DNA of 64,000 nucleotides from Bacteroidota bacterium (GTDB lineage: Bacteria > Bacteroidota > Bacteroidia > Bacteroidales > FEN-979). The stretch lies in NCBI GenBank assembly GCA_026391355.1, contig JAPLDH010000016.1, positions 58,918 through 122,917 on the forward strand, given 5' to 3'. Position 1 is the first letter of the stretch. The number at the start of each line of letters is the position of its first letter. The translations under genes and the position numbers were made by a program. Positions 1 through 64,000 of this stretch are shown one piece after another. The notes below the pieces were generated by a model. It made no database searches. It was not told the origin of the DNA and saw nothing but the letters and a program-made list of their open reading frames with translations.

Positions 1-1
1 C

Positions 2-838
2 AATGGATTAACAGGAGGTATAAATGAGCGACCCTGGTATTCCCGGACAAAGGAAATGAAAGGCTCCGGAAGTACCGGATCGATAGTAAACATGCAGTTC
101 AATGCAGGTGATACACTTAAACTTACAGGGAAATCAGGAATCTACAGAACCGTAAAGATGCTGTTTCCTGATCAAAGTCAGACAGTAACCTTCTATTTTG
201 TCAATTGCAGCGACGCTGATAGCAATCATTATGCAGTTGTTCAGATTGGTTCACAATTATGGATGCAGGAAAACCTGAAAACCACCAAATACCGCGACGG
301 GTCAGATATACCCAATGTGCCTGACAGTGCCACGTGGGGAAATCTCACCACGGGTGCCTGGTGTGATTATCACAACCTTCCTGCCGAAGGAGAACAGTAT
401 GGTCATCTGTACAATTTCTACGCGGTGGCTGATAGCCGGAATATGTGCCCCATTGGATGGCATGTAGCTTCACACAGTGAATGGAACATCCTTGAGAAGT
501 TTCTCGACAGTACCGTTGATACAACAGCGCTCGGCGGTACAGGCAATGTCATTGGAAGGATATTGAAGGAAGGCTGCAACACACGATGGGAATACATGGA
601 TACGACATACGGAATAAATTCAGCCGGATTTACCGCTCTTTGCACGAATTACAGGACTGCCAGCGGATCATGGAGCCTGGCTCCCGATAATAATCACGAT
701 GACAGCTTCTGGACTGCGACCTCTTATAATACCAATTCAGCATGGTACCGGAGCCTGCGTTGGTGTTACAGCGATATTTACGGTTTGTTTCCCATGAAAA
801 AAGCCGGTCAGTCAGTGCGGTGCATAAAGGATAATTGA
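2..838 (+). CDS. FISUMP-domain protein, 5' partial (reading frame open to window start)
   Basis: Frame is open upstream of the listed ATG (NGLTGGINERPWYSRTKEMKG...). Motifs VQIGSQLWMQENLKTTKYRDG, NMCPIGWHVASHSEW, SFWTATSYNTNSAWYRSL and SVRCIKDN are typical of FISUMP domains. Paralogous to 16907..18154. Confidence 0.8.
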   Translation, partial: NGLTGGINERPWYSRTKEMKGSGSTGSIVNMQFNAGDTLKLTGKSGIYRTVKMLFPDQSQTVTFYFVNCSDADSNHYAVVQIGSQLWMQENLKTTKYRDGSDIPNVPDSATWGNLTTGAWCDYHNLPAEGEQYGHLYNFYAVADSRNMCPIGWHVASHSEWNILEKFLDSTVDTTALGGTGNVIGRILKEGCNTRWEYMDTTYGINSAGFTALCTNYRTASGSWSLAPDNNHDDSFWTATSYNTNSAWYRSLRWCYSDIYGLFPMKKAGQSVRCIKDN

Positions 839-1107
839 TCCAACGAAACACTTGTTTTCCGGTTAATTCCTATACTTTGTTAAAATTCCCTTTCGGGGGA
901 GGTAATTGTTTTTCTACCCGGAAAGGTGCAGAATTAATCATTCTATGACCGATCTCTCAGCAGGGGATGAAATACTATTTTAAAAAGTAAAGTAAGCTTA
1001 AATATATATCGATTCCTGATGATTTGGGCAATAATAAGTTTTACCTTTGATCCAATAACAGAGGGTTCACCCCAGGTGGCTAAAAAAGAAAAAGAAACAT
1101 AAAGGAT

Positions 1108-1932
1108 ATGAACATAGAGGAACATAATACCCCGGTCGTGGATAACGCTATAAACGAAACCGTAAAGGAGCTACTGAATCAAAATAAAACCGGGACCATA
1201 GAAACGGAAAGGCTGGGGTTTTTACTAAATTATTTCATAGACAGTGGGAGTATAGAGCCATTAAAGTATCTAAGAATAGATACAAAAGACATTCTACCCA
1301 ACCGTAGCAACTATACGGACACGGAGCTACATATGGAATCAGGAAAAGACAATAGACCAGAGGACATACTATGTAATGAAATGGTAAGAGCTCTGCGGAA
1401 TAAGAAGATTTACAGACGGACATATTACAGAAAAGTCTACCAGGGACTAAAGGATACAGAGATACATAAAGGATGGATCGACCTGCTTACTGAGATATAT
1501 GAGGACGACAAAGCCCTCAACGAAATATTCGTAAGGTTGGTAGAGGAACAGCGGAAGGTAACCATAACCTCCGCTAAAGCATTACAGGATATTACGGGTA
1601 TAATCAGGCTGGGCTTTGATAAAAACAACGAAAAAGAGGAAGCACGCAGGCAAATGGGACATGTATTTACCTCCGCGATGAGATACCGTTACGAGAAAGC
1701 CCTGGAGGAAATGTTAGACGGAGGCGAAAAGTACAACGACCTGTTAAACACAACCCCCGCAAAGTTTAACATACCAGACAGCCACAAAGAGGACGCAATA
1801 GAGGAGGCTGTCTATAACTCCTTTGAGCTGGGAGACACGTCCACAATAATACCAAATATAGTTGATGTAGCAAAAACTATCGGGGCTCCCTTTGAGTTAG
1901 TGCTGCGATCCAGCCAGAGATATACTATTTGA
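1108..1932 (+). CDS. Hypothetical protein, 274 aa
   Basis: Long ORF with no overlapping competitor; no family recognised. Confidence 0.6.
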   Translation: MNIEEHNTPVVDNAINETVKELLNQNKTGTIETERLGFLLNYFIDSGSIEPLKYLRIDTKDILPNRSNYTDTELHMESGKDNRPEDILCNEMVRALRNKKIYRRTYYRKVYQGLKDTEIHKGWIDLLTEIYEDDKALNEIFVRLVEEQRKVTITSAKALQDITGIIRLGFDKNNEKEEARRQMGHVFTSAMRYRYEKALEEMLDGGEKYNDLLNTTPAKFNIPDSHKEDAIEEAVYNSFELGDTSTIIPNIVDVAKTIGAPFELVLRSSQRYTI

Positions 1933-1963
1933 CACCAGTTTGTACTGGTTTGTCATCCCGGGA

Positions 1964-2401
1964 TCAGTATTCTTTTTTATCCGGAATGACTCCCCTCACA
2001 CCACCATAAGGGTGTTCGACATCCCCCAGAAATCTTGGTATCAGATGGACATGAACATGAGGTATTGTCTGCCCGGCAGCGAAAAGATTGTTTATCCCAA
2101 TTGTGTACCCATCCGGTTGATATTTTTGATCCAGAATTATCTTGACTTTGTTGGTCAAGTCCCAACAAGCCATTTGTTCTTCAAATGATAATTCAAAATA
2201 ATCCCTGACGTGCCTCTTTGGAATAATTAAGGCATGACCTTGATTTACCGGGAATTTGTCGTAAATGGCATAAGCATTTTTTACATTTATGATAAGTTCA
2301 CCATGGTTGTTTAAAGAACAAAAAGGACATTCTTGCAAAGAAAATGATTTAGTGACATCATTCATTTCAAATTTATTAACAATTCCATGCTTCAAAGCCA
2401 C
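1964..2401 (-). CDS. HIT family protein
   Basis: Histidine triad HVHVHLIPR, N-terminal CPFC, and GHALIIPKRHV motif. Confidence 0.92.
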   Translation of the reverse strand: MALKHGIVNKFEMNDVTKSFSLQECPFCSLNNHGELIINVKNAYAIYDKFPVNQGHALIIPKRHVRDYFELSFEEQMACWDLTNKVKIILDQKYQPDGYTIGINNLFAAGQTIPHVHVHLIPRFLGDVEHPYGGVRGVIPDKKEY

Positions 2402-3488
2402 GTTCAGAAATGAGATATTCGCAATTTTGCTGCAACTGTTTAATTGCTGAATCTTGCCATACCAATTCAGAATTGTTTCCGAGCAAAGTAACCTTGATTT
2501 CCTTTTGAAATTTTATATTTTCAACCTTGTCAAGCATTTCCCAGTAATAAAGTAATTGTTCCTTATGTTTTTCAATCGTTTCCGGAGTAGGAATCTTTTC
2601 CCTCTTGATATTGTTGATTGTTCTTTTCGTCGGTAACAAATTCCACAGATCATTATTTCGCCATACAGAAAATGGAATAACATGATCAATCTCGTATTGT
2701 CTAATGGGGTCGCCTGTCCAGACGCAATATAATTTTCCAGAATTTTTCAGCTCAGATTCGAAAATTTTTTTTGAGTGTCGAATATCTCTGTCCGTCATTG
2801 GGTTCTTCGCGACGACAGCGATCACTTCTTCTTGAGATAACCGTTTTTTTGATGCATTTACAGAAAATTCAGCCCATTTGAGTAATAATGAATCCTGCCC
2901 GTTGATAAAGCTTCCTAAAATTTTAAAGGATTGATAGTAATCTGTAGGAATTGAGAATTTTCCGAAACTATCAATCAAAAAATTGACATCAAACACGTAT
3001 GGTATTAAATTTCTCCGGCCTGTTTCTATAGAAAAAATTGAGTATAATCTATGGTTGATGGAATAGCCAATATGTTTCATTGGCATTGTAGTTATAGCTT
3101 GATAAATTTGTTTTGAAAGAAGAAGAAATTCATTATTAAGATCTTTTGGAGCTCCGTTGCGTTTTAAATCTTCATAAAAACCAATGAAACCATGCCTGTT
3201 TTTATAAATTGAAATAAGTTTCTGAAGTTGAATGCTAAAAGAGAGATTCTTCTCCCCATTAGATTGTGGAATTGAAATCTGAGATTCCAGGATGGGGTAA
3301 TAATACATCATCCATTTTTCAATCAGAAGTCCTGTTGGGATAAACACTTTGTTTCCGTAAATGGTAATGTAAGGAGAATTATCCTGTATGATATCAATAA
3401 CTCCACGCAAAAGAGCAAATTTGTAAGTGGTCGCTTTGTTATCCCGCTCGATAATTTTATTGATTTCAGAAAAAACTTTATCGTTCAT
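2376..3488 (-). CDS. HNH endonuclease domain protein
   Basis: C-terminal WTGDPIRQYEIDHVIPFSVWRNNDLWNLLPTKRTINNIKREKIPT is an HNH-type motif. Overlaps the HIT gene by 26 bp on the same strand. Confidence 0.82.
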   Translation of the reverse strand: MNDKVFSEINKIIERDNKATTYKFALLRGVIDIIQDNSPYITIYGNKVFIPTGLLIEKWMMYYYPILESQISIPQSNGEKNLSFSIQLQKLISIYKNRHGFIGFYEDLKRNGAPKDLNNEFLLLSKQIYQAITTMPMKHIGYSINHRLYSIFSIETGRRNLIPYVFDVNFLIDSFGKFSIPTDYYQSFKILGSFINGQDSLLLKWAEFSVNASKKRLSQEEVIAVVAKNPMTDRDIRHSKKIFESELKNSGKLYCVWTGDPIRQYEIDHVIPFSVWRNNDLWNLLPTKRTINNIKREKIPTPETIEKHKEQLLYYWEMLDKVENIKFQKEIKVTLLGNNSELVWQDSAIKQLQQNCEYLISERGFEAWNC

Positions 3489-3587
3489 CTAACAAATTTA
3501 ATCCATTTTCCAGAAACTTCATTTATCGTTTTAGTTACTCTGAATTTTGGACATGTAAAATTATAGTTTCATTTTGTCAAAGCACCA

Positions 3588-3689
3588 CCCCCAGATTTAC
3601 CGTAAAGTTAATTGTCAAATGATCCTGGCTTAGGGTTGCGCTCTTCGGAGGTGGTAGTATTGCACCGGGGTGGGAAAGCTGGGGAAGGA
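3588..3689. repeat. Intergenic repeat R1 (CCCCCAGATTTACCGTAAAGTTAATTGTCAAATRATCCTGG)
   Basis: Related copies at 4543..4650 and 5465..5543. Confidence 0.85.
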
Positions 3690-3907
3690 TAATTCAAAAT
3701 GCAAAATGCAAAGTGCAAAATGCAAAATGAAGAAAAGTTTTGCCAGTTTGCCAGTTTGCCAGTTTGCATTTGTATAGTAAGACTTTACATTCGCCTGGCC
3801 GGCAGGCAGGGGTTATACTTGAATGGTGTATTGTTTAGTATGTCATTTACAGGTTTGGTGAAAACTCACCTCCGGAATCAGCCCCGCATTATGTAGTTAT
3901 GGGCCTG

Positions 3908-4156
3908 TCAGGCCACATGGCGTTTTTGTAAAAGGTTTAGTAGCCCATTAATTGATAGATCTTCATCTATACCTGGCCAATGAATTCCGTAACCGGAGGG
4001 AGATAGTTGAAAATTATTCCGGTCTTTTTCATCAGCTTTGGCTAACTTATCTGATATTTCAATGATTTTAAAGTAATATTTTTGATCATTAAGAATTAAA
4101 ACAAGATTTTCCTGTTCAAAATAAATTTTGGATATTTTATACGCTGGTTCCATCAT
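3908..4156 (-). CDS. DUF2442-like protein
   Basis: Short protein ending SPSGYGIHWPGIDEDLSINGLL. Directly abuts the DUF4160-like gene on the same strand. Confidence 0.75.
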   Translation of the reverse strand: MMEPAYKISKIYFEQENLVLILNDQKYYFKIIEISDKLAKADEKDRNNFQLSPSGYGIHWPGIDEDLSINGLLNLLQKRHVA

Positions 4157-4408
4157 TTAATGTGTTTTAAAATATCTGTTCCACTCCGATACAATGTAAT
4201 CAAAATGTTCATATAGGATTTTCTTGATTTCTCTTTTTGCCTGGGAGGTGGCGTTGAATGAAAAGGCTTCCTTAATTTCAAAATTTTCAAAGTCAATCCA
4301 GAATTTTATTTCCATTTCCGCTTTTTCAGCATGAACGTGCATTGGTTCATGGCTTTCATTGGAATAGAAAAAGATTCTCCAGCCGGCGATTACAAGAATG
4401 GTTGGCAT
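4157..4408 (-). CDS. DUF4160-like protein
   Basis: MPTILVIAGWRIFFYSNESHEPMHVHAEKAEMEIKFW matches the DUF4160 pattern (FYSNE..EP.HVH). Confidence 0.8.
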   Translation of the reverse strand: MPTILVIAGWRIFFYSNESHEPMHVHAEKAEMEIKFWIDFENFEIKEAFSFNATSQAKREIKKILYEHFDYIVSEWNRYFKTH

Positions 4409-4542
4409 TTTTTATTTCAAAGGTACGAAGGAAATCTTCAACTGTCAAATTTTAGGATGATCAACAAAGCAACGGTATAAGTTCGTGCCAATTTCTGGAC
4501 AATCATAAAACAGAGATTTCCGGGTTCTTGTTCAGAACGCAA

Positions 4543-4650
4543 CCCCCAGATTTACCGTAAAGTTAATTGTCAAATAATCCTGGTTTAGCCTTGCGCTAAT
4601 TGTAGGTTGGTAATATCGCACCGGGGGGCGGAGTTTACGGGAGGGAAAAT
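4543..4650. repeat. Intergenic repeat R2
   Basis: Near-identical core to R1; shares upstream GGATTTCCGGGTTCTTGTT-like sequence with R3. Confidence 0.85.
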
Positions 4651-4683
4651 CCAAAATCTAAAATTCAAGGGCTAAAATGCAAT

Positions 4684-4744
4684 GTGCAAGGTGCAATAAT
4701 TTGCATTTTGCAGGTGTTACACGTTAGATTTGACGCTTTTACAC
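4684..4744. repeat. Left direct repeat flanking the four-helix-bundle gene
   Basis: GTGCAAGGTGCAATAATTTGCATTTTGCAGGTGTTACACGTTAGATTTGACGCTTTTACAC, matching 5311..5372. Confidence 0.85.
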
Positions 4745-4774
4745 TTGTTTATTTTTCGTTTGTTTAGAAAATCG

Positions 4775-5167
4775 TCAGACATTCTTGTTTTCAAGCTTTG
4801 TTTTCATTTTACTCTTGATTGCTGTGAAAAGCTTTACCAGTTCATCAACTTCTGCTCGAATCTGTGATGTGTTGACATCCTTTAAAAGATTGGTCCGGGT
4901 GATATAGTCCAGCCAATATTGCGTTTCATCACACTCCTCTACGACAATGCATATTTTTGAGAAAAACTCTCCATCGGACCGACTCCTTGTTGCAGCACGG
5001 TAATTTGCTGCGACAGACGATGAGCATCGTATTAACTGATTGATGATTGGTCGTGATAAGGATGAAACCCGAACACCTTCGAACAGGTCGTGAATTGCAA
5101 CGGCCATTTGCATGGTACGTTCCCGAATCTTTTGATTAAAGTTGTTTCTATTGTTTGATTTTTCCAT
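4775..5167 (-). CDS. Four-helix-bundle protein (S23 / rRNA-intervening-sequence protein / Avd-like family)
   Basis: RTMQMAVAIHDLFEGVR...SLSRPIINQLIRCSSSVAANYRAATRSRSDGEFFSKICIVVEECDETQYWLDYI is characteristic of the family. Confidence 0.88.
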   Translation of the reverse strand: MEKSNNRNNFNQKIRERTMQMAVAIHDLFEGVRVSSLSRPIINQLIRCSSSVAANYRAATRSRSDGEFFSKICIVVEECDETQYWLDYITRTNLLKDVNTSQIRAEVDELVKLFTAIKSKMKTKLENKNV

Positions 5168-5310
5168 TTCCCTCAGTTTTTTTTAGCTTAATCAGAAAAA
5201 AACAAAAAGGTCACACATTTTTTGTCAGGGAAATTTTTCGAAAAAATTAAATTGGGGAAATAGAAAAGGTCGCAGATCTAAGATCTAAAGTCTTATGTCT
5301 AAAACTTAGT

Positions 5311-5372
5311 GTGCAGGGTGCAATAATTTGCACTTTGCAGTTGTTACACTTTAGATTTGACGCTTTTACAAC
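5311..5372. repeat. Right direct repeat flanking the four-helix-bundle gene
   Basis: GTGCAGGGTGCAATAATTTGCACTTTGCAGTTGTTACACTTTAGATTTGACGCTTTTACAAC. Confidence 0.85.
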
Positions 5373-5464
5373 TTCCCATTTTTTTTTTAAATCCAAAGTC
5401 CAAAATTCAAAGGCTAAAATGTAAAGTGCAAAATGCAAATGAGCCCAGGCCAATCCTTTCACAA

Positions 5465-5543
5465 TTATAAAACAGGGATTTCCGGGTTCTTGTTTACAAC
5501 GCAACCCCAAGGTTTATCGTAAAGTTGATCGTAAAATGATCCT
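5465..5543. repeat. Intergenic repeat R3 (diverged copy)
   Basis: CCCAAGGTTTATCGTAAAGTTGATCGTAAAATGATCCTTAG. Confidence 0.75.
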
Positions 5544-6847
5544 TAGCACTTGAGAAAAGCCTTGCGAAGATCCTCCACCTGATCGTCGCTGATGGGCGTC
5601 ATTTTTCCCAGGGAAGCTCCCAGTAAAATCGATTTTGCACTGAATTCCGCAACCTCCAGGCGGTCGAAGGTTTGTAAAAGCGTTTCTCCCGTAAAGATCA
5701 CGGAATCGTTGCCGATAATAAGCCCCGGATTGCCGGTTGAAAACAGTTGCGGAATGTTGGTAGTGGCCGGGGAAAGGGCATCAAAGGAGACGGTTGGAAG
5801 ATCCTGCAGAAATATCCAGCTTTCGGGGATCGTCCTTACGTTCATCCGGGTGTTTGTGATCCCGAATGCCATAAGGCAGGGCGACAGGGTTTGAATGATG
5901 GAACAGATGCCCGGATTCTCCCTGTAAATCCGCTGATGCAACCAGGCGGAACGGCCGGGTATTTTTCCCGGTTCTCTTTTACCCTCTTGTATCTGAACGA
6001 TATCCTCTGTTCGAATGTTCCAGTTTGGTATATCAGCCGGCGTAATCAGGAAATCATTCCCCTTCCATCTCACCGATACTGTGCCGTATGTACTGATCAT
6101 TAATCCCTGATGGCAGGCACGATCCATGATCCCGCAAATGGAGGATCTCTTCTTTTTTTCATCAGAAGGATGAGAAACAATATCCATTTCAGGCAAGAGT
6201 TCCGGCAGTTGGTTTTCAAAAGATATTATCTGCTCATCTGTCAAATTCCTGACAGTACCCAGAATTTTACCTAAAAGAACCGTCTTTGCACAAAACTCGA
6301 GGGTCTCAAAGCGATGATAAGCATCCGGCAAATCGGCTCCACCGATAACTGCCCCATGGTTTTCCATGATCAGGGCATGAAAGCCTTTCCGGAACTGCTC
6401 GTCGATCTTCCTGCCCAGGGCTTCGCTTCCCGGTAATTCATATCCGGCATAGCCGACCTCTCCGCAAATTCTCCGGGTATGGGCAATAACCTTCGTATCC
6501 GGGATCTGCCTGACAATGCTGAAAGATACCAGCGCAGGCGGATGTGCATGTATGATCGCTTTTATATCCTGACGGGCCGTATAAATGGCTTTATGAAACG
6601 GATACTCGGAGGAGGGGCTGTGTGGCCCGGTGATCTTCCCGTCGGGTTGTATGCGAATAATATCGGAAGGCTGCAAAGTTCCTTTATCCATAGCTGCCGG
6701 CGATATCCAGATATCTCCGTGATCGTCCATCATGGAAATATTCCCGCCGGAAGTAGTGGTCAGGCCATTCTGGTATATTCGTCTGATAATGAATGATATC
6801 AATTCACCCGGAGGCATGGGGGTCTTGTATTTTCTTTCGGTCATCAA
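5543..6847 (-). CDS. Tandem class II aldolase/adducin-domain protein (probable rhamnulose-1-phosphate aldolase role)
   Basis: N-terminal domain has SGGNIS, IHAHPPALVSFS and MENHGAVIGG. A second, diverged copy of the fold follows. Downstream of the kinase in the rhamnose operon. Confidence 0.8.
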   Translation of the reverse strand: MMTERKYKTPMPPGELISFIIRRIYQNGLTTTSGGNISMMDDHGDIWISPAAMDKGTLQPSDIIRIQPDGKITGPHSPSSEYPFHKAIYTARQDIKAIIHAHPPALVSFSIVRQIPDTKVIAHTRRICGEVGYAGYELPGSEALGRKIDEQFRKGFHALIMENHGAVIGGADLPDAYHRFETLEFCAKTVLLGKILGTVRNLTDEQIISFENQLPELLPEMDIVSHPSDEKKKRSSICGIMDRACHQGLMISTYGTVSVRWKGNDFLITPADIPNWNIRTEDIVQIQEGKREPGKIPGRSAWLHQRIYRENPGICSIIQTLSPCLMAFGITNTRMNVRTIPESWIFLQDLPTVSFDALSPATTNIPQLFSTGNPGLIIGNDSVIFTGETLLQTFDRLEVAEFSAKSILLGASLGKMTPISDDQVEDLRKAFLKC

Positions 6848-6859
6848 TTATCTTCCGTT

Positions 6860-8230
6860 TTAAAAATTTAGATTGAATGGTTCAATTTTTTTCAGTCCCA
6901 GGTCCACATCCGGCTCATTTCCAGGGAAGGTTTTATTCCATATCACCATGGCTGCTCCCAGTGCAGTGGCATTATCTGTTTCCGATGAATAGACCGTCTT
7001 ACCGGGCAAAAGCGTCGCCAGCAAGCGCATGAAAAGTGCATTGCGTGCAAATCCTCCGGTGACATATACCTGCTTCGTACTATCATTTTGGGGTATCACC
7101 AGTTGAAGAGATTGTAATCCCAACAATGTCAGGTCAACGATCAATTTATGATATGCTTCTTCGAAAGAGGCAAATACCGATAAATCAACAGAGGAACCTG
7201 TATTACCGTCACATTTATCCTTCGGAAAAATAACGGGTTCACCTGAAAGTTTATTCAGAAGGTGTTCATCGCCGTTTATTTGTCTATAGCTTCCGTCTTC
7301 CTGGTTAAAAAATGAGGTGATCTGCCTTACATAAATGTCGTGGATATGACCCATGAAAAACCGCGATGATTTGACCTGATTTTGATTTGTACTAAGGTAA
7401 CACAGTGCATCCTGCCGAAGTTGATCAATGGTTAAAGGTTCGGGATTAAAGGGATTCATAAAAATGCACCATGTCCCTGTAGAAATCAAAATAAAGGGTT
7501 CCTGACTTGCTTTTAAATAAGGCACCAGGGACGATGAGCTATCGTGGATCCCGGTTCCGGTATGGATGTTTTTGTCAGAAAGACTGATCTCTTTGGTTTC
7601 GTCATTCGGAACAGGAATGGGAAGCACGATCCCTTCATCGGCAAGCCATCTGTGATAACATTTCTTATCGAAGTTCCACATGGCAGTATGGCATCCGATG
7701 GAAGTAAATTCCGACCGTATCTCCCGGCTGATCAGAAAAGACAAATACTGCGGGAAATGCAAAATAGTCCACACGTTGGCAAACAGGTCCGGCCTGTGTT
7801 TCTTCATCCAGAGGATCTGCAAACCCGAATTGAGCATTCCCAGGGCAGGCGAGGCGGTATTCCTGCTGAATTCTTCAATACCGCCATAGCGTTCGTAAAA
7901 ACCGTCAAGGAGATCTTCGGGCATCGGTTTCAGATAATTGTAAACAGGTGCCAGCCTCATGCCTTTCGAGTCGAGATAAGCCAGGGAAGCGCCATACGTG
8001 GTAAAATTTACGGCTCTGAGATCGTATTCCTTGCTGTTGGCAAGTTGACGGATCACTGTCATGATCCAGACTTCGATTTTCGTGATGTCATCGCACGGGA
8101 AGCCGTCTTCGTCCGGGCATTCTTCGAACTGTTGTTCTTCCTGACGGATCAGTTTCAACCGGCGGTTGAACAGCAGGATCTTTTTATTGGTCTTGCCGAT
8201 GTCGAAGATTGCGATGATTTCCCGGGACAT
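6860..8230 (-). CDS. FGGY-family carbohydrate kinase (probable rhamnulokinase role)
   Basis: N-terminal IAIFDIGKTNKKILLFN; C-terminal VYVTGGFARNALFMRLLATLLPGKTVYSSETDNATALGAAMV. Operon context. Confidence 0.85.
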   Translation of the reverse strand: MSREIIAIFDIGKTNKKILLFNRRLKLIRQEEQQFEECPDEDGFPCDDITKIEVWIMTVIRQLANSKEYDLRAVNFTTYGASLAYLDSKGMRLAPVYNYLKPMPEDLLDGFYERYGGIEEFSRNTASPALGMLNSGLQILWMKKHRPDLFANVWTILHFPQYLSFLISREIRSEFTSIGCHTAMWNFDKKCYHRWLADEGIVLPIPVPNDETKEISLSDKNIHTGTGIHDSSSSLVPYLKASQEPFILISTGTWCIFMNPFNPEPLTIDQLRQDALCYLSTNQNQVKSSRFFMGHIHDIYVRQITSFFNQEDGSYRQINGDEHLLNKLSGEPVIFPKDKCDGNTGSSVDLSVFASFEEAYHKLIVDLTLLGLQSLQLVIPQNDSTKQVYVTGGFARNALFMRLLATLLPGKTVYSSETDNATALGAAMVIWNKTFPGNEPDVDLGLKKIEPFNLNF

Positions 8231-8282
8231 AATTTCATGAATAAAAAACCTGATATGACCTCTCCCCTAAGGGGTGGGACTA

Positions 8283-11012
8283 TTATTGTTTAACCGTAAA
8301 CCGGTATTTGCCGGAACCAGTGACAACGATCACAAATCCGTTCTCAATCCCCTTTACCTGTATCTCTTTTACAGCATTCAAAGGTTTTCCGCCTTCCATC
8401 ACCGAATCTGCATTCTTTGCCGGTATATAAACGAAAGCAGTCGTATTGGAAGGAATTTCAACCATAAGCTGCAGCTTATCATTCCCGTTTATCCAGGCTG
8501 ATGAAACCGTTCCATACTGGGTCAGCAAACTTGCAGAGGCCTGGGTGAGCTCCTTTTCAATAAATGGCTGGATCCTGATTTTCTTATACCCCGGTCCGTC
8601 GGTTTCTGTATTGATACCCGCCACCGCCCGGTACATCCAGTCGCCGATGGCACCATACGCGTAATGGTTGAACGAATTCATGCCCGGAGTCTGGAGTGTG
8701 CTGTCGGGCTTAATGCCATCCCATCGTTCCCAGATGGTTGTCGCCCCCATTTTTACAGGATATAACCACGAAGGATAGGTTTCCTGGAGCAGTAACCGGT
8801 ATGCCAGGTCAGTTTTCCCAAAACGGGTGAGGACATGGCAGAGATAGGGCGTTCCCAGAAACCCGGTCGTAAGATGAGTATCATACTTGCCGATGTTCTG
8901 GACCAGCCTTTCAACTGTCTGGTTCCGTAAATCCGCAGGGAGCATGTCAAACTCAAGGGCAAGGACATATGCCGTCTGAGTCCCCGAGACCAGCCTGCCT
9001 CCCGGTGTTACATACTCATGGTTGAATGCCTCTTTAATATCTTTCAGGAGAGCAGTATAATGTACAATGTCATCTGTTTTACCAAGAATGGTTGCGGCAT
9101 CGATCAGCAGCTGGGTGGAATGTGCCCAAAAACATTGGGCGATCAGGTATTTATCGGTAACTGCAGCTCGTCCGTCATTATCATCAGACGGATGATAAAA
9201 AAGCCAATCGCCAAAGTGGGAGCCCGTATTCCATAACTGATCCTTACTCTGCGAGGTCATGTAATCGACCCAGGCTTTCATACTGCTGTACTGCCGGGAT
9301 AAGATCTGCTTGTCACCGTAAGCAAGGTACATATTCATGGGAACGATGGTGGCAACATCCGCCCAACCGGTGGAACCGGCCGATTTTTCTCCTAAAACAT
9401 TGGGAATCACATGGGGGACCGATCCATTGGGCAACTGCTCCAACGCCACGTCTTTCAACCATTTGACAAAGAAATTATGCACATCCATATTGAATGTTGC
9501 GGTTCTTGAAAACACCTGTGCGTCACCGGTCCACCCCAGGCGTTCATCTCTTTGCGGGCAATCGGTAGGGACATCCAGAAAATTTCCTTTTTGCCCCCAT
9601 TGAATGTTGTGCTGCAACTGATTGATCAGACTGCTTGAGGAAGTAAAAATCCCGGTTGGTTTCATATCGGAATAAAGAGCAACTGCCGTGAAAGTATCCG
9701 GATCTGCTGCTTCCGGAAGGCCTTCGATTTTTATATAGCGGAAGCCATGAAAAGTAAAGTGAGGTTCAAACGTTTCTGTCCCTTCTCCTTTGAGGATGTA
9801 GATATCCGTGGCTTTCGCCCTTCTGAGATTCTCCGTGTAGAAATTACCTTCTTTATCCAGTACTTCAGCATGCCGGATCGTGATGGTATCGCCTTTCTTC
9901 CCGGAAATCTTTACCGTTACAAACCCAACCAGGTTCTGCCCAAAATCAATTACCTGCTCACCCGCTGGTGTTTTCAATATTTTCACAGGTTTAAACTGCT
10001 CGTGTTTTCGTACAGGTTCGTTGTAGGTGGCAACCAGGGCTACATTCGGAGCAGGCTGGAGAATAACAGGTATCCATTTTCTATCGTCGTACTCCGGCAT
10101 CGTCCAGCCGGTTTTTTCGAGCCGGTTGTCGATGGTTTCGCCATGATAAATTTCCGAGCTGATAATGGAGCCTGTGGATGATATCCAGCTTTCATCCGAT
10201 ACAATGATCTGAGCCGTTCCGTCGGTGTACCGGATCTCCAGTTGAAACAGCAGGGCAGTATGTTTCCCGTATTCGTGATGATGTTTACCCCATCCGATAT
10301 ATCCGGTATACCAGCCATTCGCAAGAGTTATTCCGATGGCATTATTTCCTTGCTTTAAACTGGCGGTTACATCGTATACCTGGTACTGGATCCTTTTCCG
10401 GTAATCGGTCCAGCCCGGTGTGAAAAAGGCATCGCCCAAACGCTGACCGTTAATTTGTGCTTCATACATTCCCAGGGCAGAGATGTATGCCGTAGCCGAT
10501 TGGATCTGCTTCCCGGCGTTAAATGTTTTACGAAACAGCGGACAGGCCCCGGTATCAGCGAACCTGACCGTATCCTTCATGATCCATTTTGCCTTCCATT
10601 CACCGGCTGTAAACAAGGCCGTCTGCCAGAAGGCAACCGGGCTCCATGCTGAAACCTTTCCGTGGTTATCCCAAACCCTCACCTGCCAGTAATACCGGGT
10701 GCCCGAATGAAGATCCGGACCTTTATAGGTTACATATACAGAGGAATCGGATAGAACTTTTTCTGAATGCCAGACCCGATATTTCTCTTTTGAAAGGTCA
10801 GCGATCTTGTCGCTGACCCTCAGTTCGTAAGCGTTTTGCATAACATTCCGCTGTTCGGAAGTGATTTGCCAGCTAAACCGTGGCCGGACCATATCCAGTC
10901 CGATCGGATCGATCCGGTTTTCGGTTTTCAGGTTATTGACTGTTATCTGGCCAAACCCGCCAAGGACGGGTATCAGCAGCAATGCGAAAAGAATAAGGGT
11001 ACGGTTTTTCAA
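8283..11012 (-). CDS. Alpha-L-rhamnosidase (GH78), secreted
   Basis: Signal peptide; GWYTGYIGWGKHHHEYG, GFRYIKIEGLP, FLDVPTDCPQRDERLGWTGDAQVFSRTATFNMD and MGATTIWERWDGI. Confidence 0.95.
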   Translation of the reverse strand: MKNRTLILFALLLIPVLGGFGQITVNNLKTENRIDPIGLDMVRPRFSWQITSEQRNVMQNAYELRVSDKIADLSKEKYRVWHSEKVLSDSSVYVTYKGPDLHSGTRYYWQVRVWDNHGKVSAWSPVAFWQTALFTAGEWKAKWIMKDTVRFADTGACPLFRKTFNAGKQIQSATAYISALGMYEAQINGQRLGDAFFTPGWTDYRKRIQYQVYDVTASLKQGNNAIGITLANGWYTGYIGWGKHHHEYGKHTALLFQLEIRYTDGTAQIIVSDESWISSTGSIISSEIYHGETIDNRLEKTGWTMPEYDDRKWIPVILQPAPNVALVATYNEPVRKHEQFKPVKILKTPAGEQVIDFGQNLVGFVTVKISGKKGDTITIRHAEVLDKEGNFYTENLRRAKATDIYILKGEGTETFEPHFTFHGFRYIKIEGLPEAADPDTFTAVALYSDMKPTGIFTSSSSLINQLQHNIQWGQKGNFLDVPTDCPQRDERLGWTGDAQVFSRTATFNMDVHNFFVKWLKDVALEQLPNGSVPHVIPNVLGEKSAGSTGWADVATIVPMNMYLAYGDKQILSRQYSSMKAWVDYMTSQSKDQLWNTGSHFGDWLFYHPSDDNDGRAAVTDKYLIAQCFWAHSTQLLIDAATILGKTDDIVHYTALLKDIKEAFNHEYVTPGGRLVSGTQTAYVLALEFDMLPADLRNQTVERLVQNIGKYDTHLTTGFLGTPYLCHVLTRFGKTDLAYRLLLQETYPSWLYPVKMGATTIWERWDGIKPDSTLQTPGMNSFNHYAYGAIGDWMYRAVAGINTETDGPGYKKIRIQPFIEKELTQASASLLTQYGTVSSAWINGNDKLQLMVEIPSNTTAFVYIPAKNADSVMEGGKPLNAVKEIQVKGIENGFVIVVTGSGKYRFTVKQ

Positions 11013-11098
11013 TTTGCAACGATTAAAAGGTAAGAAAGCAATACGTTTTGATAAACTATGAATCCGTTCCGAAACGTCTCTTTTCGGAGTATACTCGA

Positions 11099-12370
11099 CT
11101 ATAGGTTTCTTTTATTTAATACATCCGTTTCGTATTTCTGGATCTCTGCGATATAATCCTCTCCGACCGGGACATTGCCGGCCAGGCAATAATAGTCATA
11201 GACGGCACCGAAAGGCTTGGTCTTGAGGAGCTCCAGGAAAGCAAGGCGCTCGAAGTTTTTCCCCTCCTCCTCGAGTTTCTTCAATATGCCGGTGGGCTCA
11301 AGAAAAGCAAATAAAAATGCCAGTTGTGCTGCCCGGATACCGGTCACGTAAGCGCCAATGCGGTTGATGCTTCCGTCAAAATAATCCAGCCCGATATGGA
11401 CGCGGTTTATCGCCTCAGCACGAACAATTTCCTGTGCGATAAGCTGGAGCTCGTCGTTAAATGTGACCACATGATCGCTGTCCCAGCGCACTCCGCGTGT
11501 AACATGTAACAGGATCTCATCAATATACTGGAGAATGGATGAAATTTTATCACCCACTTGCTCTGTCGGGTGGAAATGGCCGTTATCCAGGCACAGCAGT
11601 TTATTGTTTTTTATCGCATATCCCATGTAAAATTCATGGGAACCAACGACCATTGCTTCCGAACCAATGCCAAAAAGTTTGCATTCAACCGAATCTTTTA
11701 AATATTCTTCAGGGTATCGGATTGCGAAAATTTCATCCAGTGATCTTTTTAAAATGGTGCGATGGGTAAACCGGTCGACGGGTATGTCTTTTGAGCCATC
11801 CGGAATCCAGATGTTATTCACCACCGGGTCATTCAGTTGTTTTCCTATACCGGCAGCTATTTCCCTGCATCGTTTGACATGTTCGACCCAGAACGTACGT
11901 CGTTTTTCATTTTTACTTGAAAGCGTAAATCCGTCATCTGCATAGGGATGTGAGAAACAGGTCGGATTAAAATCGATACCCAGGCCGAATTTTTTTGCCC
12001 AGTCTATCCAGCTTTGAAAGTGGCTGAGTTCAATCTGGTCACGTTCGACCCGCTGATTTTGAAAATCACCGTAAATGGCGTGAAGGTTTATCCGCTGACG
12101 ACCGGGAACCAGGGTCAGGACTTTTTCAATATCCTGCCGCAATTGTGGAATGTTCCGGGCTTTCCCGGGATAGTTCCCCGTAACCTGGATCCCTCCGCCG
12201 CTGAGAGCGGCATCCGGCTTTTCAAATCCGCCGACATCATCTGCCTGCCAGCAGTGCAGACTGATCCTGATATCTTTCAGCCGTTCAATGGCTTTGTCTG
12301 TGTCAATTCCAAGGCCGGCATACTGTTCCCGTGCAATGGCATAAGCTTTTTTAACCAATTCTTTGTTCAT
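11099..12370 (-). CDS. rhaA: L-rhamnose isomerase
   Basis: SLHCWQADDVGGFE, GGIQVTGNYPGKARN, FNPTCFSHPYADDGFTLS, NIWIPDGSKDIPVDR and LDNGHFHPTE align with RhaA as I recall it. Confidence 0.95.
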   Translation of the reverse strand: MNKELVKKAYAIAREQYAGLGIDTDKAIERLKDIRISLHCWQADDVGGFEKPDAALSGGGIQVTGNYPGKARNIPQLRQDIEKVLTLVPGRQRINLHAIYGDFQNQRVERDQIELSHFQSWIDWAKKFGLGIDFNPTCFSHPYADDGFTLSSKNEKRRTFWVEHVKRCREIAAGIGKQLNDPVVNNIWIPDGSKDIPVDRFTHRTILKRSLDEIFAIRYPEEYLKDSVECKLFGIGSEAMVVGSHEFYMGYAIKNNKLLCLDNGHFHPTEQVGDKISSILQYIDEILLHVTRGVRWDSDHVVTFNDELQLIAQEIVRAEAINRVHIGLDYFDGSINRIGAYVTGIRAAQLAFLFAFLEPTGILKKLEEEGKNFERLAFLELLKTKPFGAVYDYYCLAGNVPVGEDYIAEIQKYETDVLNKRNL

Positions 12371-12400
12371 ATCATACGAATTATTTATACTGACGGGTTA

Positions 12401-13426
12401 TTATAAAACCGGGGCAAACCCGATGACCAGTACGGATACCAGCATGACAAGCAGGCCGAAGGAAAGCACCCGTATCGTCTTTCCCGAAACCCCTTTCCAT
12501 TCACCGGTCACCATCCCGATCATATTGCTGAATACAATGACCAGGGAAAACAGGAGGCACCAGGTGATGTAGCTCATATCGGCGCTCATTTTACTGGTGC
12601 CCATGCCTTTGAAAACAAACTGGGAGAACCAGAGCAATCCGGCGAATGCAGCCAGTCCGTAATATTTACCCGTACCGGGTTTCCGGAAATCTGAAAAACT
12701 CTTTCGTTGAATGCTCATGTAAACGCAATAAATGACATTGGCGATGAACCCGCCGATAAGAATAATTGCGTATACGGGATTGTAAACCCAGATTGATCCT
12801 GGATTCAGTTGTTTTGCGATCTCCACCATCGATTGACCCGATTTTTCCCCCAATGCAAAACAGGCGCTCATGATCCCCGCGACCAGCGCAACGGCAAACC
12901 CTTTCCGGCTGTTGAACCCGTCGGCTTTCCCGTTATCCGATGCGTTCACTTCCCGGTCTTTTAACGTTGCCGCCCGGCCGCACAGGGCAATCCCCGTGAG
13001 TGCGATCACTATTCCGCAAATGGTAATGATCCCCTGCCGCTGGACAAAAAGATGGGATGCGGTTCCATCCATAAAAGGAGGGATCAGGGTTGAAAGAGCC
13101 AGGGTAATTCCGAGGGGTAATGAATTTCCTAATCCAATGCCCAGGTAACGGATGGATAAACCCCATGTCAGGCCACCAATCCCCCAGCCAAGTCCGAATA
13201 AAACAGGCATATATATGCTGTGCCAGGGGGAACTGCCGATAATTTCAAACAAATGAGGAACGGTAATCACGGCGATGCACCACGGACCTATTATCCAGGC
13301 GAATAACCCCTGAACAAGCCAGCTGGTCTCCCAGCTCCAGTTTGTGAGCCTTTTTAACGGCCAGTAATAGACGGCTGAAGCAAAAGAACCGATTGCAATC
13401 AAGGCTATACCAGTGAATGAGTTCAT
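12401..13426 (-). CDS. rhaT: L-rhamnose/H+ symporter
   Basis: Polytopic membrane protein with WETSWLVQGLFAWIIGPW and FGLGWGIGGLTWGLSIRYLGIGLGNSLPLG; adjacent to rhaA. Confidence 0.93.
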   Translation of the reverse strand: MNSFTGIALIAIGSFASAVYYWPLKRLTNWSWETSWLVQGLFAWIIGPWCIAVITVPHLFEIIGSSPWHSIYMPVLFGLGWGIGGLTWGLSIRYLGIGLGNSLPLGITLALSTLIPPFMDGTASHLFVQRQGIITICGIVIALTGIALCGRAATLKDREVNASDNGKADGFNSRKGFAVALVAGIMSACFALGEKSGQSMVEIAKQLNPGSIWVYNPVYAIILIGGFIANVIYCVYMSIQRKSFSDFRKPGTGKYYGLAAFAGLLWFSQFVFKGMGTSKMSADMSYITWCLLFSLVIVFSNMIGMVTGEWKGVSGKTIRVLSFGLLVMLVSVLVIGFAPVL

Positions 13427-13718
13427 AGAACTGTTTTAAATAAAAAAGCCATGGTAGAAAAAACGACGGTATCAAAAAAACATCAACCATGGCAAAAACA
13501 CTGACGAAAGTTACAAAAGAATTTTTAAACGAATCCCAAATCTTATTAACCGGTATAAAGCGATCAGATCAATCAGGCCCTATTGCATTATTATGTCCAG
13601 GTCTGACTTGTAAGTAAAATTAACAGGCCTCAGGTGGTAGAGCCAATATCAGGATACTTAGGTATGAAATAATTAATGCAGATGTCAGGCCAAAAAATAT
13701 TTTTTTTCTTACTTGTCT

Positions 13719-14495
13719 TTACTCCCCTAAAAACTCAGGTTTCCGCTTCTCATGAAAGGAGTTGATCCCTTCGCGGTAATCCTTGCTGGTGCCGGCTTTT
13801 CGCCGCAGCATGTCGATGTGCTCGAAGGTTTGCGGGGAGAGAGGCATGGCATTGCCGAGGATGTTGAGCTGTTCCTTAATGACGCGAATGCTAAGTGGTG
13901 AGTTGGCAATGATCTTTTCCGCCAGTTTCAGGGTTCTGGCTTCCAGCTCTTCAGCCGGTACGATATGGTTCAGTATGCCGAGCGTGAGGGCTTTTTCGGC
14001 AGGGATCGGCTCGGCGGTGAAAAACATCTCCTTGGCAGTATGGGCCCCGATAATATCGAGGAATTGAAGGATCCCTGAGGTGTTATAGGGAACGCCGATC
14101 CTGGCGGGAGTGATGGCCAGGCAGGTGTCCTTCGTTCCGATAACGATGTCGCACACGAAAGCTATGTTGCAGGCGCCGCCCCAGATGCTTCCTTCGGCCA
14201 TTGCTATGACCGGCGCCGGGAACTCCATGATGCTCCGGATCACCTTCTGCAGGGGATTGTCATAAGCCAGGGGGTCGCTCCCGTCTTCGGGCAGTTCATC
14301 GATGTTAAACCCGGCCGACCAAACCTGTGCCCCTTTGTTGGCACGGAGTATCACTACCCGTGCTTTTTTCTCCTGCATCTCTTTAAAAGCGTCAAGAAGG
14401 TTGCCGAGCATTTCGAAGCTCAGGGCATTTCGCTTGGAATCATAGTTCATCGTGATCCAGCCAATCTTGTTATTGAATTCTGTATTTACCATGCT
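13719..14495 (-). CDS. Enoyl-CoA hydratase/isomerase family, probable methylmalonyl-CoA decarboxylase
   Basis: NKIGWITMNYDSKRNALSFEML, AGFNIDELP and SIWGGACNIAFVCDIVIGT crotonase motifs. Start trimmed to MSMVNTEF. Confidence 0.87.
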   Translation of the reverse strand, partial: SMVNTEFNNKIGWITMNYDSKRNALSFEMLGNLLDAFKEMQEKKARVVILRANKGAQVWSAGFNIDELPEDGSDPLAYDNPLQKVIRSIMEFPAPVIAMAEGSIWGGACNIAFVCDIVIGTKDTCLAITPARIGVPYNTSGILQFLDIIGAHTAKEMFFTAEPIPAEKALTLGILNHIVPAEELEARTLKLAEKIIANSPLSIRVIKEQLNILGNAMPLSPQTFEHIDMLRRKAGTSKDYREGINSFHEKRKPEFLGE

Positions 14496-14742
14496 CATGG
14501 GTTCAGGGTTTTTTATTATTCCGCGTTGATAATAGGACCAAAAGTAAGGAAAATCGTCAGTTGGAATATCTTTTAATTGACTCTGCATATATCCGGTTTG
14601 CCTCAAATGTCATACAAATACCAGTGACAATGGAATTTGGCAGATTCTTGATCTAAAACATTTTATATTTATGTGTTGCAACATATAATGTTATTCCGTA
14701 CATTTGCAGAAAATTTACAAACAACCTAAAACAAGGGAAACA

Positions 14743-15105
14743 ATGAATATTTCAAAAACAAGACAGATTATCGGATGGACAATATCCGGATTATTAGCGG
14801 TGCTTTTTTTATACAGCGCTGCGGGCAAGTTATTTCTTCAACCTGAGCAGATGGGCCAGATGCATCTTGCAAACTGGCGTATTGTCATTGCACTGGGAGA
14901 GATAGGATCCGCACTTTTATTCCTCTATCCCAAAACAAACGTTTATGGCACCTTATTGTTAAGTTCATACCTCGGTGGGGCGATCATCATTCACATGACG
15001 GGAGGCATGAGCATTTTATTACCTGCAGTTATCCTTGTTACGGTATGGGTGATCGGATTTATCAGGAATCCTGAACTTCTAATAAAACATGCTGATGAAA
15101 ATTGA
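14743..15105 (+). CDS. DoxX/MauE-like small membrane protein
   Basis: Four hydrophobic segments; IGWTISGLLAVLFLYSAAGKLF. Start placed at MNISKTRQ. Confidence 0.75.
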   Translation: MNISKTRQIIGWTISGLLAVLFLYSAAGKLFLQPEQMGQMHLANWRIVIALGEIGSALLFLYPKTNVYGTLLLSSYLGGAIIIHMTGGMSILLPAVILVTVWVIGFIRNPELLIKHADEN

Positions 15106-15544
15106 AGATGAGATTAAAGGCCGGTTCAGGAACGAATATCACAAAGGGGTGATCAACCTGACCTACACGGTCAACCAGTTGAGCTACCAGCTTATGCAAT
15201 CTATAAAAGCCCATGGGCTTACTGAGCCACAATACAATGTTTTACGGGTACTCCGGGGGTTCCGGAGTGAGCGTCCGATATCGATCAATTTTATTAAAGA
15301 GCGGATGCTGGATAAAAGTTCGGATGTAAGCAGGATCGTGGACAATTTGCTGGAAAAGGGGCTGATCATCAGAAATGAGAGCCCGGAGGACCGCAGGCAG
15401 AAAGAGATTGACATTACTGAAAAGGGTCTTGCACTTTTATCAGAAATGATAGAGTGCGATAAAAAAGCAGATATGCTATTGCAGAATCTGACGCTTGAAG
15501 AAGTCAATGAATTAAACAGGTTGCTGGATAAAATCAGAGGCTGA
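15089..15544 (+). CDS. MarR family transcriptional regulator
   Basis: HGLTEPQYNVLRVLRG ... VSRIVDNLLEKGLIIRNESPEDRRQKEIDITEKG wHTH signature. Confidence 0.9.
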   Translation: MLMKIEDEIKGRFRNEYHKGVINLTYTVNQLSYQLMQSIKAHGLTEPQYNVLRVLRGFRSERPISINFIKERMLDKSSDVSRIVDNLLEKGLIIRNESPEDRRQKEIDITEKGLALLSEMIECDKKADMLLQNLTLEEVNELNRLLDKIRG

Positions 15545-15623
15545 AACAGAACAGAAAAACAACAGGAGAGCCGGAATTATCCCGGCAGAAAATGAGTATA
15601 TATTTGTAAATCTGATAAATAGT

Positions 15624-16475
15624 ATGGAAAGCACAAGAAAAATTGACCGGATAATCAAAGGACAGGCCACGTCGGACGGGGCCGGAGTAAAACTGACCAG
15701 GATCCTTGGTCACAACACACAGGACATTTTGGATCCGTTCCTGATGCTGGACTTTTTCGGTTCCGACAACCCCGATGATTTCATGGCAGGTTTCCCCTGG
15801 CATCCCCATCGTGGAATGGAGACGGTCACTTATATGCTGGATGGGAAGGTAGAACATAGCGACAGTATGGGAAACAGCGGTGTGATCGGGAAAGGGGATA
15901 TTCAATGGATGACTGCCGGCAGCGGAATCATTCACCAGGAGATGCCCAAATATGAGGGCGGCAGGATGTATGGATTCCAGTTATGGGTAAACCTGCCATC
16001 TGCATCCAAAATGATCTCCCCACGTTACCAGGACATCCCGGCAAGCAGAGTCCCTGTCGTTGAACTTGAAAATAAAACAAGGGTGAAGGTCCTTGCGGGA
16101 ACATTCCAGGGAGTAAGAGGGCCGGTTGAAAACATCATTGCTGATCCGGAATATTTTGATGTTGAGATGCCTGAAAATGCAGAACTGGTGGTTCCGGCTG
16201 CCCCGGATCATACTGTATTTGCCTATCTTTATGAAGGAACGGCCGCTTTTGATGATAACAACAAAGATCAGTTACACGCGGGCGAAGGTGCAATTTTTGG
16301 GTCCGGAGATCACATCCTTGTAAAAACGGGAGCTTCAGGCGTCCGTTTTATCCTGATTGCCGGCAAACCGATAGGCGAATCCATCGCCTGGCATGGTCCG
16401 ATCGTAATGAACACAGACGAAGAAATTGACATCGCTTTCAGGGAGTTGAAAAATGGTGATTTTATAAAATCCTGA
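15624..16475 (+). CDS. Pirin family protein
   Basis: LDPFLMLDFFGSDNPDDFMAGFPWHPHRGMETVTYMLDGKVEHSDSMGN and GDIQWMTAGSGIIHQEMP. Confidence 0.95.
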   Translation: MESTRKIDRIIKGQATSDGAGVKLTRILGHNTQDILDPFLMLDFFGSDNPDDFMAGFPWHPHRGMETVTYMLDGKVEHSDSMGNSGVIGKGDIQWMTAGSGIIHQEMPKYEGGRMYGFQLWVNLPSASKMISPRYQDIPASRVPVVELENKTRVKVLAGTFQGVRGPVENIIADPEYFDVEMPENAELVVPAAPDHTVFAYLYEGTAAFDDNNKDQLHAGEGAIFGSGDHILVKTGASGVRFILIAGKPIGESIAWHGPIVMNTDEEIDIAFRELKNGDFIKS

Positions 16476-16906
16476 AAGCGCTTGATCTTACTGATGTTTT
16501 GGAAGGCGGGAGTATCACGATCATGAAGCCGCTTATATATGCCATTATTCACCCGGGAACATGTATTGGGACAACGGTGATAAAAAAGCAGTCAGGGAAC
16601 GCTATGAAATATATCTGAAAAGATTCCCCACTGACAGGGAGATTGTCGACCGGCTGAAAGAAACAGGGAAAGAAAGAAAATGAAGATAGGTTGAATTTTG
16701 CAAAACGATGAATTCTACCTGATAATATCTATTCTGATTCCATGAGATTGATATATGCTTAAACTTTAGCCTAAAAATAGTACCACAGAATACTGATATA
16801 GAAGATTATTAATATTTTTATTAGAGAAATTTACTTTCGCCGGAAAAAATTAATTACCTTGACCGAAACAACCAAAAAATGATCTTACCCTGAAAAACGT
16901 AATTGT

Positions 16907-18154
16907 ATGAAACGAGCAACCTTTATTATGATGTTGGTCCTCCCGACACTGATAATCCGGGCACAGGACCATTTGATTTCCTTCACGGGAACGGGTTCTT
17001 CATCAGTGGTAACCGCCATTAAAGTTAACAACCTGCGAAGCGGGGTTTCGCTTACCCTGAACGGGGGAGATATCTTACATTTAAAAGCGCCATCAGCTAT
17101 TGAAGGAAGGGACCCGGATAACGACGCACTGGTTATTTATCCGAATCCGATGGACAACCAGTCATTGATAACCTTTATCGCGCCCGGAACCGGCAACGCG
17201 GAAATAAGAATAGTCGATTTAACAGGCAAGACCAATTACCGGACGATCTCAATGCTCTCCGGCGGAAAGCATACTTTTCTCGCTTCCGGCATTAACGAGG
17301 GTATCTATTTTGTGAGCATTTCCGGTAACAACTATCACCATTCCGGGAAACTGATCAGCCGGGCCACTAATAACAGGATCATGAAAATTGAGGATATTTC
17401 CCATGGTCAGAACGAGGCGGGTTTCCGGAAGAACATGGGATCGATAATCGACATGGAATACATCAACGGCGACCAGATAATTTTCGAAGGAATATCAGGA
17501 ATATACAGCACAATAGTTCCTGATGTACCTATCGGCAGTAAAACGATCACCTTCACATTTGTACCTTGCACCGATGCGGCCAATAACAATTATCCGACAG
17601 TTCACATCGGAAACCAGACCTGGATGGCATCGAACCTTAATTACGGAACCAGGATAAATGGTTCCTGGGAACAAACGGACAACAGTGTTGTTGAGAAATA
17701 CTCTTACAAAGATATTGAAACGAATTGCGACGAGTATGGCGGTTTGTATCAATGGAATGAAGTAATGCAATACAGTACTGCAGCGGGTACCAGGGGAATT
17801 TGCCCGACAGACTGGCATGTGCCTACAAACGAGCAATGGACAATACTCAGAACCTCTCTTGGAGGGACTCTTCTCGCAGGGGGCAGGATGAAAGAAACCG
17901 GGACCATCCACTGGGGTTCACCCAATACCGATGCCACCAACAGCAGCGGTTTCACCGGTCTCCCCGGCGGTTACCGCGACATGAGTGTCGGGGGCTTCTA
18001 CTACATGAACGACAGCGGGCATTTCTGGACTTCAACTGAGAGTTCTTCTGCAAGCGTATGGTACTGGAGCCTGGGGTTCGACAACGCCTACTTAGGGCAG
18101 GGCGAGAAAAACAAATTAAATGGTTACAGCGTACGATGCCTGAAGAACAATTAA
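16907..18154 (+). CDS. FISUMP-domain protein with an internal T9SS-type sorting-like domain
   Basis: Signal peptide; central YPNPMDNQSLITFIAPGTGNAEIRIVDLTGK...LASGINEGIYFVSISG; C-terminal HIGNQTWMASNLNYGTRING, RGICPTDWHVPTNEQW and YSVRCLKNN. Confidence 0.85.
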   Translation: MKRATFIMMLVLPTLIIRAQDHLISFTGTGSSSVVTAIKVNNLRSGVSLTLNGGDILHLKAPSAIEGRDPDNDALVIYPNPMDNQSLITFIAPGTGNAEIRIVDLTGKTNYRTISMLSGGKHTFLASGINEGIYFVSISGNNYHHSGKLISRATNNRIMKIEDISHGQNEAGFRKNMGSIIDMEYINGDQIIFEGISGIYSTIVPDVPIGSKTITFTFVPCTDAANNNYPTVHIGNQTWMASNLNYGTRINGSWEQTDNSVVEKYSYKDIETNCDEYGGLYQWNEVMQYSTAAGTRGICPTDWHVPTNEQWTILRTSLGGTLLAGGRMKETGTIHWGSPNTDATNSSGFTGLPGGYRDMSVGGFYYMNDSGHFWTSTESSSASVWYWSLGFDNAYLGQGEKNKLNGYSVRCLKNN

Positions 18155-18168
18155 AACCTTGTGAAAAA

Positions 18169-18906
18169 ATGAACTGTATCATAATAGATGATGAGAAACA
18201 TTGTATCAAAACATTATCCAACCTGCTGAAAAAAAATTTCACGGAGGTAAATATTATTGCAACCTGCTCTGAATCACCAATGGCATATGATTTAATTCAG
18301 CAGTACAAACCTGATTTCATTTTCCTGGACATCGAGATGCCATTGCTCAACGGGTTTGATCTGCTTTCCAAATTTGATCCTCTTTTTTTTGATGTGATCT
18401 TCACTACCGCTTACGATTCTTATGCTATTAAAGCCATAAAGTATAGCGCGCTGGATTACCTTCTAAAGCCGGTGGATAAAGAGGACCTTGCGTTTGCTGT
18501 GGAGAAGTTAAAAAGCAAACATAATTCCATAAGCAAAGAACAGCTTCAGATGGCAACCGCAGTGCAGAACAAGCAGATGCCCGATACCATTGCATTGCCG
18601 ACCAGTGACGGGCTGACTTTCGCTTCCGTGAATGAAATTGTCTGTTGCAGGGCAGATGGAGGTTATACGCGTATGTATATGACAGATAGAAGTGAGATTC
18701 TTCTTTCAAAAACACTTGGAGATGTGGAAGAATTGCTTATCGATTATCATTTCTTCCGGATTCATAATTCCACGCTGATCAATTTGAAGCAGGTCAAAAA
18801 GTACATTCGCGGCGAAGGAGGAGAAGTGATCATGGGCAACGGACAAAGCCTACAGATCGCGCGCACCCGCAAGAATGATTTTCTGAATGTATTTACCCGG
18901 TTCTGA
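18169..18906 (+). CDS. LytTR family response regulator
   Basis: MNCIIIDDEKHCIKTLSN ... FIFLDIEMPLLNGFDLL receiver domain; LytTR C-terminus ADGGYTRMYMTDRSEILLSKTLGDVEELL...FFRIHNSTLINLKQVKKYIRGEGGEVIM. Start moved to internal ATG. Confidence 0.93.
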   Translation: MNCIIIDDEKHCIKTLSNLLKKNFTEVNIIATCSESPMAYDLIQQYKPDFIFLDIEMPLLNGFDLLSKFDPLFFDVIFTTAYDSYAIKAIKYSALDYLLKPVDKEDLAFAVEKLKSKHNSISKEQLQMATAVQNKQMPDTIALPTSDGLTFASVNEIVCCRADGGYTRMYMTDRSEILLSKTLGDVEELLIDYHFFRIHNSTLINLKQVKKYIRGEGGEVIMGNGQSLQIARTRKNDFLNVFTRF

Positions 18907-19090
18907 AGACAAATGCAAAATGGTAAAGCCTAAAATATTTTACCATTTCAGACTTTACCATTTTAGACTTGATTCGTCAACTGTTGCCAAAAACCTACCA
19001 GTTACAAAGTTTTTACTACCGTCTACCAATTCCCGCTTGATTTCACTTTTCTCTCAATCTACCTTTGGTGGAAAACAATTGCGTAACCAA

Positions 19091-20320
19091 ATGAAAAAAC
19101 CAAAAATCATGAAAAAAACACTTTTACTTTCAATAGCAGCCGTCCTGATCGGATTCAATTCATTTGCACAATGGATGCCTCAAACGAGCGGAATAAACAA
19201 TTTTATCACGTCTGTCTTCTTTGTCAATGCCGATACAGGATATATTGCAGCATTCGGAGGAACCATTTTAAAAACCGTCGATGGAGGCACAAACTGGGAT
19301 CCTCAGTCCAGTGGAACCACAATTGATTTGTATTGCATTTATTTTGAAAATGCAGATACAGGGTATGCGGTGGGTGATGTAGGAACCATTCTGAAAACCA
19401 CTGACGGAGGTACACACTGGAATCCACAGACAAGTGGAACGACAACCTGGTTAGCATATGTCGATTTTGTTGGTAATACAGGGAATGCAGTGGGAGGAAA
19501 CGGAACCGTCCTGCATACCGGCAACGGTGGCACGACCTGGACAATACAGTACACCGGAACAAACACTAATTTAAGACAGGTATCCTTCGTCAACGCCGAT
19601 ACAGGATATGTGGTAGGTGGTACCCAGTATGTCGCAGGAGGCATTATTTTAAAAACCACAGATGGAGGGATTACCTGGACAACATTATCCAACAATGTCT
19701 ACAACCTGTTATTTTCAATTGTCTTTACCGATGTTAATACAGGTTATATCGGAGGCGGCGATGCAACGGTAGCAAACATTTTAAAAACGACTGATGCAGG
19801 CGCGACCTGGAGTGTAATTCCAAATGTACCCGGCGGTTCTTTGAGAAGAATATTCTTTGCGGATGCCAATGAGGGTTATGCCGTAAGTAAACTGGGTGAA
19901 ATCATTCATACTTCAGACGCCGGCGAAACCTGGACCCTCCAGCAGAGCGGAACAGCTCAATTTCTGTTTTCTGTTTATTTTACCGATGTCAACACAGGGT
20001 ATGTGGCCGGTGACAGCGGAACTATTTTAAAAACCACCAACGGAGGTTTTCTGGAAGGGGTCCATGAAAAACAACAGGCAGGCAGCTTGAAGATCAATCC
20101 CAATCCTGCCACGGATAAAATCAGTATCGCACTTTCTGAACCCGGAACCAGCCCTGATGGAACCATTTTCGTTTATGGAACGACCGGGCAGGAACTGATA
20201 AGGCAGCAGATGCACGGTTCTCCCATTGAATTAAATGTCAGTATACTTCCGAAAGGTATCTATTTCATAAGACTGACCACCAGTGAAAAAACAGGGTTCG
20301 GGAAATTTGTGAAGGAATAA
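19091..20320 (+). CDS. YCF48-like repeat protein with T9SS C-terminal sorting domain
   Basis: Repeated NADTGY...GGTILKT.DGG..W units; C-terminal INPNPATDKISIALSE...KGIYFIRLTTSEKTGFGKFVKE. Confidence 0.88.
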   Translation: MKKPKIMKKTLLLSIAAVLIGFNSFAQWMPQTSGINNFITSVFFVNADTGYIAAFGGTILKTVDGGTNWDPQSSGTTIDLYCIYFENADTGYAVGDVGTILKTTDGGTHWNPQTSGTTTWLAYVDFVGNTGNAVGGNGTVLHTGNGGTTWTIQYTGTNTNLRQVSFVNADTGYVVGGTQYVAGGIILKTTDGGITWTTLSNNVYNLLFSIVFTDVNTGYIGGGDATVANILKTTDAGATWSVIPNVPGGSLRRIFFADANEGYAVSKLGEIIHTSDAGETWTLQQSGTAQFLFSVYFTDVNTGYVAGDSGTILKTTNGGFLEGVHEKQQAGSLKINPNPATDKISIALSEPGTSPDGTIFVYGTTGQELIRQQMHGSPIELNVSILPKGIYFIRLTTSEKTGFGKFVKE

Positions 20321-20381
20321 AGAATTTTATTAATGAAGGTCTAAGAAAAACAATCGGAATAAACCTTTAAAACAGCAGGCA

Positions 20382-22493
20382 ATGAAAAAAAATCTGGTAG
20401 TATTGCTTTTCTTAATATCCGGGATCTCCGTTTCGGCCTTTGCAAAAAATGTTGAGATACAGGAGGCAAGGGTTATTGGTAAGAATTTTTTCTTTCAAAG
20501 AATTAACCTCAGTCAGGAAATTCTCTTCGGCTCACTTGCTATAATCAAAGAATTCACCGAAAAAGAGAACGGCACACCCTTTTACTACATCTTTGATTTC
20601 AGCAGCAAAGGTTACATAATCATTGCCGCTGATGATGCGGTTTTCCCCGTAATCGGATACTCCTTTGAGACATTTTCCTCGGCTGAAAACCCATCGCCGG
20701 AATTCACATTCTGGATGGAACATTATAAAGATCAGATAAGGGATGTGAAAGAAAGAAATCTTCAGCCGGATGCTGAAATCACGGCAGCATGGACCCGGTT
20801 TTCCCGGGCAGATTCGATTATTCCGGCTAATTTGAAAGGGATCCTCGATGTTCAGCCCCTGATCACCGACACGTGGGATCAGGGATACCCCTATAATGCT
20901 ATGTGTCCGGAAGATCCTGCGGGGTCAGGGGGACATGCTCTTACTTGCTGTGTGGCCACTGCCATGGCCATGATCATGCATTACTGGAGGTATCCAGCGA
21001 TGGGACAGGGATACCATTGTGATACCCCTCAGCCTCCATACGGTCCGCAGTGTGCTTCCTTCGGAAGAACATCCTACGAATGGAACGGAATGACCAGTAT
21101 TATTTCAGAGACGTGCGACCCTGTCGCATTGCTTTCTTGGCATACCGGCATTTCAATCGACGTGAATTATGGCCCTGATGTCTCCGTTGCCTGGGAGTAT
21201 AAGGTCGCACCTGCACTGGTAAATTATTTCAGGTATTCAACAACCGCACAGTATCTTCAAAAGATCAATTACTCAGCCACAAACTGGAACAATCTATTAA
21301 CGGGAGATTTGAATGCAGGAATGCCAGTAGAATATGGCGGTTATGGTACCACGTCAATCGGTCATGTCTGGGTATGCGACGGATACCAGGGAACCGATTT
21401 TTTTCACATGAACTGGGGATGGGGAGGAATCGATAACGGGTATTTTTACCTCAATAACCTGAACCCGGGTGGGGACAACTTTAATAACAGCCAGAACGCA
21501 ACTTTTCATATTCAGCCTGATCCTGCTTATTACCCAAATTATTGTGCCGGCCAGACCATTGATACTGCCTATGCTTCCGGAAGCATTGAAGACGGAAGCG
21601 GTCCCGTGAGCAATTACGCGAACAATGCTAATTGCAGCTGGCTCATTGGCCCCGATGATAGCGTTCAGAGCATCAAACTGACTTTTCTGAGGTTTGCAAC
21701 GGATCCCGCTGATGAGGTGAAAATTTACGATGGACCAACGACTGCTTCCCCGCTTCTCGCGACTTATTCCGGATCGTCGCTGCCGCCTGAGATCAGTTCC
21801 ACAGGGAACAAGATGCTTGTTACCTTCACCTCCAATGGCAATGGCACTGCAAATGGTTTTTTAGCCGAGTTCCATTGTGCATTGAATTTTTTCTGCAGTG
21901 GTACGACCATCTTCACAGACCCTTCAGGCCATTTCGGGGATGGCAGCGGAAGGTTCGATTATCGTAATTCCAGCACCTGCAAATGGAAGATCATGCCCCC
22001 GGATGCATCAAGTGTTACGCTTACATTCAGTGATTTCAAGACGCAGCAGGACAAGGATGTTGTTCAGATTTACGATCTGGCATCAAATACTTTACTGGCG
22101 ACCTATTCAGGAGATTATGCCACCCCTCCGGGGCCTGTCACAGTCTCTTCCGGGAAAATGTCAGTATACTTCAATACCAATAATTCCGGCAGGGATTTAG
22201 GATGGGATGCCAGTTATTCCATAAGCGTCGGAACAAAAGATCATCAGGCAGGACAGGAAATGAAGCTGTATCCGGATCCTGCTGATAATTTTATAACCCT
22301 TGAATTGCCGGATTTGGCTGGTAATCCATCGGGTTTTATTTCCATTTTCGACGACACCGGCCGGGAGTTGATACATAAGGCAGTGCAAAGCACCACAGTT
22401 GTAACAGATGTCAGCAGCCTTTCAAAAGGGATATATATAGTAAAGCTGGTCAGTAGTGATTTTGTAGCATCCGCAAAATTTGTAAAAAACTGA
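20382..22493 (+). CDS. C10 (streptopain-like) peptidase with two CUB-like domains and T9SS sorting domain
   Basis: Cys motif GGHALTCCVATAMAMIMHYWRYP; His motif GHVWVCDGYQGTDFFHMNWGWGGIDNGYFYL; two CUB-like repeats; C-terminal YPDPADNFITLELPD...KGIYIVKLVSSDFVASAKFVKN. Confidence 0.92.
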   Translation: MKKNLVVLLFLISGISVSAFAKNVEIQEARVIGKNFFFQRINLSQEILFGSLAIIKEFTEKENGTPFYYIFDFSSKGYIIIAADDAVFPVIGYSFETFSSAENPSPEFTFWMEHYKDQIRDVKERNLQPDAEITAAWTRFSRADSIIPANLKGILDVQPLITDTWDQGYPYNAMCPEDPAGSGGHALTCCVATAMAMIMHYWRYPAMGQGYHCDTPQPPYGPQCASFGRTSYEWNGMTSIISETCDPVALLSWHTGISIDVNYGPDVSVAWEYKVAPALVNYFRYSTTAQYLQKINYSATNWNNLLTGDLNAGMPVEYGGYGTTSIGHVWVCDGYQGTDFFHMNWGWGGIDNGYFYLNNLNPGGDNFNNSQNATFHIQPDPAYYPNYCAGQTIDTAYASGSIEDGSGPVSNYANNANCSWLIGPDDSVQSIKLTFLRFATDPADEVKIYDGPTTASPLLATYSGSSLPPEISSTGNKMLVTFTSNGNGTANGFLAEFHCALNFFCSGTTIFTDPSGHFGDGSGRFDYRNSSTCKWKIMPPDASSVTLTFSDFKTQQDKDVVQIYDLASNTLLATYSGDYATPPGPVTVSSGKMSVYFNTNNSGRDLGWDASYSISVGTKDHQAGQEMKLYPDPADNFITLELPDLAGNPSGFISIFDDTGRELIHKAVQSTTVVTDVSSLSKGIYIVKLVSSDFVASAKFVKN

Positions 22494-22516
22494 CACGTTC
22501 AGGATTAAGAAAAGAG

Positions 22517-25500
22517 TTGCACCTTTGTTATGAATCAATAAACGAAAGCGTGAGACAGTTTTCAATCCTAATGGTGCGGTATTTTTTCCTGGCATTCATC
22601 CCTTTCGTTCTGATCATAACACCAACCCAGGCACAGCAAGACAAAGAATATTTTTTTCAGAAATTAACCACCGTCAACGGGCTATCATCCAATGACATTC
22701 AATACATTTTTCGCGACTCCCGGGGTTACGTGTGGATAAGCACCCACTTTGGCCTCAATCGTTATGATGGAAGAAACATCAAAGTCTATCATCATGATCC
22801 CAATAACCCTCATTCATTACCGAGCGAAGATGTCCGGATGATTAAAGAAGATAAAGACGGCTCTTTATGGATTGGCGCAGATTATGGATTAATAGAATTT
22901 AACCCTGTTACGGAACAATTCTGTTATTATGTTCATGATGTGAATAAGCCGGGATCGCTGGTATCAGACCATATTCCGGTTCCTATTGTCGATTCCGGGA
23001 ATAATCTCTGGGTTGGTACCGAGAAAGGGCTGCAGATTTTTGACCGGAATCACCACTCTTTTAAAACGATTTATGGATCAATGACTGATTCATTGAATAA
23101 AAACACTGCTCCGGTTTTCGGTTGGCCCTTGCTTCAGGATAAAAATAACAATTTCTGGTTCGCCTCTTTTAATGAAGGATTAATGAGGTTTAATCCGGTC
23201 AAAGGGGAATATAAATTCTTTCCAGTGCCAAACAAGATGAATTATGAAATAACAGATATGCTCATCGACCATGAAGGAACTTTCTGGGTGGTTCTGAACA
23301 GACGCGGGTTGAATCTATTCCGGCCCGAAACGGGTCACTTTGAGCCCATTCCAACAATTAAAATTACCCGCTATCTCGTGTTCGGGAACATTAGCGAATG
23401 GAAAGACCCTGCTGGATTATACTGGCTGACTATATGTACCAGTGAAGGATTGCTTTTTTATCATTACCCGTCCGGGAACAATTTCCTGGTCCGTTACTCT
23501 CCTGCGAATTCCTGTTCATTGCTCGATAAAATCCCGTCATTCGTTTATACTGATACGGAAGGTGTTCTTTGGATCGGAACCCAAAAAGGATTGAATATCC
23601 TGGATAATGCTGACCAGGCATTTCATTCGAGATCTATTATGCAGGGAATTTCTCCTGAGGACAGGCGCATACCCGGGGGTATTGAAACCATTTATGAAGA
23701 CAAGGATGTAAAGATGCTTTCATTCGGGTGGTCAAAAGGCCTGGGGATCTATGATAAGGAATGGAAGCTGATCCGGTTCTACCATGGCATTCCACCGTCA
23801 GATACAAGTATGGAAGCCATGAATATCTTCGGCATCTGGAAAGATTTCAGAAGATATTACTGGATTACAACGGACAACTGCCTGACAAGATTTGATGTTG
23901 AGAAAAACATGTTTAAGATATTTATTCCCCCGTATGATGATAACAAGGCTGTCAACGGACTGAAGCTGCTTCGTGACATAATTCCTTTCGATTCCACAAG
24001 CTTTTATGTGCGTTGTAAAACCTACGGCCTTTTAAAATTTGATTTTATTAAAGGGGAATTCTTGCAGGATATGATTCATAATGATAATGACCCGTCATCC
24101 CTTCCAACCAACTATATAAGAGCAGTTCTGAAAGATGATGAAAACCGTCTGATCCTGGTGTCAGTGAATGAAGGAATCTTTATTTATGATCCTTCAAAAG
24201 GGACTTTTCAAACTTTCAACCATGATCCGGATCCTTCAGTTAATGAAGCTATAAACAACTTATATTTTGATCCCTTTTTATCCGGGAAGATACTCTGGCT
24301 TAACACTGCGCACGGACTTCTGAAATTTGACATGGCCACGAATAAATTTGAATTATTTAATTCCCGGAACGGATTGGCCAGTGAATTTTTACTGAGCAAT
24401 GAAGTGGACGACAGTGGCAATGTATGGGTAGCGCACAATGCCGGCATTTCAAGATTTAATCCCGTCAGCCGGACATTTACTAATTATTCGGAGAATAATG
24501 GCCTGGTCTTTAAAGAATTCAATCATAACATGAGAAAAATGGCGGATGGGAACATTTACATCAGTGATCAGGACAGGCTTATCTGTTTCAATCCAGCTCA
24601 GTTTAAGTCCAATCAAAATATTCCCCAGGTTCACATCAATTCTGTTCAGGTTGAGAATGAGCAACACAAGATAACGATTGATTCCATTGCACGAAAAAAA
24701 ATACTGACGCTTCCTCACGACCAGGCTTTGATCACTGTTGATTTTTCTGTACTTAACTTGTCTCATCCGTATGAAAACAAATTTTTTTTCAGACTGGATG
24801 ATGATTCCGTCTGGCACAAAGTAAACGAAGGTGTCGTAAATCTTTTCAGGCTGACCCCGGGACACTATGTTCTTCATGTTACCGGCAGTAATGATTGCGG
24901 AGTAATGAATCCGACCGGCGATTCTCTTTTCATCCGGATTCTTCCGCCATATTACCAGACATGGTGGTTCAGGTTTTTGCTTGTTCTGGGTGTGGTTCTT
25001 CTGATTCTTCTGATCAGGCGCAGGGGAATCAAAAGGATCAGGCAGGAGGAACGCCTCAAAACGGAGTTCAATAAGAAACTGGCGCAGGCAGAGACCAAAG
25101 CCCTGCGTGCACAGATGAACCCGCATTTCATCTTCAACAGCCTGAATTCCATCAACAGCTTTGTCATTGAACAGAAGCACGAGATTGCATCCGAATACCT
25201 GATCAAGTTCTCAAAGCTGATCCGGCTGATCCTCGACAATTCACGCAATGAAACGATTTCCATCGATAAGGAACTGGAAACACTGAAACTCTATGTTTTT
25301 CTTGAGAGTGCCCGTTTTGACAATAAATTCAGGTGTAATTATCAGATCGCTGACGACGTGAATACCAGCACGGTCATGATCCCGCCCATGCTGCTGCAGC
25401 CCTTTGTCGAAAATGCCATCTGGCACGGGCTGATGCAGAAGGAAGGCGAAGGCACGATCACAGTGGAAATAAAGAAACAGGATGAGGAATTCCTGAATAT

Positions 25501-25714
25501 TTCCATCACAGATGATGGTATCGGCAGGGAAAAAGCTGCCGAACTGAAAAGCAAATCAGCCACCCACAAATCGCATGGACTTAAAGTCACCTCACAACGG
25601 ATTGAAATGATGAATAAGATCAATTCCACCGGGGCGAAGGTGAATATTGTTGATGTGAAAGATGAGAGGGGCAATGCTTCAGGGACCAAGGTGGAGTTAA
25701 TTATTCCGTTTTAG
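22517..25714 (+). CDS. Two-component propeller sensor histidine kinase (LytS/YehU-type kinase)
   Basis: Reg_prop repeats (IFRDSRGYVWISTHFGLNRYDG, IKEDKDGSLWIGADYGLIEF), Y_Y_Y-like region, TM, QMNPHFIFNSLNSINSFV and PPMLLQPFVENAIWHGL. Confidence 0.93.
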   Translation: MHLCYESINESVRQFSILMVRYFFLAFIPFVLIITPTQAQQDKEYFFQKLTTVNGLSSNDIQYIFRDSRGYVWISTHFGLNRYDGRNIKVYHHDPNNPHSLPSEDVRMIKEDKDGSLWIGADYGLIEFNPVTEQFCYYVHDVNKPGSLVSDHIPVPIVDSGNNLWVGTEKGLQIFDRNHHSFKTIYGSMTDSLNKNTAPVFGWPLLQDKNNNFWFASFNEGLMRFNPVKGEYKFFPVPNKMNYEITDMLIDHEGTFWVVLNRRGLNLFRPETGHFEPIPTIKITRYLVFGNISEWKDPAGLYWLTICTSEGLLFYHYPSGNNFLVRYSPANSCSLLDKIPSFVYTDTEGVLWIGTQKGLNILDNADQAFHSRSIMQGISPEDRRIPGGIETIYEDKDVKMLSFGWSKGLGIYDKEWKLIRFYHGIPPSDTSMEAMNIFGIWKDFRRYYWITTDNCLTRFDVEKNMFKIFIPPYDDNKAVNGLKLLRDIIPFDSTSFYVRCKTYGLLKFDFIKGEFLQDMIHNDNDPSSLPTNYIRAVLKDDENRLILVSVNEGIFIYDPSKGTFQTFNHDPDPSVNEAINNLYFDPFLSGKILWLNTAHGLLKFDMATNKFELFNSRNGLASEFLLSNEVDDSGNVWVAHNAGISRFNPVSRTFTNYSENNGLVFKEFNHNMRKMADGNIYISDQDRLICFNPAQFKSNQNIPQVHINSVQVENEQHKITIDSIARKKILTLPHDQALITVDFSVLNLSHPYENKFFFRLDDDSVWHKVNEGVVNLFRLTPGHYVLHVTGSNDCGVMNPTGDSLFIRILPPYYQTWWFRFLLVLGVVLLILLIRRRGIKRIRQEERLKTEFNKKLAQAETKALRAQMNPHFIFNSLNSINSFVIEQKHEIASEYLIKFSKLIRLILDNSRNETISIDKELETLKLYVFLESARFDNKFRCNYQIADDVNTSTVMIPPMLLQPFVENAIWHGLMQKEGEGTITVEIKKQDEEFLNISITDDGIGREKAAELKSKSATHKSHGLKVTSQRIEMMNKINSTGAKVNIVDVKDERGNASGTKVELIIPF

Positions 25715-25794
25715 GTTAGTTTCGGAATAAATTCTTAATCTTTTTTACTTTCCAGAACACTCCGTGGGAAACTGAACGGTAAATCTAACCCATA

Positions 25795-25848
25795 TCATAA
25801 TAAATCAATCGGAGCTTTGTATCCCAAGGCTTTATGAGGCCTTTCATT
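25795..25848 (-). pseudogene. C-terminal remnant of an IS3-family transposase
   Basis: Reverse complement reads NERPHKALGYKAPIDLL, matching the conserved IS3-type transposase C-terminus (N..RPH.ALGY.TP). Confidence 0.75.
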
Positions 25849-25850
25849 TT

Positions 25851-25934
25851 GTCGTGGTACACTTAACTGACCAATTATTTAACTTTAGAATCATTCCAGA
25901 TTATCTGAAAATGGTTGGTTTTATTGAAGAAATG
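25851..25934 (+). repeat. 84-bp repeat copy A (begins GTCGTGGTACAC)
   Basis: About 93% identical by eye to 28274..28357; remnant coding potential NFRIIPDYLKMVGFIEEM. Confidence 0.85.
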
Positions 25935-26049
25935 AGGGATTGACGGAAAATTGTTTCTCCCCTCTTTTTCAACTTTTATCCTGTATGGGTACTTTCTTCC
26001 ATCTTCCCTAACCAATAAATGCAACAATCAGGTCTCCATTTTTCCGATG

Positions 26050-26919
26050 TTATTTGCTGGTACTGTAAACTGTTTGAAGAAATGCTTTCAGGGATAGAGG
26101 TTTCCGGCCAAGCAATGATTCCAGTGTTGTGCCTGGAAGATTAAACTCATCCCGTTTGATGGCTTCAGCGAACGCTGCCGTGAATCCCACATACATTTCA
26201 GGAATACCTGCTTTGATAAGCTGTTCTGTAAATACTTCCTTCGGGGGGTCGAGGTACTCAATTTTCTTGCCGGATATTTCCGAAAGAATATCTGCAACAT
26301 CTGAAAAGGAATATGACTTATCGGATGAAATAGAATACTCCTTATTGCCGTGACCTTCTGTTGTAAGGACATGAGCTGCAGCCTCGGCCATATCGATGCG
26401 CGCAGCGAAAGGAGTTTTACCGGTTCCTGCAGGAAAGAAAACACCGGTTTCCGGCAATTTTTCCCCTAAGAACATTGGGATACATTCTGCATAGAGGTTA
26501 TTTTTGAGGATGGTATAAGTCATTCCTGAATTTTTGATTTGATTTTCGGCCTTAACATGACCGTCTGTAATAAAGGCAATGGCAGACTGAAATGGGTCCT
26601 TAATGTCGGCACTGGTATATACTATATGCCTGACACCAGCCTTTTTGGCTGCATTGATGGCATTTACATGCTGTCCTCCCCTGTCATTCATGTCATTTGA
26701 AGAGATAAGTAATAATTTCTCAATGCCGGTAAATGCTTTCACCATTGAATCAAAATCGGTGTAATCCCCGGTCCTTATATCAATTCCTTTGGCAGCCAGA
26801 TCAGCGGCCTTGTTTTTATCCCTTGCCAGTGCAGCAATGCCACTGGATGGTATCGTTTTTAAAAGAAAGTCAATGGTCGCTTTCCCAAAATGTCCTGTTG
26901 AACCTGTTACGAGTATCAT
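26050..26919 (-). CDS. NAD(P)H-binding SDR/NmrA-like oxidoreductase (QorB-like)
   Basis: MILVTGSTGHFGKATIDFLL Rossmann motif; AINAAKKAGVRHIVYTSA. Confidence 0.9.
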   Translation of the reverse strand: MILVTGSTGHFGKATIDFLLKTIPSSGIAALARDKNKAADLAAKGIDIRTGDYTDFDSMVKAFTGIEKLLLISSNDMNDRGGQHVNAINAAKKAGVRHIVYTSADIKDPFQSAIAFITDGHVKAENQIKNSGMTYTILKNNLYAECIPMFLGEKLPETGVFFPAGTGKTPFAARIDMAEAAAHVLTTEGHGNKEYSISSDKSYSFSDVADILSEISGKKIEYLDPPKEVFTEQLIKAGIPEMYVGFTAAFAEAIKRDEFNLPGTTLESLLGRKPLSLKAFLQTVYSTSK

Positions 26920-27080
26920 ATCTGTATTTTTTAATAAGTGATTGAACTAAATTAATTTAAGGAGGCAAAAGTAAGTATATTTGCTATCCGTTTTATAGTA
27001 CTATCTAAATTGATAGTGATATCCTTTCAGTACGTAATGCAAAATGCAATGACAAAATCAACAAATCAGTGTTATCAGTA

Positions 27081-28273
<1,193 letters not shown>

Positions 28274-28357
28274 GTCGTGGTACACTTAACTGCCCAATTA
28301 TTTAACTTTAGAATCATTCCAGATTACCTGAAAGTGGTTGATTTTATTGAGGAGATG
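28274..28357 (+). repeat. 84-bp repeat copy B (begins GTCGTGGTACAC)
   Basis: See copy A at 25851..25934. Confidence 0.85.
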
Positions 28358-28494
28358 GATGGTTTTTCAAATGGCACTTAATCGAATATTCTGCACAGCC
28401 AACGGAGCAGCCTACCTGGAAAAAACGCTCGCTCTGACCAGTCTTCGCCGGAGCAATCTGACAACATCACCTTGTTGATTGTCAAGAATATATT

Positions 28495-28806
28495 GTGGTC
28501 AACAAGAATCGGCAAAGGGTGGTCAGGAATACCGTTTTTTACACAAGGGAGCATTCAGAGCCAAAATGGAAATTGATCACCAACCATACAGCCAGGAAAA
28601 CTTTCATCACCAATAGCATCGTTCTGGGAATGAATACCAAAACGATCAAGGATATCACCGGCCACAAAAAAGACAGTGTTTTTAACAAGTATGTGAAGAT
28701 CTCTGAGGAGTTTAAGAAGCTGGAGATGGAAAGGACATGGGATAATATTCAAACGATTACAAAAAAACCAGGACTCATCAAATTTTTTATTTCAAAGTAT
28801 TTGTAG
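28495..28806 (+). pseudogene. C-terminal fragment of tyrosine recombinase/integrase
   Basis: EHSEPKWKLITNHTARKTFITNSIVLGMNTKTIKDITGHKKDSVFNKYVKISEEFKKLEMERTW is nearly identical to the C-terminus of 33252..34541; the N-terminal core is missing. Confidence 0.92.
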
Positions 28807-28869
28807 AATACGTTTTGTTCACTATATTTGCATGTTCACGTGCACGTGAACAGAGTAATAAAATGAACG

Positions 28870-29895
28870 ATGGAAAAGAATCTTCTGAAAATTGCCCTGA
28901 ATAAACTGAAGGATCAAATCCCAATTGATCTTCAGTGGAACCTCGTTGATCCAGCCTTGAAACACAACAAGGGGGGTACCCTTATGCCAGCAAATGAGAA
29001 AATAACCCTCACGATTAATGGTTTGATATTTAAGTACCGGGTTGAAGCCAGGAATCAATTACGTACTATTCACCTGCCAAACATCTTCGAACTCCAAAAA
29101 GAAACCAATGATTTGCTGGTCGTTGCAGAAATCATCTATCCCAACTTGCGGGTAATACTGAAAGAAAGAGGGATTAACTATATTGATACAACCGGGAATG
29201 TTTTCATCAAGGCAGGGAATAATGTAATTTTCATTGAAGGCAGGAAAAACGAAGAAATTGAAAAACCGGGTTTCAAAGACAGGGCATTTAATAAAACAGG
29301 ACTGATTCTTATTTTTCATTTACTTCACAGGGAAGATTTTATTAACCAGCCTTATCGGGACATTGCGGCTACGTATGGCATTGCTGTCGGCAATGTGACA
29401 TATATCCTTAAAAACCTGGAAGAATTGGGCTACGTAAGGAAAATTGAAAACCGAAATTTCAAAATACTAAACAAGAAAGCGCTCCTTCAGCAGTGGGTGC
29501 AGAATTATCCGCTCAAATTAAAGCCAGCCCTTCATGTTGGGAACTTCACCCTCTTTAATAAAAATATCAGAGATTGGAAAACCCTGAAATTTGACCCGCA
29601 AACTGTACTATGGGGTGCTGAGCCGGCGGCAAGCCTATTGACAGATTATCTTGTTCCTGCAGAGTTGACAATCTATACAACCGAAACAAGAACGGAATTG
29701 ATTAAAAATCTGAAACTGATTTCAGATGATTTGGGTAACCTGAAGGTATACCGGAAATTCTGGCAATTTAAAGAAGAATCGGAATATAAAGTTCCTCCTA
29801 TTCTTGTTTATGCAGACCTTGTTAATACCGGAGATACACGAAACATTGAAACAGCACAAATGATCTATGACAAATATATTAAAGGAAAACTTTGA
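28870..29895 (+). CDS. AbiEi-like type IV antitoxin/transcriptional regulator
   Basis: wHTH region DIAATYGIAVGNVTYILKNLEELGYVRK; C-terminal TAQMIYDKYIKGKL. Followed by a nucleotidyltransferase ORF with 29-bp overlap. Confidence 0.65.
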   Translation: MEKNLLKIALNKLKDQIPIDLQWNLVDPALKHNKGGTLMPANEKITLTINGLIFKYRVEARNQLRTIHLPNIFELQKETNDLLVVAEIIYPNLRVILKERGINYIDTTGNVFIKAGNNVIFIEGRKNEEIEKPGFKDRAFNKTGLILIFHLLHREDFINQPYRDIAATYGIAVGNVTYILKNLEELGYVRKIENRNFKILNKKALLQQWVQNYPLKLKPALHVGNFTLFNKNIRDWKTLKFDPQTVLWGAEPAASLLTDYLVPAELTIYTTETRTELIKNLKLISDDLGNLKVYRKFWQFKEESEYKVPPILVYADLVNTGDTRNIETAQMIYDKYIKGKL

Positions 29896-30171
29896 GAAAT
29901 ATCTTAAAGCCCGGTATGGTTCGACGATAGATGCTCTTTCAAGGACGTTTTCTAAGTTCGGAATTGATTATTTCCTGATAGGCGCTTTAAGCAGGAATTT
30001 GTGGGTACAACACCTCGAAGGTCTTCCACCCATAAGAATGACAACCGATAAGGATTTTGCAGTCCTGGTAAACGACAAGGATCAGTATCATGATATAATG
30101 CAACACTTGATCGATTTAGAAAATTTTGTTGAAGATCCGGAACCATATAAACATGGATCAGACAACTTCGG
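29867..30171 (+). pseudogene. AbiEii-like nucleotidyltransferase, 3'-truncated
   Basis: FGIDYFLIGALSRNLWVQHLEGLPPIRMTTDKDFAVLVND nucleotidyltransferase-like motif, then loss of homology where the TOTE-primase fragment begins in another frame. Confidence 0.72.
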
Positions 30172-30440
30172 CAAATATTTTTTTATTCAAATCCCTATTC
30201 CGTGGAAGGGAAGACACCTTTGCCCTTCGATGGGAAAAGAATGGCAAAGCCACTTATTTCCCGAGGTATGATTATGATCCTTACCAGTTCCGCCTGCATA
30301 AAATGAAAGGTGGAACCATTCAGACCTTTCAAAATAAAAAACTTAGTGCACTTGCTGATGAACAGATAGAGAAATACCTGAACGGGGATTATTTCATTGG
30401 CATTTATCCCTTGCTGAACTCTAAAATTCACTTGGAATAG
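30172..30440 (+). pseudogene. N-terminal fragment of TOTE-type primase-helicase
   Basis: NIFLFKSLFRGREDTFALRWEKNGKATYFPRYDYDPYQFRLHKMKGGTIQTFQNKKLSALADEQIEKYLNGDYFIGIYPLL matches residues about 5-85 of the 36281..39283 product. Confidence 0.9.
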
Positions 30441-30464
30441 TGTACCTACCAAATCACAAAACAT

Positions 30465-30839
30465 ATGCAATACGAATTCTCGAAACCGGAAAAAAAGATC
30501 GTCCGTCAGGTCATTGAAATCGGACTGTAGCGGGATTATCAATCCAGCATCCTTGATATTGATGATCTCATTCAACAATGGAAATCGAGAAAGTTGAGCA
30601 ATAAGGAGGCATATCTCAAGATCTACTCAAAAGTCAAAGATAACGATAAGTATATCGCGCGAATGTATAACGAACTTCGTGGATCAACATACATGCTGAC
30701 ATTACAGGGACTGCTTGCAAATAAAACCATTTCTGAAGCTGACCTTAATGTGAAATGTAAAATGCGAGGAAAATTATATTTCGCATTTTACGTTCTACAT
30801 ATGTCTTCGTACAGGAAGTTGATCTGTTCAGTGTTGTAA
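30465..30839 (+). pseudogene. Small hypothetical gene interrupted by one in-frame TAG (30528-30530)
   Basis: MQYEFSKPEKKIVRQVIEIGL*RDYQSSILDIDDLIQQWKSRKLSNKEAYLKIYSKVKDND...; continuous frame on both sides of the stop; the 3' end runs into the palindrome at 30752..30795. Confidence 0.55.
30752..30795. repeat. Palindromic hairpin element (AAATGTAAAATGCGA family)
   Basis: GAAATGTAAAATGCGA ... TTTCGCATTTTACGTTC, near-complementary arms. Confidence 0.75.
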
Positions 30840-30867
30840 CCTTGTTTACCCTAAACTTTTAAACTAT

Positions 30868-31608
30868 ATGAAAAAGTTGTTCATTATCTTTTTTGTTCTC
30901 CTCCTGGCTGTTCCGGCTGAACAGTTGCTGGCCCAGAAGGGAGTCTGGAGCATCGGCATAGAAGGAGGGCCTGGCCTTTCGCTGATATACGGGAGCGAAA
31001 GTGTTTACAGCCATTCGAAACCCGCACTGTCGGGAGCTGCGGGGATCTTCGGTGAATATGGATTTGCGCCTCACTTTTCAGCCAAACTGGCCTTGGAATA
31101 TGAACGGATCAGCACGTTCACCGACAACCACTCGGCCTTGCTGCCAACCGGGGGCCGGCTAAGGTACAACCTGGACTACATTTCACTGCCGTTGCTGGTC
31201 AAATGGCATACAGGCCGCGGGATCGGTTTCTTTGTCAATGCCGGGCCTAGTATTTCCATGCTGTTGCAGGAGTCGCTCTGGTATTATCCCGATACCCGCA
31301 AAGAAAAGGCGGCGAATGAAACGAATGCATATCATTTGATTAACCTTGCGGCAACGGCCGGGGTCGGGATCACGGTTCCCGTTTGGAAGAGGATCCTACT
31401 TTCCCTTGAGGTGCGGGATAACCTTGGAGTGCTGAATATCCGTTCAGGCACCTCGGAATTTGAACGAAACAGCTATTTCTCTGCAGGGGCCACAAAGGGG
31501 TATACCAATTCAACACTATTATTGGTAGATTTTTGCTACCAGTTTGGCGGATACAAGGGTCTGCCGTGCTCACCGAACGATCCCGACTTTCAGTACATCC
31601 ACAAATAA
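30868..31608 (+). CDS. Outer-membrane beta-barrel (porin family) protein
   Basis: Signal peptide MKKLFIIFFVLLLAVPAEQLLAQ; alternating beta-strand pattern; SAKLALEYERISTF. Confidence 0.8.
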   Translation: MKKLFIIFFVLLLAVPAEQLLAQKGVWSIGIEGGPGLSLIYGSESVYSHSKPALSGAAGIFGEYGFAPHFSAKLALEYERISTFTDNHSALLPTGGRLRYNLDYISLPLLVKWHTGRGIGFFVNAGPSISMLLQESLWYYPDTRKEKAANETNAYHLINLAATAGVGITVPVWKRILLSLEVRDNLGVLNIRSGTSEFERNSYFSAGATKGYTNSTLLLVDFCYQFGGYKGLPCSPNDPDFQYIHK

Positions 31609-31618
31609 GGTATGAGCT

Positions 31619-31675
31619 AAATGTAAAATGTAAAATGCAAAGTATCTTACATTTTGCATGTTACATTTTACATTT
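31619..31675. repeat. Long near-perfect palindrome (AAATGTAAAATGTAAAATGCAAA family) followed by GTCGTGGTACCC
   Basis: AAATGTAAAATGTAAAATGCAAAGTATCTTACATTTTGCATGTTACATTTTACATTT; arms pair almost fully. Confidence 0.88.
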
Positions 31676-31799
31676 GTCGTGGTACCCGGAGCAGGAAACA
31701 CTCCCTGACTGACTGCGAAAGCATGACCTCTCTCCCAAAACCCGGACAATTGTAAAATAAAGTTTCGGGAGCTTATTGTAATTTGCAAATAATGTTGGT

Positions 31800-32666
31800 T
31801 CAAATCTTTACTAACCTGGAAACATGTTTCGTGCCACCGGAAATCACCTCCATAATATATATTCCCCGCTTTAAATCGCCAATATAGAGTTCGCTTCCTT
31901 CAAGATTTTGTACCGTTTTCACCAGCTTTCCAGTCATATCATGAAGGGTCAAGGAACTCACAGTTACAGGGAATCCCCCTTTTCTGAATATGAGCCAGTC
32001 GAATGCAGGATCGGGAAAAGCCTTGATGTCGCCTTTTTTCATGTCCGCCGAATCATTTGTGGGCAACTGGGATAGGATAATTTTATAATGAATTACGGAT
32101 TGATCATGGGTCACACTGAATCCTAATGTATCCATCTGGCAGAAGGGTGCGCCAAAGATGGTGTCCCGTATCAGCGTATCGTGCTGCACCACTGTATCCA
32201 CCATTATTATCTTTTGCCTGATGTCGGACAAGCGCGTAATTAATATCAGATCCCCAAAAATCGATCCGGTTACGAGGTAACCGGTGTGGAGGTTAACGAG
32301 GAAGATCCCTTCCATGCGATCAGCCCCGGAACCCAGCAAGTTCCATGAACCTGATGTTGAATACATATAGACCGAGATATTGGATCCCAGGCAGGACTCG
32401 ATAATATACGGAAATCCACCCTCCGCAAACATCATGGACAAGACTTTGCACCCACCGTATTCCTGGCACTTTTGAAACACAAGATCCCCGTTGAAATAGA
32501 TCCGGTAACCTACCCCCCGTGTACAGGTGTAAAATCCGGTATCCTGGTAACCAGGATTTGGCGCCAGTCCGCATTGCTGGTGGTCAAAGCCGTTGAATGG
32601 AAGCTGCGGGAAAAGGCTGATGCCGTTGAAAAAAAGGAGAGAGATACAGAGGATAATTCTTTTCAA
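31800..32666 (-). CDS. Secreted protein with T9SS type A sorting domain
   Basis: Signal peptide; C-terminal KAFPDPAFDWLIFRKGG...LHDMTGKLVKTVQNLEGSELYIGDLKRGIYIMEVISGGTKHVSRLVKI. Confidence 0.82.
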   Translation of the reverse strand: MKRIILCISLLFFNGISLFPQLPFNGFDHQQCGLAPNPGYQDTGFYTCTRGVGYRIYFNGDLVFQKCQEYGGCKVLSMMFAEGGFPYIIESCLGSNISVYMYSTSGSWNLLGSGADRMEGIFLVNLHTGYLVTGSIFGDLILITRLSDIRQKIIMVDTVVQHDTLIRDTIFGAPFCQMDTLGFSVTHDQSVIHYKIILSQLPTNDSADMKKGDIKAFPDPAFDWLIFRKGGFPVTVSSLTLHDMTGKLVKTVQNLEGSELYIGDLKRGIYIMEVISGGTKHVSRLVKI

Positions 32667-33187
32667 GAGAATATACGGTTTGATGGATTCAGGCTTAAGC
32701 CCGGGAATATTCTACTGCCGAAGACCCCGGACTTCATTACAAGGTTTTCAAAACCTCCAATAAAAGTAATAATTAATTGTAAATCGTAATTTATTTGTTT
32801 TTCTTCTGCTTTCTCAGCACAAGAGCGGTCAGATCGTCATTCCACAGTTCGCTTCATCATCTATAAATCTAAGTCATTTTCTAAAAATACCTGTTCTCCA
32901 TCAAGGTTTAGTAGATCTATTTCTTTTAATTGGTTTCTCGACATACCGCATAGATATGGATAATAATAACCCAAAGAATCATTTTAATCTTCTAAAATGG
33001 ATTGTTCCGTCTGCAAATACTTCACATTTCGCACCTGACATTTCGCAGTTGTCGTGGTACCCGGAGCCGGTTTACTTGTTTTTTAACTCAATTTAACTAT
33101 ATTTTTCTGTATCAGTTGTTTATCAGTCACTTATTTTTTAGAATATTTCCAAATAAACCCCATATTTCTCCATTTTATGAATTTTTT

Positions 33188-33208
33188 GGGTACCCGATTT
33201 GGGTACCC
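33188..33208. promoter_or_regulatory. Duplicated 8-bp palindrome GGGTACCC-gattt-GGGTACCC upstream of integrase
   Basis: Two GGGTACCC copies at 13-bp spacing, 43 bp before the integrase ATG. Function (att arm site or operator) not known. Confidence 0.55.
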
Positions 33209-33251
33209 AGTTTTATTTCGTATATTCGCATCTCTCTAGCAATTCCGAAAT

Positions 33252-34541
33252 ATGGCCAACATTCATTTCTACCTTCAATCAGGCAAAGTTAATAAAAAAG
33301 GTCAACAACCCATCATTATGCGGATAACTCATCAGTATATCCGCACTATCATTTTTGTTGGCCATGTTGTGAAACCAAAGCACTGGAGCCAGACTAATGA
33401 AAAGGTACTAAAGCAAAGAGAGGATGAGCCTGAAAACAATTATATCGCCATCAATGAACGGCTTAGCCTGGTAAAAGAAAAAGCTGAAAGAGCCATAAAC
33501 GATGCCTTAAGAGACGAGATTGTGATAACTGAGGCCTATCTGAAAAATGCGATCATCAATCCTGCCGGGAAACAAAGAAAAACCAACCGGACTTTCTATG
33601 AAGTTCTTGATGAATATATCGAGAGCAGTAAGGCGATCAAAGCTGAAAGAACAATCGTTTGTTATGGGACATTCAAGAACTTCCTGCAGGATTTTGAAAG
33701 GGATACAAAGTACAAGGTTGACCTTCATTCCATCAACCACAAGTTCTTCGATAATCTGAGGACCTACGCTTTTATCAAAAGGAACGCCAAGGACAATTAC
33801 TTTGCAAAGATCATCAGTACCCTGAAAGCATTCCTTACCTGGTGCCATAAAAGAGGCTATGTAAAAGACCTGACCTATAAAGATTTTAAGGCCACTGAAC
33901 GGGATAAAGATGTCATCTACCTGACGATGGAGGAACTAATGACGCTCTATAATTTCCAATTCACCTCTTACAAAAGAAACAGGGCCAGGGATCTTTTCTG
34001 TTTCATGTGTTTCACCGGAATGCGTGTTTCAGATCTCCAGAACCTAAAAAGGGAGCACATCCGGGATGGACAGATCTTTAAAAACATCGTGAAAACGCAC
34101 AAGACCGAAGTCATCCCCCTGAACCAATACGCCAGGGCCATCCTTGTAAAGTATGCGGATTTGGAGAACAAACCGCTACCTAAGCTCTCCGCACAGAAGA
34201 TCAACGATCATATCAAAGAGTGTTGCGAGGAAGCCGGGATAACGGACTTGGTCAACTATGTCGATTATTCAGGAGGGAAAGCCCGCGAGCATTCAGAACC
34301 GAAATATAAACTTATCACGAACCACACTGCCCGCAAGACATTTATTACAAACAGCATCATGCTGGGGATGAATACCAAGACCATCAAGGAAATCACTGGT
34401 CACAAGAAAGACAGTGTATTCAACAAATACGTAAAGATCTCGGAAGAGTTTAAGAAACTGGAAATGGAGAGAACATGGAATAGTATTCCAATGGAGGTTA
34501 AGAAATCCGGGAAGTCCCAAAAGAAAAAAACGAAGGAATGA
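33252..34541 (+). CDS. Tyrosine recombinase/site-specific integrase (Bacteroidetes type)
   Basis: N-terminal arm-binding-like YLQSGKVNKKGQQPIIMRI; catalytic RDLFCFMCFTGMRVSDLQNL, HTARKTFITNSIMLGMNTKTIKEITGHKKDSVFNKY. Confidence 0.96.
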   Translation: MANIHFYLQSGKVNKKGQQPIIMRITHQYIRTIIFVGHVVKPKHWSQTNEKVLKQREDEPENNYIAINERLSLVKEKAERAINDALRDEIVITEAYLKNAIINPAGKQRKTNRTFYEVLDEYIESSKAIKAERTIVCYGTFKNFLQDFERDTKYKVDLHSINHKFFDNLRTYAFIKRNAKDNYFAKIISTLKAFLTWCHKRGYVKDLTYKDFKATERDKDVIYLTMEELMTLYNFQFTSYKRNRARDLFCFMCFTGMRVSDLQNLKREHIRDGQIFKNIVKTHKTEVIPLNQYARAILVKYADLENKPLPKLSAQKINDHIKECCEEAGITDLVNYVDYSGGKAREHSEPKYKLITNHTARKTFITNSIMLGMNTKTIKEITGHKKDSVFNKYVKISEEFKKLEMERTWNSIPMEVKKSGKSQKKKTKE

Positions 34542-34673
34542 ATTCGTGAAATTGTTAAAAAACAGTTGTTTGCTAATGATTGATGTTAAAATATTTATTA
34601 AGTTTGTAAGCGCGAAACGTATCACATTGTAATACGTTTCGCTCCTGATCACTTAAAAGAACTTAAAAGAAAA

Positions 34674-35480
34674 ATGCAGAATTATAATTATCTGGAAGAC
34701 TTTATAGATGAACTTCGTTCCAATGGAAAGTATTCCTTTACATTGAGTGACGTAAAAAATCGATTCCCGTTCTCACCTGAAGCAATAAGACAATCTGTAA
34801 ATCGACTCAGAAAAAAAAATAAAATAGCTCAGGTGCGGAAAGAGTTTTATGTAATTGTTCCACCGGAATACAGTGCCACAGGGATTATTCCCCCATCATT
34901 CTTTATCCCGGACCTGATGAACTTCATGGACAGGGATTATTATGTAGGTCTTCTCAATGCAGCATCGTATTATGGAGCAGGGCACCAGCAACCGCAGGAA
35001 CATTTTATAATCACTGTCCCTCCGACTATTCTACCTATTGCCAGCCATTCGATAAAAATTAACTTTTGTAAGAAACAGAGCTGGGACAAACGTTTTGTCA
35101 TTGATCAGAAAACGGAAGCAGGATATCTGAAAATCTCTTCTCCAGCGTTAACGGCTTTAGATTTGGTATTCTACCAGGATCGAGTTGGAGGTCTCAATAG
35201 AATCTCAACTGTTTTACAGGAATTATCAGACCAGATCAAACCAAATGCACTCCGGGATTGTTCAAAATCATACAATATTATTTCAGTGGTTCAGCGCCTG
35301 GGGTTCTTATTGGAAAACGTATTGGAGCAATCGGATTTGGTTAAGCCCTTGAAAAAATTTCTTCATGATACAAAATCCTTTCCATTGTTGTTGAACACAA
35401 AAGGTCCAAAAACCAAAGATCTACAAATTGATAACGATTGGAATATTCTAACCAACGTAACCGTTGAACCCGATATATGA
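34674..35480 (+). CDS. AbiEi family type IV antitoxin
   Basis: N-terminal wHTH (FTLSDVKNRFPFSPEAIRQSVNRLRKKNKIAQVRKEFYVIVPPEY) and PDLMNFMDRDYYVGLLNAASYYGAGHQQPQEHFI typical of AbiEi; overlaps the abiEii start by 4 bp. Confidence 0.88.
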   Translation: MQNYNYLEDFIDELRSNGKYSFTLSDVKNRFPFSPEAIRQSVNRLRKKNKIAQVRKEFYVIVPPEYSATGIIPPSFFIPDLMNFMDRDYYVGLLNAASYYGAGHQQPQEHFIITVPPTILPIASHSIKINFCKKQSWDKRFVIDQKTEAGYLKISSPALTALDLVFYQDRVGGLNRISTVLQELSDQIKPNALRDCSKSYNIISVVQRLGFLLENVLEQSDLVKPLKKFLHDTKSFPLLLNTKGPKTKDLQIDNDWNILTNVTVEPDI

Positions 35481-36256
35481 TCCCAACTGCATTCATTACC
35501 GCATGGAGGAAAAATGCTCCATGGATTGAAAACTCCCAGGTTGAACAAGACCTGATCATCGAAAGATCCCTGGTTGAAATTTTTAACGATCCGTTTTTAA
35601 AAGAGCATCTTGCATTCCGTGGGGGTACAGCTATGCACAAATTCTTCATGAAACCCCAACCGAGATATTCAGAAGATATAGACCTGGTGCAGATTAGACC
35701 CGAACCAATCAAGGAAACGATCAAACATATTCAGAAACAGTTACCCTTTTTTGAAAAAGCAGAAACAAAGCAGAAAGCAAATAATAATACCCTCATTTTC
35801 AGATATACTTCCGAATCCGGATTGCCTTTAAAATTAAAGGTTGAGATCAATTGCAGGGAACATTATACGCTATTTGGGTACACAGACATTAAGATCAATG
35901 TCAGCAATTCCTGGTTTACAGGAGAAGCAAATATCAGAACTTACAAGTTGGAAGAACTCCTCGGGACAAAACTCAGAGCATTATATCAAAGAAAAAAGGG
36001 TCGTGATCTTTTTGATCTTTGGTTCGCTCTGAAAAACCAAAACCCGGATTGTAGAGAAATCATTCAATCCTGGAAATTCTACATGGACCAGGAAGGACAT
36101 TCTGTGACTGGGAAGGAATTCATCAAGAACGTAGAAAATAAACTATCTGATCCTGATTTTACTGGCGATACAAATGGAATATTGCGACCTGATATTAGCT
36201 ACAATCCCACTGAAGCTTATCCACTTGTTCATTCAAAACTTCTCTCAATAATATGA
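35477..36256 (+). CDS. AbiEii/AbiGii family nucleotidyltransferase toxin
   Basis: FRGGTAMHKFFMKPQPRYSEDIDLVQ (GG...DxD) and LEELLGTKLRALYQRKKGRDLFDLWFAL. Confidence 0.94.
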   Translation: MIPTAFITAWRKNAPWIENSQVEQDLIIERSLVEIFNDPFLKEHLAFRGGTAMHKFFMKPQPRYSEDIDLVQIRPEPIKETIKHIQKQLPFFEKAETKQKANNNTLIFRYTSESGLPLKLKVEINCREHYTLFGYTDIKINVSNSWFTGEANIRTYKLEELLGTKLRALYQRKKGRDLFDLWFALKNQNPDCREIIQSWKFYMDQEGHSVTGKEFIKNVENKLSDPDFTGDTNGILRPDISYNPTEAYPLVHSKLLSII

Positions 36257-36280
36257 TTGGAAAGTAATTGATAATCAATA

Positions 36281-39200
36281 ATGCTGCCGGAAAATCTCTA
36301 TTTATTCAAATCCTTATTCCGAGGCAGGGATGAAATATTTGCAATTCGCTGGGAAAAAGGTGGAAAGTCAAGCTATTTTCCTGCATATGACTATGATCCT
36401 TATCAATTCAGGTTGCATAAAATTAAAGGTGGCACCATTCAGAACTTTTCCGATAAAAAACTTCTTTCACTTTCAGATGGACAAATTACCAAACACCTCA
36501 ACGGAGAGCATTTCATTGGAATCTATCCTTTACTAAAAGATAATACATCCTGGTTCATAGCTGCTGATTTTGATAAAGCCAACTGGATTGAGGAATGCAG
36601 ATCATTTCTAACATTTTGTCATGACCAGGGCTTACCTGCATACCTGGAACGATCCCGGTCTGGAAAAGGAGGTCATGTATGGTTATTCTTTGACGGGCCT
36701 TATCCAGCGAGGAAAAGCAGAAAGATCATTATCAATATGCTTGAAAGTACCGGTTTGTTTTCATCCTTTGATAAGAATTCAAGCTTTGATAGACTGTTCC
36801 CTAATCAGGACTCCTTATCGGGTAAAGGCTTTGGTAATCTGATAGCCCTACCCTTGAATAAACTTTGTTTGGAACAAGGAAATAACTGCTTCATAAATCC
36901 TGAGACCTTAGTTCCGTATAAAGACCAATGGACATTCCTGCACGATATTCAAAGAGTATCAGTCACTCGGCTCGATCAACTTTATGAACAATCTCTTAAA
37001 ACAGAGGGATTACAAAAAGACCTTAGAAATCAATCAATACCGGAAACCGGTAAAATCAGAATAGAACTTGATCAATCAATAAAAATATCAAGAAACGGGC
37101 TTTCATTGCCTCTGATTAACTTTCTAAAGGATGAACTTAACTTCCTGAGCAGTGAATTTATTATCAAAAAGAAACTTGGGAAAAACACTTGGGGGTCGGA
37201 AAGGTATTTCAATTTTATTGAAGAAAAGGATGATTTTGTTATTATTCCCAGAGGCATGGCTGGCCGGTTGCTTCGCTTTTGCAAGGAAAGCAATATTGAA
37301 TATGATTTCTACGATGAACGGAAAAAGGTCGAACCGGTATCCCTTACAATGGATGTTCAGCTCAGGGAACACCAAAAACTTGCAGTAGCCGCTGCTGCGA
37401 AAAAAGACATGGGAGTCATTGTTGCTCCACCGGGGACAGGTAAAACCATCGTCGGATTGAAGATCATTGCTGAAAAACAGCAGCCTGCGCTAATCATTGT
37501 TCACAGGAAACAACTGGCCGAGCAATGGATTGAGAGAATCCAATCGTTCCTTGGGATTCCTAAAAATGAAATTGGGAGTATCGGACAGGGAAAAGGCAAA
37601 GTTGGCAAGAAGATTACGATAGCCCTAATCCAGAGTTTATCCAGGATGCTCGAAAGCGCGGATCAGAATGGGTTAACGAACAAATTCGGAACGATCATCG
37701 TTGACGAATGCCACCATATTCCGGCAGAATCCTATCGAAATATCATTGGAAAACTATCTTCATTTTATTTGTATGGATTGACCGCAACACCTTTCCGGAA
37801 ATACAATGACGGGAAACTGATTTTCATCCATTTGGGCGAGATTATTTCTGAAATAAAAGCTCCGGATATTTCCACCCTTAAGACTGCAAAAATCATCATC
37901 CGAAATACAGAACTCGATGTTCCTTTCAATTCGAAAACGGACAAGTTCGAGATTTTGTCAAAGGTACTTGTCCATGATTCTGCGAGGAACAAGCTGATTC
38001 TTAAGGATGTGATCTCGGAGCTGACCTCCGGCAAAAAGGTTGTGATCATTACCGAAAGGAAAGAGCATCTTGATTCATTAAACCAATATCTTAAACAATC
38101 ATATGAAACGATCGTCCTGTCCGGTGATGATCCTGAAAGCAGCAGAACCATGAAATGGAAAATATTGAAAGACGGTAGTTTCCAGGCATTAATCACGACC
38201 GGACAATTTTTTGGAGAGGGAACCGATATTCAAAACATCGACCGTTTATTCCTTGTCTATCCATTTTCATTCCAGGGGAAGTTGATACAATATATCGGAA
38301 GAGTACAACGATCAGAGATCGCCCCGGTCATTTATGATTATCGTGACATCAAGATCGATTACCTGAATAAATTGTTTCTGAAAAGAAACACCTGGTATAG
38401 AAAACTTGAAAAACAGGCTTCTTTGTTTGACGAACCTGAACCGGATTTTCTGCCAGCCGGTAACACATTATCAATTGAAGAGACGATCACCATTGCCATT
38501 GATGATCTTGAATTCAGATACGGAACAATTGCCTTCAGGTACCAGTCAGCACAATTAAATCAGGAACTAGAATTTGAAATTGAAAATGATCAGATCCGGC
38601 CGGAGTTTGATGTGTTGAAGCCTTATTTCTCAAAGATTCTGAAGAAAAAGACTGTCAATGTGCTTATCCAGGCTGAGTTTCAGGAAAAAACATTGATTTC
38701 CCAACTGGCGACTTCTTCTGACCTGGAAAAAATAAATGGTGAGATTATTGATATTGCCCGGTTCCGGTTTGTATCAAAATTCATACTGGGTGGTAGTTAC
38801 AACAAGTTCAAGGGGAACCTAATGGATATAAATCAACTCCAATCCCAGGAGGATACAAAACCTTCATTGTATGAATCCGGCGAACAACTGCTCGGGGACC
38901 TTTTGAAAAATAAAAAGGTCATCCATTACCGGCAGCTCCGGTATTTGGCCGAAAAGCACGAAAGTGATATTCTTAAACTGCGTTTTGTTCTGAATCCGTT
39001 TTCATTTGTTTTCCTGTTATCCGGGCAAGAACAGTTTCATCTGGTAATGGAAACACTTGATACCAGGGAAGCAACATACATCTGGCATATTGAAAAAGAC
39101 AAACAGGAACTCCGCAACCAGTTACAGGTGATAGACCGGCAACTGAATATGATCCGCAATGATGGGCGCCAGGCTTTTCTTGAATCGCAGCCAATGAATT

Positions 39201-39283
39201 TTAGTCGCGTCTTACATGATTATTCAGACGAGCAAAAAGGATTTATCCTTTGGAAGGATTTGCTTGAAGAAAGGCTTGTGTAA
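36281..39283 (+). CDS. TOTE-type archaeo-eukaryotic primase plus SF2 helicase fusion protein
   Basis: N-terminal LFKSLFRGRDEIFAIRWE...WFIAADFDKANW...LERSRSGKGGHVWLFFDGPYPA primase-like; helicase VIVAPPGTGKTIVGLKI, IIVDECHH, GLTATPFRKYNDGKL, QYIGRVQRS. Confidence 0.87.
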   Translation: MLPENLYLFKSLFRGRDEIFAIRWEKGGKSSYFPAYDYDPYQFRLHKIKGGTIQNFSDKKLLSLSDGQITKHLNGEHFIGIYPLLKDNTSWFIAADFDKANWIEECRSFLTFCHDQGLPAYLERSRSGKGGHVWLFFDGPYPARKSRKIIINMLESTGLFSSFDKNSSFDRLFPNQDSLSGKGFGNLIALPLNKLCLEQGNNCFINPETLVPYKDQWTFLHDIQRVSVTRLDQLYEQSLKTEGLQKDLRNQSIPETGKIRIELDQSIKISRNGLSLPLINFLKDELNFLSSEFIIKKKLGKNTWGSERYFNFIEEKDDFVIIPRGMAGRLLRFCKESNIEYDFYDERKKVEPVSLTMDVQLREHQKLAVAAAAKKDMGVIVAPPGTGKTIVGLKIIAEKQQPALIIVHRKQLAEQWIERIQSFLGIPKNEIGSIGQGKGKVGKKITIALIQSLSRMLESADQNGLTNKFGTIIVDECHHIPAESYRNIIGKLSSFYLYGLTATPFRKYNDGKLIFIHLGEIISEIKAPDISTLKTAKIIIRNTELDVPFNSKTDKFEILSKVLVHDSARNKLILKDVISELTSGKKVVIITERKEHLDSLNQYLKQSYETIVLSGDDPESSRTMKWKILKDGSFQALITTGQFFGEGTDIQNIDRLFLVYPFSFQGKLIQYIGRVQRSEIAPVIYDYRDIKIDYLNKLFLKRNTWYRKLEKQASLFDEPEPDFLPAGNTLSIEETITIAIDDLEFRYGTIAFRYQSAQLNQELEFEIENDQIRPEFDVLKPYFSKILKKKTVNVLIQAEFQEKTLISQLATSSDLEKINGEIIDIARFRFVSKFILGGSYNKFKGNLMDINQLQSQEDTKPSLYESGEQLLGDLLKNKKVIHYRQLRYLAEKHESDILKLRFVLNPFSFVFLLSGQEQFHLVMETLDTREATYIWHIEKDKQELRNQLQVIDRQLNMIRNDGRQAFLESQPMNFSRVLHDYSDEQKGFILWKDLLEERLV

Positions 39284-39338
39284 TCGAATTCAGATATCAA
39301 ACACCCTCTTAACCCTTATTAATACTGACGTTTGAGGA

Positions 39339-39360
39339 TTTACTCAATGTGTTGAGTAAA
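39339..39360. promoter_or_regulatory. Perfect inverted repeat TTTACTCAA-tgtg-TTGAGTAAA
   Basis: 9-bp arms, 4-nt spacer, intergenic; followed by ATCTC-aatcgg-GAGAT (39363..39378) and ATTCGCGA-a-TCGCGAAT (39393..39409 overall). Confidence 0.6.
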
Positions 39361-39586
39361 TTATCTCAATCGGGAGATATGAACGATTTGCAATTCGCGA
39401 ATCGCGAATCATGCTAATGAACTTTCCTTTTTAGCCTCCCATGTCTTCCTAATCATGTCACTTGAATCTTTATCAGGCTGCTTGAAAAAACCAAAGGGAT
39501 TGTAATGTATATTTGGGGGTTATATCTGTAATTTCACATTTCAAGCATGCTTTTGATAAACCGAATCCATATAAGCTGATCTGCCC

Positions 39587-40549
39587 TTGGATATTCTTTC
39601 GAAATACCTACACGCCTTTAAAAAGCTACACATTGACAGGTCGCATGGCAATGCTCCGCATAAGCCTATCCTGTTGCTTTCCATATTGCAATTGTATCAA
39701 AACGATCTGATTACCGATAACCGCATTTTTTTGACTCCTGAATTAGTTGCCACATTTAAATCCACTTGGAGCTTGTTGGTCGTTACTCCACATGATTGCA
39801 GGATCTCCTATCCGTTCTATTATTTGAAGAGTGATAAATTCTGGAGACTGGTGCCAAAAAGCGGGTTCGAAAACATCAATCAGATGGGTTCGATCATGAA
39901 GAGTTTCTCAAGTTTAAATGCTGCTGTCGATTGTGCTGTAATTTCGGATGACTTGTATCTACTGATGAAAGATGAACGAAATAACAGAATCTTGCAACAT
40001 TTTTTACTGGATGAATATTTCCCCGGGACAAAGTCAAACTTTATTAATTCGGAAAGTGGACAACTAAATCTTTTCAATCTCCTTGAGGAAAAAATTCTAC
40101 ATGAAGATGCTGCGGAATACAAGATCGAGATCCAAAAATTGATGCAACAAAATGACGAAGAAGAAATATTTCTTCGCGGAAGCATCTTTAAACGTGAAAT
40201 TCCCAAGATTTACAACTATACCTGCTGCATTTCTGGTATGAAAATCAGCGCCACCTCTTCCGTGTCAATGGTTGATGCTTGTCATATTATTCCTTTTAGC
40301 CATAGCATTGATGATACGATCAATAATGGAATTGCACTTTGCCCCAATCTGCATAGGGCTTTTGACAGGGGACTGATAGCCATTGACAGCGATTACAAGG
40401 TAAGAGTCTCCGGAATATTTCATGAGGAGACAAGTAATTATAGTATTAAATCCTTTGATGGACAAAGAATTTTATTGCCAAATGACAAGAATTTTTTTCC
40501 ATTTTCAAAAAACCTTGATTGGCATCTGAAAAATATATTTCGGAATTGA
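39587..40549 (+). CDS. HNH restriction endonuclease with ScoMcrA-SBD-like N-terminal domain (putative phosphorothioate-DNA-dependent type IV nuclease)
   Basis: N-terminal RSHGNAPHKPILLLSILQLYQ resembles the SBD pattern; C-terminal CCISGMKI...VDACHIIPFSHSIDDTINNGIALCPNLHRAFDRGLI HNH. Confidence 0.82.
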   Translation: MDILSKYLHAFKKLHIDRSHGNAPHKPILLLSILQLYQNDLITDNRIFLTPELVATFKSTWSLLVVTPHDCRISYPFYYLKSDKFWRLVPKSGFENINQMGSIMKSFSSLNAAVDCAVISDDLYLLMKDERNNRILQHFLLDEYFPGTKSNFINSESGQLNLFNLLEEKILHEDAAEYKIEIQKLMQQNDEEEIFLRGSIFKREIPKIYNYTCCISGMKISATSSVSMVDACHIIPFSHSIDDTINNGIALCPNLHRAFDRGLIAIDSDYKVRVSGIFHEETSNYSIKSFDGQRILLPNDKNFFPFSKNLDWHLKNIFRN

Positions 40550-40587
40550 TCTCAACAAAAAGCTAACTGTTTTCAATAATATAAGGT

Positions 40588-41478
40588 ATGGATGATCTCA
40601 TAAGACTTGCAGCATTCAATTGGCTGAATGACCAGAAAGAACTTCAAGGAGATGTCTTGCCAAGGAAATTATTAGAATCTGGTTTTTCATTTCAAAACCA
40701 AAGGGTTCATGTCATTGGCCCACAGGGGATCTTTACACCCTATATGATGAACCTGCCATTATCAATAACCACATCACCTAAAAGTAAATATCCTGATAAA
40801 CCGATAAAAGAAGGCGTTTTTGAATACAGTTACAGGGGATCTGATCTTTATCACAGAGATAATGTCGGGCTGAGAGAATGCATGAAACTTCAAAAACCAT
40901 TGATATATTTTATTGGCATTGATCCAGGATGGTATTTCCCTTCATTTCCTGTTTTTACTATTCACGACGACCCATCCAGGTTGATTTTTACAGTTCAGGC
41001 AGATCAACAGAGTGTATTATCACAGCCGGAAAGATTGGAGGAGACAGATGCGACCCATTGGCGTAGAGCTTATGCAACAATAACCACTGAGGTAAGGTTA
41101 CACCAGCAGCGATTTAGATTCAGAGTATTATTAGCTTACCAAAATCAATGTTCCTTGTGCCAGTTAAAGCATCCGGAACTACTTGATGCAGCGCATATCA
41201 TAGGTGACAGAGAGGGGGAGGGAGATCCAATTGTGCAGAATGGACTTTCACTCTGCAAGATTCATCATGCAGCATTTGACAAGAATATTATCGGAATTAA
41301 TCCCGACTACCATATCCAGGTGAGGAATGACATCCTGGAAGAAACCGACGGCCCCATGCTGAAATATGGGCTTCAGGCGCTTGAAAGTCAAAAGATCATC
41401 CTCCCGATCCACCGCAGAGATTATCCTGATCGGGAAAGACTGGAACAAAGGTTTGACCGCTTCCTGAAAGCATCATAG
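40588..41478 (+). CDS. HNH endonuclease (putative restriction endonuclease)
   Basis: QCSLCQLKHPELLDAAHIIGDREGEGDPIVQNGLSLCKIHHAAFDKNIIGI. Confidence 0.88.
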   Translation: MDDLIRLAAFNWLNDQKELQGDVLPRKLLESGFSFQNQRVHVIGPQGIFTPYMMNLPLSITTSPKSKYPDKPIKEGVFEYSYRGSDLYHRDNVGLRECMKLQKPLIYFIGIDPGWYFPSFPVFTIHDDPSRLIFTVQADQQSVLSQPERLEETDATHWRRAYATITTEVRLHQQRFRFRVLLAYQNQCSLCQLKHPELLDAAHIIGDREGEGDPIVQNGLSLCKIHHAAFDKNIIGINPDYHIQVRNDILEETDGPMLKYGLQALESQKIILPIHRRDYPDRERLEQRFDRFLKAS

Positions 41479-42252
41479 TATAATATTATTTTCTGAGGAA
41501 GGTTGATTTGAGGTTCTGATTACTTCTTCTTTTATTTCCTCCTTCAATTCCAGGATTTTTTTCAAAGCGTTGTTAGCATAATTGAACTTGAAGCTCCAAT
41601 CCTTGCAATATTTCTTTATCTCCGGCTTGACATACCGATCAAAGGAGTAATCATATTTGAACATTCCATAAGTCTTACCATCAAACAGATCAACATATTC
41701 CGAAAGATCGAACTTTTTATATTCTTCCATCAGAATGCCAATTTCATTCCTGACCAGTTCTTCGGTCGGCGCTGAATATGGTTTAGAATGAATATCCCTC
41801 AGGTTTTCCGGGATATTAAAATGCCTTTTCCTTTTTGTTCCTTTTGGGAAAGTGATACTGTTGACCAGCTTCTGAAACTTCTCATGGTCGTTTAGGAGCT
41901 CTTGGTACTTTTTCAGGTTAATGTTCCTTGCTTTTAATTCCTTTCCCAACAGGATCAAATCTTTTCTATTGAAATATAAAGAATGACCCCTTTTGAAGTA
42001 ATTCGTGAATCCGAATTTTTCAATGATGATCCTGTCGCTCCTCCAATCTGCATGCTTGATAACAGAATGAATTTCTCCTCCAGACACCCATTCACCCCTT
42101 TCGATGGCCATTCTCTGGAATTCTTTTGCAGCCTTTGTGATGGCTTCCTTTGAAAATTTTTCCTTTACAGGTAAATCTGAGGTTCCTAGCATTTCGGAAA
42201 GCAGTTTCTTGATCTGCTTTAGTTCACTTAAAATCTTATCTTCCATGATCAC
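41473..42252 (-). CDS. Hypothetical protein; probable partner of the adjacent HTH gene
   Basis: 260-aa ORF; start overlaps the stop of the upstream HTH gene by 4 bp. Confidence 0.65.
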   Translation of the reverse strand: MIMEDKILSELKQIKKLLSEMLGTSDLPVKEKFSKEAITKAAKEFQRMAIERGEWVSGGEIHSVIKHADWRSDRIIIEKFGFTNYFKRGHSLYFNRKDLILLGKELKARNINLKKYQELLNDHEKFQKLVNSITFPKGTKRKRHFNIPENLRDIHSKPYSAPTEELVRNEIGILMEEYKKFDLSEYVDLFDGKTYGMFKYDYSFDRYVKPEIKKYCKDWSFKFNYANNALKKILELKEEIKEEVIRTSNQPSSENNIIL

Positions 42253-42563
42253 CTCCCCGACCGGCTGGTTCCCAAATAATCCTCAAAATGCTCCCCTCCA
42301 GTTTTATGTCTTGTTTTTTCGATCCAATCATCAATCTCCTCTTTCTTGAAATAGATCCTTCCTCCAAGTTTATAATATGGGATCTTGTAGGTCCTGAGGT
42401 TTGTCACCGCTGACACTGAGATGCTAAGATGCTGAGCAAGCTGTTTTGAAGTCATCCACGTGGGGGATGTTGAAGCAGGATTATCAATCCGCTGGATCAG
42501 GCCGGACAGTTTGTCCTCAATACTTGCCAGTCTTTTGTCGAGCAATTCAAAAGGATTTTCCAT
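42249..42563 (-). CDS. Helix-turn-helix (excisionase-like) protein
   Basis: WMTSKQLAQHLSISVSAVTNLRTYKIPYYKLGGRIYFKKEEIDDWIE. Confidence 0.88.
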   Translation of the reverse strand: MENPFELLDKRLASIEDKLSGLIQRIDNPASTSPTWMTSKQLAQHLSISVSAVTNLRTYKIPYYKLGGRIYFKKEEIDDWIEKTRHKTGGEHFEDYLGTSRSGR

Positions 42564-43022
42564 GTTTTCAATGATTTAAGGTGTTTACAATATAAAATTA
42601 TGAAATATTAAAATGTATTTTCAATTGCCAGCAATGCTGTCAATTGTTTTGTATTTTGTTGAATTCTATCGAGTTAAGAAGACGAAAAAAAAGTTTGCCA
42701 GGTTTTGTCACTGGATTGTCCCCCGGTTGTCCCTGGGAATGATTTCATTTCTCCGTCATTTTTGCTGCATTCCACGAACCTGATTTCGATGTTTCCCAAC
42801 ACAAACCTCAGATAATGAATATGCGGTATAAAAATATTTTGCCACAAACTGTCCCCGGTGCTTTTTGTTAATCTCTTGTAGCAAGAATATTCTTGTAAAA
42901 TACATCCTGTTTTATCATTTTCTATTTCACTTAATCCCAATCCATTACAGTTTTCCCAGTTGTCCTTTGTTTCATATTGGGGCAGGTATACATTTGCCAA
43001 AACTTTAACCCAAATTAATCCG

Positions 43023-43298
43023 ATGGAAAATATCTTCATGATCATTAAAGACAAAACTGAATTCTTTGAAGCGCTCAACGAATGGGAAGCATCAAAGATA
43101 CCTTCCGGGAAACCCGAGACGAAAGATCCCGATGAACTCTATTTATCGCAAAGGGAGGCTGCCAGGTTCCTGAGAGTATCTCTGCCTACACTTATATCCT
43201 GGAAGAAAGCCAGGAAAATCCCTTTTTATCAGCACGGCCGAAAAGTTCTCTTTAAAAAATCGGAGGTACTGGAGGCGATGAAGAACTCCGTTATGTAA
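43023..43298 (+). CDS. Helix-turn-helix (excisionase-like) protein
   Basis: LYLSQREAARFLRVSLPTLISWKKARKIPFYQHGRKVLFKKSEVLEAM. Confidence 0.88.
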   Translation: MENIFMIIKDKTEFFEALNEWEASKIPSGKPETKDPDELYLSQREAARFLRVSLPTLISWKKARKIPFYQHGRKVLFKKSEVLEAMKNSVM

Positions 43299-43348
43299 TA
43301 CACTTCCTGATCTAATTATTTATTCCTGAATCTTTAAAAAATGTATCA

Positions 43349-43585
43349 ATGGATATTATCGAAAATTATAAGGCAATTCACAGGCATGGAAATAAGATGA
43401 GAGAATGCATCGATCTGGCCATAAAAATTCAAAGCGCACCAAAAACGACGAGATCTTCGGAAGATTTGGCTGACGTCCTTGGATTAATACAGAGAATGAC
43501 CAATCACCTCGTCATCCAGATGGAAAAAGCAATTTCAACGGAATATTTATCAAACTGCTACGCTCCAATCCTTTATTTTTCCTGA
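43349..43585 (+). CDS. Hypothetical small protein
   Basis: ORF in conserved-looking mobile-element gene order. Confidence 0.45.
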   Translation: MDIIENYKAIHRHGNKMRECIDLAIKIQSAPKTTRSSEDLADVLGLIQRMTNHLVIQMEKAISTEYLSNCYAPILYFS

Positions 43586-43601
43586 CTCAACAAAACCTTC
43601 A

Positions 43602-44009
43602 GTGAAAAAGGAGACGCCAAAGATTACCCATAGTTTCTATGAATCTGCGCCAGAAATGTTGCTGGACAAAATTGCAGAAGTCAATGCTATTCTTAACAGG
43701 CAAAAAGCCAAAACCGGAGAGACAGAATCTTTCCTGTTCTGGGCTCGTGTGGCTGATGTAATGAAGTTCGCCTGGGATTATTTCAACGATCTCAAATGGA
43801 TACTTCGTAAAAACCAAATCCTTGAATCCGAAAATAGATGGTTAAGAGATTGGAATATTGAACTTTCTTCAAAGCTTCAAAAATATGAAATCATTCGTGG
43901 GTTGAAGATCCAGGGGGACTATGAAGAAACTATTAAAAGGGTCGATGAGTATCTGGCGAAAAATGATCAGCAGTTGAACCACCTTAAAGAAACTAAACCT
44001 GATGAGTGA
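43602..44009 (+). CDS. Hypothetical protein
   Basis: 135-aa ORF followed by a strong hairpin terminator (44031..44058). Track start codon is not ATG-verified. Confidence 0.5.
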   Translation: MKKETPKITHSFYESAPEMLLDKIAEVNAILNRQKAKTGETESFLFWARVADVMKFAWDYFNDLKWILRKNQILESENRWLRDWNIELSSKLQKYEIIRGLKIQGDYEETIKRVDEYLAKNDQQLNHLKETKPDE

Positions 44010-44030
44010 CAAGCTCAATTCATTAACACT

Positions 44031-44058
44031 ATAAAAGCCCGCAGCAACGGGCTTTTAT
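44031..44058. terminator. Perfect 11-bp stem hairpin, likely bidirectional terminator
   Basis: ATAAAAGCCCG-CAGCAA-CGGGCTTTTAT. Confidence 0.88.
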
Positions 44059-44108
44059 CTTAATCTGTGAAATGATTTATTAAAATCTTAACTCTCAAGT
44101 ACAAAGAT

Positions 44109-45476
44109 ATGAATAATGAACAAATATTGCTACATACAAAGAAAAGCACGCCTTATCCTCAAAAGATTTTACAAGAAATCCGGGATAAGGTCTCTGAAAA
44201 GGACCACACTGATGATCTGAACTCGATCCTCCTTCGTGAGTCCGAGAAGTACATCCGTGTCGCAACGGATTATTATCGTCTGAGTCATATTCTGAATGCC
44301 CGAAAACAAAGTACCCCTGTTCAACAGCTTTGGCGAAAAGGCGCAATTATGGGAGACTTCGGAAAGGAGATATTCAGATATATCAAGAAATATGTGGCTT
44401 TTGTGAATATCCCGGATAATTCAGAGACCTACCTGAAGGAACACATTCACAACGGTGATACCTATTATAATCTTTACGAGCAGATGAAATTTGCACCGGC
44501 GCCGGGCGATATGACCATTACCCTGAAATTCCTTACCCGTATTTTTCAGGACAAGACGGAGATTGTTCTTGACTACCTGAAGATCCTATACGAAGATCCA
44601 ACACAGAACCTTCCCGTCATCTGCCTTGTTTCAAAGATTCAGGAGACAGGGAAATCAACTTTCATGAAATGGCTTTGCATCATTTTCGGAAGGAATGCGA
44701 TCATCCTGGGGAACGAAGAATTCAGCACCAACTTCAATTCTCTCTATGCAAGCAAGCTGATTGTATGCATCGACGAGTCATTCATCGATAAGACGATCAT
44801 CAAGGAGAAGATCAAACGGCTTACGACTGCCGATTCCATTAATATGGAGGCTAAAGGCAGGGATACTATCCGCATGGATTTCTTCGGGAAACTGATCCTG
44901 TCCAGCAATACGGAAGATAACTTCATTAAAATGGATGAAGATGACAACAGGTTCTTTGTAGTAAAGGTACCGGAACTAACTCCGGTGGATTTCATTCCGG
45001 AGTTGATGGACCGTTTGGAAGAAGAAATCCCGGCATTCCTTTACCTTTTAAATAATCGGTTATTGGTCTATCCTAAGAAAAGCCGGCTGTGGTTTGATCC
45101 AAAAGTCTATGAAACCGCAGCCCTGACCAAGATCCGGGTCAATACCAGGGGGATCGTGGAAAAGGAGTTGCTCAGGTGGTTCGGCGACATCTTTGCCTTT
45201 GACGCTGCAGGGGATCAGGTCCATGTCACTCCTATCCGGCTCGCAGGCGAACTGGAAAAATCACTTCGTCAGATCACCGGCCTGTCAAGTCAGATAGCGC
45301 ATGTCCTCAAGGAGGAATGGAAAGTCCCGCAGGCAGCCAATAACAAGTTCAAATTCCCCTCAATTGTGGATAACTACGATGATACCGAGAGAATGATGGT
45401 CTCCAAGATAACTTTTACCAAAACCACCGGTACTTATTACACAGTCACCCGGGAATTCATCGAATCAAAAACCTGA
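44109..45476 (+). CDS. Primase-helicase family (DUF5906/D5-like) protein of mobile elements
   Basis: ICLVSKIQETGKSTFMKWLCIIFG Walker A-like; LYASKLIVCIDESFID; RMDFFGKLILSSNTEDNFIKMDEDDNRFFVVKVPEL. Confidence 0.88.
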   Translation: MNNEQILLHTKKSTPYPQKILQEIRDKVSEKDHTDDLNSILLRESEKYIRVATDYYRLSHILNARKQSTPVQQLWRKGAIMGDFGKEIFRYIKKYVAFVNIPDNSETYLKEHIHNGDTYYNLYEQMKFAPAPGDMTITLKFLTRIFQDKTEIVLDYLKILYEDPTQNLPVICLVSKIQETGKSTFMKWLCIIFGRNAIILGNEEFSTNFNSLYASKLIVCIDESFIDKTIIKEKIKRLTTADSINMEAKGRDTIRMDFFGKLILSSNTEDNFIKMDEDDNRFFVVKVPELTPVDFIPELMDRLEEEIPAFLYLLNNRLLVYPKKSRLWFDPKVYETAALTKIRVNTRGIVEKELLRWFGDIFAFDAAGDQVHVTPIRLAGELEKSLRQITGLSSQIAHVLKEEWKVPQAANNKFKFPSIVDNYDDTERMMVSKITFTKTTGTYYTVTREFIESKT

Positions 45477-45671
45477 TTCCTAATAAATCCTTTTACCCTG
45501 TTTACCAATCTTCTAAAATCCTTATGTATCTAAGTAAATCAAAGGTAAATCAATAGTAAAAGGAAGGTAAATTTACTGCATTTACCATTCCTTTGTTGTA
45601 TATTTTATTAATAATCAATGTCTTGAATGTAGAGTAAACAAGTAAATCGAAATTCCTAAAAATAGTGTTGT

Positions 45672-46310
45672 ATGAAAAAAGATTATGATTCCGAACCCAG
45701 AACTTATGAACTTATCCGAAGGTACTATCTTAATGATGACAAAGAAACAAAGCTAAGCCCAAAGGTTGACGCAATCCGAAAGCGATGGATGTCGGCCCAC
45801 ACGCTGGTCCTTGAATCAGATCTGAAAGAAGGCGGGGTTGTAAAGGCCTTAATGAAGATGTACAGCATTACGGAAAGGCAGGCTTACCGGGACCTTCTTA
45901 ACTCAACACGGTTATTTGGAAGCATCCAGAATGGTTCAAAAGCAGCTTGGAGGTATATGATTACGCAGTGGGCCATTGAGATGTACAGGAAGGCCAAGCT
46001 CAAACATGACCTGCATGCTATGGATGCAGCTCTTGGCCGTATCATATCGGCAAACAACCTCGACAAGGATGATTCCTGGATGCCTGATCCTGAAAAGATG
46101 TACCCACCCCAGCAGCTGCTGACAATCGATTATGATTTTTATAAGTCGCCCCATTTCAAGATGATCGATAAAACGGCCCAGGAGAAGATCACCAGGCTTT
46201 ATGAAAAGCTTCAGAGCATGGCTGAGGAGTTTATGGTGAGCGATTACCTTGATATCCTGCTTTCACGGAATAAGGTTCCGGAGGATGTTGATCTTGAAGA
46301 TGAGCGATGA
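45672..46310 (+). CDS. Hypothetical mobile-element protein
   Basis: 212-aa ORF; no family confidently recognised. Confidence 0.6.
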   Translation: MKKDYDSEPRTYELIRRYYLNDDKETKLSPKVDAIRKRWMSAHTLVLESDLKEGGVVKALMKMYSITERQAYRDLLNSTRLFGSIQNGSKAAWRYMITQWAIEMYRKAKLKHDLHAMDAALGRIISANNLDKDDSWMPDPEKMYPPQQLLTIDYDFYKSPHFKMIDKTAQEKITRLYEKLQSMAEEFMVSDYLDILLSRNKVPEDVDLEDER

Positions 46311-46438
46311 ACGGAATGACTTCTATGTGTCATGAGGATATTTCCGGTCCTATTTCACGAACCAGAAGTATATAGGGGATAAAAACTCCTCTTATGCCAG
46401 GGGAGCAAAATGATCAGGGGTTAATCCTATCCAATCGT

Positions 46439-46473
46439 AGGGGAGCACGGCGACGGTCTCCCCTTCTTTTTTT
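46439..46473 (+). terminator. Rho-independent terminator
   Basis: AGGGGAG ... CTCCCCT stem followed by TCTTTTTTT. Confidence 0.72.
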
Positions 46474-46679
46474 GAATTTCCGTCATATATACCATCAATT
46501 CATATATCCCTAAAAAAGGTGTAGGTGCAATTGCATTTTTCGATAGGGCGGGGCGTGCTCTCCTGAGAGGGAAGGTCAAAAATATCTTGATGCAAAAGTG
46601 TTTAATAGGTAATTTTCAACTATTTGCAAAACTATTTTTGTCAGTGGCTTTTTAATCATGGGATAGAGAAAATGACCGG

Positions 46680-46714
46680 CTTCTTTTCTTTGTGAGGATG
46701 GCAAAGAAAAGAAG
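46680..46714. repeat. Perfect 13-bp inverted repeat CTTCTTTTCTTTG-tgaggatgg-CAAAGAAAAGAAG
   Basis: Direct reading; perfect arms, 9-nt loop. Confidence 0.85.
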
Positions 46715-46979
46715 CAAAAGAAACCCGTTGGCCCACCGCACGGTTTAGCTCGAAATTTTGCTACAAAGTTACCTGCAAAGAATTCGCTTGAAAAGTACCG
46801 TTCGGCCAGGTACAGCTTAAAACTGTCAAGGGCGACCTCCGGATGGAACTGTCGCTCGTTGAGTTCTTTCATTTCCCGGTTCCCGGATGCATGACCCTAA
46901 CCCATTGACATTATTTATTCTTCTCGGTAGATGCCTTTGGCGTAATAAAATTTCATTACTAACTTAAAACAAATGCCTT

Positions 46980-47153
46980 ATGAAAACTTACGCCGCTACC
47001 ATGAAAGAACAGTCAATCGTTGAAATCTTCACCGAAATGATGGATCAGATTTACTACGAAGGCTACACCCAAGATCTTATTGAATCAGATCCTCTGAAGT
47101 TCGACTGGGAACTGAAAGAGTTCCAGGCGCAATTCTCAAAGAAAAGCAAATAA
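46980..47153 (+). CDS. Small hypothetical protein (57 aa)
   Basis: MKTYAATMKEQSIVEIFTEMMDQIYYEGYTQDLIESDPLKFDWELKEFQAQFSKKSK; immediately followed by a textbook terminator. Below the ORF-track size cutoff. Confidence 0.68.
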   Translation: MKTYAATMKEQSIVEIFTEMMDQIYYEGYTQDLIESDPLKFDWELKEFQAQFSKKSK

Positions 47154-47167
47154 CATCATCAAACAGG

Positions 47168-47197
47168 GCAGGAAGCGAAAGCTTCCTGCTTTTTTTT
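47168..47197 (+). terminator. Rho-independent terminator with GAAA tetraloop
   Basis: GCAGGAAGC-GAAA-GCTTCCTGC-TTTTTTTT. Confidence 0.93.
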
Positions 47198-47445
47198 ATG
47201 CTCGCTTAGATCAAAAATGAGTGCCTCCCACGTGCGGTGATCAAAATGAAATTCACAAAGTTATGCTCGTGAAAATATTTTGCACTAAACACGACCTCCT
47301 GCCGGCACTGTCGCCTTTCAGGTTTATTCAGATTCTTTTCAACAATCTGACCTGAATGTTTGCTTAAAATTTTCACTCCGCATTCTCCCTTCCGGCAAAT
47401 TTCATTTACTCACTGCGGCCCAATGCTGCTTAAAACTAATCTACT

Positions 47446-48186
47446 ATGAAAAAAATGATCATGAATCCGGAAATCGTCAAAGAAAACGGCCAAACTTACG
47501 AAAATAGAATCCCGATGCGTTACTGGGCAGAAGATGACCTGCCAAGTCAGAAGCTCCTGCTCAAGGGCAACGGCAGCTTGTCAGACGCTGAACTTCTGAG
47601 TATCATCATTGGCACCGGTGTTTCCGGGGAAAACTCCCTTGATATTGCCATGAAAACACTGTCAATCTGCGGAAATAACCTGTGCGAATTCTGGAAGTTC
47701 AGCGTTTCAGACCTTCAGAAAATTAAAGGCATCGGAGAAAAACGTGCCGTGAAGATAGCTGCCATGTTTGCGCTGGCCCGCCGAAGGAATGAATCAGAAG
47801 TGATCTTCAAAAACAAAATTTCAAAGAGCCAGGATGCCTTTGAAATCTTTCATTCCCTGATGGGCGACCTTCCTTATGAAGAATTCTGGCTTCTGCTGTT
47901 GAACAGGGCAAACAGGGTCATAAAAAAAGTGAAGATCTCTGAAGGCGGGATTTCCGGGACTGTCGTTGATCCGAAAAAAATCTTCCAGATTTGTCTTGAA
48001 CAGCATGCAACCTCCATACTGCTCGGGCACAACCACCCATCTGGCACGGTCACACCAAGCGAAGCAGACAATAAAATCACCAAGAAGATCAAAGATTGCG
48101 GCTTACTGCTCGATGTGGCTGTCCTGGATCACATCATTGTCGGTGATGACCGGTTTTATTCCTTTGCTGATGAAGGAACACTCTAA
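47446..48186 (+). CDS. radC: RadC family JAB-domain protein
   Basis: Helix-hairpin-helix DLQKIKGIGEKRAVKIAAMFAL; JAB motif LGHNHPSGTVTPSEADNKITKKIKDCGLLLDVAVLDHIIVG. Confidence 0.95.
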   Translation: MKKMIMNPEIVKENGQTYENRIPMRYWAEDDLPSQKLLLKGNGSLSDAELLSIIIGTGVSGENSLDIAMKTLSICGNNLCEFWKFSVSDLQKIKGIGEKRAVKIAAMFALARRRNESEVIFKNKISKSQDAFEIFHSLMGDLPYEEFWLLLLNRANRVIKKVKISEGGISGTVVDPKKIFQICLEQHATSILLGHNHPSGTVTPSEADNKITKKIKDCGLLLDVAVLDHIIVGDDRFYSFADEGTL

Positions 48187-48319
48187 AAAATCATGGCGAG
48201 CCAGATGCCACAAAAAATCCCAAAGGCATGGGTTTAATTATTCAATCAAATTTTTATAACCCTTCTTTGTAAGTAAAATTGCTTATTTTTGAAATATAAA
48301 TGGCACTAAAAACTTTCTT

Positions 48320-48577
48320 ATGACTAGAGTCTTAGCGGTTATTGAAAAAAAAGTCGATTCTAAAAAATTCATTGCTAACCTTTTTGATGATTATAATAAT
48401 CAGGAAAAATTAGCTGTTGATGGTCGTCACTATGAGATTGAAATACAAAATGGAATCCAATTTCATGAAGGCGAAGTCCTTTTAATCGATGTTATTGAAC
48501 ACAATGATTTTAAATTAAAAGGAAATGCAACAAGGTTTTTCAGAACAGGTAATCCTGAAACAATAGTTTGGCAATGA
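48320..48577 (+). CDS. Hypothetical small protein
   Basis: 85-aa ORF preceding the DUF262 gene. Confidence 0.5.
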   Translation: MTRVLAVIEKKVDSKKFIANLFDDYNNQEKLAVDGRHYEIEIQNGIQFHEGEVLLIDVIEHNDFKLKGNATRFFRTGNPETIVWQ

Positions 48578-48722
48578 TTACAATCTTGACAATAAACATG
48601 GGTTAAATCGAACAGAGTCGATAATTTTGGTAATCGAACACTAGTAATTCTTTTGAATTCCTGTAAAAACGAGAAGTATAGATCTTAAAGTTATAGTTAA
48701 AGAAAACTAAATAATTTGCGAT

Positions 48723-50570
48723 ATGGATATTTCACCGGACAAACAGAATATTGATGCATTATTCTCAACAACGACTTTCTATATTGATTTTTATCAGCGT
48801 CAGTATAAATGGAATGAAGACCCTGTTAAAAGATTATTAGATGATATCTTTTACAAATTCAATTCGGAGTACAAAGGGAAGACACACATTGATCCAGGTA
48901 TAGAGACAATAACTGCACATTATTCATGGTATTATTTGAATACATATGTGTCAAACATAATAGGTGGACGGACTTTTTTAGTTGATGGTCAGCAACGATT
49001 TACCACCATTACTTTGATCTTAATTAAGTTATATCATTTATGTGAACAACATAAATCAAGATTAAAGTCTTGGGTAGAAAGAAAAATTGTTGGTCATACA
49101 GGGTATGAAAGTGAATTTTGGATGAACCATGGCATTCACAACCAAACTCTTCAATCAATTTTTGATGATGATAAGAATGTTAAAAGACCATCAAAGGTGG
49201 GAGGTGTTTCTGAGGAAAACATGATAAATAATTATTATATCATCTCGAAATGGATAGATAATGAATTAAAAACAAAGCACAAACTTGAAACATACATTTT
49301 TTACTTTTTACATAGAATTGTACTGATAAATTTGAATGTGGAACAAACAGATGTTCCAATGGTTTTTGAAGTTATTAATGACAGAGGTGTTAGGCTTAAA
49401 CCGTATGAAATTTTAAAAGGTAAATTACTTGGACAGATTGACAAAATAGAACTTGATAGTGGAAAATATAATGAACTTTGGGATAATCAAGTTAATGCAA
49501 TTAATTCTTTTAATGACGATGAGATTGATGTGTTTTTCATATCTTTTCTTAGAGCAAAATTTGCAAATACAATTGGCGAGAGTAGAAAATATGATAAAGA
49601 TTACCATAGGACCATATTTGAAGATGAAACGAATAAAATTCTTAATCTGAAACATGATCCCCAAGGTGTAAAGAAATTCCTGAAAAATGATTTTAAGGTT
49701 TATACAGAACTATATGTAAAGCTTTTAAAATATTATTATACTCCAGAAGATAAAAAGTTTATACATGTTTTTTATAACCGATTGACAGAAATGGATACTC
49801 AGTTCTTGTTGATTCTATCATGTTGTAAGTTAAATGATCCCCAGCAATCGGAAAAGATTGAAGTAATATCATATGAAGTAGATCGACTTTTCAGTTTGCT
49901 CCAAATTCAGCGTAGTTATAATAGTAACGATTTTACAGAAAATATTTTCAAAATAAGCTCAGAGATTAGGGAAAAGGATTTAGCTAATATTCGACCAGTA
50001 TTCGATAAATATTTATTGCTCATGATTGGAAAATCCAGGGGATTATCGGTCTCGAATACTATGACATATACATATTTTAAAGATGTGGGTATTGATTTAA
50101 GTATACGTTTTAAAAGATACTTTTTCGCCAGGATAGAATCTTTTCTTGCGGACAATCTAAATCTAGATATGAAAAAATCAGTATATGATTTGGTTATGAA
50201 TACGGGCTCGAAGAACGGTTTTCATATTGAACATATTTTAGCAAATAATAAAGCTAATCTTAAAGCTTTCAAGAATGATGATGAAGAATTTGAACGGGAA
50301 AGGAATCGCCTTGGCGGATTACTCCTGTTAAAAGGACGAGATAATGAATCGAGTGGAAAAGAAACATATAAGAATAAATTAAAAACTTATGCCAATTCAC
50401 TTTATTGGAATGAAACTCTCCGGAAAGATTTTTATAAATCAAAGAAGGATCTTGATGATTTCTTAAAACGATCCAAGTTAAATATTAAAAGCCTTGATAC
50501 ATTTAGTGCCAAAGAACTGGAATATCGGCATAAACTCCTTTTTGAAATGATTAAATTGATATGGAAATAA
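48723..50570 (+). CDS. DUF262/DUF1524 (GmrSD-like) protein
   Basis: FYIDFYQRQYKWNEDPVKRLLDDI, FLVDGQQRFTTITLILIKLY, PMVFEVINDRGVRLKPYEILKGKLLG; C-terminal FHIEHILANNKANL...NRLGGLLLL. Confidence 0.92.
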   Translation: MDISPDKQNIDALFSTTTFYIDFYQRQYKWNEDPVKRLLDDIFYKFNSEYKGKTHIDPGIETITAHYSWYYLNTYVSNIIGGRTFLVDGQQRFTTITLILIKLYHLCEQHKSRLKSWVERKIVGHTGYESEFWMNHGIHNQTLQSIFDDDKNVKRPSKVGGVSEENMINNYYIISKWIDNELKTKHKLETYIFYFLHRIVLINLNVEQTDVPMVFEVINDRGVRLKPYEILKGKLLGQIDKIELDSGKYNELWDNQVNAINSFNDDEIDVFFISFLRAKFANTIGESRKYDKDYHRTIFEDETNKILNLKHDPQGVKKFLKNDFKVYTELYVKLLKYYYTPEDKKFIHVFYNRLTEMDTQFLLILSCCKLNDPQQSEKIEVISYEVDRLFSLLQIQRSYNSNDFTENIFKISSEIREKDLANIRPVFDKYLLLMIGKSRGLSVSNTMTYTYFKDVGIDLSIRFKRYFFARIESFLADNLNLDMKKSVYDLVMNTGSKNGFHIEHILANNKANLKAFKNDDEEFERERNRLGGLLLLKGRDNESSGKETYKNKLKTYANSLYWNETLRKDFYKSKKDLDDFLKRSKLNIKSLDTFSAKELEYRHKLLFEMIKLIWK

Positions 50571-50885
50571 TGTAATGAAATTTTCATTTAACATACCCCA
50601 ATTAAGACAGTCCTGCAAAAAATAACATGTAAGAAATAAATTCGAACTATTCTAATACTGAGTTTTTATTGGTTTTTCCTGAAATTAATCTTCTCTTTGG
50701 TAACTTTCTGCTAAGGAGAGAGGGCTTCTAAGTATGGTTGGCTTTTTCTAATTTTTTCTTGAAATAACTGTTAAAATAATCATTAAATATCACTCATTAA
50801 AATATTTGTATACTTTATACTGATAAATAAATTTGCTTTTTCGATTTTATTGTTGTATATTTGTAGCCGTTATACTCAGTAAAAA

Positions 50886-51461
50886 GTGAGAAGGACAATA
50901 ATCGAAATTGCATCAATACAAACCGGAGTCTACGCCCAAACATCATCAAACGGGCATTTTTATTATATCCAGGCCAGACATTTTGATCATAACCGACAAT
51001 TCATTACAGCGGTAAAACCCGAGTTATCCTTTGATGAAAAATTAGAGAAGCATATTTTGCATAAAGGCGATGTGCTGGTTGCTGCAAAAGGATATGACCG
51101 TTTTGCTGTGGCTTACAGCAATATCCCTCACCCCGCTGTTGCTTCTTCTATGTTTATTGTACTGCGTATTATAGACAAGAACCAAATTTTACCTGAATAC
51201 CTGGCTTGGTTTATCAATCATCCTAAAACACAGAACATCTTATCCTTAAGCTCAAAAGGAACCGCTTTGCCTTCTGTCACCAAAGATGATGTTGGCAAGT
51301 TGGAAATTCTGATTCCTTCAATTGAACAACAAAAATCAGTATTGAAATTATATGAGCTCTTCCAGAAAGAAAGACAACTCAAATTGCAACTCGACGCTTT
51401 ATCAACATCAAAAATTCAACAGCAAATATTTACCGCAATATCTGAAAAAGATGAACAATAA
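50886..51461 (+). CDS. Half-size type I restriction S-like protein (single TRD)
   Basis: 191 aa, GTG start; KGDVLVAAKGYDR and GTALPSVTKDDVGKLEILIPSIEQQKSVLKLYELFQKERQL are S-subunit-like; overlaps hsdM by 11 bp. Confidence 0.75.
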   Translation: MRRTIIEIASIQTGVYAQTSSNGHFYYIQARHFDHNRQFITAVKPELSFDEKLEKHILHKGDVLVAAKGYDRFAVAYSNIPHPAVASSMFIVLRIIDKNQILPEYLAWFINHPKTQNILSLSSKGTALPSVTKDDVGKLEILIPSIEQQKSVLKLYELFQKERQLKLQLDALSTSKIQQQIFTAISEKDEQ

Positions 51462-52980
51462 AATTACTCAGAAAGAGATCAATCAAACTGTATGGAAAGC
51501 CTGCGATACTTTTCGCGGCGTTATTGACCCCAGTCAATACAAGGATTATATCCTGACAATGTTGTTTTTAAAGTATGTGAGTGATGTCAATAAAGACATC
51601 TACCAAAAACACTTGGCAAAATATAGTGGTGACACTGAACGTGCAGAACGTGCCATGAAGATGGAAAGGTTTATCGTACCCCATAATAGCACCTTTGATA
51701 ATCTTTTTGAGCACAGGAATAATACCAATATTGGAGAGATGATCGATATTGCGCTGAATGACCTGGAAGAAGCCAATCGGGAAAAATTGAGCAGCGAAGA
51801 CGGAAGCGGTATTTTCCGCAATATCAGTTTCAACAGCAGTAACCTTGGTGATGCGAAAGATAAAAACAACCGACTTAAAAACCTGCTGATTGATTTCAGC
51901 GAAATGGACCTTTCGCCTTCTCATCTTGAATACAACGATATTATTGGCGATTCCTATGAATTCTTGATAGCCAATTTTGCGAGTGATGCAGGGAAAAAAG
52001 CCGGTGAGTTTTACACACCAAGCGAAGTTTCGACTTTGCTCGCAAAGTTGACAAAATCAAAACCAGGTGCAAGGATTAGCGATCCAACCTGCGGATCTGC
52101 CTCCTTGCTTATTAAAGCTGGTAAAGAGGTCGGCTCGGATGACTTTTCATTGTACGGCCAGGAAGCAAATGGAAGTACCTGGGCATTGGCCGTCATGAAC
52201 ATGTTTTTGCATGGTTTTGACAATGCAACTATCCGTTGGGGCGACACCATTCGGAATCCCAAACTGAAAGAAGGAGACGCCTTGATGAAATTTGACACGG
52301 TGGTTGCGAATCCTCCATTTTCACTGGATAAATGGGGTGCTGAGGACACGGCAATTGCAGATAAATACAACCGGTTCTGGCGAGGGGTCCCACCGAAAAG
52401 CAAAGGAGATTGGGCATTTATAACCCATATGATTGAAACAACGTATGAAGGAACTGGCAAAGTAGGCGTTGTTGTACCTCATGGAGTGCTATTTCGTGGA
52501 GCCAGCGAAGGGAAAATCCGTCAGAAAACTATTGAGGAGAATATCCTTGAGGCCGTTATCGGATTACCGGCAAACCTTTTTTTCGGAACAGGTATTCCTG
52601 CAGCCATCATGGTTTTCAATAAAGGTAAAAATCAAAACCGGAATGTTTTATTCATTGATGCAAGCCAGTATTATGAGAGCGGAAAGAACCAGAACAAATT
52701 AAGGAAAGATGATATTGACCACATTGTTGAAACCTATCGGAAATTCAATGCCGGGGAATTACAGCTTGGTATTGTTGAGGATAAATTCAGCTATGTCGCC
52801 ACTTTTGAAGAAATTGCGGAAAATGATTTCAATCTGAACATTCCCCGTTATGTAGATACTTTTGAAGAAGAAGCTGAGGTAGATATAATGGCAGTTCAGA
52901 AAGAAATAGATAAACTGGAAGTGGAATTGAAGGAGGTTCAAAAAGAAATGACGATATATTTGAAAGAGCTAGGTCTTTAA
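51451..52980 (+). CDS. hsdM: Type I restriction-modification methyltransferase subunit
   Basis: AGEFYTPSEVSTLLAKL, DPTCGSASLLIKAG, FDTVVANPPFSLDKW (NPPF). Start placed at MNNKITQKEINQ. Confidence 0.96.
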   Translation: MNNKITQKEINQTVWKACDTFRGVIDPSQYKDYILTMLFLKYVSDVNKDIYQKHLAKYSGDTERAERAMKMERFIVPHNSTFDNLFEHRNNTNIGEMIDIALNDLEEANREKLSSEDGSGIFRNISFNSSNLGDAKDKNNRLKNLLIDFSEMDLSPSHLEYNDIIGDSYEFLIANFASDAGKKAGEFYTPSEVSTLLAKLTKSKPGARISDPTCGSASLLIKAGKEVGSDDFSLYGQEANGSTWALAVMNMFLHGFDNATIRWGDTIRNPKLKEGDALMKFDTVVANPPFSLDKWGAEDTAIADKYNRFWRGVPPKSKGDWAFITHMIETTYEGTGKVGVVVPHGVLFRGASEGKIRQKTIEENILEAVIGLPANLFFGTGIPAAIMVFNKGKNQNRNVLFIDASQYYESGKNQNKLRKDDIDHIVETYRKFNAGELQLGIVEDKFSYVATFEEIAENDFNLNIPRYVDTFEEEAEVDIMAVQKEIDKLEVELKEVQKEMTIYLKELGL

Positions 52981-53024
52981 CTCCTAATGGTTTAAATAAA
53001 TTTGATATTTCAAAAGGAAACCAC

Positions 53025-53621
53025 ATGAAAAAAGAAATACTGGATAAAATGATAATGATACACACGTTGCGTATTGACTTGATGGATGGAACTTTTTTGA
53101 GCTATAATATTGATGCCTATGAGAAAGAAGATCTTGAAAAGTATCTCGAATACAGAACGGATTTTTCACATGACTCGGAGACTACATTTATCCAGGTATT
53201 AACAATAGAAGAACGGGTGGTTTTTATCAGAATCAAGGCCATAAAACGTCTGATCTTTTGTTCTGATCCACCTGCCCGTATTAAAGAAGTCAAGTATCAT
53301 GATAACTTCCAGGTAATAACTAGTGATGAGAATGAAATAATTATTCCTGACATAATTATAAAGTTTAAAGATTCATCAGAGCCTTTGTGTTACAGCGATC
53401 TCGATCCAGAGACAGATTATATTCTTCTCGATGAAGAAGCGTTCAGCAATAAACCATTTAGAAAGACAGGGTTCATTTCAATAAATGACGAAGATGGAGA
53501 GCAAAATTATATCCCGGTTGTAAATATAACCTGTATGGAATTTAAACGAGAACTGATATTTTCTGATGAAATATGGAAAAGCATGGAGCATTCAAAAGAT
53601 ATTGATAAAAGGAAAAATTAA
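53025..53621 (+). CDS. Hypothetical protein
   Basis: 198-aa ORF within the R-M operon. Confidence 0.6.
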   Translation: MKKEILDKMIMIHTLRIDLMDGTFLSYNIDAYEKEDLEKYLEYRTDFSHDSETTFIQVLTIEERVVFIRIKAIKRLIFCSDPPARIKEVKYHDNFQVITSDENEIIIPDIIIKFKDSSEPLCYSDLDPETDYILLDEEAFSNKPFRKTGFISINDEDGEQNYIPVVNITCMEFKRELIFSDEIWKSMEHSKDIDKRKN

Positions 53622-53626
53622 CCTAA

Positions 53627-54385
53627 ATGAGAATACAATATTGTTCCGATTTGCACCTGGAATTTTTGGAAAACAAGGATTTTCTGATATCAGACCCGCT
53701 GAAACCAGGGGGAGATATCTTGCTCCTCGCCGGCGATATCGTTCCTTTTGCAGTTATGGGAAAACACGATGATTTCTTTGACTACATTTCTGCTAATTTC
53801 GAAAAAACCTTCTGGATTCCAGGCAATCACGAGTATTATCGTTCGGATATCAACTTAAGAAGTGGGACTTTTCTAGAGCCTATTCGAGACAATGTATTTC
53901 TGTTAAACAATTCATCGATAATCATTGATGGAATAAAATTCATTTTTTCCACAATGTGGTCTAAAATAAGCCCTGATAATTATTTTCATATCAGGAAAGG
54001 GATGTCAGATTTTCATGTGATTAAACGGAACCATGATGCTTTTATCCCTGCAGACTTCAACCAGCTTCATTCAGAATGCTTTAGTTTTCTTGAGAAAGAG
54101 ATTCGGGAACCATTTGAGGGTAAAAAGATGGTAGTAACCCATCATGTTCCTACGTTACTTAATTACCCGAAAAAATATAAGGGTGACATTTTAAATGAGG
54201 CATTTGCCTTGGAACTGTATGATTTTATTGAGCAAACGGAAGTGGATTATTGGCTTTTCGGGCACCATCATTATAATCCCCCATCTTTTACAATTGGAAA
54301 AACCCTTATGATCACAAACCAACTTGGGTATGTTAAGTACGATGAAAATGAAACTTTTAACAATGAAATGGAAATTATTTTATGA
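53627..54385 (+). CDS. Metallophosphoesterase
   Basis: MRIQYCSDLHLEF, LLAGDIVPF, WIPGNHEYYRSD, VVTHHVPTLL, WLFGHHHYNPPSF. Confidence 0.93.
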   Translation: MRIQYCSDLHLEFLENKDFLISDPLKPGGDILLLAGDIVPFAVMGKHDDFFDYISANFEKTFWIPGNHEYYRSDINLRSGTFLEPIRDNVFLLNNSSIIIDGIKFIFSTMWSKISPDNYFHIRKGMSDFHVIKRNHDAFIPADFNQLHSECFSFLEKEIREPFEGKKMVVTHHVPTLLNYPKKYKGDILNEAFALELYDFIEQTEVDYWLFGHHHYNPPSFTIGKTLMITNQLGYVKYDENETFNNEMEIIL

Positions 54386-55608
54386 AACCTGATCAACACG
54401 CTTCTACTAGGGTCAAGCTTTCAATTCAAAGCTTTATTCCTACAAACTGGGAATTAAAGCGGATTTCAGACGTAATTATTAATATTTCTAACGGATTAAC
54501 ATATGACCCGGAGATTAAAGAGGGTTTCCCGATCACAAGAATTGAAACCATTTCTGAAGGAGTGATTAATCTTGAGAAGGTTGGACATATTGTTTTCCGG
54601 GATTCCTTTGGTCGATATAAACTTAGAAGTGGCGATATATTATATAGTCATATTAATAGTGTTGCACATATTGGTAAAGTTGCTTTTGTAAATAAGGATA
54701 TGGAGGTTCTTCATGGTATGAACCTACTCCGGATAATCCCAAATTCAAATATTCTTCCCGTTTTCCTTTTTTACTTTTTTAATTCAGAAATTGCAAGAAA
54801 ACAGGCTTTTCTGACAGCAAAAAGAGCAGTTAATCAGGCCAGCTTAAGTACTTTAGAAATCAAAGCTTTTCACCTTCCTCTACCTCCACTTATTGAACAA
54901 ATCTCTATCGCCAATTGCCTTTCTACATGGGACAAGGCTATTTCAGCAACCTCTTCACTCATTTCCCAAAAAGAACTTCGTAAAATGTGGTTGCTGATGC
55001 TGTTGCTTACAGGGAAGAAAAGATTGCCCGGATTTAACGGGGAGTGGGAAAAATTTGGAGCCGGTGAAGTTTTTAAAAGTGTTTCTGTGAAAGGCACACT
55101 GGATGAAGAACTACTTTCTGCTACACAAGATAGAGGAATGATTCCAAGAAGTATGCTTTCAGGAAGAGTCACAATGCCTTCAAGCGGAACTGATTCTTTT
55201 AAACTTGTTGACAAGGGTGACTTTGTAGTCAGTTTACGTTCCTTTCAAGGAGGTTTGGAATACTCTTATTATAAAGGAATTGTCAGCCCAGCCTATACAG
55301 TTTTAAAACCCAGGAAGATAATCAATGAAGAATTTTTCAAGCAATATTTTAAGTCGTACGATTTTATTGGCCATCTATCAATTGCAGTAATCGGAATTCG
55401 GGATGGGAAACAAATTAGTTATGATGACTTCTGTGCGGTTAAAATCCCTTATCCCTCCATTGAAGAGCAAACAGCCATCGCCCGGGTTTTACAATCAGCC
55501 GACAAGGAAATTACCTTGCTCAAAGCTAACCTTGCTAAGCTGAAGGAGCAGAAGAAGGGGTTGATGCAGCAATTATTGACTGGAAAAAAGAGGTTTAATA
55601 TTGATTAG
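54382..55608 (+). CDS. hsdS: Type I restriction specificity subunit (two TRDs)
   Basis: LPLPPLIEQISIANCLSTWDKAI and YPSIEEQTAIARVLQSADKEITLLKANLAKLKEQKKGLMQQLLTGKKRF conserved repeats; overlaps the metallophosphoesterase gene by 4 bp. Confidence 0.95.
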   Translation: MKPDQHASTRVKLSIQSFIPTNWELKRISDVIINISNGLTYDPEIKEGFPITRIETISEGVINLEKVGHIVFRDSFGRYKLRSGDILYSHINSVAHIGKVAFVNKDMEVLHGMNLLRIIPNSNILPVFLFYFFNSEIARKQAFLTAKRAVNQASLSTLEIKAFHLPLPPLIEQISIANCLSTWDKAISATSSLISQKELRKMWLLMLLLTGKKRLPGFNGEWEKFGAGEVFKSVSVKGTLDEELLSATQDRGMIPRSMLSGRVTMPSSGTDSFKLVDKGDFVVSLRSFQGGLEYSYYKGIVSPAYTVLKPRKIINEEFFKQYFKSYDFIGHLSIAVIGIRDGKQISYDDFCAVKIPYPSIEEQTAIARVLQSADKEITLLKANLAKLKEQKKGLMQQLLTGKKRFNID

Positions 55609-55611
55609 AAA

Positions 55612-56052
55612 ATGAAAAAGACTGACAAAAAGAACTTACCAATAGCGATGATTCTTGAAATTGAATTAGGCGTTATTTTCAAGAATTATGAATACTCCCT
55701 TGATAGATGGGGCGACGGAGATAATTATTGTCAAATTGGCGATAATTCATTTATCTTTTTAGAATGCGAAAATACACAGAAGCATCCAAACACAAATGTG
55801 CTTAAATATTGGCCTTTTTTGGAAAAACATCCCTCAAATCGTGTGGTTCTCTTCCAATATTTTTTTCCTGAAAACAAAGCGCCAAAAAATCGCTTGGCGC
55901 TTTGTAACTTTCTAGCATTGAAAATCCAGGAATTGTTTCCAAAGAGATTCCAATATATCAAATTAATTGGCGGGAAAGAATCAATTACTAGAGAATTGAA
56001 AAACCAAAACAAAGGTGTGTTGCAGGTTTTACTTAATGGAAATAGTATTTGA
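55612..56052 (+). CDS. Hypothetical protein
   Basis: 146-aa ORF directly after hsdS. Confidence 0.6.
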   Translation: MKKTDKKNLPIAMILEIELGVIFKNYEYSLDRWGDGDNYCQIGDNSFIFLECENTQKHPNTNVLKYWPFLEKHPSNRVVLFQYFFPENKAPKNRLALCNFLALKIQELFPKRFQYIKLIGGKESITRELKNQNKGVLQVLLNGNSI

Positions 56053-56071
56053 TCAATAAATACAAAAAATT

Positions 56072-58063
56072 ATGAGTAGTAAAAGAGAATTGCATACGCT
56101 ATTTATTAAGCATGACACAGATTTTAGAACCTTGTCAAAAAAAGCTCTATCTGAGGTTATTCTTAAAATCATCCTTTTCCAGAAAAGTGGCACAAGAGTA
56201 GCACAAATCAAATCAGAACTTTCTTCTATTATAAAAGGTAATGTTTCTGATCAAATGATATCTGAATCATTGGATATATTAACGAGAGAGAAGAAGATAG
56301 TTCACCATAGAGGGAGGTATAATATACATTCACGGATATCGGCGAAACTTGATGAATCTGTAACTGCTAATAAGGAGTTACAAGATAGAGTCTTTAAAAA
56401 GTATTTATCATCTGCACAAACCCCATACGAAATTTTAAAATCTTGGTTCCAGGACACATTGATTCTATTTTTCGAGAATTATAGTATGGAGTGGTTTAAC
56501 CATTTGGCTCACCTTGGGAAATTTACCCCCAAGCAATTTGATAATAATGTACTATCTGCAATAAATGAGACTATTCTGAACTATGGAGATAATCTGCTTC
56601 CTGAGGATCATTCTTGGTTAAAGACACAGTTCACGAAATTTTATGAAAGCGAGGAATCAGATGAAAATATAATGTTTTGGAATTTTGGAATGTCTTTATT
56701 TTCTTCAAGATTAATAACTGCCCAAAATTATGCTGATAAGATTTCTATTGAAACATATAAGAATGGAAATTTCCTGTTAGATACTAATATTCTGATGATT
56801 TTAGATTTAGAAGGACATGAATTAAATCAATCTTTCGAATCTCTTGATAAAATATTAAATCAATTAAAAATTAAAACCAAATATCTTCATATTACAAAAG
56901 AAGAATACAGAAGAGCCATTGAGGGTAGAAAAGTAGATACGATGCATGTCTTTGAATCGTATGATATAGAAGTATTAAAAGCCACAAAATGCCCCTTTGT
57001 TCAAACCGCAATAAAAAGAGGTTGTAATGATTCTTCTGATGTAGAAAGAATGTTCGATACTCTATTTGATATCCCGAAATCTATATCTAATCTTACAAAT
57101 ATTGATATAATTGATTACCCAGAGCTTGAGACCGAGGTCCAAACCGGTTGTGCAAATGAGGATTTAAAGAAAAAAATTAACGAAATTCACTACAGACGAT
57201 TAAAAAGAGATAAAAGAGAAAACCCTAAAATTCACGATGCTGGATTAATTCACGGTGTGAATTTTCTTAGAAGGGAAGATCGGACATGGATTCTAACTGC
57301 TGATGGAACATTAAAGGTATATGCGATTGAAAATGTTATTAGAGATGAAACAGAAATCGCAATTGGTCTTGATGCATTGATAGCAATGTTCGCTGTCAAC
57401 AGTGGCGGAGTGGATGTCGATTCATCAGATTTTGCACCATTATTTAAAAATCTAATTAAGAATTCTCTAATCCCCGAAGATCATATTTTTGATGTTCGTG
57501 ATCTTGCATTCATCCTTAGTACCAACTTGCGAATAAATGATTTAGATAGCGAAAAAGTTGTGGAAATAGCAAACACGGTCAGAAGAATGCGAATAGCAGG
57601 GGAAAAAGATGAAGAAATCTCCCTATTCCTTCGACGCGAAATCGAAGGCCAAAAATTAACCATCGTCAAAGATCTTAATGCAGCAAAAGCTAATGAAGGA
57701 GTTGCAAAAGCAAGGAAAGAACAAGCCGAAAAAGAAAGAGATTTTGCTTATAATGAGATAAGGGAAAAAAGAAAAGCAGAACTGAGAGATAAATATGATA
57801 GACAATTAAGAGTTAATCGTACCCTTCTAATCATTATCCCAATACTCATTTCATTATTTTTCTTTTTTGCCTTAAGATATGGCCTAAAAACAGATCTCTT
57901 TGTTCAATTTTTAGTAGCATGTGGAATAGAGTTCTTTTTTGGCCTTATACCATATTTCCCTTTAAATCGAAGATTTATTAAAAAACATAGTGAATATGTT
58001 CATGACATTGATAAAATTGTTGAATATGAGATCATTGAAATGAAAAAGAATGCTAAAATTTAA
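56072..58063 (+). CDS. Predicted wHTH - PIN-like nuclease - coiled-coil - two-transmembrane protein
   Basis: PIN-like NFLLDTNILMILDL, HITKEEYRRAIEG, IHDAGLIHGVNFL, WILTADGTLKVYA; basic coiled coil KARKEQAEKERDFAYNEIREKRKAEL; TM LLIIIPILISLFFFFALRYG and FLVACGIEFFFGLIPYFPL. Confidence 0.68.
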   Translation: MSSKRELHTLFIKHDTDFRTLSKKALSEVILKIILFQKSGTRVAQIKSELSSIIKGNVSDQMISESLDILTREKKIVHHRGRYNIHSRISAKLDESVTANKELQDRVFKKYLSSAQTPYEILKSWFQDTLILFFENYSMEWFNHLAHLGKFTPKQFDNNVLSAINETILNYGDNLLPEDHSWLKTQFTKFYESEESDENIMFWNFGMSLFSSRLITAQNYADKISIETYKNGNFLLDTNILMILDLEGHELNQSFESLDKILNQLKIKTKYLHITKEEYRRAIEGRKVDTMHVFESYDIEVLKATKCPFVQTAIKRGCNDSSDVERMFDTLFDIPKSISNLTNIDIIDYPELETEVQTGCANEDLKKKINEIHYRRLKRDKRENPKIHDAGLIHGVNFLRREDRTWILTADGTLKVYAIENVIRDETEIAIGLDALIAMFAVNSGGVDVDSSDFAPLFKNLIKNSLIPEDHIFDVRDLAFILSTNLRINDLDSEKVVEIANTVRRMRIAGEKDEEISLFLRREIEGQKLTIVKDLNAAKANEGVAKARKEQAEKERDFAYNEIREKRKAELRDKYDRQLRVNRTLLIIIPILISLFFFFALRYGLKTDLFVQFLVACGIEFFFGLIPYFPLNRRFIKKHSEYVHDIDKIVEYEIIEMKKNAKI

Positions 58064-58066
58064 TCA

Positions 58067-59728
58067 ATGAAAAGTATAAACGAAGAGTCAACCTTAAGAC
58101 AATTACTCTCATTGCCTAATGAAAATGAAGTAGTTGAGTTCAAAGAGGCAAAAAACACATATGATTTTACAAAATTGGGGAAGTATTTTTCCGCTTTAAG
58201 TAATGAAGCAAATCTACAAGGCAAACCTTTTGCATGGCTAGTATTTGGCGTCGAGGATAAACATCATCATATCGTTGGTAGTCATTTTCGTCCCATTCGA
58301 AAAGACTTGGATAGCTTAAAAAGTGAAATAGGGAATAAAACCACAAATCGAATAACTTTTATTGAGATTTACGAAGTACATCTACCCGAAGGAAGGGTGG
58401 TAATGTTTCAGATTCCTGCAGCTCCAAAGGGTTTTCCGATAGCCTTTGAGGGACACTATTATGGTCGTGATGGTGAGGATTTGGTTCCACTAAATCTGGA
58501 AGAAATAGAAAGAATCAGGGCACAAGCTACTACTGAGGATTGGAGTGCTGCAATCATTCCTGATGCCATCATTGATGATCTGGATAAGGATGCTATATTG
58601 GTTGCCCGTAATAATTTCAAAAACAAATTCTCAGAAAAAGCATCAGAGGTTGATAATTGGGATGATACAACATTTCTTAATAAGTCAAAAATTCTCAATA
58701 AAGGAAGAATTACAAGGGCTGCCATTATATTATTAGGCAAAGAAGAATCAGAGCATTTAATCAGTCCGGCAGAGGCAAAAATCAGATGGTTACTCAAAGA
58801 TGCCAGCGGCAATGATAAAGATTATATGATTGTTGGATGTCCTTTTTTATTGGCTGTTGACAAAATCTATAACCGGATTCGCAATCTGAAATATCGTTAC
58901 CTTAAAGATGGCACCCTTTTCCCGGATGAAGTGAACCAATATGAACCTTTTATCATTCGTGAAGCACTGAATAATTGTATTGCGCATCAGGACTACACAA
59001 AAAATGGGAGAATAAATGTTATTGAATTGGATGATCAGTTGATATTCACAAATCTTGGGAGTTTCATCCCTGGAAGTGTCGAAAGAGTCGTTAAAGAAAA
59101 TGCTCCCGAAGAACATTACCGGAATCGGTTCCTAGCTACAGCAATGTTTAACCTTAAGATGGTTGACACTGCCGGCGGAGGAATCCGGAAAATGTTCAAC
59201 TTCCAGCGTGAACGATTCTTTCCCATGCCTGATTATAACCTGTCTGATGGGAAAGTCAAAGTTACTATCACTGGCAAGGTTTTAGATGTAGAGTACGCAA
59301 GGGTACTCGCTAAAAACAGAGATTTGACACTTGAAGAAATCATGATGCTGGATAAAGTCCAGAAGAAACAACGACTGAATAATTTCGAGGAAAAACACCT
59401 TAAAGCAAAACGATTAATAGAAGGAAGAAAACCCAATTATTTTATTTCATTAAAAGTTGCTCAACAAACTGGACAAAAAGCAACCTACACGAAAAATAAA
59501 GCATTTGATAAAGCATACTACCTGGATCTTATAATAAAATCATTAACAGAACATGGTCATATAAATAGGTCTGATGTCGATGAATTATTATGGAATAAAC
59601 TACCAGATTGGATGAGTGAACAGCAAAAGAAACATAAAGTTAACAATTTACTTTCTGAATTGAGACATAAAGGGGCTATTAAAAACATTGGAACCGATAA
59701 CAAGCCAAATTGGATACTAATTAAGTAG
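58067..59728 (+). CDS. AlbA_2 (Schlafen-like) domain ATP-binding protein
   Basis: ENEVVEFKEAKNTYDFTKLGKYFSALSNEANLQGKPFAWLVFGVED; HYYGRDGEDLVPLNLEEIERIR; IREALNNCIAHQDYTKNGRI; FLATAMFNLKMVDTAGGGIRKMF. Confidence 0.92.
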   Translation: MKSINEESTLRQLLSLPNENEVVEFKEAKNTYDFTKLGKYFSALSNEANLQGKPFAWLVFGVEDKHHHIVGSHFRPIRKDLDSLKSEIGNKTTNRITFIEIYEVHLPEGRVVMFQIPAAPKGFPIAFEGHYYGRDGEDLVPLNLEEIERIRAQATTEDWSAAIIPDAIIDDLDKDAILVARNNFKNKFSEKASEVDNWDDTTFLNKSKILNKGRITRAAIILLGKEESEHLISPAEAKIRWLLKDASGNDKDYMIVGCPFLLAVDKIYNRIRNLKYRYLKDGTLFPDEVNQYEPFIIREALNNCIAHQDYTKNGRINVIELDDQLIFTNLGSFIPGSVERVVKENAPEEHYRNRFLATAMFNLKMVDTAGGGIRKMFNFQRERFFPMPDYNLSDGKVKVTITGKVLDVEYARVLAKNRDLTLEEIMMLDKVQKKQRLNNFEEKHLKAKRLIEGRKPNYFISLKVAQQTGQKATYTKNKAFDKAYYLDLIIKSLTEHGHINRSDVDELLWNKLPDWMSEQQKKHKVNNLLSELRHKGAIKNIGTDNKPNWILIK

Positions 59729-59734
59729 TCAATA

Positions 59735-59878
59735 ATTAGACAAACTATTAGACAAACTATTAGATAAACTATTAGATATAATGTTAAATTGGCTATTAAA
59801 CAGGCTGTTAAACAGGACATTAGGATAACGATTAGATTAGCTTTTCGATTAACTATTAGATAAACTATTAGATAAATT
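59735..59878 (+). repeat. Minisatellite: 12 tandem 12-bp units, consensus ATTAGAtAAACT
   Basis: Twelve consecutive indel-free 12-mers: attagacaaact x2, attagataaact, attagatataat, gttaaattggct, attaaacaggct, gttaaacaggac, attaggataacg, attagattagct, tttcgattaact, attagataaact, attagataaatt. Confidence 0.9.
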
Positions 59879-59891
59879 TATTTCTTCATAC

Positions 59892-62800
59892 ATGCAGACC
59901 CCCTCCTTCAAAGAAGACCACATCAGCCAGATACCGGCATTACAGATGCTGATAAAATTGGGTTATACGTACCTCAGTCCTGAAGAAGCATTGCAATTCC
60001 GAGGGAATAAAACCACCAACGTAATTCTAGAAGATATTCTCCGAAAGCAACTGAAAGAGATCAATGTAAGGAAAGTCAGCTCTACCCGGGAGATGATTTT
60101 CTCTGATGCCAATATTGAAAATGGTATCCAGGCTTTGAAAGACATGCCCATGAATGAAGGGTATATTTCTGCCTGCGAACAAGCCTACAACCTCTTAACA
60201 CTTGGTAAAGCCTTTGAGCAAAGTATTGATGGAAATAAAAAAAGTTTCACCCTTTATTATATTGATTGGTCTCCGGAAACTTTCTTTACAAACAACGTTT
60301 TTCATGTCACGGAAGAATACAGCGTAATGCGCAGTACCAGTAAAGAACATTATAGGCCGGACATTGTTCTTTTTGTCAATGGAATTCCTTTGTGCATAAT
60401 TGAATGCAAGCGACCGGATATGAAAGACCCTATTGCGCAAGCGATTTCTCAACATCTCCGGAATCAGCATGAAGATGGAATCCGCAGTCTGTACGTGTAT
60501 GCCCAATGCCTTTTAAGTATCGGCACAAACGAAGCCAGTTTTGCCACAAACGGTACGCCCGAAAAGTTCTGGTCTATTTGGCATGAGAAATTCAATAATA
60601 AAAGTGAAGAAGAACAATACCGGAATCATTTGTTGGAAATTAAAAATCAGCCTTTATCGCTTGACCAGAAAAATCAACTCTTTGCCGATCGGTTTAAATA
60701 TGTCCGGAGCTACTTTGATGCATTGGAATCGGAGAAAATCCTGCCGGTTACCCAAGATGAATACCTTTTCGGCTTGTGCAGTCCGAAACGAATATTAGAC
60801 ATGGCTTTTAATTATATTCTATTCGATAACGGGGAAAAGAAGATTGCCCGTTACCAGCAGTTTTTTGTCATTAAAAAGGCCATGGATCGTATCCGCACGA
60901 TAGAAGGTGGGAAGAGAAAAGGAGGGGTAATCTGGCATACTCAGGGTAGTGGAAAGTCGCTTACCATGGTGATGCTGGCCCAGGCCATAGCGCTTGAGAA
61001 AAGCATTGTAAACCCCAAGATTATTTTGGTCACAGACCGTGTGGATCTTGATGAACAGATTACCGGAACGTTTCGCAAATGCGGAATGTTCGTTGACAAT
61101 GCAACTACCGGACAGCGCCTCGTTGATCTTCTGGAGAGCAAGAGTGATGCTGTTGTTACTACTGTTATCAACAAATTTGAGGCAGCAGTCAGGAAGATCA
61201 TCAAACCCATTGAAAACCCGAACATTTTTGTCCTGGTCGATGAAGGGCACCGTACTCAGTATGGCATGTTTAATATCAATATGCAAAAAACCCTGCCCAA
61301 TGCATGTTTTATCGCCATGACCGGAACACCGTTGTTTAAGAAAGATAAAAATACTGCCATCAAGTTTGGTGGTATCATTGATGAATATACCGTGGATCGG
61401 GCTGTAAAAGACAAAGCCGTTGTTCCATTGTTGTATGAAGGTCGTCATGCAAAGCAGGTTGTTCATGAAAAAGCAGTTGATGATTATTTCAACCTGATTT
61501 CTGAACCGTTGACAGAATATCAGAAAGCCGACCTGAAAAAAAAGATGAGTCGCGCTGATCACTTGAATGCAGCAGAACAAAAAATCTATGCAATAGCATG
61601 GGACCTGAGTCTTCATTTCAGGAATAATTTTCAGCATCGTACCCCCTTTAAAGGGCAACTTGTGTGCGACAGAAAGGAAAACGCTATCAAGTACAAATCC
61701 TGTCTAGATGATATTGGGATTGTCACATCCGAAGTTTTAATCTCCCCTCCAGACGATCGTGAAGGCGAGGATAGTTCCTTTGGAGAGACATCGGACAGAG
61801 TTAAGCGTTTCTGGAAAAAGATGATGGATGAGCATGGCAGTCCGAAACGTTATGAAAAGAACATCATAAGTCGTTTCAAGTACCAGCCAACCCCTGAAAT
61901 TATTATTGTGGTTGATAAGCTTCTGACCGGGTTCGATGAGCCAAAGAACATTGTTCTTTATCTGACACGGAAACTTCAAGGTCATTCACTCTTACAAGCA
62001 ATAGCCAGAGTAAACCGTGTATATACTGATAAAGATTATGGCTACATCATTGATTATTATGGAGTGATTGAACAGTTGGATGATGCACTGCAATTGTACT
62101 CTTCCTTTGAAGATTTTGACCTGGATGATCTTGGCCAGACACTTACCAACATCATTGATGAAGTAAAGAAACTTCCGCAAATACATTCTGAACTCTGGGA
62201 TGTTTTTAAAACAATCACCAACAAGCGCGATGCAGAAGGTTATCAGCAATTTCTGAAAGATGAATCGATCCGGGTTGTGTTTTATGATAAGCTGCTGGCA
62301 TTTGCAAGGATATTAAAACTGGCATTCGCCTCTATTCAATTCCACAAGGAAACGGATGAAAAGACCATTGACCGGTACAAAGAAGACCTTGCTTTCTTCC
62401 TGAAATTAAGAAGCGCTGTATTGCAACGCTATTCTGATGATGTGGATTACAGGCAATATGAAGGTCAGATACAGAAACTTATTGATACTCATGTGCAAAC
62501 CGACGATGTGAAACCAATTACGGAACTGGTGAACATTTTCGAGAAAGAACGGTTTGAAGAGGAAGTTGAGAAAACTGTAGGTATTGCTGCCAAGGCCGAT
62601 AAAATTGCATCCAGGACAGCAAAACATATTTCAGAGAAAATGGAGGAAGATCCCGCCTTCTATAAAAAGTTCTCGGAAATGTTAAAAGAAACCATTGAAC
62701 TTCATGAGTTGGGCCGCATCAACGACGCCCAGAAATTAAAGAAGGTTACTGAAATCATGAATGCAGTACTTTCACATACCGATGCAGATATTCCGGAATC

Positions 62801-63113
62801 ATTAGAGGGCAGGGATGTGGCAAAAGCATTCTTCGGGTTGGCTAAAGAGGGTCTTACGGATAAGTTTCAGGATGAAACAATATTGAAAAGCATTTCCGCC
62901 GATATTGCACTTGCAGCAGATGAAATCATTATGAAACATATTGTTGTTGACTGGCAGATAAAGATAGACGTTCCAAAGCGTATGTTTCATTTAATTGGTG
63001 ATTATCTGATCGATGAAGTCAGGGATAAATACCATCTTCAAATGACATTTGAGGAAATTGACAGTATTGCTGAACAGATTGTTGATGTTGCAAAGATCAG
63101 ATACAAGAAATGA
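59892..63113 (+). CDS. hsdR: Type I restriction endonuclease subunit R
   Basis: IVLFVNGIPLCIIECKRPD nuclease motif; VIWHTQGSGKSLTMVMLA Walker A; ILVTDRVDLDEQI; VLVDEGHRTQYG; FIAMTGTPLF; QAIARVNRVY. Confidence 0.97.
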   Translation: MQTPSFKEDHISQIPALQMLIKLGYTYLSPEEALQFRGNKTTNVILEDILRKQLKEINVRKVSSTREMIFSDANIENGIQALKDMPMNEGYISACEQAYNLLTLGKAFEQSIDGNKKSFTLYYIDWSPETFFTNNVFHVTEEYSVMRSTSKEHYRPDIVLFVNGIPLCIIECKRPDMKDPIAQAISQHLRNQHEDGIRSLYVYAQCLLSIGTNEASFATNGTPEKFWSIWHEKFNNKSEEEQYRNHLLEIKNQPLSLDQKNQLFADRFKYVRSYFDALESEKILPVTQDEYLFGLCSPKRILDMAFNYILFDNGEKKIARYQQFFVIKKAMDRIRTIEGGKRKGGVIWHTQGSGKSLTMVMLAQAIALEKSIVNPKIILVTDRVDLDEQITGTFRKCGMFVDNATTGQRLVDLLESKSDAVVTTVINKFEAAVRKIIKPIENPNIFVLVDEGHRTQYGMFNINMQKTLPNACFIAMTGTPLFKKDKNTAIKFGGIIDEYTVDRAVKDKAVVPLLYEGRHAKQVVHEKAVDDYFNLISEPLTEYQKADLKKKMSRADHLNAAEQKIYAIAWDLSLHFRNNFQHRTPFKGQLVCDRKENAIKYKSCLDDIGIVTSEVLISPPDDREGEDSSFGETSDRVKRFWKKMMDEHGSPKRYEKNIISRFKYQPTPEIIIVVDKLLTGFDEPKNIVLYLTRKLQGHSLLQAIARVNRVYTDKDYGYIIDYYGVIEQLDDALQLYSSFEDFDLDDLGQTLTNIIDEVKKLPQIHSELWDVFKTITNKRDAEGYQQFLKDESIRVVFYDKLLAFARILKLAFASIQFHKETDEKTIDRYKEDLAFFLKLRSAVLQRYSDDVDYRQYEGQIQKLIDTHVQTDDVKPITELVNIFEKERFEEEVEKTVGIAAKADKIASRTAKHISEKMEEDPAFYKKFSEMLKETIELHELGRINDAQKLKKVTEIMNAVLSHTDADIPESLEGRDVAKAFFGLAKEGLTDKFQDETILKSISADIALAADEIIMKHIVVDWQIKIDVPKRMFHLIGDYLIDEVRDKYHLQMTFEEIDSIAEQIVDVAKIRYKK

Positions 63114-63805
63114 TGGATTCCATTGAATTCGGTTCAAAGACCATAGCATTCCAGTTGATTTTTTCAGACCGGAAATCGCTTGGTATAACCATTACTCCCA
63201 ATATGGAAGTCATGGTCAAGGCACCACGGAATGTTTCTTTCGAAAGAATAAAAGAGAAAGTAAAAAAGAAAGCCCCCTGGATCATTAAGCAGCAGGGGTA
63301 TTTTTTGTCGTTTCTTCCGAGAACACCTGAGAAAAAGTATGTGAGTGGTGAAACCCATCTTTATATGGGTAGGCAATACCGTTTAAAAATAACAGAAGCT
63401 AAGTCAAACATTGTTCATTTCCGGGGAAGGTTTTTTGAAGTCCAGATGAAAAAGAAATCGAATGCAAAAACCCTTCTTAGACAATGGTACCGGGAAAGAG
63501 CGAAGCTTAAGTTTGCCGAAATTGCGGAACCATGGATCCAACGGTTTGAAAAGTACAATGTCAAACCAGAATCCATATATTTACAGGAAATGCCCACTCG
63601 CTGGGGAAGCTGCACACCCAAGGGGAAGATCATTCTGAATCCGGAACTTATTAAAGCGCCTAAACCCTGCATTGAATATGTGATTATCCATGAATTATGT
63701 CATCTTGTCCACCCGAATCATACCAATTCCTTCATACAATTGCAGGAAAAGATGATGCCGGATTGGGAAAAATGGAAGGCGAAACTTGAAACACTATTGG
63801 CTTAA
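63110..63805 (+). CDS. YgjP/SprT-like M48-type metallopeptidase
   Basis: LQEMPTRWGSCTPKGKIILNPELI...CIEYVIIHELCHLVHPNHTNSF (HExxH); overlaps the hsdR stop by 4 bp. Confidence 0.93.
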   Translation: MMDSIEFGSKTIAFQLIFSDRKSLGITITPNMEVMVKAPRNVSFERIKEKVKKKAPWIIKQQGYFLSFLPRTPEKKYVSGETHLYMGRQYRLKITEAKSNIVHFRGRFFEVQMKKKSNAKTLLRQWYRERAKLKFAEIAEPWIQRFEKYNVKPESIYLQEMPTRWGSCTPKGKIILNPELIKAPKPCIEYVIIHELCHLVHPNHTNSFIQLQEKMMPDWEKWKAKLETLLA

Positions 63806-64000
63806 TTTTGATCCTTTTTATTTATCAAACGGTAACTTTGATGGTTTTTTGTGTATGTCTTTTTGACCCTGATCTAAACTGCTACCAGCAAACGGTACAA
63901 ATTGATACCACCCCGGGGAGAAGGCGACCACGTTATGGGTCTAGTAGATATCATTAAGGCAAGTATCAGGGAGCATTTCGATGTTTCATTTTGAGAGGTA

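Follow-up and report, generated by a model that had tools for sequence, protein, structure and literature searches.

Within a type I restriction-modification (R-M) operon of the 64,000-nucleotide stretch of DNA analysed here (the window), a gene located between hsdS and hsdR probably encodes an RNA- or DNA-cutting enzyme with a predicted membrane anchor. Our best explanation, to which we assign a probability of about 0.6, is that the product is a membrane-tethered PIN-domain nuclease, and that its gene is a self-contained, exchangeable piece of defence cargo that would serve as an abortive-infection effector. The computed observations that carry this reading are a PIN core with an acidic tetrad, a winged helix, a coiled coil and a hydrophobic hairpin in the protein, the lack of a conserved partner, the position of the gene in a variable slot of the operon, and its independent exchange.

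Architecture of the protein and its PIN-like core

The 663-aa protein is made up, in order, of a winged helix, a helical middle portion, the PIN core, a long coiled helix and, at the C-terminus, two hydrophobic helices; these features and those of the operon are located in Table 1. An earlier note on this DNA had listed the motifs LLDTN, KEEYRRA, IHDAG and LTADG, and all 4 were found in frame in the single open reading frame. It had also described a winged-helix-like N-terminus, for which the structure model now places a winged helix at aa 21-85, in agreement with Foldseek matches of the N-terminal part to winged-helix chains (probability 0.9-1.0). The coiled coil and paired hydrophobic helices of the same description were recovered as well, the former as a continuous helix in the model (aa 513-604) and the latter as hydrophobic segments (aa ~583-627) kept in 13 of 13 homologues. 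Basic residues flank these segments, with RVNR ahead of them and NRR and KK behind, and suggest that the pair forms a hairpin with both of its ends in the cytoplasm; from hydropathy alone, we infer that the protein is inserted in the membrane.

Table 1. Location of the PIN gene, its protein features and the genes of the R-M operon in the window
Feature	Position	Strand	Remarks
wHTH-helical-PIN-coiled coil-2TM protein, 663 aa	56072..58063	+	ATG start; GC 32.1%
N-terminal winged helix, aa 21-85	56132..56326	+	structure model and Foldseek
PIN-like nuclease core, aa about 224-440	56741..57391	+	conservation, AlphaFold, Foldseek
long coiled-coil-like helix, aa 513-604, continuous	57608..57883	+	structure model
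two hydrophobic helices, aa ~583-601 and ~609-627	57818..57952	+	presumed membrane hairpin; hydropathy
D237 (in LLDTN)	56780-56782	+	invariant, 13 homologues
E278 (in KEEYRRA, E277/E278)	56903-56905	+	invariant, 13 homologues
D389 (in IHDAG, with H388)	57236-57238	+	invariant, 13 homologues
D411 (in LTADG)	57302-57304	+	D in 10, E in 3 of 13 homologues
short single-TRD HsdS-like ORF	50886..51461	+	operon start; conserved in related operons
hsdM	51352..52980	+	start uncertain; homologues begin near 51457
198-aa protein of no known family (53025-53621) and calcineurin-like phosphoesterase	53025..54385	+	slot A cargo
hsdS	54382..55608	+	two specificity domains
146-aa ORF, no assigned family	55612..56052	+	slot B cargo; no relative at other PIN loci
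AlbA_2/HATPase_c_4 protein	58067..59728	+	slot B cargo
hsdR	59892..63113	+	
YgjP-like metallopeptidase	63110..63805	+	constant last operon gene

Profile searches with the window protein found no covering model in Pfam, NCBIfam or PADLOC, the sole Pfam trace being a sub-threshold match of aa 23-101 to DUF5457 (21.7 bits, cut-off 25.2). Domain profile searches detected neither ABC ATPase nor anticodon nuclease domains in this protein and its homologues, and PADLOC run over 13 members of the family returned one weak match, to DrmC, in 1 of the 13 (E 0.0084).

We aligned 13 sequences, all of them full-length or nearly so, and observed that D237, T238, N239, E278, H388 and D389 were invariant at 25-49% identity to the query; it is E278, and not E277, that is the conserved glutamate of KEEYRRA. 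Because the loci had been retrieved through an LDTNILM/FW-type pattern, the invariance of D237 through M242 is partly ascertained, while E278, D389 and D411 are free of this bias. LDTNILM is also kept in the homologues from 2 genomes (G268 and G519) that were found without the pattern.

AlphaFold models built on alignments of homologues, 13 in the case of the core, reached a pLDDT of 80 and a pTM of 0.65 for the whole protein, and a pTM of 0.80 for aa 224-470 alone. The core was modelled by itself because the fold search with the full-length model was swamped by helices, its PIN matches being present but weak. In the core model, a strand at 233-236 ends in D237, a second strand (268-272) is followed by the helix of E278, D389 lies in a helix, and a strand at 405-409 precedes D411. 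The best PDB matches of this model in Foldseek were to VapC PAE2754 (probability 0.97-1.00, TMt 0.61-0.64; for the top match 1.00 and 0.63, respectively, with E 0.033), followed by VapC PAE0151, AF1683, Exo1/FEN1/XPG, Rrp44, EST1A and minimal RNase P, and most of the leading matches were PIN or FEN-type nucleases. Foldseek E-values were above 0.01 throughout, those for the core being at least 0.03, and none reached 0.001; in the absence of a single significant match, the case for a PIN fold rests on the consistent set of matches together with the tetrad. PDB sequence searches with the protein and 2 profiles gave coiled-coil or chance matches only, and no PIN model matched the 13 members in Pfam or the window protein in NCBIfam, which is a statement about detection by profiles and not about the biochemical definition of the fold. 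The PIN fold with an acidic tetrad, as put forward in the earlier note, thus agrees with the structural search, in which a VapC came first, and with the conservation of the tetrad. In the aggregate, the fold, the tetrad, the N-terminal winged helix and the hydrophobic hairpin at the C-terminus all find support in conservation and structure prediction.

The core topology and tetrad order are common to the window protein and the VapC-type PIN ribonucleases (such as PAE2754, AF1683 and Rickettsia VapC2): the first D stands after strand 1, the E in the helix that follows strand 2, another D in a later helix and the last D after the next strand. However, VapC proteins are of about 130-155 aa and are usually paired with an antitoxin, whereas the window protein has 663 aa, extra domains and no conserved partner.

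The operon and its two cargo slots

All genes of the operon, from 50886 to 63805, lie on the + strand. The position of the PIN gene between hsdS and hsdR, claimed in the earlier note, stands with respect to the type I R-M operon but not with respect to direct neighbours, since hsdS and hsdR are each one gene further out. It is the 146-aa ORF upstream and the AlbA_2/HATPase_c_4 gene downstream that adjoin the PIN gene, and to these co-oriented neighbours the reported gaps of 19 and 3 bp correctly apply. No terminator-like site was found on the + strand from hsdS to the PIN gene; there was one weak match inside the AlbA gene, and terminator matches were in total no more numerous than in shuffled sequences. 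The 198-aa and 146-aa cargo ORFs are both of low GC (33%) and have no Pfam or PADLOC match.

Related operons were located through HsdR (match at E <= 1e-100) in a draw of 297 genomes from the phylum. Such an HsdR was present in 27 of them, and the PIN gene only in the window's own genome, being absent from the other 26. We read 10 of the related operons (L052-L061), all of which kept the frame of short HsdS, hsdM, hsdS, hsdR and YgjP, with variable slots between hsdM and hsdS and between hsdS and hsdR. The slot cargo included CD-NTases accompanied by SLATT_4 (L053), SAVED (L054, L057) or patatin (L058), as well as Fic (L053, L054), RhuM (L060, L061), an AAA_13 protein (L061), a helicase (L059) and, in the hsdS-hsdR slot, AlbA (L055, L056). 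A constant frame with 2 cargo slots, filled by defence modules that vary from operon to operon and may be entire CBASS-like sets, was observed over the window, L013-L016 and L052-L061. Wherever the start of a related operon is visible (L013, L015, L016 and L052-L061), hsdM is preceded by a short HsdS-like protein of about 185-264 aa with a single TRD, which may be an alternative specificity half or a regulator.

The PIN gene and hsdR give discordant identities. Between the window and L013/L014, HsdR is 71-72% identical and PIN only 49%, whereas between L015 and L013/L014, PIN is 73-74% identical and HsdR only 54%. These relationships point to exchange of the PIN gene between operons, and the GC contents agree, being 32% for the PIN gene and 33% for the 146-aa ORF versus 40-41% for hsdM, hsdR and YgjP. 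Taken with the 26 genomes that have a related HsdR and no PIN gene, the sequence comparisons indicate that the PIN gene belongs to the exchangeable cargo; in other operons its slot is occupied by CBASS, Fic, RhuM or PrrC-like genes.

The AlbA_2/HATPase_c_4 gene appears to be another exchangeable cargo gene, as copies 68-75% identical at the protein level occupy the hsdS-hsdR slot of L055 and L056 in operons without a PIN gene. For that reason, and because AlbA is not next door to PIN in L013-L016, we rejected it as an obligatory partner; the 146-aa ORF was rejected as an obligatory antitoxin, having no relatives at other PIN loci.

Relatives of the protein and their neighbourhoods

Homologues came from whole-genome searches (G268, G519), from IMG/VR (L011) and, through a pattern on the LDTN region, from 84,980 species genomes (11 loci). 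The first pattern scan of genome contigs, which was built on the N-terminal half, gave zero matches; there was no match in the plasmid collection and none at the nucleotide level in E. coli genomes. Full-length matches occurred in 3 genomes only (the window's, G268 and G519) over about 1,150 genome searches, in which some genomes were drawn repeatedly. The family is thus rare; its members were found almost exclusively in Bacteroidota. Matches of L003, L004 and L009 to residues 548-646 were coiled-coil/TM matches and were left out of the homologue count.

The window protein forms one clade with those of L013, L014, L015 and L016 (tree support 100/99), and in all 5 of these the gene is placed between hsdS and hsdR; the complete operon is visible in 4, L014 ending upstream at a contig end. 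Relative to hsdS, the PIN gene overlaps by ATGA in L013, and begins 3 bp after it in L014 and 18 bp after it in L016, while in L015 the two are separated by a CD-NTase/SLATT_4 pair.

Outside this clade, no type I enzyme was found beside the PIN relatives. At the edge of a phage-like contig (L011) the gene adjoins a type ISP R-M enzyme, in L018 a type ISP C-terminal protein, and in L021 an N6-MTase that carries an HSDR_N_2 domain, together with a NERD-kinase protein. Next to this last cluster (L021:2-5427, - strand), divergent genes were seen by eye to resemble those of MotA/OmpA-type, Zorya-like membrane proteins, beside a 1075-aa protein without a Pfam match. Other neighbours are an AAA_21/RloB pair (RloAB; L020), a KAP NTPase (L019), RhuM and a CAP12-type TIR protein nearby (L012), a histidine kinase with a receiver-like protein, read by eye (L002), and apparent conjugation genes (L022); the gene of L017 stands alone. 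No recognized antiviral system adjoins the PIN gene in L002, L017, L022 or L023, so that other functions are possible. Across the homologous loci, no neighbouring gene is conserved and no cognate antitoxin was found.

The association with R-M loci expected from the earlier note was observed both in the window's clade and in the 3 other lineages that adjoin type ISP R-M or N6-MTase genes. In 98 genomes of the phylum, N6_Mtase matches averaged 3.2 per genome, so that about 2% of a genome is no more than 10 kb away from such a match. Against this background, 7 of 12 fetched loci have an R-M methyltransferase or a type ISP enzyme nearby (binomial P about 9e-10), as have 4 of about 10 lineages, counted by eye on the tree (P about 3e-5); the latter value weakens to about 0.005 if defence-rich genomes, with 18 matches as in the window genome, are taken as background.

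Proposed role, known systems and alternatives

Abortive infection is a reasonable reading of the gene's role, in which RNA would be the target, the protein auto-inhibited and phage the trigger. The protein would stay inactive on the cytoplasmic face of the inner membrane, where its winged-helix/helical N-terminal half or its membrane-anchored coiled coil might sense a phage-induced change, candidate signals being nucleic acid, an anti-restriction protein or a disturbance of the membrane. The PIN active sites would then meet and cleave RNA, tRNA or mRNA being the likeliest substrates by analogy with VapC, and the infected cell would stop growing before phage release. The R-M operon would not be a biochemical partner on which the protein depends; it would offer co-expression and a mobile platform that both share.

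A parallel is DS-3 (DefensePredictor), likewise a single-protein PIN system, which has been proposed to be auto-inhibited until infection and requires its catalytic residues for defence; it differs in that its PIN domain is split between the N- and C-terminus, and it was validated in E. coli (PMC13092281). With respect to position, DarTG2 of an E. coli type I R-M operon (RRDM island) is comparable: this toxin cargo lies exactly between hsdS and hsdR, and hsdR is followed by a metallopeptidase gene, at a site that the authors termed a potential recombination hotspot for defence systems; DarTG2, however, is a two-gene ADP-ribosyltransferase toxin-antitoxin controlled by RptR (PMC12255303). CBASS/SLATT 2TM effectors (L015, L053) resemble the window protein in occupying a slot of related operons and in their two-helix membrane module, but are expected to need a CD-NTase signal and have no nuclease domain. 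PrrC and RloC, which consist of an ABC-type ATPase plus a HEPN-type nuclease, are RNase effectors whose genes lie in a type I hsd locus or are linked to one, as the PIN protein would be, yet are unrelated to it in sequence and lack a membrane anchor. In the part of the literature covered, we found no description of a wHTH-PIN-2TM protein in R-M operons; PIN effectors and toxin cargo at this position are known kinds of gene, and what appears new is the family with its architecture.

The earlier note had proposed a specific arm of the window's R-M enzyme, triggered when restriction is blocked. A trigger of this sort has a precedent in PrrC, whose gene lies in a type IC hsd locus and which reacts when EcoPrrI is inhibited (PMC12707154), and it might apply to the type I clade. 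A PrrC-like guardian that monitors the HsdRMS complex physically, and is released once restriction is inhibited by a phage protein, would also fit the hsdS-hsdR position of all 5 clade members. The proposal is nevertheless not supported, since 26 genomes have a related HsdR without the PIN gene, the PIN and HsdR relationships conflict, and homologues stand alone or beside non-R-M genes, those outside the clade having no type I enzyme; the PIN family as a whole is independent of the type I enzyme, and we regard such a guardian as unlikely. Quite unlikely, too, is a new class of restriction guardian, in which a membrane-anchored PIN nuclease would sense inhibition of or damage to type I R-M, or phage entry at the membrane, and kill the cell, its close relatives being connected to type ISP and other R-M systems.

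A regulator of the island or an RNA-processing enzyme, whose winged helix would bind DNA or RNA while the PIN domain trims operon transcripts, would account for the N-terminal winged helix, for standalone members such as L017 and for the histidine kinase and receiver protein of L002. Yet the gene is missing from nearly all sister operons, which therefore do not need it for their regulation, its membrane anchor is conserved, and slot B otherwise holds effectors, all of which makes this alternative very doubtful. A PIN-like scaffold without catalytic function is a highly improbable reading of the acidic core: none of the members is matched by a Pfam PIN model and 3 members have E in place of D411, but all 4 positions are acidic in 13 of 13 sequences as divergent as 25-49% identity to the query. 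Most improbable is a type II toxin-antitoxin toxin with the 146-aa ORF as its antitoxin. The PIN fold is nearest to VapC and that small ORF is co-oriented, 19 bp upstream, but it has no relative at other loci, the PIN gene directly follows hsdS in L013, L014 and L016, and a 663-aa protein with a hairpin anchor is unlike VapC.

The gene defines an unmodelled wHTH-PIN-coiled coil-2TM family with an intact predicted active site, missed by the defence and domain libraries searched, and set in the comparable context of Bacteroidota type I R-M operons whose 2 slots swap CBASS, Fic, RhuM, PrrC-like, AlbA and PIN nuclease genes. If the preferred reading, exchangeable abortive-infection cargo, is confirmed, slot B of such operons is a place to seek new defence genes, and the idea of a one-gene suicide switch in the form of a membrane-bound PIN protein becomes directly testable.

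Upstream of the R-M operon, the window contains a defence island with mobile-element genes (33252-50570), including a tyrosine integrase, an AbiEi/AbiEii pair, a TOTE primase-helicase, an HNH protein, a DUF5906 protein, RadC and the type IV enzyme GmrSD, the last with a GC content of 30%. The window genome (G000) is itself unusually rich in R-M genes, with 18 N6_Mtase matches in 4.8 Mb, as compared with the mean for its 98 relatives in the phylum given above.
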